A stretch of DNA of 64,000 nucleotides from Alloiococcus otitis ATCC 51267 (lineage in GTDB: Bacteria > Bacillota > Bacilli > Lactobacillales > Carnobacteriaceae_A), in NCBI RefSeq assembly GCF_000315445.1, contig NZ_JH992959.1, forward strand, positions 18,274-82,273, in the 5' to 3' direction. The translations under genes were made by a program, and so were the position numbers. The notes under the pieces were generated by a model. That model had not been told where the DNA came from and did no database searches. It was given only the letters and a program-made list of their open reading frames with translations. This document shows positions 1-64,000 of this stretch, in pieces. The first letter of the stretch is position 1, and every line of letters starts with the position of its first letter.

Positions 1-368
1 TTTGTATGAATATTGTTCAGTCCTTCGCTACAACGTAGCTACTATGACCTCGGCTGACTTCTCACTATTCGTTATTACTACTAAACGCTAGTGAGACCTC
101 CCCGAGTAAGGTGTGACAACCTTCCACTCATGTCACTGCTTCATTTACTGAAAGGGACTTGTGCAGTATTGGACTTTACTTTGTTATGCAAGCTCATCCA
201 TCTCAAATCAGCCTTGATATGAAGTTTCTGTTCGTCAGTGCGAGTGTTTGCCTCCAGCTTCCTTCAGATTCCACCTCACGATGGACACCCTTGCCTTCAG
301 CTAACAGTTCCTACTGCCAGGCCTGCAGTGGACTTTCACCACCAAGTTGTCACCCATGCCGGGCGCAC
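1..368 (-). mobile_element. Group II intron, 5' end (RNA part only; the rest lies outside the window)
   Basis: Read on the minus strand, the sequence starts at 368 with GTGCGCCC, the GUGYG-type 5' end of group II introns, and continues into a dense, GC-balanced stretch with no convincing reading frame, as expected for intron domain I. The reverse transcriptase/maturase frame would follow beyond base 1. The intron starts only a few bases past the Rho-independent terminator of the MBL hydrolase gene, a target preference known for bacterial class C introns, although this 5' end resembles other classes too, so I leave the class open. An open frame at 159-377 on the plus strand is not a gene. Confidence 0.72.
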
Positions 369-375
369 ATAAGAT

Positions 376-406
376 AAAAACCAAGCCAACAATCGGCTTG
401 GTTTTT
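376..406 (-). terminator. Rho-independent terminator of the MBL hydrolase/MATE unit
   Basis: Stem AACCAAGCC / GGCTTGGTT followed on the minus strand by a T run. It lies directly after the hydrolase stop codon and directly before the intron 5' end. Confidence 0.85.
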
Positions 407-412
407 TAGCTA

Positions 413-1114
413 TTAAAATTGGTCTTTCTTCTCACGTAAGTTTTTAAAAGTTTCCAGGTCTTCTGCTTGGAGGAAAACATTGACTTGTTTTTCAAAGGCC
501 AGGCTTGAGGGCAGGGTAGCTTCTCCCCTAGCCCGTTTTTCTCGAACTTCCTCCAAGGCCTTAGAGATGACCGAATTGTCTGCTTGCACACTATGGGCAA
601 AGGCTAAATTGCTTTCGGTGTACTCATGGCCGGCATAGACCTGGACACTGTCTTCCATTGTCTTAAATAGCTGCAAGGCGTCAAACTGGGCTTGGTAGTC
701 TCCGGTAAAGACCCGGCCACAACCGCCTGAGAAAAGGGCATCGCCACAAAAGAGTCGCTCGCCGGACAGGTAGGAAATATGGCCCGGAGTATGGCCGGCC
801 GTTAGGTAAACTGTAAATGAGTCGCCCAAGAGGTTAAATTGGTCCCCATCTTGGACGGTCTGACTATTGTAGGACCCCGTTTCTTGGGGACCATAGACTG
901 GGGTGTTTGGGTTTTCTTCAATTAGCTGGTCCACACCTGCCACATGGTCTTGGTGGTCATGGGTGAGCAAGATGGCAGCTAACTTTTTGCCACTTGTTTC
1001 TAGATAATCCAAGACCGGGTCTGCTTGCCCTGGGTCAACCACAAGGGCCTGGTCGCCAACTTCGACCACCCAAATGTAATTATCTTCAAATGCTTCTAGT
1101 CTCTTGACTGGCAT
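413..1114 (-). CDS. MBL-fold hydrolase, hydroxyacylglutathione hydrolase (glyoxalase II)-like
   Basis: Metallo-beta-lactamase-fold hydrolase that would cleave a thioester such as S-lactoylglutathione or a related acyl-thiol in the cytoplasm. The metal motif T-H-D-H-Q-D-H, a later GHTPGH motif, an FCGDALF aspartate and a GHEYT histidine make up the usual binuclear metal site. About 233 residues. The frame is open back to 1150, but GGGGAGGAT stands about 8 bases before the ATG at 1114, and the 1150 ATG overlaps the end of the MATE gene, so I prefer 1114. It is probably cotranscribed with that upstream transporter. The glyoxalase II assignment is by motif only; other MBL thioesterases are possible. 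Confidence 0.85.
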   Translation of the reverse strand: MPVKRLEAFEDNYIWVVEVGDQALVVDPGQADPVLDYLETSGKKLAAILLTHDHQDHVAGVDQLIEENPNTPVYGPQETGSYNSQTVQDGDQFNLLGDSFTVYLTAGHTPGHISYLSGERLFCGDALFSGGCGRVFTGDYQAQFDALQLFKTMEDSVQVYAGHEYTESNLAFAHSVQADNSVISKALEEVREKRARGEATLPSSLAFEKQVNVFLQAEDLETFKNLREKKDQF

Positions 1115-1146
1115 AGGACCATCCTCCCCTTCTATATTTTCCGTCT

Positions 1147-2511
1147 TCACTCATTATAACATTTTTTAGACAGACCCAGCTTGTTTAAACGACAGCGGGC
1201 TAAAATGTAGAGTAAAATCCCCTTGACCACACTAGAGAGGGTCATGGCCCACCAAACTCCAGCCGGTCCCAAACTTGGCATCAAAATCAAAGACAAGGGA
1301 ATCCGGCTAATGTTCAAAAGAGTGTTAATCAAAGCCGGGAGCCGAGTCTCTCCCAGACCGTTTAAAAAGCCTGTTGACCCAATTTCAATGCTCATAAAAA
1401 ACTGACTCAGGCCTAAAATAAACAAGTAACTAGCCCCCAAGGCAATGGCCTCCATGTCACCAGGGACAAAAAGTTTGTACAAGTGGTTGCGAAAAGTAAT
1501 CAAAATTACCGTAGCCAAAATCCCAATTGTTCCAACTGATTTCATACTCGTGTAGAAAATCTTTTCAATTCTCGATGACAACCCTGCCCCAAAATTTTGT
1601 CCGGAGAAGGCAGTAATAGCAGAAGCAAAACCTTCCGTGGTCACCCAGGAAATGGACTCTATGTTAGAGCCGATGGAAGTAACTGCTAGGGCAATAGCCC
1701 CGTAAACCGACACATAGCGGTTTAAGATAATACTAATGGAAGCGTGGAAGGCTGACTGGAGGGCAGCTGGTAGACCTAATTTAAAGGTATCAGCAAATAT
1801 CCCCTTGCGGTAAGTAAAGCTTAACAGTTTACTATGGTAGACCAAGTCCTGACTTTTAACGATAACAAAGATAAAACAGAATAGAATAATGACCTGGGCT
1901 GAAACAGTCGCTAGAGCCGCCCCCCTAATCCCCAGTTCTGGAAAGGGACCCAGGCCAAAAATCAAGAGGGGGTCTCCTATAATATTGGTGACTAAACCAA
2001 TAGCATTAATCCGAAACGGGGTCCGGGAATTCCCTAGACTGTTATAGGCCCCAGACAAGACGGGGTTAATGAAGAAAATCGGCATACCCATAGCAATAAT
2101 AACCAGGTAGTCCTCCGCCAGGGCATTGACCGGCCCTTCCAAGCGGTAAAATTGAATCAGGGGGTCCCGAAAAAAATAAAGGAAAAGCCCGTAGAGGACC
2201 CCCATAATGAGGCCCATCCAAACCCCATTGTTGATAGCCAGCTTAACCCGGTCCCGATCCCTTCTCCCGTAAAACTGGGCTGTTAAGATAGAGAGTCCTA
2301 TTCTTGGCACCATCACAAAAGAGGAAGCCAGCCAAAGTAAAAAACCCCCTACCCCAGCCGCAGCGACAGCTTCAGTAGAAATCCGACCGATCCAAGCCAT
2401 GTCCGTCAAACTATAGAAGAGTTGGATAAAGGCAGTCCCCATTAAAGGAGCTGCTAACCGTAACATGGTGGGTAAAATTTTTCCTTCCAATAAGTCTAGT
2501 TCTTTCACCAA
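1147..2511 (-). CDS. MATE-family multidrug/toxin efflux transporter
   Basis: A 454-residue integral membrane protein with about twelve hydrophobic segments in two repeated halves, the layout of the MATE (NorM/DinF-like) family, which exports cationic drugs or metabolites using Na+ or H+ gradients. The N-terminal part carries a typical PLMGTAFIQLFYSLTDMAWIG-like first helix, and the GNSRTPF and GLGETRLP loops match MATE half-repeats. Its end overlaps the frame of the following hydrolase, so the two probably form one transcription unit. Substrate unknown. There is no drug-specific signature that I can see. Confidence 0.88.
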   Translation of the reverse strand: MVKELDLLEGKILPTMLRLAAPLMGTAFIQLFYSLTDMAWIGRISTEAVAAAGVGGFLLWLASSFVMVPRIGLSILTAQFYGRRDRDRVKLAINNGVWMGLIMGVLYGLFLYFFRDPLIQFYRLEGPVNALAEDYLVIIAMGMPIFFINPVLSGAYNSLGNSRTPFRINAIGLVTNIIGDPLLIFGLGPFPELGIRGAALATVSAQVIILFCFIFVIVKSQDLVYHSKLLSFTYRKGIFADTFKLGLPAALQSAFHASISIILNRYVSVYGAIALAVTSIGSNIESISWVTTEGFASAITAFSGQNFGAGLSSRIEKIFYTSMKSVGTIGILATVILITFRNHLYKLFVPGDMEAIALGASYLFILGLSQFFMSIEIGSTGFLNGLGETRLPALINTLLNISRIPLSLILMPSLGPAGVWWAMTLSSVVKGILLYILARCRLNKLGLSKKCYNE

Positions 2512-2577
2512 ATCCCCCCTTACTTAAGCTAAAGGTTAGCAGTTTTTAAGGGCTTTAGCAAGAAAGAAAAAATAAAA

Positions 2578-2622
2578 CTGGCAGGACCATTAAGTATTTA
2601 ATCACAAGGATGGTCCTGCCAG
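2578..2622 (-). terminator. Bidirectional terminator between the PTS-IIC-like gene and the MATE gene
   Basis: A 13-base perfect inverted repeat (CTGGCAGGACCAT and its complement) ends, on the minus strand, in TTTTATTTTTT. Confidence 0.88.
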
Positions 2623-2643
2623 AAGGTTAACTATCTTTTTTAT

Positions 2644-3660
2644 TTAGTCTTGAACCATATCTTCCCGGTTGGTAATCTTGTAATTTTTAAAGGCCCAAGA
2701 TCCGACTATACCGACAACAGCCCCGATAATAAGACCCAAGACACTGTATAAAACAACTTGTCCTGGTGGGTTCCAAGCAAAGGCGGCTATAATACCTGGA
2801 ACAACAGATGCAGTCCCTGGGGTATTGTTAATTAAACCGGCCAAGGAAATCATAATCCCGATCAATCCCCCACTGATCATATTAATGGTATAAATTGGAA
2901 TAGGGTTAGCCGAGACCAAGTCAGCAGCTGTCAAGGGTTCGACAGTAACAGCAATCGCATCGGATTGGTCCCCAATTTTTAGCCGTCTAAAGATAAGGTA
3001 GTTACAAGCAGCTGTCCCAAAGATGGACAAACCTGCAATGGCCATGGGTCCCCCCGTCATATTAATCATGGCTGACACGGCCATAGAAGAAATCGGTGCG
3101 GTGGAAACAACTGTCAATAGACCTCCGATTAAGAAGCCCATGATAATCGGTGAAGTTTCAGCCGCTATGTTGATGGTTTCACCAATTTGCATCATGAGGC
3201 CATCGATTGGACCAGAAGACCACATGCTGAAAGCATAGGTTAAAACAGGACCAATGAACAAGATGACAATCATGTCAAAACCACCCGGTATTTTACGTTC
3301 CATCAAACGGATCAAAAAAGCTATAAGGTAACCAGCTATAAAGCCAGGCAAGATGGACTGGCCATAGAGAGGAAGCGAAACCATAAAAGCGTAAACAGGC
3401 GAAACCCCAAGTGCCATGGCAGTCAAACCTGCCGCCGCTGCACCTGACGATTCGCCAGCAATATTCCCGATTTGGGCCAACCATCCGACATCAAAAATTT
3501 CACCGAACAAGGCTGAAAAAACGGCTTCGACTAAAAATGTTGCAACTGCTGCATCTGCTAGGGCTCCCATTGCCTTTGAACCATCCGGCGCATAAAATGT
3601 AAATAGTGAAAACGCTGCCAAAAATAAGAGCAATAAGCCACTTCCAATAAGAACTTCCAA
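2644..3660 (-). CDS. PTS transporter subunit IIC-like membrane protein (PTS_EIIC_2 type)
   Basis: A 338-residue, very hydrophobic protein with about ten membrane segments, rich in Gly and Ala. Segment order and loops such as the GESSGAAAAG and TAPISSMAVSAMI stretches resemble the PTS_EIIC_2 family of stand-alone IIC proteins, which lack the IIA and IIB domains. The family is annotated as sugar permease, but its substrate and even PTS dependence are uncertain. It is a single-gene unit between its own promoter region and a strong terminator. A catabolite-responsive element lies upstream, which supports a role in carbon uptake. Confidence 0.75.
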   Translation of the reverse strand: MEVLIGSGLLLLFLAAFSLFTFYAPDGSKAMGALADAAVATFLVEAVFSALFGEIFDVGWLAQIGNIAGESSGAAAAGLTAMALGVSPVYAFMVSLPLYGQSILPGFIAGYLIAFLIRLMERKIPGGFDMIVILFIGPVLTYAFSMWSSGPIDGLMMQIGETINIAAETSPIIMGFLIGGLLTVVSTAPISSMAVSAMINMTGGPMAIAGLSIFGTAACNYLIFRRLKIGDQSDAIAVTVEPLTAADLVSANPIPIYTINMISGGLIGIMISLAGLINNTPGTASVVPGIIAAFAWNPPGQVVLYSVLGLIIGAVVGIVGSWAFKNYKITNREDMVQD

Positions 3661-3738
3661 TTTGCTTCACCTTTCTAGTAATATATAGTATATTGTGTCA
3701 CAGCTTTGTCTGTTTTTCACAAGTATAGTATAACATAC

Positions 3739-3754
3739 TAGAAAGCGTTTACTA
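3739..3754 (-). promoter_or_regulatory. Putative cre site (CcpA operator) upstream of the PTS-IIC-like gene
   Basis: On the minus strand AGTAAACGCTTTCT matches the cre consensus TGWAARCGYTTWCW at all but the first positions and is nearly palindromic. It lies about 80 bases before the start codon, just upstream of an AT-rich TATACT-like box, a position suited to carbon catabolite control. Confidence 0.65.
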
Positions 3755-3892
3755 GTAATAAAATGCTTATAAAATATTAAATTAACAAAGATGGAAGGGT
3801 TTACCTTCTGTCAGGCTTTTTATTTGTGAAAGCCCTTCCTTTGGTCGCGGTCTTGCCACCCTTTCACAATGATTCTTAGCTTTGGGAATAGC

Positions 3893-4228
3893 CTATCTTT
3901 CCCATTCGGTATACTTTTTCCGGTTCCCCTTACTTTTACTAATTGGGTATTTTTGTGCGTTTTTAGCTAATTTATCGCTGATGATTTCATCAATGTCTAA
4001 GTCTAAATTATCCGCAAACATTAGGGCATAAATGAGGACATCAGCTAACTCTTCTTTGATGTGTGTTAAATTTTGATCAATAGCTTCCTGGCTGGACTGC
4101 CACTGGAAAATCTCTAGCAATTCCGAAGCTTCTAAGGAAATTGAGATGGCAAGGTCTTTTTCATTATGGAACTGGCGCCAGTCTCTTTCATCCCGAAATT
4201 GATTAACCTTATCAGTCAAATGATCCAC
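3893..4228 (-). CDS. MazG-like nucleotide pyrophosphohydrolase (dCTPase/RS21-C6 type)
   Basis: A small all-alpha NTP pyrophosphatase. The signature is present: EASELLEIFQW supplies the first E-x-x-E part and EELADVLIYALMFAD the E-x-x-D part that binds Mg2+ and the triphosphate. About 111 residues, usual for single-domain MazG proteins that hydrolyse non-canonical or surplus dNTPs (house-cleaning). The frame is open to 4258, but an AGAGGAGG ribosome site precedes the GTG at 4228 by the right distance, so translation probably starts there. It stands alone. Confidence 0.85.
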   Translation of the reverse strand: MDHLTDKVNQFRDERDWRQFHNEKDLAISISLEASELLEIFQWQSSQEAIDQNLTHIKEELADVLIYALMFADNLDLDIDEIISDKLAKNAQKYPISKSKGNRKKYTEWER

Positions 4229-4628
4229 TTTATTGCCTCCTCTTGAGTCTAGAGTCAATCTTCTTAAAGATGGCCCGCATGGCGAGTTAGTAGCCCTAAC
4301 CCGTCATGCCTCTGGTCACTATACCATCTATGTCAGAGACCCAGGGATAGTTGATCAGTATTTTCGGATCAATATTATCCAAATTTAACTAGCAATTTAT
4401 CAAATCCCTTACTCCATTGTATCAAATATGTGGACTAACTAGACCAGAAAACTTAGCCTATTTAAAAGAATTTTGACAAAATGGTTTATTGGTAAGACTT
4501 AGTGTAGCGCTAACAGTTAAGATTGGTATAGGTCATAATTTATATTTATAATAAGTTCCAAGTTACTTCTCTTGTCACTGATCCATCAAGTGGTATAATT
4601 GACTTACTAATCATAAGGAGGAAAAATT
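4229..4628. other. Intergenic stretch with a possible gene relic
   Basis: About 400 bases without an intact gene. On the plus strand, roughly 4237-4388 can be read without stops as a peptide ending ...GIVDQYFRINIIQI, whose codon pattern (GELVALTRHASGHYTIYVRDP) looks protein-like. It has no start site and overlaps the start of the MazG-like gene, so it may be the tail of a lost gene. The rest (4390-4600) is AT-rich and holds the promoter region of the aldehyde dehydrogenase gene. Confidence 0.35.
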
Positions 4629-5999
4629 ATGGCTTACAAGACAATTTATCCTTATACAAATGAAGTTCTCAAAAGCTATGATGATACGACTGACCAGGAA
4701 ATCGAAACAGCTCTTGACCAAGGTCACGCCCTTTACAAGAAGTGGCGCCAAGAAGACCAATTGCAAGAGCGAAAACAACACCTACTCAAACTATCCCAAA
4801 TCCTTTTGGACAATGTGGACCATTACGCTGAAGTTCTCACCAAGGACATGGGTAAACTCTTGTCCGAAGCCAAGGATGAGGTCAAATTAACCGCTAAAAT
4901 TGCCCACTACTATGCCGAAAAAGCAGAAGACTTCTTGCAGCCTACCCCACTGGAAACCAATGCGGGAGATGCCTACTATCTTAAACAAGCAACCGGTATT
5001 ATCATGGCAGTTGAGCCTTGGAACTTCCCTTATTACCAAGTTATCCGGGTCTTTGCCCCTAACTACATGGTTGGGAACCCCATGATCTTAAAACACGCTT
5101 CCATCTGCCCTGGTTCTGCCCAAGCTTTTGAAGACTTAACCAAGGAAGCAGGTATCCCAGAAGGTGGCTTTACCAATATCTTTGCAAGCTATGACCAGGT
5201 CAATGAGATTATTGCGGATGACCGAGTTTCAGGGGTCTGCTTAACTGGGTCGGAACGCGGTGGTTCTGAAGTTGCCCAACAAGCTGGTAAAGAGCTGAAA
5301 AAATCGACCCTTGAGTTAGGTGGGAATGACCCCTTCATCGTCCTAGAAGATGCTGACTGGGGCAAGGTTGAAGACTTACTTCCCTCTGCCCGCTTGTCCA
5401 ATGCTGGTCAAGTTTGCACCTCTTCCAAACGCTTTATCGTTTTAGAAAAAGATTATGATAAATTTATCGACCTCTTGCAGAAAAGCTTTGAAGAGGTCGT
5501 TTGGGGCGACCCAATGGATGAAAAAACGACCCTGGCTCCCCTCTCATCTGCCAAAGCCAAAGAAGACGTTCTTGACCAAATCAAAACAGCAGTGGACCAC
5601 GGGGCTAAAGTCGTTTATGGCAATGAAAGCATCGACCACCCCGGAAACTTTGTCCAGCAAACCATCCTAACCGATATCGACAAGGACAACCCCATTTACA
5701 ACCAAGAAATATTCGGTCCGGTTGCCATTGTCCACAAGGTGAAAGACGAAGCGGAAGCTATTGAGCTGGCCAATGACTCTTCATATGGTTTAGGGAACAC
5801 CATTATGAGTGAAGATACCGACCATGCCAAAGAAGTGGCTAGCCAGATTGAAACCGGCATGTCCTTTATCAACTCTTCTTGGGTTTCATTACCAGAACTC
5901 CCATTCGGTGGTGTGAAAAACTCAGGCTACGGCCGGGAACTCTCCGAACTTGGCTTTGATGCCTTTGTCAACGAACACTTGGTGTTAGTCGCTAACTAA
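4629..5999 (+). CDS. NAD(P)-dependent succinate-semialdehyde dehydrogenase family protein
   Basis: Aldehyde dehydrogenase of 456 residues, oxidising succinate semialdehyde or a similar aldehyde to the acid with NAD(P)+. The ALDH core is intact: GIIMAVEPWNFPYYQ near residue 120, the general-base Glu in LELGGNDPF, the nucleophile Cys in AGQVCTSSKRF, and the EIFGPVA box. It is the short class used by Firmicutes as succinate-semialdehyde dehydrogenase. AAGGAGG lies 8 bases before the ATG. It is monocistronic with a strong terminator; no GABA genes are nearby, so the physiological substrate is open. Confidence 0.87.
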   Translation: MAYKTIYPYTNEVLKSYDDTTDQEIETALDQGHALYKKWRQEDQLQERKQHLLKLSQILLDNVDHYAEVLTKDMGKLLSEAKDEVKLTAKIAHYYAEKAEDFLQPTPLETNAGDAYYLKQATGIIMAVEPWNFPYYQVIRVFAPNYMVGNPMILKHASICPGSAQAFEDLTKEAGIPEGGFTNIFASYDQVNEIIADDRVSGVCLTGSERGGSEVAQQAGKELKKSTLELGGNDPFIVLEDADWGKVEDLLPSARLSNAGQVCTSSKRFIVLEKDYDKFIDLLQKSFEEVVWGDPMDEKTTLAPLSSAKAKEDVLDQIKTAVDHGAKVVYGNESIDHPGNFVQQTILTDIDKDNPIYNQEIFGPVAIVHKVKDEAEAIELANDSSYGLGNTIMSEDTDHAKEVASQIETGMSFINSSWVSLPELPFGGVKNSGYGRELSELGFDAFVNEHLVLVAN

Positions 6000-6042
6000 G
6001 TTTCGCCATGGTTTAATAGTGTAGAATCAAATTAACCCCTAT

Positions 6043-6088
6043 TAACTAGCCCACCCTTTCCAGACCAAGAAGGGTGGGCTAGTTTTTT
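6043..6088 (+). terminator. Terminator of the aldehyde dehydrogenase gene
   Basis: AACTAGCCCACCCTT pairs perfectly with AAGGGTGGGCTAGTT and is followed by a T run on the plus strand. Confidence 0.9.
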
Positions 6089-6140
6089 ATCAAAAATGGA
6101 CCCTGTTACCAGTCACCAGGGTCCATTTTAAGATTCATTT

Positions 6141-6968
6141 TTAAAAATTGATTTCTAGATAAATCGGGGTGTGGTCTTGGCGGGGACCAGAGTCGACCAT
6201 TTCGGATTTTTCTACCTGGTCACTTAAACGGTCACTGGTGAGGAAGTAGTCAATTCTCCAGCCTGAATTGTTTTCCTTACTTGTCTTGACCCGCTGCGCC
6301 CACCAGGAATAAACACCCTCAACGTCTCCATTGACATGGCGGAAGCTGTCGGTAAAGCCCCGGCTAAGCAAGTGACTAAAGCCTTCCCGTTCTTCATCTG
6401 TAAAACCAGCCGAGTGGTGGTTGTTCTCTGGGTGGGCCAGGTCAATTTCTTGGTGGGCCACATTAAAGTCTCCAGCCGCAATAACTGGTTTGGCAGCATC
6501 TAGACTAGTCAAGTAGTTAGCATATTGCTTGTCCCACTCTTGACGTTCACCGAGCCGGGCTAATTGCGATCCAGCATTAGGGGTGTAGACTTGGGTAAAG
6601 TAGAAGTTGTCGAATTCCAGGGTAATCATCCGGCCCTCACTATCCATGGGCTCCGGTGCATCAATCCTTGGGTAGGTCACTTCAGGACTAAGGTCTTTTT
6701 TGTAGAAGACCATATTACCGGCATAACCTTTTCTGGCTGGTTCAACCGAACTAACCCAGGCATAGTCATAGTCTGGGAACCATTCTTCTAGACGCTTGGC
6801 GTGCTTTTTCGTCGGTCCCTTAGCAGACAGCTTGGTCTCTTGAATGGCCAGGACATCCGGTTGGTAGTCCTGGATAGTTTCTAAAACCTGGCGTGACATC
6901 TGAGCCCGGTTGGAATCACTCGTTAAAGCAGCGTTCAGGGAATCGATATTCCAAGAAATAAATTTCAT
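6141..6968 (-). CDS. xth: Exodeoxyribonuclease III / AP endonuclease (EEP family)
   Basis: A 275-residue Mg2+-dependent nuclease of the exonuclease-endonuclease-phosphatase fold that incises DNA at abasic sites in base excision repair. Seen: the start MKFISWNIDSL with its Asn, the metal Glu in AIQETKLS, the YTPN loop, the AAGDFNVAH Asp-Asn pair, and the C-terminal WRIDYFL and DHTPI catalytic Asp-His. Closest in style to the Streptococcus/Bacillus ExoA group. The length is normal and it stands alone. The start ATG at 6968 opens the conserved core at once, with AGGAG upstream. Confidence 0.92.
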   Translation of the reverse strand: MKFISWNIDSLNAALTSDSNRAQMSRQVLETIQDYQPDVLAIQETKLSAKGPTKKHAKRLEEWFPDYDYAWVSSVEPARKGYAGNMVFYKKDLSPEVTYPRIDAPEPMDSEGRMITLEFDNFYFTQVYTPNAGSQLARLGERQEWDKQYANYLTSLDAAKPVIAAGDFNVAHQEIDLAHPENNHHSAGFTDEEREGFSHLLSRGFTDSFRHVNGDVEGVYSWWAQRVKTSKENNSGWRIDYFLTSDRLSDQVEKSEMVDSGPRQDHTPIYLEINF

Positions 6969-7094
6969 GCATGCAAAACTCCTCGTCTTTTTCTCCAGTT
7001 TACCATAAGTGATGGGATGACTTCACATAAGGCGCAAAAAAGATTGTCCTAACTGAGACTAAGCCGGTCTGGCAAAGCTAAAATCTCTTCTTTG

Positions 7095-7562
7095 CTAATG
7101 AAAGGCATCAACTTTCCTTAAGGCTGCTAAGACAAGTACGCCAATAATAGCTCCTACCAGGGCAGAGGGAAGGAAGAAAGGGATATAGTAGCCGGCATTA
7201 GGCAGGTCCAAGCCATAAATAAATTTCATCGGAAAATAATAGACAAAGGCTGAGAGAATGCCCGACCCCACCACTTCACTTAATCCAGTCCATAAGATAT
7301 TTTTAGTGTGCTTATAGACCAAGCCTGACAAAAGGGCTCCTACCCATCCTGAAGTTGCAATGAATGCTCTCCCAGACAAGGCCATCCGGAAGAGGCCAGA
7401 AACAAAGGCAGCAATGGCATTATAAACTGGACCTAGGACCATGGCCCCGACAACATTCATCATGTGTTGGGCTGGGGCCATATTGGGGAAGACAATCACT
7501 GTGGACAAGACAAAGGACAAGGCGATAAAAATAGCCAGACGACTGAGTTTCTTAGTAGTCAT
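7095..7562 (-). CDS. thiW: ThiW, S-component of the ECF transporter for the thiamine precursor thiazole
   Basis: A 155-residue membrane protein with about five hydrophobic segments, matching ECF S-components. ThiW proteins are predicted to import hydroxyethylthiazole together with the shared EcfA/A'/T energising module, which is not in this window. Its start codon overlaps the end of thiD by 11 bases, and it is the last gene of the thiM-thiE-thiD-thiW operon, consistent with salvage of thiazole for ThiM. The family assignment rests on context plus the N-terminal LSRLAIFIALSFVLS and NMAPAQHMMNVVGAMVLGP motifs. Confidence 0.85.
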   Translation of the reverse strand: MTTKKLSRLAIFIALSFVLSTVIVFPNMAPAQHMMNVVGAMVLGPVYNAIAAFVSGLFRMALSGRAFIATSGWVGALLSGLVYKHTKNILWTGLSEVVGSGILSAFVYYFPMKFIYGLDLPNAGYYIPFFLPSALVGAIIGVLVLAALRKVDAFH

Positions 7563-8352
7563 TTTTACCGCTTCTAGCTAAATAACCATGGTCTAGTGGA
7601 CCCCTGCCCTGACCCAGGTCGAGATTTTGTTGGATGGCTCCGGTGATGTAGTCCTTAGCATTTTGGACACTGGTAGATAAGTCATGTCCCTTGGCGAGGT
7701 TAGCGGCAATGGCAGAAGACAAGGTACAGCCACTGCCATGGACATTGGGGTTGTCAATTCGTTGGCCATGGAAAGTTTCCACCTGACCTTGGTAGGCTAA
7801 GATGTCATCTGCTTCCTGGTCCTTTAAGTCGCCACTCTTGGCTAGGACTGCTGTTTGGAACTTGTCTGAAATGTCGCGTGCAGCTTCTTCCAGATCTTTT
7901 AAGGTCTTAATTTCCTTGCCGGAGATTTGCCCGCTTTCATAGACATTGGGTGTCAGGACGGTAGCCAAGCGGAAGAGAGCATCATAGCTAGAAGCATCAT
8001 CGGATTTAAACAAGTTAGATCCCGAAGTCGCTACCATAACGGGATCCAAGACAATATTTTCGGCTTTATATTCTTTTAGTTTCGCCACAATCGCATCGAT
8101 AGCGGCACTATTGCCTACCATACCAATTTTGACAGCATCGGGGCGGATATCTTGGAAAATTGAGTCCAACTGGGCTGCCAAAAGGTCTTCACTTAAGACT
8201 TCCACCTCTTGGACGCCCTGGGTATTTTGTGCGGTGATTGAGGTGATAGCAGACATGCCGTAGACATCTTGGGCTAGGAAAGTTTTCAAGTCAGCTTGGA
8301 TGCCTGCGCCTCCTGAAGAGTCAGATCCTGCTATGGTTAGTGCTTTTTTCAT
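7552..8352 (-). CDS. thiD: Hydroxymethylpyrimidine/phosphomethylpyrimidine kinase
   Basis: Ribokinase-like kinase that phosphorylates HMP and HMP-P with ATP to give HMP-PP for thiamine synthesis. It starts with the canonical MKKALTIAGSDSSGGAGIQ (substrate and phosphate loop) and has the late DNPNVHGSGCTLSSAIAA motif with the catalytic Asp region and anion hole. About 266 residues, normal. The ATG at 8352 follows CGGAGGAT at good spacing; the frame runs on further upstream only because it overlaps thiE in another frame. It lies 13 bases after thiE and overlaps thiW. Confidence 0.93.
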   Translation of the reverse strand: MKKALTIAGSDSSGGAGIQADLKTFLAQDVYGMSAITSITAQNTQGVQEVEVLSEDLLAAQLDSIFQDIRPDAVKIGMVGNSAAIDAIVAKLKEYKAENIVLDPVMVATSGSNLFKSDDASSYDALFRLATVLTPNVYESGQISGKEIKTLKDLEEAARDISDKFQTAVLAKSGDLKDQEADDILAYQGQVETFHGQRIDNPNVHGSGCTLSSAIAANLAKGHDLSTSVQNAKDYITGAIQQNLDLGQGRGPLDHGYLARSGKNDY

Positions 8353-8365
8353 TATAATCCTCCGT

Positions 8366-9073
8366 TCATTTTTCTGCATTTTGCCAAGTTGTAATGAGTT
8401 CTCGGGCTGCCTGGCCGGGGTCATGAGCCCCAGCAATAGCTGACACGACAAAGTAGCCAGCCACCCCAGTTTGTTTGAGGTCGGCCAGGTCTTTGGCCTT
8501 GACCCCGCCCCCAACGACAACCGGGATGGGGCTGATGTCAGCCAAGGTCTTCAATTCATCCAAATCCCTAAGCTGAATGGGTCCCTTTTGTGTTTTGTCA
8601 TAACCAGCATCCGGCTTGGTTGCTGTCTCATGCAAGGGGCCTGCCCCAAAGTAATCAATGTCTTTGGTGTCCGTTTGCTTGACGTAATCGATCAATTGGT
8701 GGGTAGCTGCTGATAAACCAACAATACTGTCGGGTCCTAGGTACTTACGGCAGACCGACACCGGTATATCGTCTTGGCCCACATGGATGCCGTCAACCTT
8801 GTAGCCTAAGTCGCGACAGGCTAAAACAATATCCAAGCGGTCATTGACAAGCAAGCTAACCTCTTCTTCCTTGCCCATTTTTTGGATCAGGTCAGCTGTC
8901 TTGTTGGTCAGGTCAATAATTTCCTTAGCCTCCCCTTCCTTATCCCGGATTTGGATCATGGTCATGCCAGCTTCAATAGCCGCTTCAACCACCTGGAGGG
9001 GGTCCCGGCCCAGGGTATTTTGTGGCCCTACAATAAAGTAGTGGGTCAAGTGGTCAGGATTAAAGTCAGTCAT
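8366..9073 (-). CDS. thiE: Thiamine-phosphate synthase
   Basis: TIM-barrel enzyme joining HMP-PP and thiazole phosphate to thiamine monophosphate. Seen in order: the IQIRDKEG pyrophosphate and Mg2+ segment, LLVNDRLDIVLA, GIHVGQDD, the GLSAATHQ strand, DYFGAGPLHETATK, and the C-terminal VVGGGVKAKD phosphate loop. 235 residues, a normal length. It overlaps the end of thiM by eight bases, so the two are translationally coupled within the riboswitch-controlled thi operon. Confidence 0.93.
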   Translation of the reverse strand: MTDFNPDHLTHYFIVGPQNTLGRDPLQVVEAAIEAGMTMIQIRDKEGEAKEIIDLTNKTADLIQKMGKEEEVSLLVNDRLDIVLACRDLGYKVDGIHVGQDDIPVSVCRKYLGPDSIVGLSAATHQLIDYVKQTDTKDIDYFGAGPLHETATKPDAGYDKTQKGPIQLRDLDELKTLADISPIPVVVGGGVKAKDLADLKQTGVAGYFVVSAIAGAHDPGQAARELITTWQNAEK

Positions 9074-9887
9074 TTAAGTCATCCTCCTCATAATTGGCTT
9101 CCAATTTGCCTTCTTTGGAAAGGCTATAAAGCAAGTCTAAGAACGCTGTTTGGAAAGATGCCGGTTCTTGGGCTGACTGGGCAGCTGCTTGACTGGCCTG
9201 GTTAAACAAAGTGCAAGCTGTAAGGGCTGCTGTTAGGGGTTGAGCTACTCCCAGGTAAACTGCCATCACACCAGCCAGCATGCAACCAGCTCCAGTGATC
9301 TGCCCCATTAAGGCTGACCCGCCCTTGAGCGAATAGTGATGGTTACCATCAGTCACAAAATCTTTCGGGCCTGAGATGACTACCACCTGCTTTGTAAAGC
9401 GGGCTAGCTTGACAGCCAGTGACTTGGCAGCTTGGACACTATCCTTACTGTCAACCCCGATAAAGGTTTGGTCTGCCTGGTCTTTAAGCCCCCAAGCAGA
9501 AGCTAACTTAATAATTTCAGTCGCATTGCCCTTAATGATGGTCGGCGGGTAGTCCTTGATAAAGGAAATCAACTTCTGGTGTATCCTTCCCTTGCCAATA
9601 CCGACTGGGTCAAGTAACCAAGGCTTACCGGCTTGGTCAAGGGCCTTGATGGTAGCTGGCACCGCCGTCTCATGGTCCTTGATGAGTGTACCCAGGTTAA
9701 TGTAGAGGGCGTCACACTCTGGTGCAAAACTCTCTCCTTCTTCTGCCTGGTAAAAGACTGCTGGTGACCCGCCCACTCCTATCTGAGCGTTAACAACAGG
9801 ATTTACAGTGACAATATTAGTGATACTAGGAACAAAAGGACCATGGTCTCTTGCCTCTGCCACAGTCTTTTGCATTTGATCTAGCAC
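9066..9887 (-). CDS. thiM: Hydroxyethylthiazole kinase
   Basis: Phosphorylates the thiazole alcohol THZ with ATP in thiamine salvage. Seen: SITNIVTVNPVVNAQIGVGGSP near the start, LLDPVGIGKG, IIKGNATEI, VVISGPKDFV and the GGSALMGQITGAGCMLAGV box with the catalytic Cys and anion hole. The frame is open to 9926, but the best ribosome site, GAGGAG, lies seven bases before a GTG at 9887, so I choose that start. It is the first gene of the operon, directly behind the riboswitch terminator. With ThiW and ThiD it makes a salvage pathway; no de novo thiC or thiG is visible here. Confidence 0.92.
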   Translation of the reverse strand: MLDQMQKTVAEARDHGPFVPSITNIVTVNPVVNAQIGVGGSPAVFYQAEEGESFAPECDALYINLGTLIKDHETAVPATIKALDQAGKPWLLDPVGIGKGRIHQKLISFIKDYPPTIIKGNATEIIKLASAWGLKDQADQTFIGVDSKDSVQAAKSLAVKLARFTKQVVVISGPKDFVTDGNHHYSLKGGSALMGQITGAGCMLAGVMAVYLGVAQPLTAALTACTLFNQASQAAAQSAQEPASFQTAFLDLLYSLSKEGKLEANYEEDDLND

Positions 9888-9941
9888 TGGATCACTCCTC
9901 ATACATATTATGGGGCTAAGGCTCACTTTATTTCATTTGAA

Positions 9942-9976
9942 CGAAAAAAGGGCAGACTCATGCTAGGCCTGCCCTT
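9942..9976 (-). terminator. Riboswitch-controlled terminator ahead of thiM
   Basis: On the minus strand AAGGGCAG pairs with CTGCCCTT and is followed by TTTTTTCG. It sits between the TPP aptamer and thiM, as the expression platform of a transcription-terminating riboswitch. Confidence 0.82.
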
Positions 9977-9999
9977 ATCCAAGATAAAGATATTTTACT

Positions 10000-10077
10000 A
10001 AACATATCCCTGCGTCAGCATTACCTACTTCAGGTTCAATGAGTCAATCTCAGCCTTTAACGGCGCCCCACATGTTT
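10000..10077 (-). promoter_or_regulatory. TPP riboswitch (THI element) of the thiM-thiE-thiD-thiW operon
   Basis: The minus strand shows the conserved TPP aptamer blocks in order: GGGGCGCCGTTAAAGGCTGAGA, then TGAACCTGAAGTAGGTAATGC, then GACGCAGGGA, enclosed by a P1 stem AAACAT/ATGTTT. It should bind thiamine pyrophosphate and favour the downstream terminator, shutting off the thiazole/HMP salvage genes when TPP is plentiful. Confidence 0.95.
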
Positions 10078-10231
10078 ATATTATTATATTTTCTAAACTT
10101 ATGGTAACGGTTTAATGCTTCCCTGTCAATGCTTACTATTCTTGGTCTACTTTTACCTAGTAGGAGCAGGTGAAACAAAAGCGGAATAAGCCGGCCAGGT
10201 AGGATGGCTTTTTTTACCCTATTGCAAGCTT

Positions 10232-10759
10232 TTATGACAAGTCAATCCAATACCGGTTAACCAGTTGGCCTGACCTTGCTTTCACTTGGTTTTCCAGTCT
10301 TCCACCATTAGCCTTGACGACCCTTATACTAGCCATATTGTCAGTTTTGACAGTCAGTAAGACTGATGTTAGTCCGATAGCCCTTGCCTGGTCTAAGCAA
10401 AGAGAGAGGATCTTTTTACCATAACCCCTTCCCCGGTATGAGGGCCTAATGCTGTAGCCGATATGACCGCCATCGTACAGCAATCCCTCATTTAATCGGT
10501 GGCGAAGGTTAACAATACCCACCATTTCCCGGTGGTTCAAAAGAAGGTAGCTGGAAGCCGGTACCATGCCTTTCGGAACAGTATCTTTTGTTTTACATTG
10601 TTGGACAAAGTGATACCAGTCTTTGAAGGTATTTGCTTCTTTTAAACCAAATCCACCATGAATAGGGCCTGGCCCAAAGGAATCCCGAAAAGCCATGACT
10701 TGTTGTTGGAATAGGGGTGTCACTTCCACCAAATGGAGGGCGTCTTTGTTTGCCTGCAT
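10232..10759 (-). CDS. GNAT-family N-acetyltransferase
   Basis: A 175-residue acetyl-CoA-dependent acyltransferase of the GNAT fold. The acetyl-CoA pyrophosphate loop is visible as YRGRGYGKKIL (R/Q-x-x-G-x-G/A pattern), with the preceding beta strand GGHIGYSIRPS and the following LLTVKTDNMASIRVVKANGG, typical of the RimI/RimL-like group that acetylates small molecules or protein amino groups. The substrate cannot be told. Its ATG follows immediately after the stop codon of the alpha/beta hydrolase gene, so the two are cotranscribed. Confidence 0.85.
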   Translation of the reverse strand: MQANKDALHLVEVTPLFQQQVMAFRDSFGPGPIHGGFGLKEANTFKDWYHFVQQCKTKDTVPKGMVPASSYLLLNHREMVGIVNLRHRLNEGLLYDGGHIGYSIRPSYRGRGYGKKILSLCLDQARAIGLTSVLLTVKTDNMASIRVVKANGGRLENQVKARSGQLVNRYWIDLS

Positions 10760-11527
10760 TTAAACCACCTCTTCTTGGTCCAGCCACCGTTTGATTAAAG
10801 AAGTGGTCTGGTCTTTAAAGTTAGGGCCAATAGTCATATGATCAGCCTCCCCAGACAAGTAAACGGTAGCCTGACTGCCATATTTTTCGCCAATTGCCCT
10901 GGCAATAGCCGGCACTGTCAATTTGTCGTGTTGGCCGACAATAATCAGGACGGGACAGCTTACCTTCTTATAGTCAATGGCTGTTGTCGCTTCGGGATCT
11001 AAAAAGGGTAAAGCGACTTGAGTATACGCCTTGCCTGAGTCTGGAACAAAATGGTCCAAGGCTGCTTCAACATGTTGAAAGTCATGTTGGTCATGAGCCA
11101 AACGAACCGCATGCTTATATGGTGGAATGGCCTTGCGCCAAAAGCCCCAGCGTAAAAAATGAGGCAAGAAGGCTAGCACCATAGAAGGGTAAAAGGCGAA
11201 GATATCTGCATTGGGAGCCGGCCCCAGTAAGATGAGGCCGGCCAAGTCAGTCTTTTGAGCTACCATTTGGACCACCAAACAACCCAAGAAATGACCAACT
11301 AAAATGGGGGGTTGGGGGCAATTTTCCACCAGTTTTTGAACCTGGTCAGCATAAGCTTGTAAGCTCAAGTCCTTAACCATCTCACCTGCTTCTTTATAGG
11401 GCAGGTCATGGTGGAGCAGGTTGAGGGCTAATATATCAAAGCCAAGCCCTGCCAAGTCATCTTGAATATACTGCCAATCTTGACTGGTTCCCCAAGTGCC
11501 ATGTACTAAAATCATTCGATTCTTCAT
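10760..11527 (-). CDS. Alpha/beta hydrolase-fold protein lacking the nucleophile serine
   Basis: About 255 residues of alpha/beta hydrolase: MILVHGTWGTSQDW (oxyanion-hole HG motif) at the start, the nucleophile elbow near residue 80, the acid region IIVGQHDKLT and the catalytic-His motif GEADHMTIGP. The elbow, however, reads V-G-H-F-L-G-C where the family has G-x-S-x-G; codon TTC replaces an expected TCN. The protein is therefore either catalytically dead, a binding protein, or recently mutated. The start at 11527 (MKNRMIL) has AAAGGAG upstream; the frame extends to 11605 without a ribosome site. It is followed directly by the acetyltransferase gene. Confidence 0.82.
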   Translation of the reverse strand: MKNRMILVHGTWGTSQDWQYIQDDLAGLGFDILALNLLHHDLPYKEAGEMVKDLSLQAYADQVQKLVENCPQPPILVGHFLGCLVVQMVAQKTDLAGLILLGPAPNADIFAFYPSMVLAFLPHFLRWGFWRKAIPPYKHAVRLAHDQHDFQHVEAALDHFVPDSGKAYTQVALPFLDPEATTAIDYKKVSCPVLIIVGQHDKLTVPAIARAIGEKYGSQATVYLSGEADHMTIGPNFKDQTTSLIKRWLDQEEVV

Positions 11528-11629
11528 GCTTTCTCCTTTATCCGATTTACTCAAATACCTGCAAAAGAATACCCTTAATGTAAAAGAGGGGAAGTCAGAA
11601 GTCAAGTCATAATGGCTAGAATGAGCATA

Positions 11630-11667
11630 AAAGCTAGCACTCTTTTCAAAGAGTGCTAGCTTTTATG
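11630..11667. terminator. Inverted repeat, probable bidirectional terminator
   Basis: AAAAGCTAGCACTCTTT pairs with AAAGAGTGCTAGCTTTT, with T runs usable on both strands. It separates the hydrolase gene from the end of the selenium region. Confidence 0.85.
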
Positions 11668-11712
11668 GCACTTGGATCATGAATGGAAAATACCTATCAC
11701 CCTAAAAAATAT

Positions 11713-12620
11713 TTACTGGCCATTAACATCTTCAATTCCTATGCCAGTCGGTGCCCAGATATGGTTAAGGGTTTCTTCGGGATCGATACCCTCTTCTAGA
11801 ACGCCCAATTCGATATAGTCATCAATAATTTCTTTAATAGTATCCTCTAATTGTTGTTCAGATGCCTTATAGTTTAAAGAATCAATAAATTCAAAACCAT
11901 CTTGTTGATCACCAGATAATAAGTCGTGGTCATAAAGAAACTCTACATAACTTCCTGTATCTTCTTCAGCCCAATCATTGGCCTTATAGATGCCCGTAAC
12001 AATTTTTAGTGATAACTGGATTTTCTTGGATAAAGGGTTTATGAACAAAAATTGCGCAACAAACTTCATCTTTAAAAGCTTCATCAGTGGTAATTGAATT
12101 AATCTCTTTCAAAGACCCATCTTCAACGATTGGGGCAGCACAGTTTTCTGTGTAAATCGCCCCATCTAACTCACCACTTTTGATCGCTTCTGTGGTTGCT
12201 GCTACGTCTGAAGTAGTAAATTGAACAGATTCAGGGTCAGCCCCTTCTTCTTGGAGAAAGCGTAAAGCAATATTGTGGTCAGACTCGCCCATGCCACCAT
12301 GGATACCGATAGTCATCTCATCCATCTCTCCAGCTGATTCAAGATCTGAATCACCTGCCACATAAAGTCCCTTGCATCCTGTATTCATCAGTCCAAGGTA
12401 TTGGGCATCAACACCATTAATAATTGGAATCAAACTACTGGTAATATGTCCAGCACCTAAGACAACTTGACCAGTCCCGACAGCATTAATTGTCTCATTT
12501 TGACTTTGCACTAGTTCAACGTCCAAACCTTCTTCTTCGAAATATCCTTTTTCCTTAGCCACATTGATGGGAGCAGTACAGCCATTAATGCTTGGATTTT
12601 TGATATAACTTGATAAATTA
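11713..12620 (-). pseudogene. Remnant of an ABC-transporter substrate-binding protein (NitT/TauT type), 5'-truncated and frameshifted
   Basis: Family resemblance: GCTAPINVAKEKGYFEEEGL and later segments match the NitT/TauT (nitrate, sulfonate, taurine) binding proteins. The signal peptide and first strand are missing: the frame simply emerges from the end of selA with no start codon or ribosome site. A second lesion lies near 12000-12005, where a run of five A residues on the minus strand changes frame; removing one A joins ...NPVITK to IVTGIYKANDW and continues to the stop at 11713. No permease or ATPase genes accompany it. It sits just behind selD-selB-selA, so it may once have served selenium or sulfonate uptake, which is speculation. 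Confidence 0.8.
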
Positions 12621-14000
12621 CTAACTAATTTGAGTTAAGACACGGGCAATCCGGTCCTGGTCGCCTTCAAGCAGAGTCCGGACATCAACTTGGACCTTGC
12701 CATCAGCAATTCGGGCAATGATATGATCTTTGGAAAGACGAAGGGCCCGTTCCAATTGGCTCTCCGTCAAGGTTTGGTGGCTTATTTCCACCAAGCTGGT
12801 AGCAAGTCTGGCTTCCGGATAGGCACCGCCACCAACTTGAGACTGGCCAGGGACTACTTCAACAGTATAAGGGCCATTTATCCCTTCAATTTTTTCTTTC
12901 AAGGCCTCTGCCTTTGCTTGTAACTGGTCAGGGCTCTGGCTTAAAAGCTGGAGGCTAGGAATGGTTTCAAAGGCTTGCTGAGGCTTGCGGTAGGCCTGTA
13001 GAGTCATTTCTAAAGCAGCTATAGTGAACTTATCCACCCTCAGGGCTCTTAAGAGGGGGTGGCCTTTTAATTGTTTAATGTACTTGGCCTTGCCCAGCAA
13101 AATACCCGCTTGGGGGCCACCCAAGAGTTTGTCCCCGCTAAAGGTCACGACATCGTAACCCGCCTGGATGCTTTCTTGAACAGTTGGCTCGTACGGCAAG
13201 CCTAAAGGTTGCAGGTCAAGCAAGAGACCAGACCCCAAGTCGTTAAAAATGGGTAATTGCTTGCGGTGAGCCAAGTCAACTAAATCTTGGTCACTGGGCG
13301 CCTCAGAAAATCCGATAACCCGGTAGTTACTGGTGTGGACTTTTAAAATAGCCCCGGTCTCTTCCCCGATAGCAGCTTCATAATCTTTTAGGTGGGTCTT
13401 GTTGGTCGCTCCGACTTCTTTTAAACGGGCTCCCACACTAGAAATAATATCTGGAATCCTAAAGGAGCCCCCAATTTCCACGAGTTGACCCCGGGAAACC
13501 AAAACTTCCTGATTTGAAAGGAGGGCAGTGAGCAGCAAAAGAACACCCGCTGCATTATTGTTAACAACTAAAGCCGCCTCAGCCCCGGTCAGTTCACAAA
13601 GAAGGTCTTCGACATGGCTGTAGCGGGACCCCCTTTGACCAGCCTGAAGGTTGTATTCCAGGTTGCTATAGCCTTCAGCTTTGGCCTTTAAACTTTCTAA
13701 ACTAGGCTTACTTAAAATGGCCCGGCCTAAATTGGTATGGAGCACTGTCCCTGTGGCATTGACAACCCGGTCAAAGGATAAAGAAGCCCGGTCAGTTAAT
13801 TCTTCATCCACTAAGCTAATAACCCGGTCTAGGGACAAGGATGGTGACTGGCCGTCCAGGATGGCCTGGCGAAGAGAGTCTAGAACTTGGTTGCAGACTG
13901 CCTTGATCAAGTCTTTAGTAAAAGTTTCCTGCCATTTTTGAATGGCCTCATCTGCTAGCAAGTCATCCATTTTAGGGAGTTGCCGGAGTTGGTCTTTCAT
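12621..14000 (-). CDS. selA: L-seryl-tRNA(Sec) selenium transferase
   Basis: PLP enzyme converting Ser-tRNA-Sec to Sec-tRNA-Sec with selenophosphate. Seen: the N-terminal ATGTVLHTNLGRA motif, GSRYSHVEDLLCELTGAEAALVVNNNAA, the DLGSGLL loop and the PLP lysine in TFSGDKLLGGPQAG. 459 residues, usual for bacterial SelA, with no frameshift. It is the third gene of selD-selB-selA, ten bases after selB. Together with SelB, SelD and the tRNA at 24.25 kb it completes the bacterial Sec route. Confidence 0.96.
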   Translation of the reverse strand: MKDQLRQLPKMDDLLADEAIQKWQETFTKDLIKAVCNQVLDSLRQAILDGQSPSLSLDRVISLVDEELTDRASLSFDRVVNATGTVLHTNLGRAILSKPSLESLKAKAEGYSNLEYNLQAGQRGSRYSHVEDLLCELTGAEAALVVNNNAAGVLLLLTALLSNQEVLVSRGQLVEIGGSFRIPDIISSVGARLKEVGATNKTHLKDYEAAIGEETGAILKVHTSNYRVIGFSEAPSDQDLVDLAHRKQLPIFNDLGSGLLLDLQPLGLPYEPTVQESIQAGYDVVTFSGDKLLGGPQAGILLGKAKYIKQLKGHPLLRALRVDKFTIAALEMTLQAYRKPQQAFETIPSLQLLSQSPDQLQAKAEALKEKIEGINGPYTVEVVPGQSQVGGGAYPEARLATSLVEISHQTLTESQLERALRLSKDHIIARIADGKVQVDVRTLLEGDQDRIARVLTQIS

Positions 14001-14010
14001 TTTTATTCAC

Positions 14011-15897
14011 CTACTTTGCCAAAATTCGTTTGTCTCCTAGGCGCTTGGTCACACCCTGATTGTCCAATGTCTCTAAGAAAGAAACAGCATATTTACGAGA
14101 AGTGCCAAGCAAGTCCCGGAAGTCGGGCAGGGTAATGGACCCGTCTGCCTTAATTTTTTCAATAGCTGCTTCTTTACCAGCCTGGTAAGCATCCTGGTGG
14201 AGGTAGACCTCCTTGTCAATCCGGACCAGTTCATGGTCAACCATAGATCGTAAGATTTCTACCTTAACGGGGTCATCTCCCACCACTTCTTTGACCTTAG
14301 GCGGTTTAAAGCCAGCCTCCTTGTAGGTTTTTTCCATATTCGTCTTGACCTGGCCCTGTTCTTCAGACAGGCTTGGATCAAAGCTGGCTAAACGCACCGT
14401 ATTGTCATCCTGGCTAATGACCTCCTCTTGGTCTAAGTGTTCTAAGAGAAGGTCGCGGTCTTTTTCCTCCACCTGGGTGAAATTTCCCCGCAATTCTTCT
14501 AGTGGCATGCCAGACCGGATCGGATAAGTCTCATGGTAGTCTTGCAGTAGTTTCACAACTTGGTCAGTAAACTGGTCCAATAAGTTCTCAGATATATAGC
14601 CTTGGCCAAATTGGTAGACTTGCTGGTCGGCCAACAAGTCTTCTAGGGTCACTTCAAGTTCTTGGTGTTCGACATTTAAATAGTTAGCGATTTCTTTTTG
14701 ACTGGTTAGACCAAAGGACCGGTGATCGAGGAAGTAGAGCGTTAAAGTAGCCAGGTCACCGGACTCTTTTACTTCAAAGCTTTTAATAACCTCATCGTTA
14801 AAACGGCGGTGCTTGTCGGGGGCTTCATCTAAGACTACCCCGCCGGCAATAGTGTAGAGGGGGGAGTAGGACCGTAAGACAAATCGGTCCCCCTTCTTCA
14901 CCGTTACCTCATCTTCTAGCCGTAATTGCAAGTAACCCTCCTGGCCAGGTTCTACCCTTTCACTGCCAATCGGAACAAGCCGGGCTAAGACTTCCCGACT
15001 TCCTAGATAGACATGGACCCGGTCCCAAAGTTCCAGGGCATAGGGGGAATGAGGCAGGCAGGTAACCTTTACATCTAGCATATAACTAGCCTTAAGGGGG
15101 CCAGTGGTTAAAATATCTCCCCGACTGACCTGGTCAAGGTCGACCTTGGCTAAATTTAAGGCTGTCCGATTGCCGGCATAAGCTGTTTCTACATCTTCCT
15201 TATGGATTTGAATATTCTTTATTTTCGTCTGGATTTTTTGGGGGTAGATGGTGATCGCATCCCCCAAATGAAGCACCCCTTCCTTGAGGGTACCTGTCAC
15301 AACTGTCCCAATACCCTTAACCGAAAAAGCCCGGTCGACATTCATCCGGGCAGGTAGGTCAAGGCGGCTGTTGGTAACATTTTGACACTGGTCGGTTATT
15401 TGCTGTCTTAGGGCTTCTAAACCAGTTCCGGATACAGCATCCGTTTCCACAATTGGAGCCTGGGCTAATGGCGTCCCGTCAAAGCGATCTTTGATATCTT
15501 CATAGACAATCTCTTTGAGGTCTTTATCCACCCCATCGACCTTGGACAGGACAATGATAAAGTTCTCGATTCCCAAAAGACTTAAGATAGCGGCATGTTC
15601 AATCGTTTGAGGCATGATTCCCTCATTCACGTCAATAACCAAGAGGACCAGGTCAATACCAGGAGCCCCTGCCAGCATATTTTTTAAAAACTTTTCGTGG
15701 CCAGGAACATCAACGATACCCACTTCTTCACCATTCTCCAAGTTCATATAAGCAAATCCCAAGTTAATAGATAGACCTCTACTATGCTCTTCTTCCATGG
15801 TGTCCGTTTCGATACCGGTTAAGGCTTTGATCAAGGTCGTCTTGCCATGGTCTACGTGGCCAGCTGTTCCAACAACCAAGTTCTCTTTATCTGCCAA
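14011..15897 (-). CDS. selB: Selenocysteine-specific translation elongation factor SelB
   Basis: GTPase that carries Sec-tRNA-Sec to UGA codons marked by a SECIS hairpin. The N-terminal G domain has [21 protein letters not shown] and a VLSKVDG motif; EF-Tu-like domains 2-3 follow, and the C-terminal 250 residues contain the winged-helix repeats that bind the mRNA hairpin (e.g. [20 protein letters not shown]). 628 residues, the normal size. A TTG start at 15897 is indicated by GGAGGA eight bases upstream; no ATG fits. It is preceded by selD at 42 bases and followed by selA. Confidence 0.96.
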
Positions 15898-15939
15898 TGA
15901 ACAGGTCCTCCTATCTTTCCTCGCTTAAGCAAGACCAAT

Positions 15940-16974
15940 TTAGTTGATTATGATGGTCTTGTCCTCTTTCTCACCAATCTTACCAATGACTTGGCCAAAA
16001 ACCTGCTGGTCTTTTAAGTCAGCTATTAAATCTTGAACCTGGTCAGGACTGATACTGATTAATAGACCGCCTGAAGTTTGGGGGTCGTAAAGAACCTCCT
16101 CCATGGCCCTGTCATTAAGATTAAATTGAACTTCTTTTTCTAAGAAGTTTCGGTTTTTCCGTGCGCCACCGGTGATCAAACGTTGGCTGGCAGCCTGGTA
16201 GGCTTCTTTCATAATTGGAATTTGACTAGCTTCTAAGTAAGCAGTAACTTTACCGGCTGTCATTTCCTTCAAGTGGCCCAGCAAACCAAAACCAGTTACG
16301 TCGGTGGCAGAAGAAACTTGGTAGTTTTGCATAACTTGACCAACCCCTTTGTTGAGGGTAGTCATCCACTGACAAGCCTGGTCATAAGCATCCTGGCTGA
16401 CCGCATCTGCCTTATGAGCTGTTGTGATCAGACCGGTTCCCAAAGGTTTCGTTAAGATCAAATAATCTCCAACCTGGGCCTTGTCATTCTCGATAATCTT
16501 GTCTGGGTGGACCAAGCCAGTCACCGATAGGCCATATTTAGCCGTGTCATCGTGAATGGAGTGGCCACCACTCAAGACAGCATCCGCTTCATGGACCTTG
16601 TCTGCTCCACCTTTGAGGATTTGACCTAGCATGTCATAATTTCCTTGGTCAGGGAAAGTCACAATATTAAGGGCTGAAATTACCTTGCCCCCCATGGCAT
16701 AGACATCACTTAAGGAGTTAGCTGCCGCAATTTGGCCAAACAAGTAAGGGTCTGACACCATGGATGGGAAGAAATCGATAGTCTGGATTAAGGCTAAATC
16801 ATCCCTTAACCGGTAAACGGAGGCATCGTCTGAAGAATCATAGCCCACTAGTAAATTATCATCTTCTTTGATCGGTAGTTGTTTGAGTATTTCGCTGAGG
16901 TCTCCCGGACCTATTTTAGCGTTTCAACCACCACAAGAAGAGAGTTGCATGTTGTATTTTTCTTCTTCTGCCAT
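15940..16974 (-). CDS. selD: Selenide, water dikinase, itself a selenoprotein (Sec17 at an in-frame TGA)
   Basis: Makes selenophosphate from selenide and ATP, the Se donor for SelA. A conventional reading starts only at 16848 and lacks the active site. Reading the TGA at 16924-16926 as Sec restores a 344-residue protein that begins MAEEEKYNMQLSSCGG-U-NAKIGPGDL; Sec17 and Lys20 fall exactly where E. coli SelD has Cys17 and Lys20. The family's ATP-binding and GGHSIHD-like motifs follow (VLSGGHSIHDD, SATDVTGFGLLGHL). The start at 16974 has GGTGG about six bases upstream. A hairpin follows the TGA. Sec-containing SelD is known from other bacteria. First gene of selD-selB-selA. Confidence 0.96.
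16893..16921 (-). promoter_or_regulatory. Candidate bacterial SECIS hairpin of selD
   Basis: Two bases after the TGA the mRNA can fold: outer stem CGCT/AGCG and inner stem AGGTC/GACCT with loop CGGGA, with an unpaired AAAAT on the 5' side. Distance and size match bacterial SECIS elements read by SelB; the exact fold is my hand estimate. Confidence 0.7.
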
Positions 16975-17130
16975 CTTGTCCACCACCCTTTCAGTGATTT
17001 TCACTTCATTTCATTATCTCATAAATACCAGGCAAGGTCACATAGATTAAACTTTTTTAACTCATTTTAAGGCAATTGAGCCAAATTCCTGACCAAACTC
17101 CCCTTTCTAAGCTATAGAAAATCCAAATAA

Positions 17131-17179
17131 AATAACCCAGCCAGCTCTCACTAATTAGGGAGTGGCTAGGTTATTTTTT
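17131..17179 (-). terminator. Terminator of the first acyl-CoA-dehydrogenase-like gene
   Basis: AATAACC...CAGCCA pairs with TGGCTAGGTTATT around an inner CTC/GAG stem; a T run follows. It isolates this gene from selD. Confidence 0.8.
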
Positions 17180-17185
17180 CTCTAC

Positions 17186-18292
17186 TTAGTCAATATCTTG
17201 GCCAGTAATGGTTGCCCCTATCCATTGTTTTAACATGTCCAAAGATGGTGCCATGACTTGGCCAGCCAAAGCGTCACGCAAGTAGAGTTCAAAGTTGCGG
17301 AAGCCGGTATAAGCCCGTCCTCCACCAATCCGCATGCCGAGGTTAGCAGATTCGGTCACATTTTCGGTAGCCACAACCCGGGCCGCTAAAACTTGAGGGA
17401 AGGCCGCATCCAGGTCCTCTCGGGCAGCCTGGGCGGCTTGTCTAGTTAGGGCAGTTGCTGCTTGGGCGTTGGAGTAGATAGTGGATATATGTCCTTTAAT
17501 GGCATCGACTTCGGACAATTTGTGGCCATCAGGATACTGGCGGTCAGTAGTATGCATAACAGCTTCGTCCACGATAGCTGTGTTTAAACCAGAATAGACG
17601 GCAGCTAGTCCAACCAAGAAGATAGTGTGGGTCTGTGGGTTATCCAAGCGGTCGGCTTCCGAAATGGACACATCCTCCAAGAACATTGGGCAAGAAACAT
17701 TCCCCCGCATGCCTAGGCCAGACCACCATTCCATTTTAAAAGTGACGCCGTCAGCATCTTTTGAAACCAAGAAATGTTTAGGGTCTTCATCCTCATCTGG
17801 TCCTGTAGCGTTGACCACGTAATAGTTCGCAAAGGTTGCGGAAGTCACCATGGACTTGGCACCACTTAAGATCCAATGGTCCCCGTCTTTTTTAGCTGAG
17901 GTTCGGTCTGGTTTTGTAAATTGGACTCCACCAGAAGTTTCGGAGTAAGCCAAACCAAGAAACTTACCTTCTTCAATCACTTCTTGGATGATTCTTTTTC
18001 TGGTCTCTTCATGGGCCGTTTTAAGGACACCATCCAAAGCCACATTGTGCATCAAGTAGGTCAAGCCCACTGTGGCTGATTTTTGGGCAAAAGTCCAAAT
18101 GATGTCAACTAGATCAGCAATATCGCCCCCGATGCCGCCTTCTTCTTGGGGGATCAGGAGTTGTAAGTATCGTTCTTCGTGGAGTTTTTCAAAAACTTCT
18201 TCTGGAAAAGCCTTTTCCTCATCTAATTTTTGAGCAATTGGTTCTATATATTCTTTAGCAAAGTCACTCGCCTGATCAACTAATTCTGTCAT
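17186..18292 (-). CDS. Acyl-CoA dehydrogenase-fold flavoprotein, paralogue 1
   Basis: A 368-residue protein of the acyl-CoA dehydrogenase fold (N-terminal helices, middle beta domain with AYSETSGGVQFTKPDRT and WWSGLGMRGNVSCPM, C-terminal helices). The C-terminal part reads MRIGGGRAYTGFRNFELYLRDALAGQVMAPS, where true acyl-CoA dehydrogenases have RDA...IYEGT with the catalytic Glu; here MAPS replaces YEGT. So dehydrogenation of acyl-CoA is doubtful; the fold is also used by flavin-dependent monooxygenases and other oxidases. It is closely related to the proteins at 18.5 and 22.3 kb. Monocistronic with its own terminator. Start chosen by GAGAGGA upstream of ATG. Substrate unknown. Confidence 0.85.
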   Translation of the reverse strand: MTELVDQASDFAKEYIEPIAQKLDEEKAFPEEVFEKLHEERYLQLLIPQEEGGIGGDIADLVDIIWTFAQKSATVGLTYLMHNVALDGVLKTAHEETRKRIIQEVIEEGKFLGLAYSETSGGVQFTKPDRTSAKKDGDHWILSGAKSMVTSATFANYYVVNATGPDEDEDPKHFLVSKDADGVTFKMEWWSGLGMRGNVSCPMFLEDVSISEADRLDNPQTHTIFLVGLAAVYSGLNTAIVDEAVMHTTDRQYPDGHKLSEVDAIKGHISTIYSNAQAATALTRQAAQAAREDLDAAFPQVLAARVVATENVTESANLGMRIGGGRAYTGFRNFELYLRDALAGQVMAPSLDMLKQWIGATITGQDID

Positions 18293-18397
18293 CCCATCAT
18301 TCCTCTCATACTATTTTAATGAACATTATAACAGGAATGAACCCCCGACCCAATCATTTACCCTTGACAAGGAGGGAAAAGACCTAGATGTTAGGGG

Positions 18398-18435
18398 AAA
18401 AGCCCTACTCTGTGGTCAAAAGAGCAGGGCTTTTT
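18398..18435 (-). terminator. Terminator of the second acyl-CoA-dehydrogenase-like gene
   Basis: AAAGCCCTACTCT / AGAGCAGGGCTTT-type inverted repeat followed by a T-rich stretch on the minus strand. Confidence 0.75.
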
Positions 18436-18470
18436 GGATCAGGCAGGCTAGATAAAAAATACTTAACACT

Positions 18471-19577
18471 TTAATCCATCTCTTGACCCGTCAATGTCTC
18501 CCCAATCCATTCTTGCAGCATGTCCAAGGATGGGGCCATGACTTGACTGGCAAGAGCATTTCTTAAATAGAGCTCAAAGTTCTTGTAGCCCGTGTAAGCC
18601 CGGCCACCGCCAATCCGCATACCCAGGTTAGCTGATTCAATAACATTTTCGGTTGCCACAACCCGGGCAGCTAAGATTTGGGGAAAGGCAGCTTCAAGGT
18701 CATCCCGGCCTGCCTGGGCAGCTTGCTTGGTTAAAGCAGTCCCAGCCATGGCTTTGGAGTAAATAGCCGAAAGATGGCCTTTAATGGCATCCACCTCTGC
18801 TAGCTTGTGGCCATCTGGGTACTGGCGGTCCTGGGTGTGGTCAATAGCTTCTTTGGCAATGGCCATATTGAGTCCTGAGTAAACAGCAGCGAGTCCTGCT
18901 AGAAAGACAGCGTGGGTTTTAGGATTATCAAGCCGGTAAGAGTCAGGCACCTGGACCCCATCCATAAACATTGGGCAGGAGACATTGCCCCGCATGCCAA
19001 GGCCAGACCACCATTCCATTTTAAAGCTTACCCCAGGGTCATCCTTGGCGACGATGAAGTTTTTAGGATCTTCTTCCTCTTGGGCATCTTTGGCTATAAT
19101 GACATAATAGTCAGCAAAAGTGGCAGAAGTCACCATTGATTTTGCCCCATTGAGGGTCCAAGTGTCACCTTCTTTTTTGGCGACGGTTCGGTCAGGTTTT
19201 CTCGTTTCTACCCCGCCAGAGGTTTCGGAATAGGCTAAGGCCAAGAACTTGCCCTCTTCCTTGACTTCTTTGGCAATTTGCTTTTTAGTCTCTTCCTTGG
19301 CAGCCTGGATAACGGCAGCTAAGGCCACATTGTGCATCAAGTAGGTTAAGCCAACTGTGGCCGACTCTTTTGCAAAAGCCCAGGTAACCTCAACTAGGTC
19401 TACAATATCCCCGCCAAGTCCACCTAAGTCTTCTGGCACCAGTAATTCAAGGTATCGCTCTTCATGGAGCTTGGTTAAAATATCTTGCGGAAAGGCGGAT
19501 TCTTCATCTAATTCTTGAGCCACCGGTTGGATATACTGCTTGGCAAATTCAGTCGCCTTATCTAAGATTTCAGACAC
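18471..19577 (-). CDS. Acyl-CoA dehydrogenase-fold flavoprotein, paralogue 2
   Basis: A 368-residue sister of the gene just downstream, sharing motifs throughout: LTYLMHNVAL, AYSETSGGVETRKPDRT, NGAKSMVTSATFADYYV, WWSGLGMRGNVSCPMF, RQYPDGHKL, and the same C-terminal GGRAYTGYKNFELYLRNALASQVMAPS that lacks the usual catalytic Glu motif YEGT. The start is probably the GTG at 19577, with AAAGGA upstream, aligned with the starts of both paralogues. Separate terminators flank it, so each copy can be expressed independently. Tandem duplication of this gene within a selenium region suggests a dose or substrate-range need. Substrate unknown. Confidence 0.85.
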   Translation of the reverse strand: MSEILDKATEFAKQYIQPVAQELDEESAFPQDILTKLHEERYLELLVPEDLGGLGGDIVDLVEVTWAFAKESATVGLTYLMHNVALAAVIQAAKEETKKQIAKEVKEEGKFLALAYSETSGGVETRKPDRTVAKKEGDTWTLNGAKSMVTSATFADYYVIIAKDAQEEEDPKNFIVAKDDPGVSFKMEWWSGLGMRGNVSCPMFMDGVQVPDSYRLDNPKTHAVFLAGLAAVYSGLNMAIAKEAIDHTQDRQYPDGHKLAEVDAIKGHLSAIYSKAMAGTALTKQAAQAGRDDLEAAFPQILAARVVATENVIESANLGMRIGGGRAYTGYKNFELYLRNALASQVMAPSLDMLQEWIGETLTGQEMD

Positions 19578-19696
19578 ACCATCAGTCCTTTCATTTTCAG
19601 TATTGATAGCAAAAAACTAAGTTAAATAAATATAGTCTATTTTCGTCCCCGTCATTGTCCCTTAAGCTAGTAAGTTCTAGCAAGTTAGGCCCAATA

Positions 19697-19741
19697 GAAA
19701 AGCCCTAGCCCATTCATTTTTCTCTAAACCGGCAGGGCTTC
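19697..19741 (-). terminator. Probable terminator of the four-gene operon ending in the OsmC-like gene
   Basis: AAAGCCCTAGCC can pair with GGCAGGGCTT (one mismatch). On the minus strand a short AT-rich stretch follows. Weaker than its neighbours. Confidence 0.55.
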
Positions 19742-19761
19742 ACATTTGGATGGGGGGACCA

Positions 19762-20235
19762 CTACAAAATGAAGTGGGGTTCTATCTCAATAGGGGAAGA
19801 TTGGTTGACCAATTGGAAGATGGGGTTGTCTACTTGACAATCCCTTGCCATCCGGTCCAACTTTTCTTCATCGTCATCAGCATAATAGTAGATTTTGACC
19901 TTGATATTTTGAATTTGAGCCGGCTGGTCATAACCCCGGACAGGAACAAGTCGCAAAGGGTTTTGGAGGTCTGCCTCAATAACCCCTTCAATTTCATCCA
20001 GGTCTATTTTCTTTTGTTTCAAATGGTTTTGGAAGGTCCAAATAACTGACGACAGAATGCTCCCCATGAAATAGGACAAGGCAGAATAACCTTCGTCTTC
20101 AATGTCAAAGCTAACCACTTTGTCAACGTCGAACCGCTTCCGTCCAGTATAGAGTTTGACCTTGTCCAAATCAGGGTTGGTCCCTCTCATATGAAGGCTA
20201 TAGACTTGAGATTCTTTTGGTTTATGATTGGTCAT
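19762..20235 (-). CDS. OsmC-like protein
   Basis: 157 residues of the OsmC/Ohr fold: an N-terminal strand pair (QVYSLHMRGTNPDL, KLYTGRKRFDVDK), the long helix GYSALSYFMGSILSSVIWTFQNHLKQ, the EGVIEADLQNPL strand and the C-terminal ARDCQVDNPIFQLV helix. OsmC/Ohr proteins are thiol peroxidases with two cysteines. Here only the second, resolving-type Cys is kept; the position of the peroxidatic Cys in the long helix is Ser, so normal peroxidase chemistry is unlikely. Last gene of the ACAD3-PhnD-MetE-OsmC operon, overlapping the MetE-like gene by 14 bases. Function unknown; family call fairly firm. Confidence 0.72.
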   Translation of the reverse strand: MTNHKPKESQVYSLHMRGTNPDLDKVKLYTGRKRFDVDKVVSFDIEDEGYSALSYFMGSILSSVIWTFQNHLKQKKIDLDEIEGVIEADLQNPLRLVPVRGYDQPAQIQNIKVKIYYYADDDEEKLDRMARDCQVDNPIFQLVNQSSPIEIEPHFIL

Positions 20236-21409
20236 AACGATCTCTCAATTCTTGCTTAACTTCACTTAAGACTTGGAGCTTGTTTTCGATAAATGCTAGG
20301 CTGTTGACCGGTTTTTTGGAAAAAGTGGCAAAGCCACAATCCGGATTCAAGTTAATCCGGTCAGCTGGCAGGTAGTCAAGGGCTTGGTCCACTTGCTTAA
20401 TGATCGTCGCCTTGCTTTCTGTTTCATCCTTTCTGGGGTTCATAACCCCCAAGCCTAAAATGGTCTCCTCACCAAATTGATGGTTGGTGAACAAGGAATC
20501 AATGCTCCCAGCCCGGTCTGTCGAATATTCCAGGTACAAAATATCAGGATTGGCATAGTCGAACAAGTCGAGCAAGGGGGTGTATGGTCCTTCAAGTAAA
20601 ATGCTTTCATCTTTGGACCAGTTACCCCGGCAAACATGGAGGGCCACATTGCTTTGACTGCGGTCGATGCCGTCAAAGGTCTTCTTGAGCAAGTCCTTGG
20701 CAAAAGCGAGTTCGTCACTGGGGTCTTTTTTCTCAGACAAGGAGGCACACATAAAGGTCCGTGTGTGCTCTGGTGAGAAGACAACTTCGGTCAAGACTGG
20801 CTCATCAAATTGAACCGTGTCCACCCCAAGCTTCTGCAAGTCTTTTACTTCATCTATTAGGCACTGGACAACGTCTTCACCCAGTTCTTCTTTTGAGTCA
20901 TAGAAGTTGTCAGACAGGCCTTTGAGCCACATGGACCGGGTGACCAAATAAGGCCCGGGCAGGGTGATTTTAACCTTGTGGTCGGTCATTTCTTTTAACA
21001 TTTTTAATTCTGACCCAACCAAGGACTTGTCCCGGCTGATTTTGCCAAAGCAAATGGCGTTTTTGATCACACTGCCAGGAACATCTAAAATGCCTAGCAT
21101 GTCTTCATAGGCCTGCTTGTCCTCAATATAGTCCAGCATTTCTGTATTGCTCATCATTTTGACATTGTTTAAAGAATTGGCAATAAAGGAGACGTAATTG
21201 TCCCTGGCAAGTTCACCTGAGACAATATAGTCCAGGTCATACTTTTCTTGGAGTCGAACAATTTTTTCGGTTTCTTGGTAAACCAAGTCCTCATATTCGT
21301 CTTGTTCGAGACGATTTTTGCTGAGGTCACGCTGGGCTTTTAATAAGGTTTTAGACCGGGGCATGGAGCCAATGAGTGAATTGGCGAAGCTTTGAACAGT
21401 CATCAACAT
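20222..21409 (-). CDS. MetE C-terminal-like zinc methyltransferase (cobalamin-independent methionine synthase family)
   Basis: A 395-residue TIM-barrel protein corresponding to the catalytic half of MetE only. The zinc ligands are in place: His258 and Cys260 in VALHVCRGNW, Glu294 in LYLEYSTDRAG and Cys358 in NPDCGFATF; the VDTVQFDEP motif near residue 200 is also kept. Such short proteins transfer methyl groups from folates or other methyl compounds to a thiol (or selenol). The lack of the N-terminal folate half and its place between a PhnD-like and an OsmC-like protein argue against ordinary methionine synthesis. The start is taken as the first ATG; ATG at 21403 is possible. Confidence 0.82.
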   Translation of the reverse strand: MLMTVQSFANSLIGSMPRSKTLLKAQRDLSKNRLEQDEYEDLVYQETEKIVRLQEKYDLDYIVSGELARDNYVSFIANSLNNVKMMSNTEMLDYIEDKQAYEDMLGILDVPGSVIKNAICFGKISRDKSLVGSELKMLKEMTDHKVKITLPGPYLVTRSMWLKGLSDNFYDSKEELGEDVVQCLIDEVKDLQKLGVDTVQFDEPVLTEVVFSPEHTRTFMCASLSEKKDPSDELAFAKDLLKKTFDGIDRSQSNVALHVCRGNWSKDESILLEGPYTPLLDLFDYANPDILYLEYSTDRAGSIDSLFTNHQFGEETILGLGVMNPRKDETESKATIIKQVDQALDYLPADRINLNPDCGFATFSKKPVNSLAFIENKLQVLSEVKQELRDRYDQS

Positions 21410-21420
21410 CTACCCTTCTC

Positions 21421-22239
21421 TTAATCAAAAAAGTTTAAATAATCGACTGCTTGACGGATTTCTTCATAGTTACTGGTCCGGCCAGGCAACCATTCTTTTA
21501 AGCCTTCTAAGTCTAGGATTTCCTTGTCCTCTGGCTTGTCGTAGTCCATTTTCATCAAGACTTTCGTAAATTGGTCGATCAGGTTTTGGTCGAGGCCAGG
21601 TCGTCCGGTAAAAATACAGTGGTCAAAAGGTTTAGTTTGGCCAATCACTTCCACTTGGTTTTCATCCAAAGTCCCATCTTTGAGCCAACCCTCATAGTTA
21701 CCAGCTATGGCAAAGCCAGCTGCATTTTCACCTGACTGAACGGACTGCAAGGCATCTTTTTCGCCACCAACGTGGTCTCCGTCCAAGCCAAGGCCCAGGT
21801 CAAACCGAACTTCTTCATAATCCTTGCCGTAAGCCAGACCTTCTTCACGCAAGTATTGGATGGGGATCAAACGAGCTTGAGGAGAGTCAAGGGCTCCAAA
21901 GGCAATTTTTTGTCCTTTGAGGTCAGAAACACTTTTGATATCACTGTCTTTTCTGGTTACCAAAACACTGTGCAAGTCACGGTCGGTGTCCCGCATGCAA
22001 GCATGGACCACTCGGCTACCAGATTTCAACTCAGCCTCCAGGTTAGCCAGGGGAGAATTCCAAGCTAGGTCGACTTCGCCATCCAAGAGTCCCTGGACCT
22101 GGTTGCGGTAGTCGTCAAAAAAGACTGGTTCAACTTCAAATCCATCGCCGTTTTCTTTAATAAAATCAACAATTTTCTCCCAGACAACAGTTACCTTGGG
22201 ATCATACACAACTGCGCCAACTTTTAAGCTATCAGACAT
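21421..22239 (-). CDS. PhnD/SsuA-type ligand-binding protein without a signal peptide
   Basis: 272 residues of the phosphonate/transferrin-type periplasmic-binding fold: KVGAVVYDPKVTVVWEKIVDFIKE at the start, VDLAWNSPLANLEAE, the GQKIAFGALDSPQARLIPIQYL segment and a late AGFAIAGNYEGW. Extracytoplasmic binding proteins of Gram-positives carry a lipoprotein signal; this protein has none and begins directly with the first beta strand, with GGAGGA before the ATG. There is no ABC permease or ATPase nearby. It probably acts in the cytoplasm, possibly as a sensor, carrier or enzyme, and lies 11 bases before the MetE-like gene. Ligand unknown. Confidence 0.78.
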   Translation of the reverse strand: MSDSLKVGAVVYDPKVTVVWEKIVDFIKENGDGFEVEPVFFDDYRNQVQGLLDGEVDLAWNSPLANLEAELKSGSRVVHACMRDTDRDLHSVLVTRKDSDIKSVSDLKGQKIAFGALDSPQARLIPIQYLREEGLAYGKDYEEVRFDLGLGLDGDHVGGEKDALQSVQSGENAAGFAIAGNYEGWLKDGTLDENQVEVIGQTKPFDHCIFTGRPGLDQNLIDQFTKVLMKMDYDKPEDKEILDLEGLKEWLPGRTSNYEEIRQAVDYLNFFD

Positions 22240-22280
22240 TAATAGATTCCTCCTAATAGTTCATTCAAACGATTCAATTA

Positions 22281-23390
22281 CTACTGGATCATGTCTTGGT
22301 CGGTCAAAGCCGCCCCAATCCACTGGTAGAGCATATCCAAGGATGGTGCCATAACTTGACCAGCCAGGGCGTCTCTCAAGTAGAGTTCAAAGTTTTTGTA
22401 ACCTGTGTAAGCCCGGCCACCACCGATCCGCATGCCTAAGTTAGCTGACTCATTGACATTTTCAGTGGCAACAAGTCGGGCTGCTAAGATTTTAGGGATG
22501 GCTGCTTCAAGGTCCTCTCGTCCGTCATAAACTGCATCCTTGGTGACCGCTGCAGCAGAAACGGCATTACTGTATATTTTTGAAATATGGCTCTTGATGG
22601 TATCTACTTCTGACAACTTGTGGCCATCCGGATATTGCCGGTCCATGGCATGACTGATGGCTTCTTGGGCAATAGCCATATTCAAGCCAGAATAGACTGC
22701 CGCCAAGCCAGCAAGGAAGAGAGGAACGATGTCCGGGTCTTCCAAGCGGTCTTGGTCACTGACGACCACATCTTTTAAGTCCATTGGGCAGGAAACATTC
22801 CCCCGCATCCCCAAACCATTCCATAATTCCATTTTAAAGTTGACGCCATCTGCATCTTTGGCAACAAGGAAGTTTTCAGCATCTTCTTCACTTTCAATGG
22901 TTTTAGCAATCACAATATAATAGTCGGCAAAGGTTGCTGAAGTAACCATGGATTTTGACCCGTTAATAGTCCACTTGTTTCCGTCTTTGACAGCCTGGGT
23001 GGTATCTGGTTTGTAAAATTCTACCCCGCCTGTCGGTTCGGAGTAAGCTAAGGCTAGGAACTTACCGTCTTCAATCACTTCTTTGATTATTTTTTGTTTG
23101 GTGGCTTCTTCCCCTGACTGGACCACGGCATTTAAGGCCACATTGTGCATCATGTAGGTCAAGCCAACAGTAGCTGATTTAGCCGAAAAAGCCCGGATGA
23201 CTTCAGTGTGGTCAACAATATCCCCACCTTGTCCGCCCAGTTCTTTAGGAATCAGTAATTCTAAGTACTTTTCTTGGTGAAGCTTGTCAAAAACCTCTTC
23301 CGGAAAAGCTTTTTCTTTATCCAATTTGTCTGCTACCGGTTCAATGTATTGGCTAGCAAATTGGCTGGCCTGGTCAAATATTTTAGTCAC
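22281..23390 (-). CDS. Acyl-CoA dehydrogenase-fold flavoprotein, paralogue 3
   Basis: About 369 residues, the third member of the set, sharing SEPTGGVEFYKPDTTQ, NGSKSMVTSATFADYYIV, WNGLGMRGNVSCPM and GGRAYTGYKNFELYLRDALAGQVMAPS. The canonical YEGT glutamate is again absent. It differs slightly more from the other two, e.g. ELWNGLG for EWWSGLG. First gene of an operon with the PhnD-, MetE- and OsmC-like genes. The ATG at 23399 touches its ribosome site; the GTG at 23390 has proper spacing and gives the same N-terminus (xTKIFDQASQF) as the two paralogues, so I place the start there. Substrate unknown. Confidence 0.84.
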   Translation of the reverse strand: MTKIFDQASQFASQYIEPVADKLDKEKAFPEEVFDKLHQEKYLELLIPKELGGQGGDIVDHTEVIRAFSAKSATVGLTYMMHNVALNAVVQSGEEATKQKIIKEVIEDGKFLALAYSEPTGGVEFYKPDTTQAVKDGNKWTINGSKSMVTSATFADYYIVIAKTIESEEDAENFLVAKDADGVNFKMELWNGLGMRGNVSCPMDLKDVVVSDQDRLEDPDIVPLFLAGLAAVYSGLNMAIAQEAISHAMDRQYPDGHKLSEVDTIKSHISKIYSNAVSAAAVTKDAVYDGREDLEAAIPKILAARLVATENVNESANLGMRIGGGRAYTGYKNFELYLRDALAGQVMAPSLDMLYQWIGAALTDQDMIQ

Positions 23391-23597
23391 TTTATCCATC
23401 CTCTCTTGATTTATTTATACAGTTTAATGTGATTAAGACCAAGCATTGACTTGCTTGGCTAAGTCTGCCCCTGACTATTCCGCCGGCTTTCTTCCTTTAG
23501 GATAGAATCAGATGTCTAGACCTAAATCCTTCATCCATGGTTCGGCAAGGAAAAAATTGAAACGAAAGTTTGCCGAAGAGCTAACTTTTCAGCCTAC

Positions 23598-23936
23598 TTA
23601 AGCTGGGAAGACAACTTTAGGACTGTTAGCAAACAGGTCCACAATCTTAGGCATGGAAGTAATGGTGCCAACTTCAATCTTATCATTTAAGTCATAATAG
23701 TTGACACAAGTTCCGCAAGTGGCAATGTCAACCCCTCTTTCAGCTAGGTTAAAGAGGTCGTCTAAGGCTTGTGACCCTGAAGCAGTAAGGAAGGCCCCAT
23801 CCCCGTAAAACCACAAGTGGTCTGGTAGGTCCACTTTTTCAGTTAAGGTATGGAGGAAGGTCAGCATCAAGTTCTCTGTCAAGTCCTTTTCGCCTTCCCC
23901 CATGGCTTTGCTTGTCACAACAATATCATAACTCAT
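23598..23936 (-). CDS. DsrE-domain protein resembling the C-terminal half of YedF (selenium metabolism)
   Basis: 112 residues: VVTSKAMGEGEKDLTENLMLTFLHTLTE, then LWFYGDGAFLTASGSQALDDLFNLAERGVDIATCGTCVNYYDL and DKIEVGTITSMPKIVDLFANS. This matches the DsrE part of YedF, a protein that elsewhere has a TusA-like domain in front and is found with selenium genes; the CGTC pair is the likely sulfur/selenium-carrying site. The TusA part is absent: AGGAGG lies directly before this ATG and no upstream extension exists. It lies between the ACAD3 operon and tRNA-Sec. Likely role: handling of reactive sulfur or selenium, by inference. Confidence 0.8.
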   Translation of the reverse strand: MSYDIVVTSKAMGEGEKDLTENLMLTFLHTLTEKVDLPDHLWFYGDGAFLTASGSQALDDLFNLAERGVDIATCGTCVNYYDLNDKIEVGTITSMPKIVDLFANSPKVVFPA

Positions 23937-24206
23937 TTATATTCCTCCTTGTAGTTTTCAAAATACAGTTTTGCTTTAACCTCATCTATTTTCTCACTTG
24001 GCAAGTGATTTTTAAAGCAATCAGCTTATCGCCTATTTTTGAAAATGAGAGAATAAGCTAGCAATAAATCGCTTGCAAGGCACGATTTTATTATCCCACT
24101 ATCCCCTGTATTAGCTAGGTAAATGATAGAATTTTTACTGATTCTAATTTAATTTTCTTTCAATTGACAATAATTTTAAAATACGGTAAATTCCCAGCAC
24201 TTTGTC

Positions 24207-24235
24207 TTGTAGACAAGTTCACTTTGTAGTATAAT
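24207..24235 (+). promoter_or_regulatory. Promoter of the tRNA-Sec gene
   Basis: TTGTAG (-35) and TATAAT (-10) separated by exactly 17 bases; the tRNA 5' end begins 16 bases after the -10 box. Confidence 0.75.
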
Positions 24236-24250
24236 AGGAACTTGCCTAAG

Positions 24251-24348
24251 GGGAATGGATGGGAAACTGGTGTTCCCTCTGGTCTTCAAAACCAGTATGA
24301 GGGGTTAGGAGCTCCTTGGGTGAGTTCGATTCTCACACATTCCCGCCA
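24251..24348 (+). tRNA. selC: tRNA-Sec (anticodon TCA, reads UGA)
   Basis: A 98-base tRNA with GGGAATG acceptor stem paired to CATTCCC, an anticodon stem-loop whose seven-base loop CTTCAAA gives anticodon TCA (24286-24288), a long extra arm (GAGGGGTTAGGAGCTCC region), a T-loop GTTCGAT and an encoded 3' CCA. The long variable arm and TCA anticodon identify selenocysteine tRNA. It is transcribed from the plus strand, against its neighbours, from its own promoter and ends at a strong terminator. Confidence 0.96.
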
Positions 24349-24383
24349 GTCAATAACCACTGGAAGCCCAGTGAAGTGAACCG

Positions 24384-24419
24384 AAAAAGAGGCTTGTCAA
24401 GATTGACAAGCCTCTTTTG
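24384..24419 (+). terminator. Terminator of tRNA-Sec
   Basis: AAAAGAGGCTTGTCAA / TTGACAAGCCTCTTTT, a near-perfect inverted repeat with a two-base loop and flanking T/A runs. Confidence 0.88.
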
Positions 24420-24468
24420 TGTCGTTGTCTGGATTTTGCCGTTTTCAATTTTCTACTATATTTGACAA

Positions 24469-24588
24469 TTGTCACCTTTCAACTTTGAAACCACCTTATT
24501 TTTACTTATTGTCCAGTTTCAACTCCAAAACTTCCTTATTTTGATTTATTGTCCAGTTTCAAGTCCCAATAAAGTAAATTTCCTTTTC
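24469..24588. repeat. Three tandem 40-bp repeat units (same family as at 31.8 kb)
   Basis: Units start at 24469, 24509 and 24549, each about 40 bases, of the type TTGTCCAGTTTCAACTYCAA followed by AACTTCCTTATTTTNATTTA. The first unit is a variant (TTGTCACCTTTCAACTTTGA) that closely matches the first unit of the larger array at 31761, while later units follow the common version. No open frame of merit. Confidence 0.88.
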
Positions 24589-24634
24589 CCAGCCATAACC
24601 TGGCTAAGCTTAGGGAAATACTTTTAAAATCACA

Positions 24635-24670
24635 AAAAGACCCAAGCGTTAAGTCACGCTTGGGTCTTTC
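24635..24670 (-). terminator. Terminator of the selenoprotein NADH oxidase gene
   Basis: AAAGACCCAAGCGT pairs with ACGCTTGGGTCTTT, usable on both strands. Confidence 0.88.
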
Positions 24671-24702
24671 CTCTAGTCTATTCCGTTAAGGAAATGATTC
24701 AT

Positions 24703-26085
24703 TTAAAATAGTAGGGTGTCACTACCGAATGTGTAGTCATCACCAAGTGCTTGCATGGCAAGAACATTCAAGTAGTTCCATGGTCTGTTGTATTCTGGTT
24801 GGAAGAAGAAATCAGCTGTCGCTAATTGCTCTAGGGTCCAACCAGCAGTCAAGGCGATAGACATGGAGTTGGCTAGTGGCCCAACCACATCATCTTTAGC
24901 CATAAACTGAGCCCCTACAATACGGTGGCTATCTTTAACATAGTGAATTTTCATGTGAAGGGTGCCAACTGGATTTTCACCGTTCCCCATGAAGGATGGC
25001 AAGAGGGGTTCTTCAACATATTTGCTTTCAACTTCTTCTTGGATCAAGTTGAGGTTAATGTCCTTGATACCTGTGGAAGCGAAGTAGTAGTCAAATACCC
25101 GCAAGCCGGAAGTGCCGTTGATGGTTGGCGCTTTGTATTTGTTTCCTTCAATCATGTTTTTCGCTGCAATAGCTCCACCGCGTCTGGCATTTGTCGCTAA
25201 ACCAATTCTGATTTTTTCACCAGTTGGTCCGTATGGCAATTTAGTAGCATCTCCAGCGGCATAAATGTTTTCGTCTGAAGTCTGCATGTAGTCATTGACG
25301 ACCACACTGCCATCAGGGTTCAAGTCCACGACTCCGTCTAGCCAGTCAGTTGCTGGGTGCATACCAACGGCAAAAATAACGGTGTCTGCTTCGTATTCAC
25401 CCTTGTTGGTGACAACACCTCTAACATTCCCATCTTCATCACCTAGAATTTGCTGAACAGCCTCAGAAGTTTTAATCTTCAAGCCACTATCGATGGCGTG
25501 GCTGGTCAAGGTTTCAGTAAATTCTTTATCCAAGTAGGTTGGGATGATGGTTTCCCCAAATTCAACGATAGTGGTATCAATATTGGCAAGTGAAATAGCT
25601 TCACCAAACTCAATACCGATGTAGCCACCACCAATAACGACAACTTTTTTGGCCTCTTCCATTCTCTGTTTAATAGCTCCGGTCCAGTCTCTGCCTGGGG
25701 TAAAGTAAATGTGGTCATAGTTTAGGCCAGGAATATTCAAGACATTTGGTGCAGAGCCTGGGGAAATAAAGAGTTTGTCGTAAGAATCTTGGTGCTGTCC
25801 GTCTGGTGTTTCAACTGTAATTGTTTTGCCTTCTGGGTTAATGTCAACAACATCACTATTTAAATGGACATGGACACCTTGGCAGGTGTAGGAGTCAGCA
25901 TTTGCATAGTGGAGAGAATCCAACGTCTTAGAAATACCTTCTAAGTAAGATTGGCTCCCTCAACCCATAAATGAAGCAGAGTCACCTTTTTCGTAAAGGT
26001 GGAGTTCCGCATCGCTTTGGTTTTTCAAGTAAGTCTGGATAACTTCGTGTCCAGCGTGTGAAGAACCGACAACTGCGATTTTCAT
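24703..26085 (-). CDS. Selenocysteine-containing NADH oxidase/peroxidase-family flavoenzyme (Sec42)
   Basis: FAD- and NADH-binding enzyme of the Nox/Npx/CoA-disulfide-reductase family. Read conventionally it would start at 25923 without its FAD domain. With the TGA at 25960-25962 as Sec, the 460-residue protein begins MKIAVVGSSHAGHEV (FAD loop and conserved His10) and reaches ASFMG-U-GSQSYLEG; Sec falls at residue 42, the position of redox Cys42 in the enterococcal enzymes (FLSCG). Downstream are the NAD-binding VVVIGGGYIGIEFGEA, IYAAGDA and the C-terminal FFQPEYNRPWNYLNVLAMQA dimer domain. AGGAGGAAT precedes the ATG. The likely job is NADH-dependent reduction of O2, peroxide or a low-molecular-weight di-sulfide/selenide. 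A good promoter stands upstream and a hairpin follows the TGA. Confidence 0.93.
25919..25954 (-). promoter_or_regulatory. Candidate bacterial SECIS hairpin of the NADH oxidase gene
   Basis: Five bases after the TGA the mRNA can form a lower stem CCAA/TTGG and a perfect 7-bp upper stem CTTAGAA/TTCTAAG closed by the loop GGTAT. Apical GGU loops at this distance are typical of bacterial SECIS elements. Confidence 0.78.
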
Positions 26086-26115
26086 AAATCATTCCTCCTA
26101 TTCATTGATACCCAC

Positions 26116-26144
26116 ATTATAAGAGCAAAGCAGGCAATAATCAA
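26116..26144 (-). promoter_or_regulatory. Promoter of the selenoprotein NADH oxidase gene
   Basis: On the minus strand TTGATT, 17 bases, TATAAT; the start codon follows about 30 bases later. Confidence 0.75.
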
Positions 26145-26357
26145 GCTTCCACCATAGCGGCAAGTAGTCTTTATAGAAAACGGGTTGAATGAAATACTTG
26201 GTTCTTAAATAATCCAAACCAAAGGAGGACTCGCTTCAAATCACCGGATCTCACAAGAGCCTGCAAATTGAAAATGGTCATTCATGTATACTTAATCCCA
26301 AGTTAACTTGCCTAAGCCAATTATCCATGATAAGTTAGTGGTGTAGCAAGCCTTTTC

Positions 26358-26428
26358 ACTAGGGGTAGTCATTAGACTTGAGAATGACCCTTTGAACCTG
26401 ATCGGGTTAAGACCCGCGGAGGGAAGTG
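26358..26428 (+). promoter_or_regulatory. TPP riboswitch of tenA
   Basis: CACTAGGGGT opens P1; CTTGAGAATGACCC, TTTGAACCTGATCGGGTTAA, and GACCCGCGGAGGGAAGTG are the conserved TPP aptamer blocks, with P1 closed by CACT/AGTG. Control seems translational: see the following hairpin. Confidence 0.94.
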
Positions 26429-26462
26429 AGTGGTTAGGTGGGCTTTTTGCCTGCCAAAGTCC

Positions 26463-26497
26463 CTACTCCTAGTGTCTCAACAAGACTTAGGAGGAAT
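26463..26497 (+). promoter_or_regulatory. RBS-sequestering hairpin of the tenA riboswitch
   Basis: CTCCTA (in CTACTCCTAGTG) pairs with the ribosome site TAGGAG just before the tenA ATG. The same CTACTCCTAGTG is complementary, with one mismatch, to the 5' P1 strand CACTAGGGGTAG, so TPP binding to P1 would release it to cover the ribosome site. Confidence 0.7.
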
Positions 26498-26498
26498 A

Positions 26499-27170
26499 AT
26501 GATGACTTTCACTGATGAATTGAAAGAAATGACACAAGACACCTGGGACCGGTCTTTGAACCATCCATTTGTAAGAGGAGTCACTGACGGGTCCTTGCCC
26601 TTGGAAAAATTCAAGTTCTATATTTTACAAGATATTTACTATTTAAAACATTACGGTAAGGTCCATGCCTTTGCCGCAGCTCATGCGGACGACTTTGACG
26701 TAACAGCTGACCTGGCCCAAAAAGCTTCTGAAACAGCCCAGTCAGAGTTAACTGTCCACCAAGAACATGCCGAAATTTTGGATATAAAAAAAGAGGAAAT
26801 CGACAACTTAGATCCTGCCCCAACGGCCTATGCCTATACTTCTCACTTGTACCGGGCAGCCTTGTCCGGGTCTTTAGGCGAAATTGTTGCGGCCATCCTC
26901 CCTTGCTACTGGCTTTATGCTGATATTGGCCTACGCTACCAAGATGCAGAACCTGAACCTGACATCTACAAAAACTGGATTGCCACTTATGCCAGCGACT
27001 GGTTTCAAGAGTCGACCCAAGATATGATTCAGCTAATGAATGATATCGCCAGCCAAGCCAGCGAGGTCGAAAAAGACAAGTTCAGACAGCAATTTAAAAT
27101 AGCCAAGGAATACGAACTTGGTTTCTGGGAAATGGCCTACACCTTTGAAGACTGGATTTCCAATAAGTAA
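26499..27170 (+). CDS. tenA: TenA-family thiaminase II (aminopyrimidine aminohydrolase)
   Basis: All-helical enzyme of 223 residues that hydrolyses damaged thiamine or aminopyrimidines to recover HMP. Seen: MTFTDELKEMTQDTWDRSLNHPFVRGVTDGSLPLEKFKFYILQDIYYLKHYGK, the YTSHLYRAA segment, the LPCYWLYADIG motif and the C-terminal ELGFWEMAYTFEDW with the acid. In the active-site region usual for the nucleophilic Cys, LPC-Y-W supplies Cys. The frame is open back into the riboswitch, but AGGAGG places the start at 26499 (a second ATG follows at 26502). It feeds HMP to ThiD of the 7-10 kb operon and is regulated by its own TPP riboswitch. Confidence 0.93.
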   Translation: MMTFTDELKEMTQDTWDRSLNHPFVRGVTDGSLPLEKFKFYILQDIYYLKHYGKVHAFAAAHADDFDVTADLAQKASETAQSELTVHQEHAEILDIKKEEIDNLDPAPTAYAYTSHLYRAALSGSLGEIVAAILPCYWLYADIGLRYQDAEPEPDIYKNWIATYASDWFQESTQDMIQLMNDIASQASEVEKDKFRQQFKIAKEYELGFWEMAYTFEDWISNK

Positions 27171-27198
27171 AGGCTAAAACGACCCTACAAATTAAGAC

Positions 27199-27229
27199 AA
27201 AAACGACCCCAGTTTCAGGGGTCGTTTTT
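27199..27229. terminator. Bidirectional terminator between tenA and pyrD
   Basis: AAAACGACCCC / GGGGTCGTTTT perfect inverted repeat with a short loop and T runs on both strands, serving two converging genes. Confidence 0.9.
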
Positions 27230-27235
27230 AAATCT

Positions 27236-28159
27236 CTAAGCATCAAAGCGTTTAATATCCTTAATTTTGTCAATGCCCAACTGGTCGAGTCGGTCGGGTA
27301 AGCCTTCAATTATTTCCTTGCAGACCGTGGGGTGGAGGTAGTTTTCTGACCCAATTTGAACGGCTGTGGCACCGGCCATCAGCATTTCAATCACATCATC
27401 AATGGTAGACATGCCTCCAACTCCAACTACAGGGATGGAAACGGCCTGGGCCACCTGGTGGACCATACGGAGGGCAATGTGTTTCAAGCTACCAGCAGAC
27501 AAGCCACCGGTTACATTACCCAACTTGGCCTGGCGGGTTTCAATATCAATGGCTAGGCCGGTCACCGTGTTAATGGCTACCAAACCGTCTGCTCCAGATC
27601 CTTCAGCTGCCTGGGCTAAGACAGCAACGTCGGTCACATTAGGGGTTAGTTTGACAAAGACCGGCAGGCTGGTCGCTGCTTTCACTTGCCGGGTTAAATC
27701 AGCCAAAATATTCGGATTGGTCCCAAAGGCTAGCCCTCCTTCGGCAACATTGGGGCAGGAAGCATTCACTTCAATGGCCACCACATTGGGTGCTTGGGAA
27801 ATTTGCTGGGTGACCTCTACATAGTCCTCAATTGTCTTGCCGGCTACACTGGCGATAATGGGCAGGTCATACTGGGCCAGGGCAGGTAATTTTTCGGCTA
27901 AAACTGCTTCAATTCCTGGGTTCTTCAAGCCAACTGCATTTAAAATCCCCTTGTCAGTGTGGGCAAATTTCGGGTCTGGGGCTCCTTTTCTAGCCTCCAA
28001 GGTGGTCGTTTTGATCACCAGGGCTCCAAGGATGCCTAAGTCATAATGGTCCATCAGGGGCTCCCCATAGTCCACTGTCCCTGAAGCAGGGATAATGGGG
28101 TTTTTCAAAGTCAAGCCAGCAAGGTCAATACTTAAGCGGTCATTGTTTTCTTCAGTCAT
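27236..28159 (-). CDS. pyrD: Dihydroorotate dehydrogenase, class 1B-like catalytic subunit
   Basis: FMN TIM-barrel enzyme oxidising dihydroorotate to orotate. Seen: DLAGLTLKNPIIPASGTVDYG, NAVGLKNPGIE, the catalytic-Cys loop EVNASCPNVAEGGLAFGTN of the class 1B (NAD-linked) type, VFVKLTPNV, NTVTGLAID, and IPVVGVGGM and GATAVQIGSENY at the FMN phosphate. About 307 residues. The start at 28159 (MTEENND) has a GGAGG-like site and overlaps the end of pyrC by eight bases. The class 1B partner PyrK is not in this window, so it must be elsewhere or the enzyme works without it. Last gene of pyrB-pyrI-pyrC-pyrD. Confidence 0.92.
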   Translation of the reverse strand: MTEENNDRLSIDLAGLTLKNPIIPASGTVDYGEPLMDHYDLGILGALVIKTTTLEARKGAPDPKFAHTDKGILNAVGLKNPGIEAVLAEKLPALAQYDLPIIASVAGKTIEDYVEVTQQISQAPNVVAIEVNASCPNVAEGGLAFGTNPNILADLTRQVKAATSLPVFVKLTPNVTDVAVLAQAAEGSGADGLVAINTVTGLAIDIETRQAKLGNVTGGLSAGSLKHIALRMVHQVAQAVSIPVVGVGGMSTIDDVIEMLMAGATAVQIGSENYLHPTVCKEIIEGLPDRLDQLGIDKIKDIKRFDA

Positions 28160-29345
28160 GATTTTCCTCCCTTTCATAACGGACTTGGCCATCAACAATG
28201 GTCATCTCCACCAAACCATCAAAACTTTCGCCTTTAAAGGGTGTATTGTCTGACTTGGAGGCAAAGTCTTGGGCAGTATAAGTCTGGTCGAGGTCAATAA
28301 GGGTCAAGTCCCCGTCATATCCCACTTCCAGCAAACCCTTGTTCAAACCTAGGATTTTAGCAGGATTGTGGCTCAGTAATTTCGATACCAAGCTTAGGTC
28401 CTGGCCGTGGTCCTGGACTAAAACCTTGTAGGCAATGGGGAAGGCTGTCTCCAAACCGATCATGCCGGGTGACCCTTGGGCCTTGTCTTCTGCACTGTGG
28501 GGGGCGTGGTCGGTAGCAATAACATCCACCGTCCCGTCCAAGATTCCTTCAACCAGGGCCTCTACATCTGCCTTGGCCCGGATTGGTGGGTGGACCTTAA
28601 AGTCTGAGTCGTAAAGGTAGATGTGGTGGGGGGTCACTTCCATGGTGACTGGGTAACCCTTGGCCTTGCCGTAGCGGACAGCATCCAGGGCATCGACTGT
28701 CGACACATGACAGAAGTGAACTGGGTTGCCTATTTTTCCGGCAAAGTAGACATCCCGCCAGGTGTGGACATCTTCTGCATAGCGGTAGTCAATTTCAGAC
28801 AGTTCCTTGTCTTCTTCATGGATCATAATGCCTAGGTTTTTTTCCTTCAGGGCTTGGAACAATTCAAAAGTAGCCTTGTTGTTAAAGAGACCAAAGCCGT
28901 CATCAGATAGGAACTTAACCGAGTCTGGTATCCGGTCAAAGTCGACTCGTTCTTGGCCGGCCAGGTCCTTGGAGGCAGCATAATTTTGAAAGATATGAAC
29001 CAAGCCTAGTTCCTGGGCTCGGGTCATAATATCTTGGTAAACTTCAGGATTATCCACTACTGGCTTGGTGTTGGCCATCAAGTTAACTGTCCCGTATCCG
29101 CCATGGAGAGCTGCTTGAGACCCAGTTTTCAGGTCCTCTTTATAAGTCAAACCTGGGTCTCTGAAGTGGGCGTGGAGTTCGATAAAGGCGGGGGTGACCA
29201 CTTTACCTTTAGCATCAATCACCCGACCGCAGCCTTCACTAGCCAGGTCTAAACCAATAGCATGGATTTTCCCCTCTTTTAAAAGGATATCGGCCTGGAT
29301 TGACCCACGACTATCAACCAGTTGGCCGTTTTTGATTAAGATCAT
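28152..29345 (-). CDS. pyrC: Dihydroorotase
   Basis: Binuclear-zinc amidohydrolase of 397 residues that cyclises carbamoyl-aspartate in pyrimidine synthesis. Seen: the metal motif ELHAHFRDPG, NTKPVVDN, a MIHEEDK segment, HFCHVST, EVTPHHI and the late ATDHAPHS Asp; a C-terminal strand closes the beta-sandwich. Type I dihydroorotase by length. Its ATG overlaps the end of pyrI by four bases and its end overlaps pyrD, showing tight coupling in the operon. Confidence 0.94.
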   Translation of the reverse strand: MILIKNGQLVDSRGSIQADILLKEGKIHAIGLDLASEGCGRVIDAKGKVVTPAFIELHAHFRDPGLTYKEDLKTGSQAALHGGYGTVNLMANTKPVVDNPEVYQDIMTRAQELGLVHIFQNYAASKDLAGQERVDFDRIPDSVKFLSDDGFGLFNNKATFELFQALKEKNLGIMIHEEDKELSEIDYRYAEDVHTWRDVYFAGKIGNPVHFCHVSTVDALDAVRYGKAKGYPVTMEVTPHHIYLYDSDFKVHPPIRAKADVEALVEGILDGTVDVIATDHAPHSAEDKAQGSPGMIGLETAFPIAYKVLVQDHGQDLSLVSKLLSHNPAKILGLNKGLLEVGYDGDLTLIDLDQTYTAQDFASKSDNTPFKGESFDGLVEMTIVDGQVRYEREENHD

Positions 29346-29779
29346 TTTAACTCCTCCGTATCATATAGGTGTTCACAATACTCACAGGCATAAACACTTT
29401 CCACCGGGTCGACCAGGATAAAGCTCGGTTCGATGTGGGGCTCCGTATTGGTTATACAGCGGGGGTTGGTGCATGACAAGTAGGAGTTAATCCGCTTAGG
29501 TAGGGCAACCTCGCCCTTGTCAACAATTTGGCTATCTTTGATATAGTTAACGGTAATGTGGGGATCCACAACACTTAAAATATCAAAGTTAATGTCACTC
29601 AAGTCCCCTTGAATTTTAATAATATCTTTTTTACCCAGTAACTGACTATCTACATTCATCATAAGAGCCACCCGGTCTTGAGCCCGATTCAAGTTCAAAA
29701 GGTTAAAAATCTTGTAGCCGTCTCCGGGCTGGATGTGGTCAATCACGACTCCATTTGTAATAGAAGAAACTTCTAACAT
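29342..29779 (-). CDS. pyrI: Aspartate carbamoyltransferase regulatory chain
   Basis: 145 residues in two parts: an N-terminal allosteric domain (GVVIDHIQPGDGYKIFNLLNLN...) that binds CTP or ATP, and a C-terminal zinc domain with Cys pairs in CTNPRCITN and YACEYCEHLYD. It forms the 2c3:3r2 holoenzyme with PyrB and gives feedback control by end products. Directly adjoining pyrB (stop and start abut). PyrI is common in enterobacteria and archaea and among some Clostridia, but is unusual for Lactobacillales, which mostly control pyr genes through PyrR. Confidence 0.93.
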   Translation of the reverse strand: MLEVSSITNGVVIDHIQPGDGYKIFNLLNLNRAQDRVALMMNVDSQLLGKKDIIKIQGDLSDINFDILSVVDPHITVNYIKDSQIVDKGEVALPKRINSYLSCTNPRCITNTEPHIEPSFILVDPVESVYACEYCEHLYDTEELK

Positions 29780-30703
29780 TTATTTCACTCCTAACATTTT
29801 TAAGATCAAGGCCATACGCACTCTAACCCCATAGCCAACTTGGTCAAAATACTTGGCCCGAGGATCATCGTCAACTGAAACATGGATTTCATTGACCCGT
29901 GGGAGGGGGTGGAGGATAGCTAAATCATCTTTGGCTTGGTCTAGTTTAGGCATATCCAAGATATAACTATCTTTCAAACGTTCATAGTCTGCCTCGTTAA
30001 AAAATCGCTCCTTTTGAACCCGGGTCATGTAAAGGACATCCAATTCATCGATTACATTTTCTAGCCGCTCTTCGGTCTTGTAATCTACCTTGTTTTGCTT
30101 AAGCATGACTTCAATATAGTCCGGCACCACCAGCTCTTCGGGTGAAATTAGGACAAAACGGTTGTTAGGGTACTGCATCAGCATGCGAAGGAGAGAGTGG
30201 ACGGTCCGGCCAAATTTTAAGTCTCCGCAAAGACCGATCGTCAAGCCTTCCAACCGCCCCTTGGTTTCCATAATGGTGAGTAAGTCGGTCAAGGTCTGGG
30301 TGGGGTGCTGGTGACCACCATCGCCGGCATTGATAAAGGGCACATCACTGGCCAAACCCGCCACCATGGCAGCCCCCTCTTGAGGGTGACGCATGGCAAT
30401 AATATCGGTGTATTGTGAAACTGTCCGAATGGTATCAGCCAGGCTCTCCCCCTTGGCCGTTGAAGAGGACTTGGCTTCAGTAAAGCCAATACTGGTCCCC
30501 CCAAGGCGGCGGATGGCGGATTCAAAGCTCAGCCGGGTCCGGGTTGAAGGCTCAAAAAAAAGTGCCCCTAGGATGATCCCATCACAAATATGTGAATAAT
30601 CATCTGGGCACTTAATAATATCTTGGGCTAAAGTAATAATGTCATTGATTTCATCAACGGTGAAATCCTTAATATGAACAAGGTTTTTTTCTAATAAAGT
30701 CAT
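29780..30703 (-). CDS. pyrB: Aspartate carbamoyltransferase catalytic subunit
   Basis: Condenses carbamoyl phosphate with aspartate, the first committed pyrimidine step. Seen: the carbamoyl-phosphate motif [12 protein letters not shown], the mobile-loop [45 protein letters not shown], and the aspartate-site MTRVQKERF and LHPLPRV. About 307 residues. The start at 30703 follows a GGGGAAAAAGGA site; the frame runs on to 30733 without a better one. First gene of the pyr operon with only a short leader after the promoter. Confidence 0.94.
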
Positions 30704-30742
30704 TCCTTTTTCCCCTTCCACTTTTAGGCTCAAATTGTCAAT

Positions 30743-30771
30743 ATTTTACCGTGAACCATAAGGGCTGTCAA
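30743..30771 (-). promoter_or_regulatory. Promoter of the pyrB-pyrI-pyrC-pyrD operon
   Basis: On the minus strand TTGACA, 17 bases, TAAAAT. Transcription would start about 30 bases before pyrB, which leaves no room for a PyrR-type attenuator. The motif AATATTGACA occurs twice 26 bases apart across the promoter and could be an operator. Confidence 0.8.
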
Positions 30772-31145
30772 TATTTTTAGTGAAATTCAATAACTTTTTC
30801 TCGTTGGGTGGTCGCATGAAATTTTGGGATAAGTCTCAGTTTAAGTTGACATTGGGTTAGATGTGTTTATTGCTGGCTGACATATTTTTCAACTGTTCGA
30901 TTAGGTTTTTTTGCCGAAAGCCAACCGATTAGGGATCGTCTAGCCTCCTTGGAGTTCAATTTTTGCTACTCACCTGACTAAAAATCTTCACGATTTCATA
31001 TTATTTTGGTCATCAATTCAAGCCAGTCCGGTGGTAAAATAAAGTCAGCTTGAGAGGGGAAAAGGCTTCCCAAACCAAGTATAACTCATACCAGGAAACT
31101 TTTGCCTGGCAAAATACACTACTTTTCATAGAAAGGAAAAGAAAA
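30772..31145. other. Intergenic stretch without a recognisable gene
   Basis: About 370 bases between the diverging pyr promoter and the lipoprotein gene. I see AT-rich promoter-like DNA and no hairpin, RNA motif or frame that I would support. The frame that is open upstream of 31146 on the plus strand lacks a ribosome site. Confidence 0.5.
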
Positions 31146-31412
31146 ATGAAAAACAAACTCGCTTTACTTGCCGCACTTGGACTAGGACTTGGCGTCTTAG
31201 GCGGTTGCCAAAACAACAACGAGGAACCTGCTGAAGATGCCCAACAAGAAGAGGGCATGACCAAGGAAGAAACCGACGAAGACATGTTCCCTGATAATGG
31301 CAAAGAGGAAGACGATATGGACCAAGGAGCCGAAGAAGAGTCTGAAGACGACATGGAAGAAGATTCTGAGGACGACATGGAGGAAGATTCCGAAGAAGAC
31401 GGTAACAACTAA
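31146..31412 (+). CDS. Small, very acidic lipoprotein
   Basis: 88 residues: a lysine start, a hydrophobic stretch and the lipobox LGG-C predict diacylglyceryl anchoring at Cys24 after cleavage by signal peptidase II. The mature part is almost wholly Glu, Asp, Gln, Asn, Ser and Met, with repeats of the type DSEDDMEE. No domain is recognisable; such tails can bind cations or act as spacers. AAAGGAAAAG lies upstream of the ATG at 31146. It is monocistronic with a hairpin behind it. Function unknown. Confidence 0.8.
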   Translation: MKNKLALLAALGLGLGVLGGCQNNNEEPAEDAQQEEGMTKEETDEDMFPDNGKEEDDMDQGAEEESEDDMEEDSEDDMEEDSEEDGNN

Positions 31413-31424
31413 GAGCCCCTGCCC

Positions 31425-31484
31425 AACCACTTGTGGTTTTGCCTTTCTTTCCCTAGAGAGAGGCTAGACCACAAGTGGTGTTTT
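31425..31484 (+). terminator. Terminator of the acidic lipoprotein gene
   Basis: AACCACTTGTGGT can pair with ACCACAAGTGGT across a 30-base loop, followed by GTTTT. Each arm is also a short palindrome on its own. Confidence 0.6.
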
Positions 31485-31528
31485 AAATTACTTGACTGGT
31501 TGGATGGGGAAAGTCGATTTTCGCTCAC

Positions 31529-31672
31529 CAATTGTAGAATCTTGGAGTTATAATTCTATAATCGTTGATCAATTATAGAATCTTGGACCAGGAATTCTAT
31601 AATCGCAGATCAATTGTAGAATCTTGGAACCAAAATTCTATATTCACAGTCCAATTGTAGAATCTTAGATAG
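31529..31672. repeat. Cluster of about 45-bp palindromic repeats, family A
   Basis: Three to four units of the form CAATTGTAGAATCTTGGA, a variable middle, then AATTCTATAATCG and a short link ending GATC. Arms TAGAAT and ATTCTA are complementary, so each unit can fold as a hairpin. The same family recurs at 57.9 kb. No gene is encoded. Confidence 0.82.
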
Positions 31673-31740
31673 CAATCAAGGGTTGACCAATTTGCAACTC
31701 TACAGTTGTGAAATTTAGACTTGTCTGGACTTAATTCAAA

Positions 31741-31769
31741 AGGCGACAATCGCCCTCCGATTGTCGCCT
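31741..31769. terminator. Perfect hairpin at the border of the repeat array
   Basis: AGGCGACAATCG pairs without mismatch with CGATTGTCGCCT around CCCTC. A T-rich stretch follows on the plus strand. Its right arm runs into the first 40-bp repeat unit (TTGTCGCC). Confidence 0.7.
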
Positions 31770-32160
31770 TTCAACTTCGAAAGTACCTTATTTTTATATA
31801 TTGTCCAGTTCCAACTTCAAAACTTCCTTATTTTCATTTATTGTCCAGTTTTAACTTCAAAACTTCCCTATTTTCTTTTATTGTCCAGTTTTAACTTCAA
31901 AACTTCCCTATTTCTATTTATTGTCCAGTTTCAACTTCAAGACTTCCTTATTTCTATTTATTGTCCAGTTTCAACTTCAAAACTTCCCTATTTCTATTTA
32001 TTGTCCAGTTCCAACTTCAAAACTTCCTTATTTTCATTTATTGTCCAGTTTTAACTTCAAAACTTCCCTATTTCTATTTATTGTCCAGTTCCAACTTCAA
32101 AACTTCCTTATTTCTATTTATTGTCCAGTTTTAACTTCAAAACTTCCCAATATCCACCTG
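31761..32160. repeat. Array of ten tandem 40-bp repeats
   Basis: Units begin at 31761 and then every 40 bases to 32121 (nine start with TTGTCCAGTT, the first with the variant TTGTCGCCTT). The body is AACTTCAAAACTTCC followed by YTATTTYTATTTA. There are no spacers, so it is not a CRISPR array. The 40-base period is not a multiple of three, so the long open frames at 31761-32244 cycle through phases and are not genes. A second, shorter array is at 24469. Confidence 0.93.
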
Positions 32161-32178
32161 CCTTCTCCCTTGCAAGAC

Positions 32179-32240
32179 AAAAAGCTTGTCGGCTACCGAC
32201 CTGGTCATTTCACCCAGTCCAATAGCAAACAAGCTTTTTT
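32179..32240 (-). terminator. Terminator of the two-component system genes
   Basis: AAAAAGCTTGT pairs with ACAAGCTTTTT; inner bases add GACTGGGTGAAATGACC-type pairing. T runs on the minus strand just after the histidine kinase stop. Confidence 0.75.
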
Positions 32241-33552
32241 ATAATTCAATCTTGAAGATGACCTGGTCTTTTTCTTGGGCTAGTTGATAGTTAAAGCCGT
32301 AATTTGACAACAAATTAGAGACGATATAAAGGCCTAGGCCATTGCTGGTATCTTGATCCAAGCTAAAGTTGATCTTAAAAGCCCGGTCCAAGTCAAGGCG
32401 ACTTGGGTCATGAGACCTGTTCGCCACATAGAAATTCCCGTTGGTCACACCAATAGAAATCTGACCCTGGTTTGGGCTATACTTGATGGCATTGCTGATA
32501 AGGTTGGACAAGATAATTTTCAAGGCTGGACGGCCAATGACCATGGTTTGGTCCTCTAGGTCATTCACAATGGAGATTTGCTTTTGCTTGGCCAAAAGGT
32601 CGTATTTGGCCAAGACTTCTTGGAGGACTGAATTAATGACCAACCGCTCTTCATCATCCTTCATATGGTCCAGAGAAGAAATTGAAAGAAGCTGGGAGAT
32701 GTGCTGGGTTAAATCGTCCACAAGGGCAATGCTTTTGCCAATATACTTGTCCCGGTCCTTGTATTTGCCGATATTGTATTGCATGTTTTCTAATACTACT
32801 TTCAGACTAGCCAAGGGAGTCTTGAGTTCATGGGAAGTCCCACGGAAAAAGTCATAGCGTAAGTTTTCCAGCTTAATTATTTCTTCGTTCTTATCTTCCA
32901 AATCGTCGATGGTCTGGAGCAAGCTCGTATAAAGGTCATTAATCTGGTCTTTGAGTTGGCCAACTTCATTACTAGAATCGACCTTAAGCCAGGCTGTCCG
33001 GTCCAGGTCCATCATCCGGTCAGTGGTGTCTTTAATCTCCTGGATTTGTCTTTTGGTCACTTGAGCATAAAGGAGGGCTAAGAGAATGGAAACCAACAGA
33101 GACAAGGCCAATGAATAGGGTAAGAATTGTAAAGACAAGTCCCGGGCCTCTCTTTGCATATCGGCCGTTGACACAAATTGCAAGGTCCTCTTTCCACCGT
33201 CCGCCAAGTCAAGGGAGCGTTCTTCTATAATCAAGGAGTTGTTTTCACTGGTCAAATCAACTCCGACTCCATCTTGGATGGCGAGTTCATTGTCTCCACC
33301 TCCTTCCTTTAGACTGGCCCTTATGTCATTCTTTTTGGAGTAGAAATCCAAGCTGGCCTGGACATAATCCAGGTCCTGTCCTTCTAGCTGGTCAGTAATT
33401 TGGTCTGCTTGGCTGGTAATTTCTTCCTGACGATTGGCCAGGTAGGACTTAGGAAAGGCAAAAAAGACAAAGAGGTGGATGGCTAAGACTAAGACCGACA
33501 AGATGACAAAAAATTGCAGGAACATTTTGGGAAATAATTTTAAATTTTTCAT
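32239..33552 (-). CDS. Sensor histidine kinase
   Basis: 437-residue membrane kinase: first transmembrane helix near residues 10-33, an extracytoplasmic sensor domain to about 135, a second helix near 140-165, a HAMP linker, the dimerisation helix with the phospho-His in TSHELKTPLASLKVV, and the ATPase with N box (LISNAIKYSP) and a G box DTSNGLGLYIVSNLL. It overlaps the regulator gene by four bases. The neighbouring ABC exporter suggests it senses an envelope-active peptide or the exporter's substrate, as is common for such sets. Confidence 0.92.
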   Translation of the reverse strand: MKNLKLFPKMFLQFFVILSVLVLAIHLFVFFAFPKSYLANRQEEITSQADQITDQLEGQDLDYVQASLDFYSKKNDIRASLKEGGGDNELAIQDGVGVDLTSENNSLIIEERSLDLADGGKRTLQFVSTADMQREARDLSLQFLPYSLALSLLVSILLALLYAQVTKRQIQEIKDTTDRMMDLDRTAWLKVDSSNEVGQLKDQINDLYTSLLQTIDDLEDKNEEIIKLENLRYDFFRGTSHELKTPLASLKVVLENMQYNIGKYKDRDKYIGKSIALVDDLTQHISQLLSISSLDHMKDDEERLVINSVLQEVLAKYDLLAKQKQISIVNDLEDQTMVIGRPALKIILSNLISNAIKYSPNQGQISIGVTNGNFYVANRSHDPSRLDLDRAFKINFSLDQDTSNGLGLYIVSNLLSNYGFNYQLAQEKDQVIFKIEL

Positions 33553-34205
33553 TTTCGCTCCAACTTGTAGCCCACATTGCGGATGGTGACAATGCAGTCC
33601 AAGTTCAATTTCTTCCGTAATTCTTTAATGTAAACATCCACCACCCGGTCATAAGGGATGTCCTCCGTCTCCTTCCAAACTTGGTCAATGATCTGGGACC
33701 GACTTAAGGCCCGCCCCTCATTGTTGACCAATAATTTAAGGATTTCCATTTCTTTATCGTTGACCGCTACGGGCTCTTCTCCAAGCTGGGCTGAATAGCT
33801 AGTAAAGTTAACCTGACAATCCTTATAGGTGAACAGTTGACTTTGACCGTACTCTTTCCTGATCAAGGCATCGACCCGGGCCTTTAAGACTGGCAGGGAA
33901 AAAGGTTTTTCGATATAGCCATCTGCTAGGCTGGAATAGGCATCAATCTTGTATTCTTCATCATGAAAGGCCGTCAACATTAACACAGGGATATCGCTTT
34001 TCCGACGAATTTCCTTTAATACTGCCAGTCCATTTAAAAAGGGTATTTGGATGTCCAAAATCACTAAGTGGATGGGAGTAGCTTGGAAATATTTCAAGGC
34101 TTCTTGACCATCTTTCGCTTGGACCACTTGGTAGTCAAATTCTGCCAAGTATTCAGCCAACCCCTCCCGAATCAATTGGTCATCTTCGACAAGAAGTATC
34201 TTCAT
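33549..34205 (-). CDS. OmpR-family response regulator
   Basis: 218 residues: a receiver domain with acidic pocket EDD, the phospho-acceptor Asp in LVILDIQIPF, the Thr in VLMLTAFHD and Lys in YIEKPFSLP; then a winged-helix DNA-binding domain ending RNVGYKLERK. Pairs with the overlapping histidine kinase. The probable target is the ABC transporter operon directly upstream, which points the same way and lies 200 bases before it. Confidence 0.93.
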   Translation of the reverse strand: MKILLVEDDQLIREGLAEYLAEFDYQVVQAKDGQEALKYFQATPIHLVILDIQIPFLNGLAVLKEIRRKSDIPVLMLTAFHDEEYKIDAYSSLADGYIEKPFSLPVLKARVDALIRKEYGQSQLFTYKDCQVNFTSYSAQLGEEPVAVNDKEMEILKLLVNNEGRALSRSQIIDQVWKETEDIPYDRVVDVYIKELRKKLNLDCIVTIRNVGYKLERK

Positions 34206-34409
34206 TGCTCTGCTCCTTCCCTTTCTTTACCGCTTTTATTATACACCAAACAAGGGTGATGGCCCTGGTCCTTTTTAAACTCGAAAAGTTAGTCCTAAAG
34301 TCGCTTTATTGTTTGAGGTATAAAAAATTTGCTTCTAGTTACTTACTAGGCCATGACCTAGCCCAGGATCCTAAAGCAAAGAAAGCAACGCCAACCAATA
34401 CACTAGTTT

Positions 34410-35786
34410 TTATTTAACATCAAGGAGGAGGTCTTTCGGGTCTTTTTGTAAAATGGAATAAGATGACAAAAGTAGGGCCAAAGCCAAAACAAAAAGGAGT
34501 AAAATTCCGACAAGCAAGATAGCTTGACCAGATAGTTGAACATTTAAGCTAGACAAAGTCTTGTTAAAACCGTCTACTTCTGCTCCCCCGCCAAGTCCAG
34601 TCGCTGCAGATTCTTGGGCAATGTTTTCTGCAATACCCGCTGTAACCCTTTGTAAAACACTATTGCCAATCCTTTTACCTAAAGCAGAAGCTAAAAAGAT
34701 CGATAAGGCAAAGCCTGGTAAAGCAAGGAAGAAGAGTTCAAGGGCAAACTGACCAAATAGCTGAGGCTTGGAGAACCCCAAAGACAAGTAGATCGCAACT
34801 TCCTTCTTACGGGCATTCAGCCATAAGAAAAGAAGAAGGGCAAGGATCAAGCCAGCAAAGATCAGTGACCCTGCCAAAAGTTGGTCGGCTAGCTGGTAAA
34901 TACCGGAGACGGATGCCTGAAGAGCTGGATAGTTGGAAGCACTCTTTATCAATGTGTAGTCCCGCCAGTTAATATTCAATTGACCCAGGTCCTTGATCAC
35001 TTGGTCCAAGTCTTTGTCTCCCTTGACAAAGAAGGTCGCATCCTGGTAAACCGCGGTTTCTTCTGTATTGCCATAAACCTTGGCAGCAGTGTCTATGTCA
35101 GTGACTAGGGTGTTTTCATACAATTCTTGGGCGGCCGTCACCCCTCCCTCATTGTGGCCGTCAAAAAGTCCTTTGATGGTAACTTCCACCCTCTCATCTG
35201 CCCCTTTTTCATTGTCAGCATCATAAAGGTTAGACTTGAGGGTGAATGTGTCGCCCACTTTTAACTTATTTTTCTCAGCCAGGTCCTTGTGCATTAAGAC
35301 CTGGCTTTTATCTTGGTTGGTCAGGTGGTCTCCTTCAACCAGCTTGTAAGCTCCTGAGACGAATTTTGTCTCCTGGTCTGATTCATTAACCCCAGTCAAC
35401 ATGACAGCTGAGCCAAATTTTTCAGCCCGGTCTGGCGTTTCATTGGCCAGGGTCTGGTCTGTTTGAACAATGTCCAAATCCTCCAAGTTAGCCACACTGT
35501 TAATCCGCTTGACATAGCCTGCAATATCTTTGGCATTGGCAATTTTCTGGATGTCCTCTCCCTTGACATTACCTCCACCACGAGGGGTTCCCATATTGAC
35601 TTGTCGGTTGATTTCCATGGTAAAACTATTGGTGATATTCCCAAAAGTTTCTCTTGCAGCTTGGTCAGTAGCTCCCTTGATAGACCAAGAAATTAAAGCC
35701 AGGGCTGACATAGCAGTCATAATGAGTAAAATAATGAGGGATTTAATTTTCTTCCGTGTTACATAGGCAAATGCATTTTTAACCAT
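34410..35786 (-). CDS. FtsX/MacB-type ABC transporter permease, second
   Basis: 458 residues: an N-terminal transmembrane helix after the start MVKNAFAYVTRKKIKSLI, a large extracytoplasmic domain of about 250 residues (residues 40-300), then three helices in the typical FtsX C-terminal block with LFLWLNARKKEVAIYLSLGFSKPQLF. This is the MacB-like architecture of exporters or mechanotransducing complexes for peptides and lipids. It lies two bases after its ATPase. Its partner permease at 36.4 kb has the same plan, so the complex is probably a heterodimer. Confidence 0.88.
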   Translation of the reverse strand: MVKNAFAYVTRKKIKSLIILLIMTAMSALALISWSIKGATDQAARETFGNITNSFTMEINRQVNMGTPRGGGNVKGEDIQKIANAKDIAGYVKRINSVANLEDLDIVQTDQTLANETPDRAEKFGSAVMLTGVNESDQETKFVSGAYKLVEGDHLTNQDKSQVLMHKDLAEKNKLKVGDTFTLKSNLYDADNEKGADERVEVTIKGLFDGHNEGGVTAAQELYENTLVTDIDTAAKVYGNTEETAVYQDATFFVKGDKDLDQVIKDLGQLNINWRDYTLIKSASNYPALQASVSGIYQLADQLLAGSLIFAGLILALLLFLWLNARKKEVAIYLSLGFSKPQLFGQFALELFFLALPGFALSIFLASALGKRIGNSVLQRVTAGIAENIAQESAATGLGGGAEVDGFNKTLSSLNVQLSGQAILLVGILLLFVLALALLLSSYSILQKDPKDLLLDVK

Positions 35787-35788
35787 GT

Positions 35789-36436
35789 CTAAACCTCCTG
35801 AATTAAGTTTTGGCTTTGGTATAATTTTTTATCTTTAAGTTCTAGAATATGGTCAGCAGCTTGGGCCACTTCCTTGCTGTGGGTGACCACAATTACGCAT
35901 TTGTTTCGGCCATGAGCCAAGTCTTTAAAGAGGGAAATGATGTCTGTTGCCGTCCCTTCGTCTAGGTTTCCTGTTGGCTCGTCCGCCAAAATAACTGGCG
36001 CTTCAGAGGCCAAGGCCCGACCAATGGCTACCCGCTGTTGCTGGCCACCAGAGAGTTTGAGAACATTGCGTTTGACTTGGTCTTGGCTCAAGCCCAAGTC
36101 CAGTAATATCTGACTTGATGCTTGCTTGTTAACTAGCCGGACATTCTCCAGTGGGGTGAGGTAGTCGATCAAATTGTAATTTTGAAAAACTAGGGAAATA
36201 TTATTTTTTCGGTGGCTCCTATACCCCTCTTGGCTGATATCTGCCTCTTGGAACAGGACTTGACCGGAACTAGGCTTGTCTAAACCTGCCAATAAGGATA
36301 GCAAGGTTGATTTGCCTGAACCAGACTTGCCAATAATAGCGTAAAATTGACCGGGTTCAAAAATGTAGTGTAGGTTCGATAGGACTTTTTCCTTGCCGTA
36401 GCGGTAGGTGAGATTGGTTATTTCTAAAAGTTTCAT
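35789..36436 (-). CDS. ABC transporter ATP-binding protein (MacB/LolD type)
   Basis: 215-residue ATPase with Walker [16 protein letters not shown]-loop in [12 protein letters not shown], signature [16 protein letters not shown], Walker [13 protein letters not shown] and the H-loop VVTHSKE. The short loop after the Q and the GNLD variant are typical of LolD/MacB/BceA-type ATPases. It lies between two FtsX-type permeases in one operon and energises both. Confidence 0.93.
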
Positions 36437-36446
36437 CTTTTTGCTC

Positions 36447-37835
36447 CTAACTCATTTGCGATAAGATCGCCTTTGGTTTTTTAACTAAAATCATAGCGGA
36501 TGCTACAAAAACAGATAAGACAATAATAAGAAGTAAAATACCATAACTTTGGCCCAAGATGAGGAGGTTCTGCTTTAAGCCAAAGTCTGTTTGGAGTAAA
36601 GGGACTGATAAGACTTGACCTAGGACTTGGTTTAAAAGCATTCGACCCAGTAAGAAAGAGATCAGGAGGCCTGGCAAAGAGACCAGGATGAGTTCTAGGA
36701 TAAATTGGCCGATAACTTGTAATTTGCTAAAGCCAATCGTTAAGAGGACGCCAATTTCATATATTCGTTCACGTAACCATAAGATTAAGATAAGGGAGAG
36801 GGCAAGAGCTCCCGCAATTAAGATGGCCAAGGTCATCACCTGTATAATCTGGCGAATTCCAGCTAAGGAAGCCTGGGCTGTTTCATAGGCCTCTGTGTTC
36901 TCCTCTACCCGAAACTTAGCTGGTGCACCCCCCATTTCATCTAATTTTTTAGAAATTTTATCTAATTGGTCGGGCCCTTTTGCAAAAACGGCAATTTGGC
37001 TGACTTCTTGTTTACTCCCCTTTAAGTGAAGGGCAGTCTGGCTAGAGGCGTAGTCGGTATAGACCATATTCTCACTCAAGTCAGAAGACAGGCCCGTGTA
37101 GTTTTCCTGCTTTTTACCCGAAAAAATACCCACGATTTCATATTCCTGACTTTCCAAACTTTCCTGGCTTTCCGGATCAAACTTTTCATTGCTCGGTCTT
37201 TCTAGACTTTCCTCGTCTTCTGGGCCCTGTTTTTTATTGTCCTGGCTTCCCGGACTGCCCTCGCTTTCTGGACTAGGGTTTGCCATAGTTTCATCATTTT
37301 CCAAATCCAGCATTTGCAAACTTAGCTTGTCCCCCAAGTCTAACTTGTTGGCTTGGGCAAAATCTTGATGGACTAGGGCTTTATGCTGGTCCCCCTCCTG
37401 GATCCCCCTACCTTTGACAAGAGTAAAAACGCCAGAAGTGAACAAGGGATCTCGGTCTGTTTGACTGATCGCTTGGAGGGAAAGCAAGTTTTCCAAATCA
37501 CTGGCTAAATCATCTCGGTTTACCTTTTGGTCACCAGTGACCGGCTGACTCCCCAAGCTTTGAGCTAAACCCTCATATTGGTAGACCAGGCTTTGAACAC
37601 TCGGGTCTCCTTGAAGCCAAGATAAGTCGCCCACTTGAAAGTGACCTCCCCCCTCCTTTCCCTTAATGGTTAAAGAAGAGTTGGACGATTGATAGAGGCT
37701 AGCTTGAACCTGGTCGCTAGACTGGAGGATAGCCAAGCAAGCATATAAGGCAGACAAAACCAAGCATATGAGGGTAAAGATGATCAAGGTCCGAGACTTT
37801 TTCCGGATCACATAAGCCAAGGCATTTTCAACCAT
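36447..37835 (-). CDS. FtsX/MacB-type ABC transporter permease, first
   Basis: About 462 residues: MVENALAYVIRKKSRTLIIF as the first helix, a large extracytoplasmic domain that includes a low-complexity stretch of Ser, Glu, Pro and Gln near residues 195-235 (repeats like PESQESLESQEY), and a C-terminal block of three helices with LILWLRERIYEIGVLLTIGFSKLQVIGQF. The start at 37835 is supported by AAAGGAG and by alignment with the sister permease; the frame runs to 37889. First gene of permease-ATPase-permease. The acidic insert is absent from the sister protein and could bind a cationic ligand. Confidence 0.87.
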   Translation of the reverse strand: MVENALAYVIRKKSRTLIIFTLICLVLSALYACLAILQSSDQVQASLYQSSNSSLTIKGKEGGGHFQVGDLSWLQGDPSVQSLVYQYEGLAQSLGSQPVTGDQKVNRDDLASDLENLLSLQAISQTDRDPLFTSGVFTLVKGRGIQEGDQHKALVHQDFAQANKLDLGDKLSLQMLDLENDETMANPSPESEGSPGSQDNKKQGPEDEESLERPSNEKFDPESQESLESQEYEIVGIFSGKKQENYTGLSSDLSENMVYTDYASSQTALHLKGSKQEVSQIAVFAKGPDQLDKISKKLDEMGGAPAKFRVEENTEAYETAQASLAGIRQIIQVMTLAILIAGALALSLILILWLRERIYEIGVLLTIGFSKLQVIGQFILELILVSLPGLLISFLLGRMLLNQVLGQVLSVPLLQTDFGLKQNLLILGQSYGILLLIIVLSVFVASAMILVKKPKAILSQMS

Positions 37836-37960
37836 ATTTTTGCTCCTTTCTAGGCTGGACAACCAGCCCTTGTTTTTATCTAATTTCATTTTAGGCGGGA
37901 AATATGAAAGCTATATGAAATGGAAAATTTTATTTGGACTTGACTCTGCTGACTTTGAAA

Positions 37961-38114
37961 TTTCTCGTATAACAATTGTTGTTTGAGAAAAGAACGGAAG
38001 AATTCTCTAATAACGTTAGTTGTTTGAGAATAATCTGCTGAAATTCTCGTATAACATTTATTATTTGAGAAAAACCCACAAGAATTCTCAAATACCTATT
38101 GTTATTTGAGAAAA
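37961..38114. repeat. Four palindromic repeats of about 40 bp, family B
   Basis: Four successive units of the type AATTCTCGTATAAC...GTTATTTGAGAA(A/T), each able to form a hairpin (TTCTC...GAGAA), separated by about ten variable bases. They fill the gap between the ABC exporter and the ABC-F gene, a stretch of 450 bases with no credible reading frame. Confidence 0.82.
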
Positions 38115-38222
38115 TTACCATAGTTATATAATAACATATGTTCTCAATACTAGCCGACCACACTTCCCCAAGTCAAGCTCTTATTTGAACAACCGCTGCC
38201 AAGCTAACCCCTAAAACACAAA

Positions 38223-38262
38223 TAACCCACCACCTTATTTTCCAATAAGGTGGTGGGTTGCT
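38223..38262. terminator. Bidirectional terminator behind the ABC-F gene
   Basis: AACCCACCACCTTATT pairs perfectly with AATAAGGTGGTGGGTT. Confidence 0.88.
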
Positions 38263-38289
38263 TACAGTAAAAGTTTGCACTATAAAACT

Positions 38290-39891
38290 TTATCGGGATC
38301 TTTTTAATTCCATTAAACGGTCAAATTCCTTCTCTAGTTCTTCCCTTTCCTCGCTTGTCAATTCCATGGCTGCTAAGCGGTTATTGATGGAAGTCAGGCG
38401 AAAATCAAGACGTAAGTCGCTTTCATCATCTGGACTTGGTTTTTGCTTTTCCTTTTGGTACTGAGCCAAGTTGCCTGGGAAGGTCTTTATCTTTTGGTCT
38501 TCGATCAAGAGTAAGTCAGTGGCTACTTTATTGATAAAAGAGACATCGTGACTAACAAACAGGAGGGGGCGGTCATAATTTACTAGTAAGCTTTCCAAGG
38601 CTTCAATGGTTCCAATATCTAGATAGTTGCACGGCTCATCCATCATTAAGAAATTGAAGTCTCCGGTCACTAACTTAGCTAATTTTACCTTGGCTTTTTC
38701 GCCATCACTCAAGTTAGCTACTTTTTTTGAAACTTGGTCCCCTTTAAAAGTTAGCCGGGCTAAGATGATCCTTGTCAAGGTCTCGTCATAGATGGAAGTT
38801 TCTTCTACATTAGCTAGCACTGACTTTTCTAAGTCAAGAGTGCTGGTCAATTGGCTGTAGTAGCCAATTTTCAACTTGGGATGAACATAAACTTCCTTGT
38901 TTAAGATCATTTGAAGCAAGCTGGTTTTACCAGACCCATTGTCTCCGATCAAGGCCCATTTGCGACCATTAGCAATCTCTAGTTTGGCCTGGTCAAAAAT
39001 CACTTTCTGACCAAATCGCTTGGTCAGCTCTTGGGATTTTATGAGAGTTTTTGATTGGATCTTATCCTGTTCAGGTATGGTCAATTGGATGTCCTGGTCT
39101 TTTTCAGGTTTTTCCTTAACATCTAACTGATTCAGCCGAGACTGGACCGCTTTGGCTTGCTTGTCTAGTTTCTTTTTATTCTGCTGGCCACCCATCTTGT
39201 GGAGTCTAGCTTCAGAATTCCCCATACGATTAGGAGTCTTTCGGACATTTGCCGACTGGTCTTCAATCTCTTGGGTTAAATTTTCTAACCGAGTTTTCTC
39301 TTTGACATACTTATCATATTCTCTTTCCTTGAACTTCTGCCTTCTGAGCCTTTCTTCAAGGTAAAATTGATAATTACCATTGTATAATTCAAATTTCCCA
39401 GCCGAAAGCTCCATAATCTTATTGCATGTTTTGTTGATAAAGTCGCGGTCATGGGATACCATCACATACCCCTTCTTCCGAGCTTTCAACCTGCTAGCTA
39501 GCTTTTCTTTCTGGTCAATATCCAGGTGGGAAGTCGGCTCATCAATTAAGAGAAAAGCCTCTTGGTCTTTTAAGAGACTAGTTAGCTTTAAACGCTGGTA
39601 CTGGCCAGGGCTTAAACTTTCATCAGGGTCCAATTGAGCCCTAGAGTAGGTCTCGCCAGAAAAATCCAAATCCTTGGTCTCATCATTCATCAGCCAGATT
39701 AATTCAGTTGAAATTTCTAGCTGTCCCTCATAGTCTGGGTCTATCCCAGCTAGAATTTTTAAAAAACTAGTCTTCCCTGCTCCATTATTTCCTATCAAGC
39801 CTACCTTGTCTTGGTCACTTATAGACAAGTGGTCAAGATGAAATAAATTTCGATCAGCAATAGATTTGCTCAAATGATTCATGTTTAGCAT
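38290..39891 (-). CDS. ABC-F subfamily ATPase, probable ribosome-protection (antibiotic resistance) type
   Basis: 533 residues with two ABC modules and no membrane part: Walker A LIGNNGAGKTSFL and LIGDNGSGKTSLL, signatures LSPGQYQRLKL and LSDGEKAKVKL, Walker B FLLIDEPTSHLD and FLMMDEPCNYLD. Between them lies a long charged linker (residues about 190-290, e.g. KEREYDKYVKEKTRLENLTQEIED) of the sort that reaches the ribosomal exit site. Resistance ABC-F proteins (Vga, Lsa, Msr, VmlR types) displace bound antibiotics. The upstream leader peptide and attenuator-like hairpins are typical for resistance members rather than housekeeping ones. The drug class cannot be told. Confidence 0.87.
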   Translation of the reverse strand: MLNMNHLSKSIADRNLFHLDHLSISDQDKVGLIGNNGAGKTSFLKILAGIDPDYEGQLEISTELIWLMNDETKDLDFSGETYSRAQLDPDESLSPGQYQRLKLTSLLKDQEAFLLIDEPTSHLDIDQKEKLASRLKARKKGYVMVSHDRDFINKTCNKIMELSAGKFELYNGNYQFYLEERLRRQKFKEREYDKYVKEKTRLENLTQEIEDQSANVRKTPNRMGNSEARLHKMGGQQNKKKLDKQAKAVQSRLNQLDVKEKPEKDQDIQLTIPEQDKIQSKTLIKSQELTKRFGQKVIFDQAKLEIANGRKWALIGDNGSGKTSLLQMILNKEVYVHPKLKIGYYSQLTSTLDLEKSVLANVEETSIYDETLTRIILARLTFKGDQVSKKVANLSDGEKAKVKLAKLVTGDFNFLMMDEPCNYLDIGTIEALESLLVNYDRPLLFVSHDVSFINKVATDLLLIEDQKIKTFPGNLAQYQKEKQKPSPDDESDLRLDFRLTSINNRLAAMELTSEEREELEKEFDRLMELKRSR

Positions 39892-39909
39892 AAAAATCCT
39901 CCTCGTCTC

Positions 39910-39930
39910 AGAGAGGATTTTACCCTCTCT
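39910..39930 (-). promoter_or_regulatory. Attenuator hairpin before the ABC-F gene
   Basis: AGAGAGG pairs with CCTCTCT directly behind the leader stop codon. The CCTC arm can alternatively pair with the GAGGAGG ribosome site of the ABC-F gene, so two exclusive structures are possible. Confidence 0.65.
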
Positions 39931-39962
39931 TACTGGGCGGGTCGTCTGCTATATATTCTCAT
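39930..39962 (-). CDS. Leader peptide of the ABC-F gene
   Basis: A 10-residue frame, MRIYSRRPAQ, with one of the best ribosome sites in the window (AAGGAGGT, spacing 7-8). It ends at the base of the attenuator hairpin 40 bases before the ABC-F start. Short leader peptides of this kind stall antibiotic-bound ribosomes and thereby turn on resistance genes; the Arg-Arg-Pro run is a plausible stalling sequence. Confidence 0.75.
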   Translation of the reverse strand: MRIYSRRPAQ

Positions 39963-40051
39963 TGGTCTGTACCTCCTTGTTAAGATAGCCTAAGTATAAC
40001 ATACTCAAAGGAAAATTCTTCTTTTTTGGTAAGGGCTTAGCTAATCAAGTC

Positions 40052-40084
40052 AAAAAAGCCATCTAAGCTGACTTGCTTAGATGA
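40052..40084 (-). terminator. Terminator of the transporter-pheA-tyrA operon
   Basis: CATCTAAGC pairs with GCTTAGATG around AAGTCA; on the minus strand GCTTTTTT follows. Confidence 0.88.
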
Positions 40085-40093
40085 CTGTCTTGC

Positions 40094-40975
40094 CTAATTA
40101 TTTTGAACTTTAAAGTCCATCTTCTCCAATGCAAGCCGGCGCTTGGCCCCTTCTTCTAGCAGGGTCATTAAACTTGCTTGGTCTTCATCCTCCAACGCCT
40201 TTTTCAACAGGTCAAACTGGTCTTGGAAGTTGGCCATGGCCCTCAGGAGGGCTTCTTTATTATGGAGGAAGAGTTGCTGCCAAAGGGGGGCATTGATATT
40301 GGCGATCCGGGTCAGGTCGCGGTAGGAGTCCCCCATAAAGTCAGCCGTCTCCTGGCCAGCTTGGTCACTGTTAATTAGGGAAATGGCTAGGATGTGGCAG
40401 AGCTGGCTCACATAGGCCACCATCCGGTCATGGGTTTGGTAGTCCACCTGACGGACACTTTTGAAGCCAAGAGCTGTTAAGAGCTGGGTCAAAAAGTGGA
40501 CGTTTTCTGGCTTATTAGCGGGTCTTGGGGTTAGTAAATAGTTGGCTTGGTCAAAGACCGTCTTGTCAGCATAGGCAAAGCCCTGGCTTTCCCGACCGGC
40601 CATGGGGTGGCCAAAGATAAAGTCGACTTCCTCTGGTAAAATCGCCACCACCTCTTCTACCACTCCCCCCTTGACCCCAGTTACGTCAGTTACAATCGCC
40701 CCCGCCTTAAAAGAATCCCGGTGGCCTTTGACGAAGGCAATCAAGTCATCAGGGTAGAGGGTGATGATGACCAGGTCAGCTTGCTGCAAGATCTCCCGGT
40801 TAACTAACTCCCCCTGGTCAATGACCCCAGCTGCAAGCGCCTGGTCAAGGGTTCGGCCATCCCGGTCAATTCCCATCAGCTTAACCGGAAAATCTTCTTG
40901 CTCCTTCAAGGCCCAGGCAAAAGACCCGCCGATAACCCCCAGGCCAACAATGGCAATCTGAATTGTATCTTCCAT
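40094..40975 (-). CDS. tyrA: Prephenate dehydrogenase
   Basis: 293-residue NAD-dependent enzyme turning prephenate into 4-hydroxyphenylpyruvate for tyrosine. Seen: the NAD loop IVGLGVIGGSFAWAL, VTDVTGVKGG, the catalytic-His FGHPMAGRESQGFAYA and LLTPRPANKPE, then the helical dimerisation part with MVAYVSQLCHILA. There is no C-terminal ACT domain, so Tyr feedback on the enzyme is not expected from that route; the Phe/Tyr leader upstream supplies control instead. Last gene of the operon, 12 bases after pheA. Confidence 0.92.
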   Translation of the reverse strand: MEDTIQIAIVGLGVIGGSFAWALKEQEDFPVKLMGIDRDGRTLDQALAAGVIDQGELVNREILQQADLVIITLYPDDLIAFVKGHRDSFKAGAIVTDVTGVKGGVVEEVVAILPEEVDFIFGHPMAGRESQGFAYADKTVFDQANYLLTPRPANKPENVHFLTQLLTALGFKSVRQVDYQTHDRMVAYVSQLCHILAISLINSDQAGQETADFMGDSYRDLTRIANINAPLWQQLFLHNKEALLRAMANFQDQFDLLKKALEDEDQASLMTLLEEGAKRRLALEKMDFKVQNN

Positions 40976-40987
40976 AGTCTAGTCTCC

Positions 40988-41869
40988 TTAGTCAATAGCA
41001 AGGGGTTGGAAGGCCCCAATGATTTGGATATATTCACTGGCAAAGGCTAAGTTTTGCCACAAGAGTTGGTAGTCTCCCCCCAGATTGCTAACATCCACCT
41101 CGATAAAGAACCCGTAACGGAAAGGCTGGTTGGCAATGGGTCTGGCATCCAGTCCTTCTAGGTTGCAATCAAAAAGGTCAAAAATATTGAGCAAACGAAC
41201 CAAAGAGCCTGGCTGGTGCTTGGTTTCCACATAAATCATCCACCGGGTTCGGCTAGGATATTGCTTAAAATAGTCCTCTAATTCCTGGTCTAAGTCCAGT
41301 GGTGTCTTTGACCAGTGCTTGGCTAGGAAAAAACGAGTGGTATTGGTCTCTTCTGTTTGGATATGGTCCAAAAGAGGAACAAGCTGGTAGAGTTCACCAT
41401 TTTGCGGACCAGCCAAGGCAGCCTTCTTGGGGTCTCCTTGTTCATGGATATACCATGCCGCCTGAGCCGTGTCAGTAAATGGAACTGGTTCAATTTGAGG
41501 ATGAGCCTCAAAAAAGGATTGGCACTGGGACAAGGCTTCCGGGTGGGAGTAAACCTGGCGGACCTGGTTCAAACTTGACTCCGGCAGGCCCCACAAGGTA
41601 TGACGAACAGGTTGGTAGCGCTCTTCTTCCACAAAGATGTCCCGGCCCTTAAACAGGTCTAGGGTCCGGGTGATCAAGCCAGTGGTGGAGTTTTCAACCG
41701 GGAAAACACCCAAGTCAACCTGGTCCCCCGTCAACCGGTCCAAAACTTCAGGAAAATTCAAACAGGGAACAACTTCAGCCTGACCACTTTCCTTAACTCC
41801 TTCTTTTAAGTAAGTTTGTATCACAGTTTCAGAATACGACCCTGCAATGCCTTGATAAGCAACTTTCAT
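40988..41869 (-). CDS. pheA: Prephenate dehydratase
   Basis: 293-residue stand-alone enzyme making phenylpyruvate for phenylalanine. Seen: MKVAYQGIAGSYSE, the PVENSTTGLI motif, SHPEALSQC, the catalytic TRF in NTTRFFLAKHW, and a C-terminal ACT domain (KHQPGSLVRLLNIFDLFDCNLEGLDARP) for allosteric Phe control; the ESRP-type site is replaced by ARPIANQPF. It lies between the ATP-binding gene of an amino-acid ABC transporter and tyrA in an operon preceded by a Phe/Tyr leader. Confidence 0.93.
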   Translation of the reverse strand: MKVAYQGIAGSYSETVIQTYLKEGVKESGQAEVVPCLNFPEVLDRLTGDQVDLGVFPVENSTTGLITRTLDLFKGRDIFVEEERYQPVRHTLWGLPESSLNQVRQVYSHPEALSQCQSFFEAHPQIEPVPFTDTAQAAWYIHEQGDPKKAALAGPQNGELYQLVPLLDHIQTEETNTTRFFLAKHWSKTPLDLDQELEDYFKQYPSRTRWMIYVETKHQPGSLVRLLNIFDLFDCNLEGLDARPIANQPFRYGFFIEVDVSNLGGDYQLLWQNLAFASEYIQIIGAFQPLAID

Positions 41870-41883
41870 AACTTTCCTACTTT

Positions 41884-42617
41884 CTAAACCTTGAGGCCTT
41901 TGATAAAAGCCGCTGTCCGTTCACTATTGGCCTGGTCAAAAATCTGACCTGGTGGCCCTTGTTCGATAATGAGGCCCTTTTCTAAGAAGCAAACCTGGTC
42001 AGAAACCTCCTTGGCAAAATTCATTTCATGGGTAACCAAGACCATGGTGGTCTCCCCATAGGCAATTGACTGAATCAAGTCCAGGATACCGGCAACCAAT
42101 TCGGGGTCCAGGGCTGAAGTGGGTTCATCAAACAAGATGACCTCAGGCTGGATGGCCAAGGCCCGGGCAATGCCAACCCGCTGTTGCTGGCCGCCCGACA
42201 AGTGAGAGGGGTAGTAGTCTTCCCGGTCCCCCATCCCACTTGGTTGAGGTAGTAGCGGGCTAGGTCCTTGGCCTCTTTTTTGGATCTTTTTTGGACCATA
42301 ATCAGGCTTTCCATAACATTTTCTAAGGCCGTCTTTTTAGAGAAAAGGGCATAATTTTGAAAAACCATGGCTGTTTGTCGCCGGATCTTTAAGAGGTCTG
42401 CTTGACTAATGGCTTCAATATCATAGGCTTGGTCAGCCATTTCAATTGTCCCATTATCAGCCGGCTCCAAGAAGTTGATGGTCCGAAGCAAGGTGGACTT
42501 GCCAGAACCGGATGACCCGATGATGGTTAAAACATCCCCAGTGGCTACCTCCAAGTGGATATCTTTTAAGACTTGGTGGTTGCCAAAAGACTTGTTCCAA
42601 TTCGATAGTCGTAACAT
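41884..42617 (-). pseudogene. Amino-acid ABC transporter ATP-binding protein, frameshifted
   Basis: Together the two frames give a normal GlnQ-type ATPase of about 244 residues: Walker [22 protein letters not shown] and Q-loop VFQNYALF in the first frame; signature [17 protein letters not shown], Walker B VILFDEPTSALD and H-loop LVTHEMNFA in the second. The frame breaks near 42230, where the minus strand reads GTGGGATGGGGGACC; one added base would give V-G-M-G-D-R-E. Either a real single-base deletion or a sequencing error in a G-rich run. Partner genes are directly upstream (see the broken permease); pheA and tyrA downstream are intact. Confidence 0.87.
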
Positions 42618-42627
42618 ACTTTCCCTC

Positions 42628-44312
42628 CTATGCTTGTTTACTGTCTAGCTTGGGCGCTTGCTTTTGGCTTGGCCGGTCTGGTATATTCAGTCGTCGCTCT
42701 AAGTAGCCGACCCCGCGCTCGATTAAAATACAAAAGAGCCAGTAGAGGAGGGCTACAGCAATATAGGCTTCAAAGAAACGAAGGTTAGCACCGGCTAAAA
42801 TCCGAGCTTGGCCCATAATATCAATCACAGTTACGGTAAAGGCTAAAGAGGTCCCTTTCAATAAACTAATCAAGCTGTTTCCCAAATTGGGGATGGCAAC
42901 GACTAGGGCAGAGGGCAGGATGATCCGCCGCATGGTCTGCCGGTCAGTTAAGCCAATGGACTTGGCTGCTTCAATTTCCTTGTCGTCAACTGACAGGATA
43001 GCTGCCCGGAAAGTTTCTGAATTATAAGCCGCTTCATTCAAGCCAAATGCCACAAAGACATAGACCAAGGCTGGTATCCCATTGACATCCAAGTTCCAGC
43101 CCGCTTGCTGGTTGACCCACTCCACCACCAAGGGAAAGCCATAAAAGGCTAAAAAGAGCTGGACCAGTTGAGGCGTTCCCCGCATAAAGGAAACAAAAAC
43201 CTGGAGCAATTGGTTGACCACAGGGACCTCTTTCAGCCGGATAACCGCCAGCAAAAAGCCTAAAGCAAGACCGTGATAGGCAGCCTTGCCAAAATATCTG
43301 GCAGCATTTGGACAATGGCTTCTGGGGCAAAGATCTTACCACTTGCAGCTTCTGACTGGTCTTGGTCTTCCCTTTCTTGATCAGGGTCAACCTGGCCTTC
43401 TTGCAGTCTTTCGGCCTCGATGGCATCATTTTTGGCAATCATTTCTGGAGTAAGTTCAGTATCATCTTGGCCCAGGTAAACTTGGCTCAGTTCAGCCAGC
43501 CTACCCTCTTCCCGCATTTCCGCCAGAGCTGAATCCATTAAATTTCTTAAGTCTTCATCTTGGACCCGGTAGATAAAGTAAGACCCGGGCGGTTGGATGG
43601 CCTCTTCATCTTCAATAGGGTGGGACTGGAGTTCAATACCAAAAGTTTCCTGGACATCCTGTAAATAAATGGTCTTGTAAATCGTGGCATCAAAGCGGCC
43701 ATTGTAGACATCCCGGATAATGGTGGACGGGTCCGAGTCCACATACTGGATATCCACCGCCAAGTCTGGGTTTTGGTCATTCCAATTTTCTAAAAACATG
43801 GATTGGGGCGAGGCCGGAACTACCCCGAAGGACTGGCCTGCCAAGTCTTCCAAGTCTAAATTAGCCGGCTGGTCGGTGTCCGTAATGATAACATTGTGGG
43901 TGATGACATAAGGGTAGAGAGAAAAGAGATACTTGTCACGCCGTTCCTCATTTTCACCCAAGTTGTTGGCCACCAGGTCAAATTTCCCTGAATCCAAGCC
44001 AGCAAAGAGGGAAGGGAATTCAGTAATCTCATATGTAATCTCAATTTCCTCCAAACGCTGGTCTATTTCATCTAAAATATCAATTTCCAAGCCGGTCAAT
44101 TCTTTATTATCGTCGAAGTAGTTGAGAGGTTTGGTCTGCCCCGTAGTCCCTACCACAATCTGACGAGGCTCTTCCCCTTCCGCCAAATCCACTTCCTCCG
44201 AAATGGCCGAGTCCGAACCCCTTGCTTCTACCCTTTGCGTGACTGAGCTTGACCTGGTGAAGCAGAGTAAGCCAAGCAAGACCAATACTAGCGATGCGAA
44301 TCTTTTTTTCAT
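42628..44312 (-). pseudogene. Fused substrate-binding protein/permease of an amino-acid ABC transporter, broken at the junction
   Basis: The N-terminal part (43260-44312) has a signal anchor MKKRFASLVLVLLGLLCF and a complete amino-acid binding domain (VGTTGQTKPLNYFDDNKELTGLEIDILDEI...). It runs into the start of a permease (IVQMLPDILARLPITVLL) and stops at 43260. The rest of the permease (42628-43254: LAVIRLKEVPVVNQLLQVFVSFMRGTPQLVQLF, then the GLNEAAYNSETFRAAI EAA loop) continues in another frame. At the joint, LPITV and GLALGFLL are fused on GGTCTTGC, as if some 30-40 bases of the first helix were lost. Fused SBP-permeases are common in Lactobacillales. Context predicts aromatic amino acid or precursor uptake. 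Confidence 0.85.
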
Positions 44313-44351
44313 CCCATATACCCTCCAATTGTAGCAAGTTACTCCTTTGGA

Positions 44352-44393
44352 ATAAATAAAAACACCTATCTAGAGTCTTAATCTAAATAGGTG
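44352..44393 (-). terminator. Attenuator terminator of the aromatic operon
   Basis: CACCTATTTAGA pairs with TCTAGATAGGTG and is followed by TTTTTATTTATT on the minus strand, 40 bases before the first structural gene: a terminator in front of, not behind, an operon. Confidence 0.88.
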
Positions 44394-44554
44394 CTGTAGC
44401 TAATTGGTTGGGTTCTGGCGACCACTTAGATTAATTCTCTAGGTGGCCGATCCAGCTTAAATAGCTTTAGCCATTAGAGATACAATTCAGTTTGCTGACT
44501 GAGTTTGTATCCATAATGACTGACTTATGGCTACAAACTGTATCTAAAATAGCT
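44394..44554 (-). promoter_or_regulatory. Leader RNA with alternative hairpins, aromatic operon
   Basis: Hairpin 1 (44503-44536) overlaps the leader stop codon: TTTGTA/TACAAA plus CCATAA/TTATGG. A competing long pairing joins 44534-44554 (inside the Phe/Tyr codons) with 44463-44494. A further hairpin (44417-44448, CCACCTAGA/TCTAAGTGG) has a 5' arm like that of the terminator. This is the layout of ribosome-mediated attenuation. Confidence 0.7.
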
Positions 44555-44596
44555 AAAGAAGAAGTTAGTCTTTAAATTGAGCACTTGCTGGTTCAT
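44531..44596 (-). CDS. Phe/Tyr-rich leader peptide of the aromatic operon
   Basis: A 21-residue peptide, MNQQVLNLKTNFFFSYFRYSL, with AAAGGAG seven to eight bases before its ATG. Residues 12-19 contain four Phe and two Tyr. The stop codon lies within hairpin 1 of the leader RNA, and a terminator follows before the transporter, pheA and tyrA. The expected mechanism is that a shortage of charged tRNA-Phe or tRNA-Tyr stalls the ribosome on these codons and prevents termination. Confidence 0.85.
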   Translation of the reverse strand: MNQQVLNLKTNFFFSYFRYSL

Positions 44597-44703
44597 TTGA
44601 TCTTCTCCTTTATGAACTTGTAAGATTATTCTACCATAGGAGGGATATAAAGCAAGGATTTTTTCATTTTTCTTTAATGTTTTGTTGGCTAGAGGTAAAA
44701 GGA

Positions 44704-45225
44704 TCACAGGTCACTTTCTAACATCCCGTAAACATAACTATCTGTCCATTCGCCTTTGTTCCAAAAATCTTGCAAAAAATGGGGTTCCCTTCGCATACCA
44801 AGTTTCTGACATAAATTTGCTGAAGCTGTGTTGCGAGCATCCAAGTTAGCTTGGATGCGGTGTACTTGGAAGGTAGAAAAAAGTTCCATAATGACTGCTC
44901 GAACTGCCTCCCTAGCATAGCCCTGCCCGGAATAGGAAGGGTTAAAAACATAGCCAAGCTCAACCGTGTCTTTCATGTCGGTATACCATACGGAGATATC
45001 GCCGATTACTGTATTGTCTAATAGGACGGCTAAATTCAAAGCAGACTCCTTGTCCAAGTTATGGTTATTCAGTTTTTCTTGAAATTTCTCTTCCCTGTCT
45101 TGGTCTTGCCAAGGATCTTCCAAGAGGTATTGGCAGACTTGGTCATTGGAATAGAATTTAAAAACATCAGCCAGGTCCCCTTGGTTAAAAGGGCGAAGAG
45201 TGAGTCGGTCGGTGGTTAGCTTCAT
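44704..45225 (-). CDS. GNAT-family N-acetyltransferase, RimJ/RimL type
   Basis: 173 residues with the RimJ/RimL order: MKLTTDRLTLRPFNQGDLADVFKFYSN, DTVELGYVFNPSYSGQGYAREAVRAVIM (acetyl-CoA loop G-Q-G-Y-A), and the C-terminal RIQANLDARNTASANLCQKLGMRRE. Such enzymes acetylate ribosomal proteins, peptides or small amines. The substrate cannot be told from sequence. Single gene with AGGAGG ahead; it marks the end of the housekeeping stretch before the accessory island. Confidence 0.87.
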   Translation of the reverse strand: MKLTTDRLTLRPFNQGDLADVFKFYSNDQVCQYLLEDPWQDQDREEKFQEKLNNHNLDKESALNLAVLLDNTVIGDISVWYTDMKDTVELGYVFNPSYSGQGYAREAVRAVIMELFSTFQVHRIQANLDARNTASANLCQKLGMRREPHFLQDFWNKGEWTDSYVYGMLESDL

Positions 45226-45303
45226 ATTGGCCTCCTTTTCAAAATATGGTTAACTGGTCTGCTCCAATGGGACTCTTTTACATCATTTAAACAAAGATTA
45301 AGC

Positions 45304-47073
45304 TTATTCGTGATCTTCTCTCTGGTCAGCATTTAGTAAAGCATTTCTAAGTTCTTCGTCTACAGCATAGATATATAAGCCGTTAACCCCTCTGGTTAGT
45401 AGGACATTTAATTCATTTTTTAATAGTGTTTCACCGTGTTTAACTTTGGAACCATCTATCATTGTACGATTTTGGGTGGCATTTTTATTATGGCTACTAT
45501 CTGGATCATAAATAATACGACCATCTCGATATTTTACAGAAGGACCAATGATCACCCCAGCAAAATTCAAGTCAAGTCCTTGGACCGTGTAAGTAGACCC
45601 CACTTCATCGATCGTATGTGGTTGCTCAGCCCAGGATAGATCTTTGTTTTTCTTCCTTTGCTCTTTATTCTCTTCTATAAGTTGTTTATTCCATGGCATT
45701 TTCCAATCTTCTTCACTTACATACCAGTAATCACTGTACGTCGGTTTTGAGGCACTACTGTAATCCCAGTCATAGGTAGCAGTAACACGGGAAAGGCCTT
45801 TTTCATCATTTTGAGCCTTCACTCGAATAGCCTCTTCTAAATCTCCTGGATTATCAAATATCCTTAAGTCAAACTTTGAATCTTTCGGAATATCATTAAT
45901 CTCTTTTGAATCAATAAAATCCCTGATCCATTTTAAGGTTTCTGGATTCGAGTTTATCCGCATTTGCTTGTGGAGGTATATAACAGTCATTTCTGAGTCG
46001 CGGAGAATTTGCTTAATTGGCTTTTCCTCCCAAATTTGATTGGTTTGTAAAATTTGATCTTCATCAAACACAGCCACTACAACTCTAGCTCTATCGATAA
46101 TATCCTTTAGTTGATTCTCCCCTCTATAGGATTGCTTCCCTTGGGTCCACAGTAAATGAGCTTCGTCAACTAATACAACATCAGCCTTATTATCTGGATC
46201 ATGATGGTTAATAAAAGAGGTAGGCTTGGCTACTCGCTTGGATTTTTTATCAATCGGATTGAGTTTTCTAGCTATTTGTTCATAGATAGTTAACTGCTCC
46301 TGGTGGTTAACCAAAAGATAATTGTCTTTATTGTTAAGCTTGTTTGGATTATCAGCATCCTCCTCATCATGAAATAGGTCATAAAACAAAGAACTCAATA
46401 CCACCGTTTTGCCTGCTCCAGCAGCTCCTTTTAAGAGAATTAATTGTTTCGACTTATTTGTGTTTAAAGCCTCTTTTATTCTCGTTTTGATTTGATTGAT
46501 AGCATGACTTTGTTCATCGGTCAGTTTATGAAAGGGAGAGGCCTTAAACAGTGCTGAATCTTTAATGATTTCCTCTAAAGGAAATAGATTTTGGTCAATA
46601 TTCCGTAAGCCTCGCCATATCTGTGAAAATACTCTATCTAAACATTCTGAAGTATAGTATTCATTTTGTTGGTTTGTTCGTCGATTGTAGACTGTGTCAA
46701 TATTTTCGACACTGGATAAGTAAAGCATTAAACGGTTTTCAATATCTAAAGTAAGTGATTTATTAAAGAATTTATGTCCAATAATATACAAGGAAGAATC
46801 TCCAGCAATAACAATTTTTTCCCAGTCTTTGCGATCTTTTGGGTCTCTTTGTAAATGTTGTAGGGTACGAAAATAAATATTGCTTGTTTCCCCAACATAG
46901 ACATTATACTTATCATCTTTCTTATCCGTTTTAGTGTGATTAGCTATGTAAACGGTTGGATAGTTTAGAAAAAACTTCGTTGAGTCCTTTGTGGGATATA
47001 ATTGATCTTTACGAAATTGATCTATAGCTTCCTTCGTAAAGGGTATTTTTTCAATAAAAACTTCTTTAGACAT
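45304..47073 (-). CDS. GIY-YIG nuclease fused to a DUF2075 (Schlafen-like) helicase/ATPase
   Basis: 589 residues. The first 130 fit a GIY-YIG domain: VYI at 41-43, YVG at 59-61, Arg69, His73 and the metal Glu112 in DIENRL. From about 185 a superfamily-1-type ATPase of the DUF2075 class follows: Walker A GAAGAGKT at 216-223, Walker B VVLVDEAHL, motif III-like VVVAVFDEDQ, a DEVGSTYTVQGLDLN motif and the C-terminal LLTRGVNGLYIY. Nuclease-DUF2075 fusions lie in defence islands. The domains should cut and translocate or unwind nucleic acid. It is monocistronic and distinctly more AT-rich than the genes to its left. Confidence 0.85.
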   Translation of the reverse strand: MSKEVFIEKIPFTKEAIDQFRKDQLYPTKDSTKFFLNYPTVYIANHTKTDKKDDKYNVYVGETSNIYFRTLQHLQRDPKDRKDWEKIVIAGDSSLYIIGHKFFNKSLTLDIENRLMLYLSSVENIDTVYNRRTNQQNEYYTSECLDRVFSQIWRGLRNIDQNLFPLEEIIKDSALFKASPFHKLTDEQSHAINQIKTRIKEALNTNKSKQLILLKGAAGAGKTVVLSSLFYDLFHDEEDADNPNKLNNKDNYLLVNHQEQLTIYEQIARKLNPIDKKSKRVAKPTSFINHHDPDNKADVVLVDEAHLLWTQGKQSYRGENQLKDIIDRARVVVAVFDEDQILQTNQIWEEKPIKQILRDSEMTVIYLHKQMRINSNPETLKWIRDFIDSKEINDIPKDSKFDLRIFDNPGDLEEAIRVKAQNDEKGLSRVTATYDWDYSSASKPTYSDYWYVSEEDWKMPWNKQLIEENKEQRKKNKDLSWAEQPHTIDEVGSTYTVQGLDLNFAGVIIGPSVKYRDGRIIYDPDSSHNKNATQNRTMIDGSKVKHGETLLKNELNVLLTRGVNGLYIYAVDEELRNALLNADQREDHE

Positions 47074-47169
47074 AGAACCACCTTAGTATTGCTTATTATG
47101 TTTATTATATCATTTGTTGAATCGATAACTAGGTTGTATTCGTATCTCTTCTAGTATTTTCAGCTCAAC

Positions 47170-47910
47170 CTAACCCTCCTCCACATTCCTAGACCCATGC
47201 TTGATGACCCAAAGGCATTCTTTGCTAGGCTGCCCCTTCTGCCAATCATGGATAATGGAGTGAAATTTGTCAGGGGCTTCCTTGTAGAGGTCGTTGAGGT
47301 TATTGGCCACACTTTTTTGGATGTACTTGTCCTTGTCGTCCTTCAAGTTGGATAAGATTTCTACATAATCATTAAAGTAATCAAGGGCCACCGTCATCTT
47401 CTTAGCCCAAGGGAGGCGAATTCGTAGGCATTCACTGGAGAGTCGCCGGACCCGCTCGTGGTCATCCTGGCTCCAGTCTTTTAAAATAGTCAAAGATCGT
47501 TCGGGGTACTTTTTGATCAAGGGACGCATGCAAAATTCCGAGGTAAAGCGTTTGGTCAGCTCCTTGCTGAAGTCAATACTGACATGGAAATGAGCTGGTC
47601 CAAAAAGTTCTACAAATCTCCCCACCGGCCACAGCCACCAACCTTCCGTAAAAGCACCGGCATTACCCCTGAGTTCAGGACCAAGTATTTGGCTAAAAAC
47701 TTTTAATGTATCTTCATAGCCCAAGTTAATGGACTGAGCTAGAGCCCTTGCCACCAGGTCCTGCCTTTGACTAAATTTCAAGTCCAGGATTTTGGCTTTC
47801 GTTAAGTTCAAAAATTCTTCTTTGTCAAATCTGCTAGTCACTGACAATAGCTTATTTGCAAAGTTATCCAAGTAAGTGTGGTCATAATAGTCTTTCAATT
47901 TTTTTGCCAT
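47170..47910 (-). CDS. DNA alkylation repair protein (AlkD-like HEAT repeats)
   Basis: About 246 residues of helical repeats resembling the AlkD/AlkC group of DNA glycosylases, which excise alkylated bases without base flipping. Seen: LKDYYDHTYLDNFANKLL, an RPLIKKYPERSLTILKDWSQDDHERVRRLSSECLRIRLPWAKK segment and the DKDKYIQKSVANNLNDLYKEAPD repeat. The start at 47910 (MAKKLK) follows GAGGAG; an earlier ATG at 47925 has no such site. It is next to another DNA-repair gene and may belong to the same accessory block. Confidence 0.83.
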   Translation of the reverse strand: MAKKLKDYYDHTYLDNFANKLLSVTSRFDKEEFLNLTKAKILDLKFSQRQDLVARALAQSINLGYEDTLKVFSQILGPELRGNAGAFTEGWWLWPVGRFVELFGPAHFHVSIDFSKELTKRFTSEFCMRPLIKKYPERSLTILKDWSQDDHERVRRLSSECLRIRLPWAKKMTVALDYFNDYVEILSNLKDDKDKYIQKSVANNLNDLYKEAPDKFHSIIHDWQKGQPSKECLWVIKHGSRNVEEG

Positions 47911-47967
47911 AGTACTCCTCATCAATCGGTCATAATTGGATCCAAAAGCTTAGCAATTTTTTCCACC

Positions 47968-48336
47968 CTACTTATTCAAGTCCACACCTTTTTGAGCTAA
48001 ATTTTCCAAACATTCCTGCTTGTAGTTTTCGTCATGTTCTGGATAGATAGGCTGGGTAAATTTACTAGTTTCAAGCTGGTCATAAGGGGGGCAGGACTTG
48101 CCTCTGTAATAGGGATCTTTCCATTTTTGGTTAACATGGTAGCCTCTGTTTTCCATTTCTCCCATCACCAAACAATGATACTGGTATAACTTATAGGGGC
48201 TGTGTTCAAAAACGTACTGTACAGTAGTGTGGGGCCGGCCCCAGCCTTTGCCCCGTAAGGCACAACATTCTCTGTGTTGGCCTAGGAGTTGCTGCCTAGG
48301 CAAGCGGTTGATGAAGTCTTGGTGCCAGAGTCTCAT
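47968..48336 (-). CDS. Pyrimidine-dimer DNA glycosylase-like protein (T4 endonuclease V family)
   Basis: About 122 residues: MRLWHQDFINRLPRQQLLGQHRECCALRGKGWG, VQYVFEHSPYKLYQYH, LVMGEMENRGYHVNQKW and YRGK. This is the cellular relative of phage T4 DenV, with the QLLGQHRE and HxLVMxEMxxRGY blocks; members are presumed to incise damaged DNA. GGAGG stands before the ATG at 48336; the frame extends ten codons further without support. The C-terminal tail (FTQPIYPEHDENYKQECLENLAQKG) is typical of this subgroup. Confidence 0.8.
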   Translation of the reverse strand: MRLWHQDFINRLPRQQLLGQHRECCALRGKGWGRPHTTVQYVFEHSPYKLYQYHCLVMGEMENRGYHVNQKWKDPYYRGKSCPPYDQLETSKFTQPIYPEHDENYKQECLENLAQKGVDLNK

Positions 48337-48519
48337 TTGACCACCTCCTAAACTTGCTATTACCAATCTATTATATACTTAAAAAGCCAACAAAACTAAC
48401 CGTTTATGCAAAAAGGTCTACTAACCTGTCACCAAACAAAGGCTGGTCCTTGTAATCGGCTGACAGGTTTCATAGACCTTGAGTATATAGGGGTTCTACT
48501 TCATTTGACAAAAGGCCTT

Positions 48520-48666
48520 TTAATTTATTTTTATAAGAAATAACCCCTCAGATTCAACATATAGCTTAGTCTCTTTTAAAAATCTATCGTTTTCAGAGTA
48601 AATAGTAGTATCAAACCCTGAACCAATAGTTATAACGCTACTTTTAGATGGAATATAAACATTCAT
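48520..48666 (-). CDS. Small hypothetical protein in the toxin-immunity remnant
   Basis: 48 residues, MNVYIPSKSSVITIGSGFDT followed by a strand-rich tail ending YVESEGLFLIKIN. Its ATG overlaps the stop of the broken immunity-like frame and AAAGGAAA lies upstream, so it looks like a translated partner. It is too short for a function call and may itself be a remnant. Confidence 0.5.
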   Translation of the reverse strand: MNVYIPSKSSVITIGSGFDTTIYSENDRFLKETKLYVESEGLFLIKIN

Positions 48667-49002
48667 ATGAGTTTTCCTTTAATTATGACTAACTCTAATG
48701 CTGTACTGATTTCATCTAACCCTTTGTCTCTAAAATTATGATACTCATATTCTTCAAATCTTTTAAGCGGATTGTCTTCATAAAATTCTGTTAGATATAC
48801 AATTGAATCATCGTAACAAATAATCCTAAATAATATTTTTTATACTGTCACAACACTCATGTAAATATTCCCTTTCAAAATACTCTTGTAAATGATCAAA
48901 ATCACTTTCATAAGGGTAGATATTTAAAAATGGACTGACAATATACCAAGAATCTAAATTAAATAGTCTTTCTATTTTTTCTAAATTTTCTTTTTCAATC
49001 AC
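48663..49002 (-). pseudogene. Probable immunity protein, frameshifted
   Basis: A GTG overlapping the toxin stop codon opens a 58-codon frame (starting IEKENLEKIERLFNLDSWYI) that stops at 48826. The next bases continue in another phase, through IICYDDSIVYLTEFYEDNPL to the stop at 48663. Joined, they make an acidic protein of about 110 residues, the size and position of an immunity protein for the upstream toxin fragment. The break is in an AT-run near 48830. Confidence 0.65.
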
Positions 49003-49139
49003 TTGCCTAAAACCTTCCCGTTACCATCCAAAGATGCTCTTCTTCTACCACTTCTATCTTTCAATTTCCATTTACTTCCTTTGTGTCTTGCTGTATCTTT
49101 GTCAATACTCCAAGCATACCAACTAACTATAGACTTTGA
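48999..49139 (-). pseudogene. C-terminal tip of a polymorphic toxin (Ntox21-like)
   Basis: A frame with no start codon, opening right after a stop at 49140, encodes IVSWYAWSIDKDTARHKGSK, WKLKDRSGRRRASLDGNGKV and LGK. The W-A-W-S-x-D-x-x-x-A-R-H-x-G-S-K-W-K-L pattern matches the C-terminal toxin module that I know as Novel toxin 21, found at the tips of secreted polymorphic toxins. The rest of the toxin is gone; the DUF2075 gene ends only ten bases away. Confidence 0.7.
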
Positions 49140-49149
49140 TTAACAGAAA

Positions 49150-50994
49150 TCATTTTATTTCTTGGATTCCCATCTGTTTAAAGAAGTCATAAAGTTCATC
49201 TAAGTAATCAAATTCAGGAATATAAATATAGATACCCTTTCGACTTCTGGACAAGAGTACCCGGTAAATATTTTCAACAATAGTAGGGAAATCCTCAAAT
49301 TGTTGATTTCTCTTATCATTTTTAACAGAATCTGCAATAACCCATTGATTATTTTTCAAGTAATAATCTCCGCCAAAAGTTACGATTGGCCACTCAGATT
49401 CCAAGCCTTGGCTTTGAAACTCAGTTGCTGCACGCTTGAGTTTGTGAGCCGTCTTCAAATACCAATTGACTGATTGCTTATTATATAATTGGTCAACATC
49501 CTGTCCAGGGAAAATGTTTTTAAAATTCCATTTAGGTACCTTTGAGGAAATATAGAGTCCCACATGGTCATTGGGGAATGCATCTTTCGTCTTCTGCGCA
49601 ATTCTTGGTAAGATCTGGGGATTGCGGATCAAACGAGCCTTGAACCCCGCTTTGAAGATTTCAATAAATGCTTTTTGTGCTCCTTCAAGATCGGCCGTTA
49701 GTATACTATCAATCCAGGGCACAATATTAATAAAATCATTGCGGATGGATACATCTAAAAATAAGTCATCATTAATTTGATAATTTGCTCTTTGGAATTC
49801 TGACTCATAGCTCTTGGGTATAAAGACATTCCAGTCTTGCCTATCTTTTACCACCTCATGCCATAGAGCCATCCCCTTTTCTTCACCAGTATAAATAGCT
49901 TGACCGTCTCCGATAAGGCAAATTAAGCTAACTTGCTGGTGTTGGTCAAATATTCTGTCTGCAATATCAAGCAAAACTTTAGGTTCGCTTTTCCCATACT
50001 CCTTATTTCGTTTATCATCCCAGGCACGTTGGGCTTCATCAAAGACAATCAACTGGTTATCCGACTGCTTGGTATACTCAAGTCCAGAATTATTTGCATA
50101 ATACTCACTTATAAATTGGTGCATTTTCCTTATTGCGCTGCTACCCTCATTTAATCCAGAGGTCGATAACAATTTTTGCAAGACGTCTACAAGTGGCCCG
50201 TTTCCTGAAAGAAAAATGGGGTTTAAACTACTTTCAAGATAGTCATACACCGATTTCAAGCCTACTAACGTTTTGCCAGAACCCGGGACACCACTAATAA
50301 AAATGAGATTCTTCTGGCCTTGACCCCTATTAACGATATTCCTAATAGCCTCCAGAGCCTCACTAATATCACTTTCTTCAATGCGCTTAATCTGTGGCAA
50401 TCTTCCAGAATCAAATAAATCTTTTGTCGCTTTAACTAGACTTTCTAAAGGCTGGTATTTTGATCCTAGCCATTTCTCAACATCAGTATATGCACTTTGT
50501 CCGAGCAATTCTTTAGTCATTTCTCTAGAAAAATTTTCCGCTGTTAGGATGGCAATACTACGGTCCTTGTAGGGCCTTACATCGTCCAGTGTATATACCA
50601 CATACGAATGAACGATCAATTGATGGTCTGCAGTTTCATAGTGGTAATTTTCTATGTTTTTACGGTAGTTAATAGCTTGTTCCAGATCTTTCGGAGTAAC
50701 ATCATTTTTTCGTTTGAATTCTAGAATTAAGACCTTATTGCGACTAAGCAAAATGACATCCGGTCTTTTACCTCCTTCAAGGGGCAACATGTATTCAAAA
50801 ATAATAGATAGTTCTGGAGCAAGCTGACTGAAAGGCAGGTGCCGCTTTAAAAAATCAAAGCAGTCATTCCAGGAAATGATCTGTGATTCTTTATTATCAT
50901 AACCTTTGTTAGTCATCAAAGTTTTGATCTTCTTGCGAAAGTCCGCTTTATTTTCTGCTTGAAAAGACCTCAAACTATAAACCAAATTATCCAT
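49150..50994 (-). CDS. PD-(D/E)xK nuclease fused to a DUF2075 helicase (Nhi-like phage-defence candidate)
   Basis: 614 residues. The N-terminal domain has the restriction-type core RPDVILLSRNKVLILEFKRK (Pro78-Asp79, Glu92-x-Lys94). The ATPase follows: Walker A SGVPGSGKT with Lys241, Walker B LIVFDEAQRAW with Asp319-Glu320, a LICLIGDGQAIY motif III-like segment, GLESEWPIVTFGGDYYL and C-terminal VLLSRSRKGIYIYIP. This nuclease-DUF2075 layout is like that of the single-protein anti-phage enzyme Nhi of staphylococci, as far as I recall it. It lies in the accessory island with a second DUF2075 fusion. Single gene, AT-rich, with AAGGAATGGGAG ahead. Confidence 0.82.
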   Translation of the reverse strand: MDNLVYSLRSFQAENKADFRKKIKTLMTNKGYDNKESQIISWNDCFDFLKRHLPFSQLAPELSIIFEYMLPLEGGKRPDVILLSRNKVLILEFKRKNDVTPKDLEQAINYRKNIENYHYETADHQLIVHSYVVYTLDDVRPYKDRSIAILTAENFSREMTKELLGQSAYTDVEKWLGSKYQPLESLVKATKDLFDSGRLPQIKRIEESDISEALEAIRNIVNRGQGQKNLIFISGVPGSGKTLVGLKSVYDYLESSLNPIFLSGNGPLVDVLQKLLSTSGLNEGSSAIRKMHQFISEYYANNSGLEYTKQSDNQLIVFDEAQRAWDDKRNKEYGKSEPKVLLDIADRIFDQHQQVSLICLIGDGQAIYTGEEKGMALWHEVVKDRQDWNVFIPKSYESEFQRANYQINDDLFLDVSIRNDFINIVPWIDSILTADLEGAQKAFIEIFKAGFKARLIRNPQILPRIAQKTKDAFPNDHVGLYISSKVPKWNFKNIFPGQDVDQLYNKQSVNWYLKTAHKLKRAATEFQSQGLESEWPIVTFGGDYYLKNNQWVIADSVKNDKRNQQFEDFPTIVENIYRVLLSRSRKGIYIYIPEFDYLDELYDFFKQMGIQEIK

Positions 50995-51024
50995 AGCAAT
51001 CTCCCATTCCTTTTCGTAAGAGGA

Positions 51025-52013
51025 CTATTCATAGTATGCTTTTAATTCCTCAAATGATATTTCTAGTCCAACTTGGGCCAAGGCAGCTTGTCTGTCTTCA
51101 TACAATTTTTTCAAAAGGGGAATTTTATCTTCCATTTTTCCATAATGAAGCAAATTATGGCAATGACTACATAAAGAGACAATGTTTTCCATCACATCAA
51201 GACTGTACTTGGTATAATCAAAATCACGATATTGACTGATAGGAATAAGATGGTGAGGTTCAGTATACCCCTTATTATTTTTTCTTAAAAAATCCTGTCA
51301 TTCGGATTAAATTCGCACTGATAGCCTGCTCTTTGCAAGGCAGCTGCTGCAACTTTAGGATTACGCTTTGGCTTTTGTCTTTCTTCAAAAGAAGCAGTTG
51401 TCATTTCTTGAGCTCTTTGCTCTCCCGTCCACTCTGGTACTACATCAGCTTCATTGTCTACTAAATTATCTATTACCTGCTTTTCAACCACGTCATACTC
51501 TGATTCTTTTTCTCCAATTATATCTTGCAGAGCCCTTTTTAACACCCTGACAGCTTCTTCAGAGTTTTGTATTTTTATCGCTTCTTCTAAAAAATAAATA
51601 GCATGGTCTTCATCCAGTAAGCACATATATTGCTGTTTGCCTCTTCCATCTTTCAGAAAAGCACTATTTGGTCTATAATTTTCAATTAGCCACTCTCTAT
51701 GTTTACTGAGTTTCAGAGGCTGATCTAAGTCTTTATACAAGGTGTTCACCATATAGCCTTGCTTGTCCCACAGATTTTCTTCGGCTGTCGTATAGTCAGG
51801 TCTATCAGCTTCATAACAATCCGTTTGAGCTATACTGATTGACTTAATCATTTGATTAGCTGAGTGGACTATAAAATCTTCTTTTTTTATATAAGTCATA
51901 TTGGTAAAACCTCTATTTTTACCTCCACGCTTGTTCAACTGTGGAGACCAAACGAATCCACCCTTACGTTCATCATCATAGGTTGTACCCTGGAATACAA
52001 AAAACACTGACAT
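51025..52013 (-). pseudogene. HNH endonuclease, frameshifted before the HNH motif
   Basis: The first frame (51285-52013, 242 residues) encodes an N-terminal region of unknown fold starting MSVFFVFQGTTYDDERKGGF and ends ...QRAGYQCEFNPND-RIF at a stop. One base further the other frame continues D-F-L-R-K-N-N-K-G, YTEPHHLIPIS and a CSHCHNLLHYG motif to 51025, the zinc-bound HNH nuclease core (Cys...HH...N...CxxCH). One base is missing next to a run of six T. Full-length proteins of this plan are type IV-like restriction enzymes against modified DNA, by analogy. As it stands the nuclease part is lost. Confidence 0.82.
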
Positions 52014-52267
52014 TTATCTAAAACTCCTTACCATCTTTTTAATCATTATACAATAAAAAAGAGACAAAACGATCTGTAAACCTTCCTTGGTATCATTATG
52101 TATCTTTTCTACTTTAGGCTTCTAGATTACCCATTTCCCTTCGGCGGGTGATAGCTTTTGGATATTTTATTTTTCTACTAAAACTTAAGTCCTATTCATC
52201 TGTTTGATCAAGCACCATCACACACTCCACATGGCTCGAGTGGTCAGTATTGATAAAATTTAAATTT
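52014..52267. other. Intergenic stretch, nothing recognised
   Basis: AT-rich DNA between the HNH gene start and the prophage remnant. I see no frame, tRNA or clear attachment site. Confidence 0.4.
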
Positions 52268-52849
52268 TTAGGAAAGCCTCGTTCTTGGGAATATATCTAC
52301 TCCTTTTATTCTTTCTTCTTCACTACCTATTAATACTGAATATTTTAAGATATCAGGGTGGGACCACCCTTCTATCTCTTCTTTCCAAGTATATCTAGCA
52401 ACTCTTAATGGTACTATGATTAAAACTTTAGAAATTGCAAAAGCATCAAAAAATAAATCTTTTATAGCCATTAGGCCTATAACCGTCTTATCTAAACCCA
52501 TATCTAGTAAAAGTGACGATTTTCTATTTTCTTTTATAAATTCAGTAGGATAGTTTTGATATTTACGTAGAGTGTATTCCAAGTTGTCATCTTCGATTCT
52601 CTTTATTATTTCATCAATATTTTCTTTAAAATCAAGAACATAAACCTTAAAATTTAATTTTTTAAATGGCTTATCCTTTTTTTGAATTGGTCTTGGTTCT
52701 CTTCCAGGTCTTTTTGTTTCAATAAATTCAATCTTTGCTTTTGGCAGAAGTATTATCCTATCTGGTATTCCTGTCATTGATGGGGATGTAAATTTAAGAC
52801 AAAGCCCTCTATTCACTTTTATCTTATCAACTAAACTTGATTCTATCAC
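52268..52849 (-). pseudogene. Prophage remnant: VRR-NUC nuclease fused by deletion to the front of a SNF2 helicase
   Basis: Residues 1 to about 90 (GLCLKFTSPSMTGIPDRIILLPKAKIEFIETKRPG...FKVYVLDFKENIDEII) are a phage VRR-NUC nuclease with its P-D and E-x-K. The next part (YTLRKYQNYPTEFI..LLLDMGLDKT..VLIIVPLRVARYTWKEEIEGW) is the beginning of a phage SNF2-type helicase, normally a separate gene further on. The helicase breaks off after its third motif region, and its Walker A reads GLDKT in place of GLGKT. Deletion has joined the two genes and removed the rest. Not functional as a helicase. Confidence 0.8.
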
Positions 52850-53440
52850 CCTTTCTTACATTGATATTTCAAGCTTTATAGTTATTGTGTGAAGATTTCT
52901 CCTATAACCTTTATATAAAGACAAATTTTAAATTTATTACTATATAACCTTCGAAACTTGCACAATAACCAATTTACATAAAATCACTTTTTAATTTTTG
53001 TCCTTGATTCTTAACACCATCTCAAAGTTTTAGCCCATTAAATCCATTGGATAAAAGTACAGAATAAAAATCGGTTGTAAACCTTACATAGTCACTAATT
53101 TTTAAACAATAGACCCTATATTCTTGTGAAAAACTTCTCCAGATTTTTCTTAATAAGATGAATCAATTGCACAACTTTCATTTAAATAAATCTATAAATT
53201 TTGAGTAAAGTTCCTTAAATGAATTAAACCAAACTACCATGAAAAATGAAAGGATAGAATTTGTGAATTTATGACTATATATTTAGCCAAACAATAAATT
53301 CAGAAAAGGTATCATCATATTTAACATATTATTAAAAATAAGGAATTAAAAAAGCGATAAATATAAATCAATGATAACCTTACAAATCGTACTAGGAAGA
53401 AATTTGAAAACAAACGCAATAATCGTTGCTTTCATTTATT
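52850..53440. other. Very AT-rich intergenic stretch, nothing recognised
   Basis: About 590 bases between the prophage remnant and the copper operon with no convincing frame on either strand, no tRNA and no clear repeat. Probably eroded mobile DNA. Confidence 0.45.
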
Positions 53441-53448
53441 AAAAAGAC

Positions 53449-53508
53449 TTGACAAGATAAGTTTACAAAAGTAAACTTATCTTAAGTACTAAGTCTACAA
53501 TTGTAAAC
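53449..53508 (+). promoter_or_regulatory. Promoter and cop-box operators of copY-copB
   Basis: TTGACA at 53449 with a TAAACT -10 box 17 bases later. Two palindromes overlap or follow it: GTTTACAAAAGTAAAC (53461-53476) and GTCTACAATTGTAAAC (53493-53508), the latter containing the cop box TACANNTGTA bound by CopY repressors. Confidence 0.87.
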
Positions 53509-53526
53509 AATAAGGAGGGAAATACA

Positions 53527-53982
53527 ATGGGTGTAATAGTATATAATACTCATATCACAGATGCTGAATGGGAGGTCATGCGTGTAGTTTGGTCAAATGA
53601 TCGAGTAACTAGTAAAAAAGTCATCTCCATATTGCAAGAAAAAATGGACTGGACGCAATCCACTATCAAAACGATCTTAGGTCGATTAGTTGGAAAAGGC
53701 GTACTAAATACAGAGCAAGAAGGTAGAAAGTTTATTTACACTGCCAATATTGAAGAGAAAGAAGCCGTAAGGGATTATGCAGAAGATATTTTTAACCGTA
53801 TTTGCAAAAAGAAAGTCGGAAATGTAATAGGAAGCATCATTGAAGATCATGTCTTAAGCTTCGATGATATAGATCGACTAGAAAAAATATTAGAGATGAA
53901 AAAATCTTTCGCAGTAGAAGAAGTGGATTGCAATTGTCCAGAAGGACAATGTGAATGCAATTTACATCATAAGGGAGAATAA
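53527..53982 (+). CDS. copY: CopY-family copper-responsive repressor
   Basis: 151 residues: a BlaI/MecI-type winged helix (ITDAEWEVMRVVWSNDRVTSKKVI..LQEKMDWTQSTIKTILGRLVGKGVL) followed by a C-terminal metal hook DCNCPEGQCECN, the CxCxxxxCxC motif that swaps zinc for copper(I) to release DNA. It represses its own operon through the two palindromes just upstream. AAGGAGG lies 8 bases before the ATG. Followed after 13 bases by copB. Confidence 0.94.
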   Translation: MGVIVYNTHITDAEWEVMRVVWSNDRVTSKKVISILQEKMDWTQSTIKTILGRLVGKGVLNTEQEGRKFIYTANIEEKEAVRDYAEDIFNRICKKKVGNVIGSIIEDHVLSFDDIDRLEKILEMKKSFAVEEVDCNCPEGQCECNLHHKGE

Positions 53983-53995
53983 GGAGGAATTAAAA

Positions 53996-56098
53996 ATGAA
54001 GAATAACAATAAACACTCATCCCACAGTCACCATAATCATGGCGACATGAATCACTCAAAACATGAGCATGTAAGCACGGAAGAACATAGAGACCATAAT
54101 AAGGATCAACATCACGACCATCATGCTGGCCATGCCCACGGTGGGCACAGTGGGCATGAGCATCATCATGGAAACTTTAAGGAACTTTTCTTAAAGTCAT
54201 TGCCACTAGGAATCATTATTATGCTCTTATCCCCTATGGCTGGGTTTGACCTACCATTCCAGTTTACTTTTCCATATTCTGATATTGTAGTAGCTATTTT
54301 ATCTACTATATTAATTATTTATGGTGGACGTCCATTCTATCAAGGGGCAGTTGACGAATTTAAACAAAAAGAACCTGGAATGATGGCTCTCGTTTCTTTA
54401 GGTTTAAGTGTTTCATATTTATATAGTATTTATACTGTAATAGCAAGCTACGTAACAGGTGAACAAATTATGGATTTTTTCTTTGAATTTGCTTCATTAC
54501 TATTAATCATGCTATTGGGTCACTGGATTGAGATGAAAGCTATTGGAGAAGCAGGAGATGCACAAGAAGAACTGGCTAAGCTAGTACCAAAAGATGCTCA
54601 CGTTGTGTTAGAAGATGATTCAATTGAAACACGACCAGTTGCTGACTTAAAGGTAGGTGATTTAATTCGAGTTCAAGCTGGAGAAAATGTGCCAGCAGAT
54701 GGAACTATCGAGCGTGGAGAATCACGTCTAAATGAAGCTCTTTTGACTGGGGAATCTAAATCAATTAAAAAAGGTCCTGGCGATGAAGTGATTGGGGGCT
54801 CAACAAATGGGGAAGGGGTTCTTTATATTAAAGTACTTGAGACAGGTGATAAGTCCTTTATATCTCAAGTACAGAATCTAATTAGCCAAGCTCAAAGTCA
54901 GCCTTCTAGAGCAGAAAATATTGCTCAAAAGGTTGCAGGGTGGCTGTTCTATATTGCGGTAACTGTCGCACTAATAGCTTTTGTAGTATGGACGCTTATA
55001 GCGGACATCCCAACGTCAGTAAAATTTGCTATCACAACATTAGTTATAGCTTGTCCTCACGCCTTGGGTCTAGCAATTCCATTGGTCACCGCTCGTAGCA
55101 CAAGCTTAGGGGCAAGTCGTGGCTTACTAGTAAAAGACCGAGAATCCTTAGAAATAGCTCAAGGTGCAGATGTGATGATTTTAGATAAGACAGGTACTTT
55201 AACAACAGGTGAGTTTAAAGTATTAGATGTTGAACTTTTTAATGAAAAATATACAAAAGAAGAAATCATTGCCTTACTGGCAGGTATTGAAGGAGGATCT
55301 AGCCACCCTATTGCTCAATCAATTATAAGCTTCGCTGACCAAGAAGGTGTAAGTCCAGTATCCTTTGATTTCATTGATGTAATATCCGGTGCTGGCGTAG
55401 AAGGTAAAGCCAATGGGCACCGATACCAATTAGTCAGTCAAAAAGCATATGGACGTAATCTAGATATGGATATTCCAAAAGGAGCAACCCTCAGTGTCTT
55501 AGTAGAAAATGATGAAGCTATTGGTGCTGTAGCCTTAGGAGACGAATTAAAAGCAACAAGTAAAGATTTAATTGAAGCTCTTAAAAATAACAATATAGAG
55601 CCGATTATGGCAACAGGTGATAATGAAAAAGCGGCTCAAGGCGCGGCAGAAGATTTAGGGATTGAATATAGATCAAATCAATCTCCACAAGACAAATATG
55701 AATTAGTTAAAACACTTAAAGATGAAGGAAAGAAAGTTATCATGGTAGGTGACGGTGTCAATGATGCCCCTTCTCTTGCCTTGGCAGACGTTGGTATAGC
55801 TGTTGGTGCTGGGACTCAAGTTGCATTGGATTCAGCTGATGTCATCTTGACTCAATCTGATCCAGGAGATATTGAATCATTTATTGAATTAGCACACAAA
55901 ACAACTCGTAAAATGAAACAAAATCTCTTTTGGGGAGCTGGTTATAACTTTATAGCTATCCCTCTAGCTGCAGGAATTTTGGCTCCTATTGGTATCACAT
56001 TAAGCCCTGCATTAGGAGCAATTCTAATGTCTGTGTCAACAGTCATCGTCGCCATTAATGCTATTTTATTAAGTTTAGATCCAAAAAATAACGGTTAA
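53996..56098 (+). CDS. copB: CopB-type copper/silver-exporting P1B ATPase
   Basis: 701 residues. The N-terminus is a His-rich metal-binding tail (residues 6-56, many HxH and HHxH groups), followed by eight helices. The membrane motif is CPH (VIACPHALGLAIP), characteristic of the CopB subgroup that exports Cu and Ag; the phosphorylation motif DKTGTLTTGE, the nucleotide-binding SSHPIAQS His-Pro pair and GDGVNDAPSLALADVG hinge are intact. AAGGAGG places the start at 53996. Cotranscribed with copY; AT-rich codon use unlike the flanks suggests acquisition. Confidence 0.95.
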   Translation: MKNNNKHSSHSHHNHGDMNHSKHEHVSTEEHRDHNKDQHHDHHAGHAHGGHSGHEHHHGNFKELFLKSLPLGIIIMLLSPMAGFDLPFQFTFPYSDIVVAILSTILIIYGGRPFYQGAVDEFKQKEPGMMALVSLGLSVSYLYSIYTVIASYVTGEQIMDFFFEFASLLLIMLLGHWIEMKAIGEAGDAQEELAKLVPKDAHVVLEDDSIETRPVADLKVGDLIRVQAGENVPADGTIERGESRLNEALLTGESKSIKKGPGDEVIGGSTNGEGVLYIKVLETGDKSFISQVQNLISQAQSQPSRAENIAQKVAGWLFYIAVTVALIAFVVWTLIADIPTSVKFAITTLVIACPHALGLAIPLVTARSTSLGASRGLLVKDRESLEIAQGADVMILDKTGTLTTGEFKVLDVELFNEKYTKEEIIALLAGIEGGSSHPIAQSIISFADQEGVSPVSFDFIDVISGAGVEGKANGHRYQLVSQKAYGRNLDMDIPKGATLSVLVENDEAIGAVALGDELKATSKDLIEALKNNNIEPIMATGDNEKAAQGAAEDLGIEYRSNQSPQDKYELVKTLKDEGKKVIMVGDGVNDAPSLALADVGIAVGAGTQVALDSADVILTQSDPGDIESFIELAHKTTRKMKQNLFWGAGYNFIAIPLAAGILAPIGITLSPALGAILMSVSTVIVAINAILLSLDPKNNG

Positions 56099-56182
56099 CA
56101 GATCGAATGATTGAAACTCCTTAAAGTATCAAGATACAATAGTTTTACAGGAAAAAAAGAGATGTAAGTACTGGCTCTTTGT

Positions 56183-56232
56183 AAAATCGTGTTGGTAGAA
56201 GTAGACGATTTTTCTACCAACACGATTTTTAA
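56183..56232 (+). terminator. Terminator of copY-copB
   Basis: AAAATCGTGTTGGTAGAA pairs perfectly with TTCTACCAACACGATTTT; T runs follow on the plus strand, A runs allow use from the other side. Confidence 0.92.
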
Positions 56233-56301
56233 TTTATTATAGAACTGATTTCTTTTAAAATCCTAAAAGCCACCTATTCAACAATTTTATAACTTGTTAT
56301 T

Positions 56302-57678
56302 CTATTTTCTTGTCATCAATACCACCGTCTCCACATGGTGGGTCTGTGGGAACATGTCAATCGGCTGGACCTGGCTAACCTGGTAGTTGGCCTCTGTGAA
56401 TTTGTTGAGGTCGCGGGCTAAAGTTCCCGGATTGCAAGAAATATAAACGATTTGGCGGGGTCTAACTTGTATGGCAGCTTCGATAAAAGCAGAATCTAAA
56501 CCCTTGCGTGGTGGGTCGACAAAAATTAAATCAGCATGCATGCCTATCTTGGCTTGGTCTACCAGCCATTTTTCTGCCTTGGCCTGGACGAAGTGGACAT
56601 TTTTAATTTGGTTCAGGTCTGCATTTTTAATGGCATCTGAAACAGCTTGAGGCACCACTTCTACCCCATAAACCTGGTCTGCCTCTTTGGCAAGAGATAG
56701 GGTCAAGGTGCCGATCCCACAATAAGCATCCACAATTTGGTCACCAGCTTGAATATCAGCTAGATCAATGGCTGTTCGATAGAGGGACTCCGTTTGCTTA
56801 GAATTCACTTGGAAAAAGGACTGGTGGGAAATATTGAATTCCAGGTTCAATACCCTGTCCCGGTAACTGTCCTGTCTGTAAAGGACTTGGGACTTGCGAC
56901 CAAGGACCAGGTTGGTTTTCTTAGGGTTGATATTTTGAACGACAGAAACTAGCTGAGCTACGGTTGCCTCCAAGTCCCCTACAATTTCCTGCTTGTGGGG
57001 GAGCTTGGGTGTTCGGGTCACCAATACCACCATGATGTCACCGGTAAAGTGTCCCCGTCTTACTAAAATATGGCGTATGTGACCGGTATTTTTCCGGTCA
57101 TTATATGCCTTTACCCCGTATTTTTCTAAAATTTGCCGGACTTGGATGATGGTTTGGTCAATAACCGGATCTTGAATGAGAAAGTCTTCTATGGGAATAA
57201 GGTCGTGGCTCTTTTTGCGAAAAGCTCCGGTGACCAAATGTCCCTGGGCATCCGCCCTAACTGGAACTTGAGCCTTGTTGCGGTAGTGGTATGGCCTCTC
57301 CATGCCAAGGGTCTCTTGGACTTGGACTTCTGTTAAGTTACCAATCCTGCGAAGGGCATTTTCAACTTGGCCTTGCTTGAATTTCAATTGGGCAGGATAG
57401 GACATATGAGCCAAATCCATGGTCCCTGTTTGAGCGTAAACCGGGTCTTGAATAGGGACCCGGTCTGGACTGGCTTGGTGGATATCAGTCAGTTTCCCTT
57501 GAGCAAAACTCTTTCCTGACTTGAAGACTTTGAAAGTGACCTCTTCGCCTTCCATAGCGCCTTCAATGAAAATAGGGTATCCCTCAATCTTGGCCACACC
57601 CCAACCTTCATGGGTGTAATCTTCGACGACAGCGCGGTAATTTTGATTTTTCTCAACAGGAATCTTTCTTTTCGACAT
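56302..57678 (-). CDS. 23S rRNA (uracil-C5)-methyltransferase, RlmCD-like
   Basis: 458-residue SAM-dependent RNA methyltransferase of the TrmA/RlmD family: an N-terminal TRAM domain (YRAVVEDYTHEGWGVAKIEGYPIFIEGAMEGEEV), a central insert, then the Rossmann part with VDAYCGIGTLTLSLA (SAM loop), IFVDPPRKGLD and the catalytic Cys in VYISCNPGTLARDL. Gram-positive RlmCD methylates two uridines of 23S rRNA. The FeS cysteine cluster of enterobacterial RlmD is not present. It lies just left of the dgkB-gat block, as in many Lactobacillales. Confidence 0.9.
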   Translation of the reverse strand: MSKRKIPVEKNQNYRAVVEDYTHEGWGVAKIEGYPIFIEGAMEGEEVTFKVFKSGKSFAQGKLTDIHQASPDRVPIQDPVYAQTGTMDLAHMSYPAQLKFKQGQVENALRRIGNLTEVQVQETLGMERPYHYRNKAQVPVRADAQGHLVTGAFRKKSHDLIPIEDFLIQDPVIDQTIIQVRQILEKYGVKAYNDRKNTGHIRHILVRRGHFTGDIMVVLVTRTPKLPHKQEIVGDLEATVAQLVSVVQNINPKKTNLVLGRKSQVLYRQDSYRDRVLNLEFNISHQSFFQVNSKQTESLYRTAIDLADIQAGDQIVDAYCGIGTLTLSLAKEADQVYGVEVVPQAVSDAIKNADLNQIKNVHFVQAKAEKWLVDQAKIGMHADLIFVDPPRKGLDSAFIEAAIQVRPRQIVYISCNPGTLARDLNKFTEANYQVSQVQPIDMFPQTHHVETVVLMTRK

Positions 57679-58244
57679 GCTTTCACCTAACCTTATTTAT
57701 TTAGTGTGGGTAGTCGGGGCTTGCTTCAAATGGATGGAAGTTGATTTTAGAATTTAGTTAGTCGGGCGGACCGTGATCAAGTAGTTTGAAATTGAAAATC
57801 AATCTAGCTCAAAAGCTCCTGTCCCTTGAATAAAATGCCCAGCACTCACTTGATAGCCAATCTGTTATAAAATAACAATCGATATAATTCTATTATTGTA
57901 TTTTGATTATAGAATTTTCGAGTCGTAATTCTACAATTACTCTGCGATTATAGAACTTTACAACCGCAATTCTACAATTACTTTGTAATTATAGAACTTT
58001 CGACCTGACACACAACATTGTTAGCACACCTCTATCATGGCAAGACAAGCTTTCTAGCATCCCATATGACTAGCAACCAAAATGGAGGAAGATCTGAGAG
58101 TCAAAATCTGTCTTGGCCTCCCTAACCAATAACTGAATGCTAGAAGCGTCCGAGGCCGTGGCTCAATAATCGTCTGACTGCTCTCAACTGCCCTCACTGC
58201 TCTCAACGCTCAGCTATAGCATCAACCAGGCCACCAAACAAGAC
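57679..58244. repeat. Intergenic region with palindromic repeats of family A (57885-58010)
   Basis: About 570 bases without a gene. Between 57885 and 58010 units like GATTATAGAATTTTCGA, then AATTCTACAATTAC recur at a period of about 45-48 bases, with complementary arms, clearly related to the cluster at 31.55 kb. The rest shows nothing that I can assign. Confidence 0.75.
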
Positions 58245-58294
58245 AAAAGCAACTTCGGCGAGTGGTCCAACAGCTCGCCAAAAGTTGCTTTTTC
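58245..58294 (-). terminator. Terminator of the gatCAB-dgkB unit
   Basis: AAAAGCAACTTCGGCGAG pairs with CTCGCCAAAAGTTGCTTTT with few mismatches; a T run follows on the minus strand. Confidence 0.85.
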
Positions 58295-58296
58295 TA

Positions 58297-59343
58297 TTAG
58301 TCTTGGTCTGGGTCATTACTATCGATATAATCCAGGGATTCTAAGACCTGGTTGGTAAGTTCTTTTTCTAGCTGGACTTCTTGCGGACTCTTAATCGAGG
58401 TTCGGGCTTGGATAGCTTGAGTGTCTGCCACAAATGAAATGTGTTGTTGGACACATTCAAAAGAAACTGGGGCATGCCCACCTAACTCCCCATCTAGATT
58501 GATCAGGAGCTTGTGGTCGTTTTGACAGTCAATCCGGACACTATTGGTTTTAGTATAGATAATCTGGGGATCATGAATGTGCTTGCCCCCCCGGATTAAC
58601 TTCCGGGCCAGGTCAGTCAGTTCCACAAGGTTGGAGGTCGTCACAATAATTAAAGTAAACTTGCCATCCCCCATCACGGTGTCGGGAGCAATTTTTTCGA
58701 AACCGCCAACCGAATTGGTAAGGGTAACAAAGACGACCGAAGCTTCCCCATCATAGATTCCATCGTCATATTCAATCTTGAGCGGAGTCCCATTCAAGCG
58801 GGGCAGCATTTCAGCTCCTTTAAGGAAATAGGCTAAAGAGCCAAACATGGATTTCTGCTGGGAGGAGACTTCGTAGGTTAATTCGGTCATGGATCCAGCT
58901 GCAGCTATATTCATAAAGTACTTGCTTTTAGGTCCATCATCTGTTTCTAAACTGGCTTGGCCAATATCCATCAAGATGCTGTCATCTTTTTGGATCACCT
59001 TAGCGGCCTTAACCAAGTTGTCCCGAGGAATACGCAAGGCCCGGGCAAAATCATTGGTGGTCCCGGCTGGCAAAATGGCCAGGCGAGGCCGGACCGGGAG
59101 TTTAGCAATACCGGTTACTACCTCGTTAATGGTTCCGTCACCACCAGCAGCTACAATCAAGTCGAAACCTTCCTGGCCACACCTTCTAGCTTCTTTCATG
59201 GCTGAAAAGGGTTCAGGGCTAGTCTGGAAGCAAGAAGTTTCGTAACCCGCTTCCTCATAGACTTGGAGGAGTTTGGGCAAGTGTTTTTGGACCTGCTCCC
59301 GGCCTGACTTTGGATTGTAAATTAACCTCGCTCTTTTGGTCAT
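58297..59343 (-). CDS. dgkB: Diacylglycerol kinase, soluble DgkB type
   Basis: About 348 residues of the DAG-kinase catalytic fold: RLIYNPKSGRE at the start, the ATP loop VAAGGDGTINEV, LPAGTTNDFARAL, then the C-terminal sandwich with VMGDGKFTL and INLDGELGGHAP. DgkB recycles diacylglycerol from lipoteichoic acid synthesis into phosphatidate at the membrane. AGGAGGAT supports the ATG at 59343 over the frame start at 59361. It is the last gene after gatB, a well-known Gram-positive arrangement. Confidence 0.93.
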   Translation of the reverse strand: MTKRARLIYNPKSGREQVQKHLPKLLQVYEEAGYETSCFQTSPEPFSAMKEARRCGQEGFDLIVAAGGDGTINEVVTGIAKLPVRPRLAILPAGTTNDFARALRIPRDNLVKAAKVIQKDDSILMDIGQASLETDDGPKSKYFMNIAAAGSMTELTYEVSSQQKSMFGSLAYFLKGAEMLPRLNGTPLKIEYDDGIYDGEASVVFVTLTNSVGGFEKIAPDTVMGDGKFTLIIVTTSNLVELTDLARKLIRGGKHIHDPQIIYTKTNSVRIDCQNDHKLLINLDGELGGHAPVSFECVQQHISFVADTQAIQARTSIKSPQEVQLEKELTNQVLESLDYIDSNDPDQD

Positions 59344-59367
59344 TTGGGATCCTCCTCCCAAGTAAAC

Positions 59368-60801
59368 TTAGCGTTTGTTTAGCTCCTGGTCGAGAAGCTG
59401 GTTGACCACTTGTGGATTGGCCTTGCCACGAGTTTCTTTCATGACTTGGCCGACTAAGAATCCTTTCGCCCGATCCTTACCAGCCTTAAAGTCTTCAATG
59501 GATTGTTGGTTCTGGTCTAAAATGTCGTTAATGATGGGCTCTAATTGGGCAGGATCTGATAGTTGGACCCAACCTTTTTCTTCGACTAGAGCTTGGACAT
59601 CGGAACTTCCTTCTTTGATCAAGACAAGGTAGACTTTTTTACCGATTTTAGAGGAAATGGTGTCTTGGTCAATTAATCGGATCATTTCCGCTAGTGATTC
59701 TGGAGTCAGTTGGGTGTCGGATAATTCGACGTTTTCCTTGTTCAAGTAGGCTGAAATGTCCCCCATCAACCAGTTGGCTGCTTGTTTAGGGTCAGCTCCA
59801 GCTTCAACAGTCTGGTTAAAGAAGTCGGACATTTCCTTGCTGGCGGTTAGGACTTCGGCATCGTATTCAGAAATACCCAAGTCATTGACGTAACGTTTAC
59901 GGCGGTCTTCAGCAAATTCAGGCAAGGAGTTCCGAATTGACTCCACCCATTCGTCGCTGATAGAAAGAGGGGGGAGGTCTGCTTCAGGTAGGTAGCGGTA
60001 GTCTGCCATCTCTTCTTTGATCCGCATGAGCTGGGTTTGGCCTGAATCTTCGTCATACCGGCGGGTTTGTTGGCGGATCAACTTGCCAGCTAGGAGTTCT
60101 TTTTCTTGACGTTTAACTTCTTCAATGAGCCCCTTGCGGACATTGTTAAAGGAGTTCAAGTTCTTGAGCTCGGCCTTGGTCCCAAACTCTTCTTGGCCAA
60201 ATGGTCTTAAGGAAACATTGGCGTCACACCGCATGGATCCTTCTTCCATTTTAACATCTGATACCCCAGTATACTGGATAATTTGCTTCAATTTTTCCAA
60301 ATAAGCGTAGGCTTCTTGGGGTGATCGAATATCAGGTTCAGAAACAATCTCAATCAAAGGAGTCCCTTGGCGGTTGAGGTCGACATAAGAGTAGCCGTCC
60401 TCGCCGTGAGTATTTTTCCCAGCATCTTCTTCTAAGTGGACCCGTTCAATCCGGATGGCCTTGTGTTCGCCGTCGACTTCAATATCAATGTGGCCATCGT
60501 GACCAATTGGCCGCTCTGATTGAGAAACTTGGTAGGCCTTAGGGTTGTCAGGGTAGAAGTAGTGCTTACGGTCAAATCGGGTTTCTTGGTGGATGTCACA
60601 GTTTAAGGCTAAAGCTGCCTTAATCCCGTATTCAATGGCCCCCTTGTTGATTGTCGGCAAGGTGCCTGGGTAGGCCCAATCAATTTCATTGGTGTTCTCG
60701 TTTGGAACTGCACCAAAGTGAGCCGGTGCAGGTGAAAATATTTTGGAGTTGGTTTTTAACTCAACGTGGACTTCTAATCCAATAACTGTTTCAAAATTCA
60801 T
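59368..60801 (-). CDS. gatB: Asp-tRNA(Asn)/Glu-tRNA(Gln) amidotransferase subunit B
   Basis: 477 residues: [23 protein letters not shown] at the start, [15 protein letters not shown], the Mg-site [40 protein letters not shown] and the C-terminal YqeY-like helical tail ending [21 protein letters not shown]. It binds mischarged tRNA and activates it with ATP, using ammonia from GatA. Two bases after gatA in gatC-gatA-gatB. Confidence 0.96.
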
Positions 60802-60803
60802 CC

Positions 60804-62270
60804 TTACTTGCCTCCTTCAAAGCTGGGTGTTTGGGTGTGGTGGCCGGTCGCTTGTTCGTAGGCATAGGCAACTTGGTAAAGTAGTCTTTCTTCGAAGTGG
60901 TTGCCGATCAACTGCAAACCAATTGGCATACCATCGACAAAGCCACATGGGATGGACATGGCAGGGATACCAGCCAGGTTGACCGAAACAGTAAAGGTAT
61001 CTTGCTTGTACAAGCTTAATGGATCTTCAATTTTCCCACCGATGTCAAAGGCTGGGGTCAAGGTGGTTGGGGTCAAAATAACGTCTACCCCTTCAAAAGC
61101 TTGTTTAAAGTCTTCTTTAATCAAAGTTCGGACCTTGGCTGCCTTATCAAAGTGGTCTTCAGCATAGCCCGCAGACAAGGAGAAAGTCCCTAACATGATT
61201 CGTCGTTTAACCTCATCCCCAAAGCCTTCAGACCGGCTCTTGGTGTAAAGTTCGTCCAAGTCTTTAAATTCCTCTGTTCGGTAGCCATACTTCACCCCGT
61301 CAAAGCGTTGTAAGTTACTAGCAGCTTCAGATGAAGCAATGATGTAATAGGTTGGGGTCCCGTACAAGGCATGGTCTAAGTCAATTTCAACTAACTCGGC
61401 ACCTAGGGCTTGGTACTTGGCCAAGGCATCTTCAATGACGTCCATAACCTGGTCATTTAAGGCAGAGTCTCTAAATAATTTGCGGGGAACACCAATTTTA
61501 AGGCCTGTAACCCCGTCTTCAATCCCCTGGGTAAAGTCAACTTGACTTTCAGGATAGGAAGTTGCATCTTGGGGGTCATGGCCACTAATCGCATTCAAGA
61601 CCAGGGCATTGTCTTTGACAGTCCGGGTCAAGGGGCCGATTTGGTCTAGACTGGAAGCAAAAGCAATTAAACCGAAGCGGGAAACCCGGCCGTAAGTCGG
61701 TTTCATCCCAACAATTCCGTTAAAGGCAGCAGGCTGGCGGATAGAGCCACCTGTGTCGGTCCCTAAAGAAGCTGGGAGAAAACCGGCTGCAACTGCAGCT
61801 GCTGAACCACCAGATGATCCACCAGGAACCTTGTTTAAATTCCAAGGATTGCGGCAGATTTTGAAGTAGGAGTTTTCATTGGAACTCCCCATGGCAAACT
61901 CATCCAGGTTTAACTTGCCTAGAGAAATCATGCCTGCTTCCTTCAAGCGTTTGACGACCGTTGCGTCATAGACTGAATGAAAATCCTCTAGCATCTTGGA
62001 AGCAGCGGTTGTCGGCTGGTCTTTGGTGACAATATTGTCTTTGATCCCAATTGGTAGACCGGACAAGATATTAGCTGGATCAATCCCTGCTTGATCAGCT
62101 TCCTTAGCTTGGGCTAGGGCCTGGTCCTTGTTTAGGTGTAGAAAGGCTCCTAAGTCGCCATCAAATTGGTCAATCCGATCATACAAGTCTGCAACAATCG
62201 CCTCAGCACTTGTTTCCTTGTTGACTAGGGCTTGGTGGAGTTCTTCCAGTGTGTTATAAGCAAATGTCAT
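60804..62270 (-). CDS. gatA: Asp-tRNA(Asn)/Glu-tRNA(Gln) amidotransferase subunit A
   Basis: 488-residue amidase-signature glutaminase. The Ser-cisSer-Lys triad is present: Lys in [10 protein letters not shown], the Ser in [14 protein letters not shown] and the nucleophile in [14 protein letters not shown]. It releases ammonia from Gln or Asn and passes it to GatB. Its start overlaps the stop of gatC by a single base. Normal length, no anomaly. Confidence 0.96.
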
Positions 62271-62575
62271 TAAGCCTTGCCTCCTTGTCGGTCTACTAAT
62301 AATGGAACTTGGATAAAGTTATCTTTCCGGTCAGGTGCATTTTCCAAGAGTTGCTCTGGCACATCAGACTTCACTGGCTTGTCCTCTCTTAAGACGGTAG
62401 TGAGGTCATTGCCATTGTAAGTTGCCTTCACGCCTGAAACATCGACTTTGTCTAAGCTTTCTACGAAATCGATGATTTTCTGCATTTCTTTCAACATCTC
62501 TTCTTCCTTGGAATCATCATACTCTAACTTAGCCAGGGCCAAGCTTTGGAATAAAGCACTTCTATCAATTGCCAT
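62270..62575 (-). CDS. gatC: Asp-tRNA(Asn)/Glu-tRNA(Gln) amidotransferase subunit C
   Basis: About 101 residues that wrap around GatA and GatB and stabilise the complex: MAIDRSALFQSLALAKLEYDDSKEEEMLKEMQKIIDFVESLDKVDVSGVKAT and the C-terminal LRED..AP-R-K-D-N-F-I-Q-V-P. AGGAGG precedes the ATG at 62575; the frame start at 62593 lies upstream of it. First gene of the gat operon, following camS at 32 bases. Confidence 0.94.
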   Translation of the reverse strand: MAIDRSALFQSLALAKLEYDDSKEEEMLKEMQKIIDFVESLDKVDVSGVKATYNGNDLTTVLREDKPVKSDVPEQLLENAPDRKDNFIQVPLLVDRQGGKA

Positions 62576-62607
62576 TCTTTGCTTCCTCCTCAAATCATTC
62601 TGCTAAC

Positions 62608-63714
62608 TTAATCAAATATGTGGCTGACAAATTCATTCTGGTTGGATTCACGGACCAAGATGGCCTCCACCCCGTCGAGGGATTCGACCACAATTTGGAT
62701 CCTTATGTTTTCTGGTAGGTAAGTCATAGCAGCTGTATTCAGATAATAGGTGAAGGCCGCCATCTCTCCCCTACCATAGAATTGGGTGGTAATTTGGATG
62801 TGCAAGTCGGCCAAGATCTCGTTGATATAGTGGGCCCGGCCAACGACTCCGTTCAAGTTTGGGAAAAAGGACTCCACTTGGGACTGGAAGTTCTTAAAGC
62901 TATTGACTTCCGGACTTTCGCCACCTTGTACTGGGAATACTAGGCGTTCTTCATCTACCTCTTCCCATCCAGCTACCTCAGGTCCGCCTTGGCTGAGGCC
63001 TTTTTGGATATAGGTACCACCGGACAAGTCATCCTTGGCTGCCTGCTCAAAAATTCCTACCATGATCGGCAAGTCATCCCCAATATCCTCATGCTCTCTG
63101 ACCTTGGCCACTATTTTATCTGCCATCTCTTGTCCTTGGTCGATTAAGGTCTGGCGGTCAATCTCTTGGTCAGTATCAGTCTCGCTATCTTCTGGATTCA
63201 TGGCAAGACCGATGCTCATCCCGGCCAGTTGATAATTACCGTCTTCATTAACTTGGTAAAAATCATGCTCTAAAACTGAATTCAAGTAGCGGGGTTGGTC
63301 CTCATCTCCAGGATTGAGTCCTTCGGGGTTGTCTTCTGACTCCCGGTCCAGCCAAGTTTGGACCATGTCAGAGGAAATGTACTGGCCTTCTTGGAAGTAA
63401 TGGTCTTCAACCGGGAAATAGTCTTGGGCTAGGCGGATTAAGTCATCTTCGAACAACTTCATGTTGATATTGGAATTCAAGCGGGATGTTGTCCCCCGGT
63501 TTTGGCTGACCGGGTAGTTGCCGTCTTGGTCAATCAAGGGCTGGTAATATTGGGCCTCTCCCAATTGTTGGATGGCCTTATCTTCTTCAATCACTTGGTC
63601 TTCGCTTGAAGTTGACTCCCCGCCTTCCTCTCCTTCAGGGATAATATTGCAGGCAGTTAAGAGGGTCAAGCTCATGGCTGCCACCATCATCTTCACTAAT
63701 TTTGCCCTCTTCAT
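62608..63714 (-). CDS. CamS-family sex-pheromone lipoprotein
   Basis: About 368 residues with a signal MKRAKLVKMMVAAMSLTLLTAC ending in a lipobox LLTA-C, then a Ser/Glu-rich linker and the CamS domain (AQYYQPLIDQDGNYPVSQNRGTTSRLN..., AGMSIGLAMN, PIMVGIFEQAAKDDLSGGTYI, FPNLNGVVGRAHYINEILADLHIQITTQFYG). In enterococci and staphylococci the signal peptide of CamS is processed into a sex pheromone; whether that happens here is unknown. The gene sits between ligA and gatC as usual in Firmicutes. GAGGGAAG precedes the ATG at 63714. Confidence 0.88.
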   Translation of the reverse strand: MKRAKLVKMMVAAMSLTLLTACNIIPEGEEGGESTSSEDQVIEEDKAIQQLGEAQYYQPLIDQDGNYPVSQNRGTTSRLNSNINMKLFEDDLIRLAQDYFPVEDHYFQEGQYISSDMVQTWLDRESEDNPEGLNPGDEDQPRYLNSVLEHDFYQVNEDGNYQLAGMSIGLAMNPEDSETDTDQEIDRQTLIDQGQEMADKIVAKVREHEDIGDDLPIMVGIFEQAAKDDLSGGTYIQKGLSQGGPEVAGWEEVDEERLVFPVQGGESPEVNSFKNFQSQVESFFPNLNGVVGRAHYINEILADLHIQITTQFYGRGEMAAFTYYLNTAAMTYLPENIRIQIVVESLDGVEAILVRESNQNEFVSHIFD

Positions 63715-63735
63715 TGCTTCCCTCACTTTCTGAAA

Positions 63736-64000
<265 letters not shown>

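Follow-up and report, generated by a model that had tools for sequence, protein, structure and literature searches.

Among enzymes that form a stabilised cysteine sulfenic acid, the NADH peroxidase (Npx) of enterococci is a textbook example. Excerpts of the published work describe the Enterococcus faecalis enzyme as cycling through Cys42-SOH (PMC1847454). Further sources, again in excerpt, predict a selenocysteine (Sec) 'NADH oxidase' in Geobacter metallireducens (2006, PMC1794560) and in ocean metagenomes (2008, PMC2398784), and two reviews list a Sec 'FAD-dependent oxidoreductase (CoA-disulfide reductase, NADH oxidase)' (PMC9312934, PMC13188914), the 2026 list giving the motif UGxP. As to the Lactobacillales, the relevant part of the 2006 study counts E. 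faecalis as the sole SelD-bearing member at the time (PMC1794560), and the excerpted text of a 2016 survey mentions the order for other traits (PMC5029168).

We analysed a 64,000-nucleotide stretch of Alloiococcus otitis ATCC 51267 DNA (the window, meaning this stretch as a whole), in which a gene on the reverse strand at 24703..26085 carries an in-frame TGA at the catalytic Cys42 position. We consider it probable (about 0.8) that this gene encodes an NADH peroxidase-like flavoenzyme whose UGA42 is read as Sec by SelA, SelB, SelD and tRNA-Sec, and which uses selenium to reduce H2O2 to water with NADH. The frame runs from the initial M at 26085 to a final F and the stop at 24703 (460 codons plus stop), and the TGA (25960..25962, reverse strand; codon 42) is its sole internal stop. 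An AGGAGG ribosome-binding site is present on the same strand at 26094..26099, 8 bases 5' of the ATG, and a terminator-like inverted repeat with a T run, read from the sequence by eye, follows the gene at 24635..24669 (reverse strand). Without read-through the open-reading frame begins at TTG 25923 and gives a 406-residue product that would be without the FAD-binding loop and His10, and the residues at and after the Sec site of the full-length form are U-G-S-Q. The original prediction had described a full-length flavoenzyme frame interrupted by this TGA, with AGGAGG ahead of an ATG at 26085, the FAD loop and His10 encoded only in the read-through part, and the TGA at residue 42 where the enterococcal enzymes have their redox cysteine; the 460-residue product, the position of the AGGAGG and the alignment with homologues confirmed all of this.

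The prediction had also placed the Sec machinery in the same window, and all four genes were located: selA (12621..14000, reverse strand), selB (14011..15897, reverse strand), the tRNA-Sec gene (24251..24348, forward strand) and selD (15940..16974, reverse strand). SelA, SelB, SelD and tRNA-Sec, the components expected for a bacterial selenoprotein, are thus all encoded in the genome. A TGA also interrupts the selD frame, at 16926-16924 (SSCGG-U-NAKIG) and with a hairpin, so the genome has at least two Sec-type genes; the listed selD open-reading frame (16848-15940) misses the true start, the full gene being 16974-15940. Nine TGA read-through frames within the window passed our filters; of these, only the NADH peroxidase-like gene and selD have a suitably spaced hairpin with G in the first two positions of its loop. 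A YedF-like protein is encoded at 23598..23936 (reverse strand), matching the C-terminal part of the YedF model at 106.3 bits (cut-off 110). The stretch between selD and the peroxidase-like gene (17186-23399, reverse strand) holds three Rv1679-type acyl-CoA dehydrogenase-like genes, an Rv1680-type/putative selenate ABC substrate-binding protein gene, a MetE-like gene and an OsmC-like gene, a set perhaps concerned with organosulfur or organoselenium uptake and breakdown. Rfam matches elsewhere in the window comprise two TPP riboswitches (26351-26441, forward strand; 9990-10080, reverse strand) and two group II intron matches at 20-285 (reverse strand).

To place the gene among its relatives, 395 Lactobacillales genomes were put through two uniform screens in which at most four candidates per genome were scored. 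With the window protein as query (1e-100) 102 of the 395 genomes gave a match, 17 of them with TGA at codon 42 (U42 genes hereafter), with a Vagococcus-type U42 query (1e-120) there were 103 matching genomes and 11 with TGA, and the two screens combined identify 22 of the 395 genomes as carrying this codon, the window genome among them. All 22 U42 genes, when read, have the TGA exactly at codon 42 and zero other internal stops (no frame was obtained for loci L157, L158, L174 and L036). Homologues with U aligned to Cys42 therefore exist and the window gene is no lone case. SelB scored above cut-off in 41 of the 395 genomes, and tRNA-Sec above cut-off in all 41, which makes Sec use in lactic acid bacteria patchy yet wide. 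Every one of the 22 U42 genomes is SelB-positive, and the remaining 354 genomes yielded no U42 gene (Fisher p 3.7e-25, counted by genome); counted by genus, U42 occurs in 13/18 vs. 0/62 (Fisher p 2.7e-11). Two screens and a looser search found no U42 gene in 19 of the 41 SelB-positive genomes; the looser search (1e-45), made in those 24 SelB-positive genomes where the window query had given no match with TGA, returned five U42 genes, all also in the Vagococcus-query screen. Of the 27 genomes in the family to which the window belongs, exactly three have SelB above cut-off, the same three that have U42. On one contig (G257) the order is U42 gene (418-1779), tRNA-Sec (1817-1909), one open-reading frame and selB (3082-4938). 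In a phylum-wide sample of 398 genomes (E 1e-90) this protein had a TGA in just two, the window genome and G033, both Lactobacillales and both already found. The 59 other rows examined, in which some genes appear twice, all carry Cys at position 42. Since the 22 genomes (of 395) that share this UGA all have the Sec machinery, its decoding as Sec is very likely, and on this sequence evidence we regard the TGA42 gene with high confidence as a genuine Sec gene.

What the enzyme does is a separate matter. The best match of the window protein among solved structures is the enterococcal NADH peroxidase (360.6 bits, residues 1-448), with solved NADH oxidases at 281.5 and 220.7 bits and CoA-disulfide reductases at 159 bits. 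For an AlphaFold model built with 28 aligned sequences and Cys substituted for Sec (mean pLDDT 90.1, pTM 0.86), the six top-ranking Foldseek matches are all NADH peroxidases (TM 0.93/0.95, 41% identity) and the next is an NADH oxidase (TM 0.91/0.93), so that the predicted fold by itself separates peroxidase from oxidase only slightly. His10, Glu14 and Arg303, which we take to have active-site roles in NADH peroxidase, are kept in the window protein (the Arg is window residue 301, reference 303) and present in 37 of 37 Npx-like Cys rows, a count that includes locus/protein copies (e.g. L124/P0012) and leaves out G204, as do all residue counts; Arg303 is replaced by Ser in 1 of 15 Npx rows and 1 of 11 Npx-like Sec rows. 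The NADH-oxidase (Nox) clade (24 rows) keeps His10, and has Ala (14 rows), Ser (9) or Gln (1) at residue 14 and Val (23) or Thr (1) at residue 303; the naming of this clade rests on one row scored against solved structures (569 bits to a solved NADH oxidase vs. 409 to NADH peroxidase). With the NADH oxidase model NF046103 (cut-off 600) the window protein scores 305.5 bits, three other U42 proteins 324-398 and two Nox-clade rows 492.7 and 490, and since the Nox-clade rows also fall below 600 that cut-off itself decides nothing. The CoA-disulfide reductase model TIGR03385 gives the window protein 269.1 bits against a cut-off of 578.8, and its motif is U-G-S-Q, not CGxP/UGxP. In both trees (described below) the window protein is in a separate clade (100/100), outside the Enterococcus/Vagococcus Npx clade (100/100 and 100/99), the latter being named, in trees without an E. 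faecalis Npx row, after P0002, a Vagococcus-type U42 protein (684 bits to E. faecalis Npx), and Enterococcus Cys rows. We know of no characterised member of the window protein's clade and, given its separation from Npx, term the protein NADH peroxidase-like rather than Npx proper. Since it is closest to Npx by sequence and predicted fold and keeps His10, Glu14 and Arg303, and the Nox rows differ at 14 and 303, we call it peroxidase-like with good confidence; residues 14 and 303 and the tree position make an NADH oxidase function less likely. The original prediction's assignment to the Nox/Npx/CoA-disulfide-reductase family thus stands as to membership, and is refined by bit scores, residues 14 and 303, tree and fold to a peroxidase-like, not oxidase-like, enzyme.

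It is unlikely, in our estimate, that this genuine Sec enzyme has a main substrate other than H2O2 and instead reduces disulfides, diselenides or persulfides or acts as a water-forming oxidase, a reading for which there is room as the window protein is only 40-41% identical to Npx-proper sequences and sits in its own clade, and as the wider family includes CoA-disulfide reductases, persulfide reductases and oxidases, with NADH oxidase nearly equal to peroxidase in fold score. The window gene is near yedF and selABD. In 4 of 10 neighbourhoods, from related genomes (G248, G147, G196 and G208; loci L133, L134, L135 and L137) the U42 gene lies between, and on the same strand as, genes which from their sequence we take to be metK-like and patB/malY-like, whilst in G328 (locus L131) it is beside the metK-like gene with the patB-like gene four genes away, an arrangement that hints at a role in the metabolism of sulfur or selenium amino acids. 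Against this reading, Glu14 and Arg303 match NADH peroxidase and not oxidase, CoA-disulfide reductase scores far below peroxidase, and the Sec CoA-disulfide reductase predicted in the excerpted literature has UGxP where the window has U-G-S-Q.

Selection on either side of the TGA bears on a far less probable reading, that the TGA is a nonsense mutation in a dead gene or that only the 406-residue downstream product is made. Over codons 1-41, seven pairs of U42 genes have dN of 0-0.10, with dN/dS of 0.07, 0.04, 0.10 and 0.05 in four pairs and 0 in one near-identical pair (the ratio is inestimable in the remaining two as dS is saturated), and over codons 43-130 dN/dS is 0-0.14: purifying selection acts on the stretch ahead of the TGA, and the protein sequence is kept on both sides of it. 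Gene callers do list short products, and among the 120 matches of P0002 listed from a large protein database, 95 begin after codon 42, 24 have Cys and one has Trp, so that many database entries of this type of enzyme are without their N-terminus; the short ones include Vagococcus and Enterococcus raffinosus, gilvus, pseudoavium and hulanensis. We nonetheless reject a nonsense mutation or short product, given the recurrence of TGA42 in 22 SelB-positive genomes, with a second stop in 0 of the 21 other U42 genes and hence no stop followed by decay in relatives, the selection upstream, and the loss of the FAD-binding loop and His10 from the short form. That a reassigned or suppressor tRNA reads UGA as Trp or another residue without selenium is the least probable reading of all and is rejected, as the Trp among the 120 listed matches and the W at 42 in the full-length representative of cluster P0004 (99% identical; 11 members, 17 contigs) are what a table-4, UGA-as-Trp gene caller would write, SelB and tRNA-Sec are in all 22 U42 genomes, and Trp at the catalytic Cys site would not sustain the redox chemistry known for this family. 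Sec at the Cys42 site, as originally predicted, is therefore supported by recurrence (22/395), co-occurrence with SelB and tRNA-Sec, and selection.

Plasmid copies belong to the same picture. Five E. raffinosus megaplasmids encode full-length matches (~83%) to a Vagococcus-type U42 protein, codon 42 is TGA in both of those that were read, and selB is in all five records. In the record that was opened, selD-yedF-DUF3343-selB-PLP enzyme-selA are grouped together, and the RefSeq CDS K5P74_RS18095/WP_261321796.1 (plasmid pCX012922) runs across the TGA, which means that NCBI's pipeline already handles this copy as a complete gene; it is named only 'FAD-dependent oxidoreductase' and selenium is unmentioned in the feature table. 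An E. raffinosus megaplasmid (L191, NZ_CP081847.1; L189) has both the Sec gene cluster and the U42 NADH peroxidase gene, and on a Ligilactobacillus salivarius plasmid (L192, NZ_LT604075.1) selA/selB/selD are accompanied by a D-proline reductase (prd) operon, an instance of Sec use on plasmids of lactobacilli.

Returning to the Sec peroxidase reading, UGA42 would be decoded by the window's own SelA/SelB/SelD/tRNA-Sec system, and, by analogy with the enterococcal enzyme, the Sec42 selenolate would attack H2O2, aided by His10, Glu14 and Arg303, giving a selenenic acid which NADH-reduced FAD would return to the selenolate. As FAD would reduce the selenenic acid directly, a second thiol is unneeded. 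The likely gain over Cys would be a faster attack and, above all, avoidance of irreversible over-oxidation in an enzyme whose one redox residue is without a resolving thiol. A heme catalase is also encoded in the window genome, so peroxide defence does not rest on the U42 enzyme alone.

The RNA signal is less uniform than the protein. The bacterial SECIS (bSECIS) model, as given in the excerpted 2026 review, has a 4-16 bp stem, a 3-9 nt loop with G in its first two places and a spacing of 16-37 nt, and a subset of genes fails it (PMC13188914). The perfect 7-bp hairpin noted after the TGA in the original prediction is present at 25927..25945 (reverse strand), 14 bases 3' of the TGA, as CTTAGAA-GGTAT-TTCTAAG; with its 7-bp stem and a GGTAT loop beginning 22 nt after the UGA it fits this model, and its own significance against synonymous recodings is marginal (p = 0.037; 0.060 with a wider hairpin model). 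A contiguous-stem test found a standard hairpin in 12 of the 22 U42 genes (the window and 11 others) in two registers, one (window, G019, G224 and G093) having GGTAT or GGGAC loops on stems such as TTAGAA/TTCTAA or TTAGAG/CTCTAA, the other (G328, G248, G147, G196, G208, G101, G020 and G257) having GGA or TGGAT loops on stems such as TACCT/AGGTA or TATCT/AGATA, and within each type paired changes are seen on both sides of the stem. Jointly the 12 hairpin genes depart from synonymous recodings (Fisher p 2.4e-5). We take this as moderate support, since these genes share ancestry and the recoding test is a liberal one, passed at 0.05 also by 13 of the 59 Cys rows (which include the duplicates L034/L150/G093a, L147/G245, L148/G251 and L149/G204).

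In the ten U42 genes of the Vagococcus/Enterococcus clade (L142-L146 and L151-L155) the contiguous-stem test found no hairpin; allowing one bulge or mismatch and longer loops gave weak hairpins in eight of ten, with energies of -0.4 to -3.5 kcal/mol, no p value under 0.09 and a joint p of 0.66. Either these genes have a SECIS of another class or the bSECIS model is too strict. RNAalifold gave no structure common to all 22, excess synonymous conservation 3' of the TGA was absent (the segment there ranked 168th of 447 for group A and 111th of 436 for group B), and hairpin energies did not differ between U42 and Cys genes across all 22 (p 0.24) but did for the 12 of group A (p 0.005).

Relationships between Cys and Sec forms were examined in two trees. 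Tree 1 (64 rows, ten residues, 38-47, masked) kept only five Nox rows and omitted the copies L034, L147, L149 and L150, L032 with the near-copies L016, L031, L152, P0050 and P0022, and also L148, taken as a copy though its twin was absent; tree 2 (68 rows) restored L148, had more Npx-clade Cys rows and one E. raffinosus copy, added P0199, P0214, P0224, P0239 and P0244 and additionally omitted P0012 and P0024. The Sec label needs five changes in tree 1, four of them forced by supported branches, and five in tree 2, all five forced. A single origin of the Sec form, with all Sec rows in one clade, is rejected by the AU test in both (p 1.6e-50 and p 0.0007). There were thus several separate Cys/Sec exchanges, which may have run from Cys to Sec or from Sec to Cys, and the long branches of the window, G020 and G257 make their individual placements unsure.

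Six columns besides 42, chosen by criterion, separate the 22 Sec rows (including the near-copies L151/L152) from 41 Cys rows outside Nox: Met40 (22/22 Sec vs. 5/41 Cys), Gly41 (20/22 vs. 0/41), Thr135 (20/22 vs. 0/41), Asp134 (18/22 vs. 5/41), Tyr285 (18/22 vs. 5/41) and Ala327 (20/22 vs. 5/41). Met40, Gly41 and Thr135 occur jointly in the Sec lineages of the window, of G020, of an eight-row clade and of the Vagococcus/Enterococcus clade, with G257 and G101 as the exceptions at 41 and 135. In independent pairs the direction is consistent for 40, 41 and 135 and weak for 134, 285 and 327, and as there are only four such pairs, with which a sign test is unable to reach 0.05, we treat Met40/Gly41/Thr135 as a pattern and not as proof. 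For residue 40 the titles of PDB entries 1nhr and 1nhs are of interest: they state that L40C turns the sulfenic-acid centre into a disulfide, which suggests that residue 40 is able to reach residue 42. We give even odds to the broader proposition that NADH peroxidase constitutes a natural, repeated selenium experiment, in which at least four Cys/Sec exchanges were nearly always accompanied by Met40, Gly41 and Thr135, a lone selenol would cycle via a selenenic acid reduced directly by FAD with no resolving thiol, and Sec in the Vagococcus/Enterococcus forms would be inserted without a standard bSECIS hairpin.

Compared with described systems, the water-forming NADH oxidase (NF046103; PDB 5er0, 2bc0) has the fold and the Cys42 site in common with the window protein, yet its clade has Sec in 0 of 24 rows and Ala/Ser/Gln14 and Val/Thr303 in place of Glu14 and Arg303. 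Geobacter metallireducens WP_011365774.1, a predicted Sec protein in the excerpted literature, is of the same broad family (COG0446/TIGR03385), and a Sec site shared with the window protein is suggested by its motif; this motif is UGxP, whereas the Lactobacillales U42 proteins have NADH-peroxidase residues and, in 20 of 22, U-G-[STA]-Q. The literature searched, which left most subscription papers outside and was judged by titles and the openings of abstracts, contained no Sec form of NADH peroxidase and nothing on its breadth or recurrence. As far as these sources go, the Sec peroxidase form with its spread and repeated appearance appears to be what is new here, Sec in the wider CoA-disulfide-reductase/NADH-oxidase family having been predicted already. 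The closest described relative is E. faecalis Npx (PDB 1joa/1npx/2npx/1nhp), which shares with the window protein full-length homology, the fold, His10, Glu14, Arg303 and residue 42 as single redox centre; the window protein differs in its TGA for Cys42, Gly for Ser41 and separate clade, and the Vagococcus-type P0002, at 684 bits, is far closer to the E. faecalis enzyme. Read as Sec, TGA42 would give a natural selenium form of this textbook enzyme, and as natural Cys and Sec forms are ~69% identical (P0002 vs. Enterococcus Cys genes), the question 'why selenium?' becomes directly testable with one enzyme.
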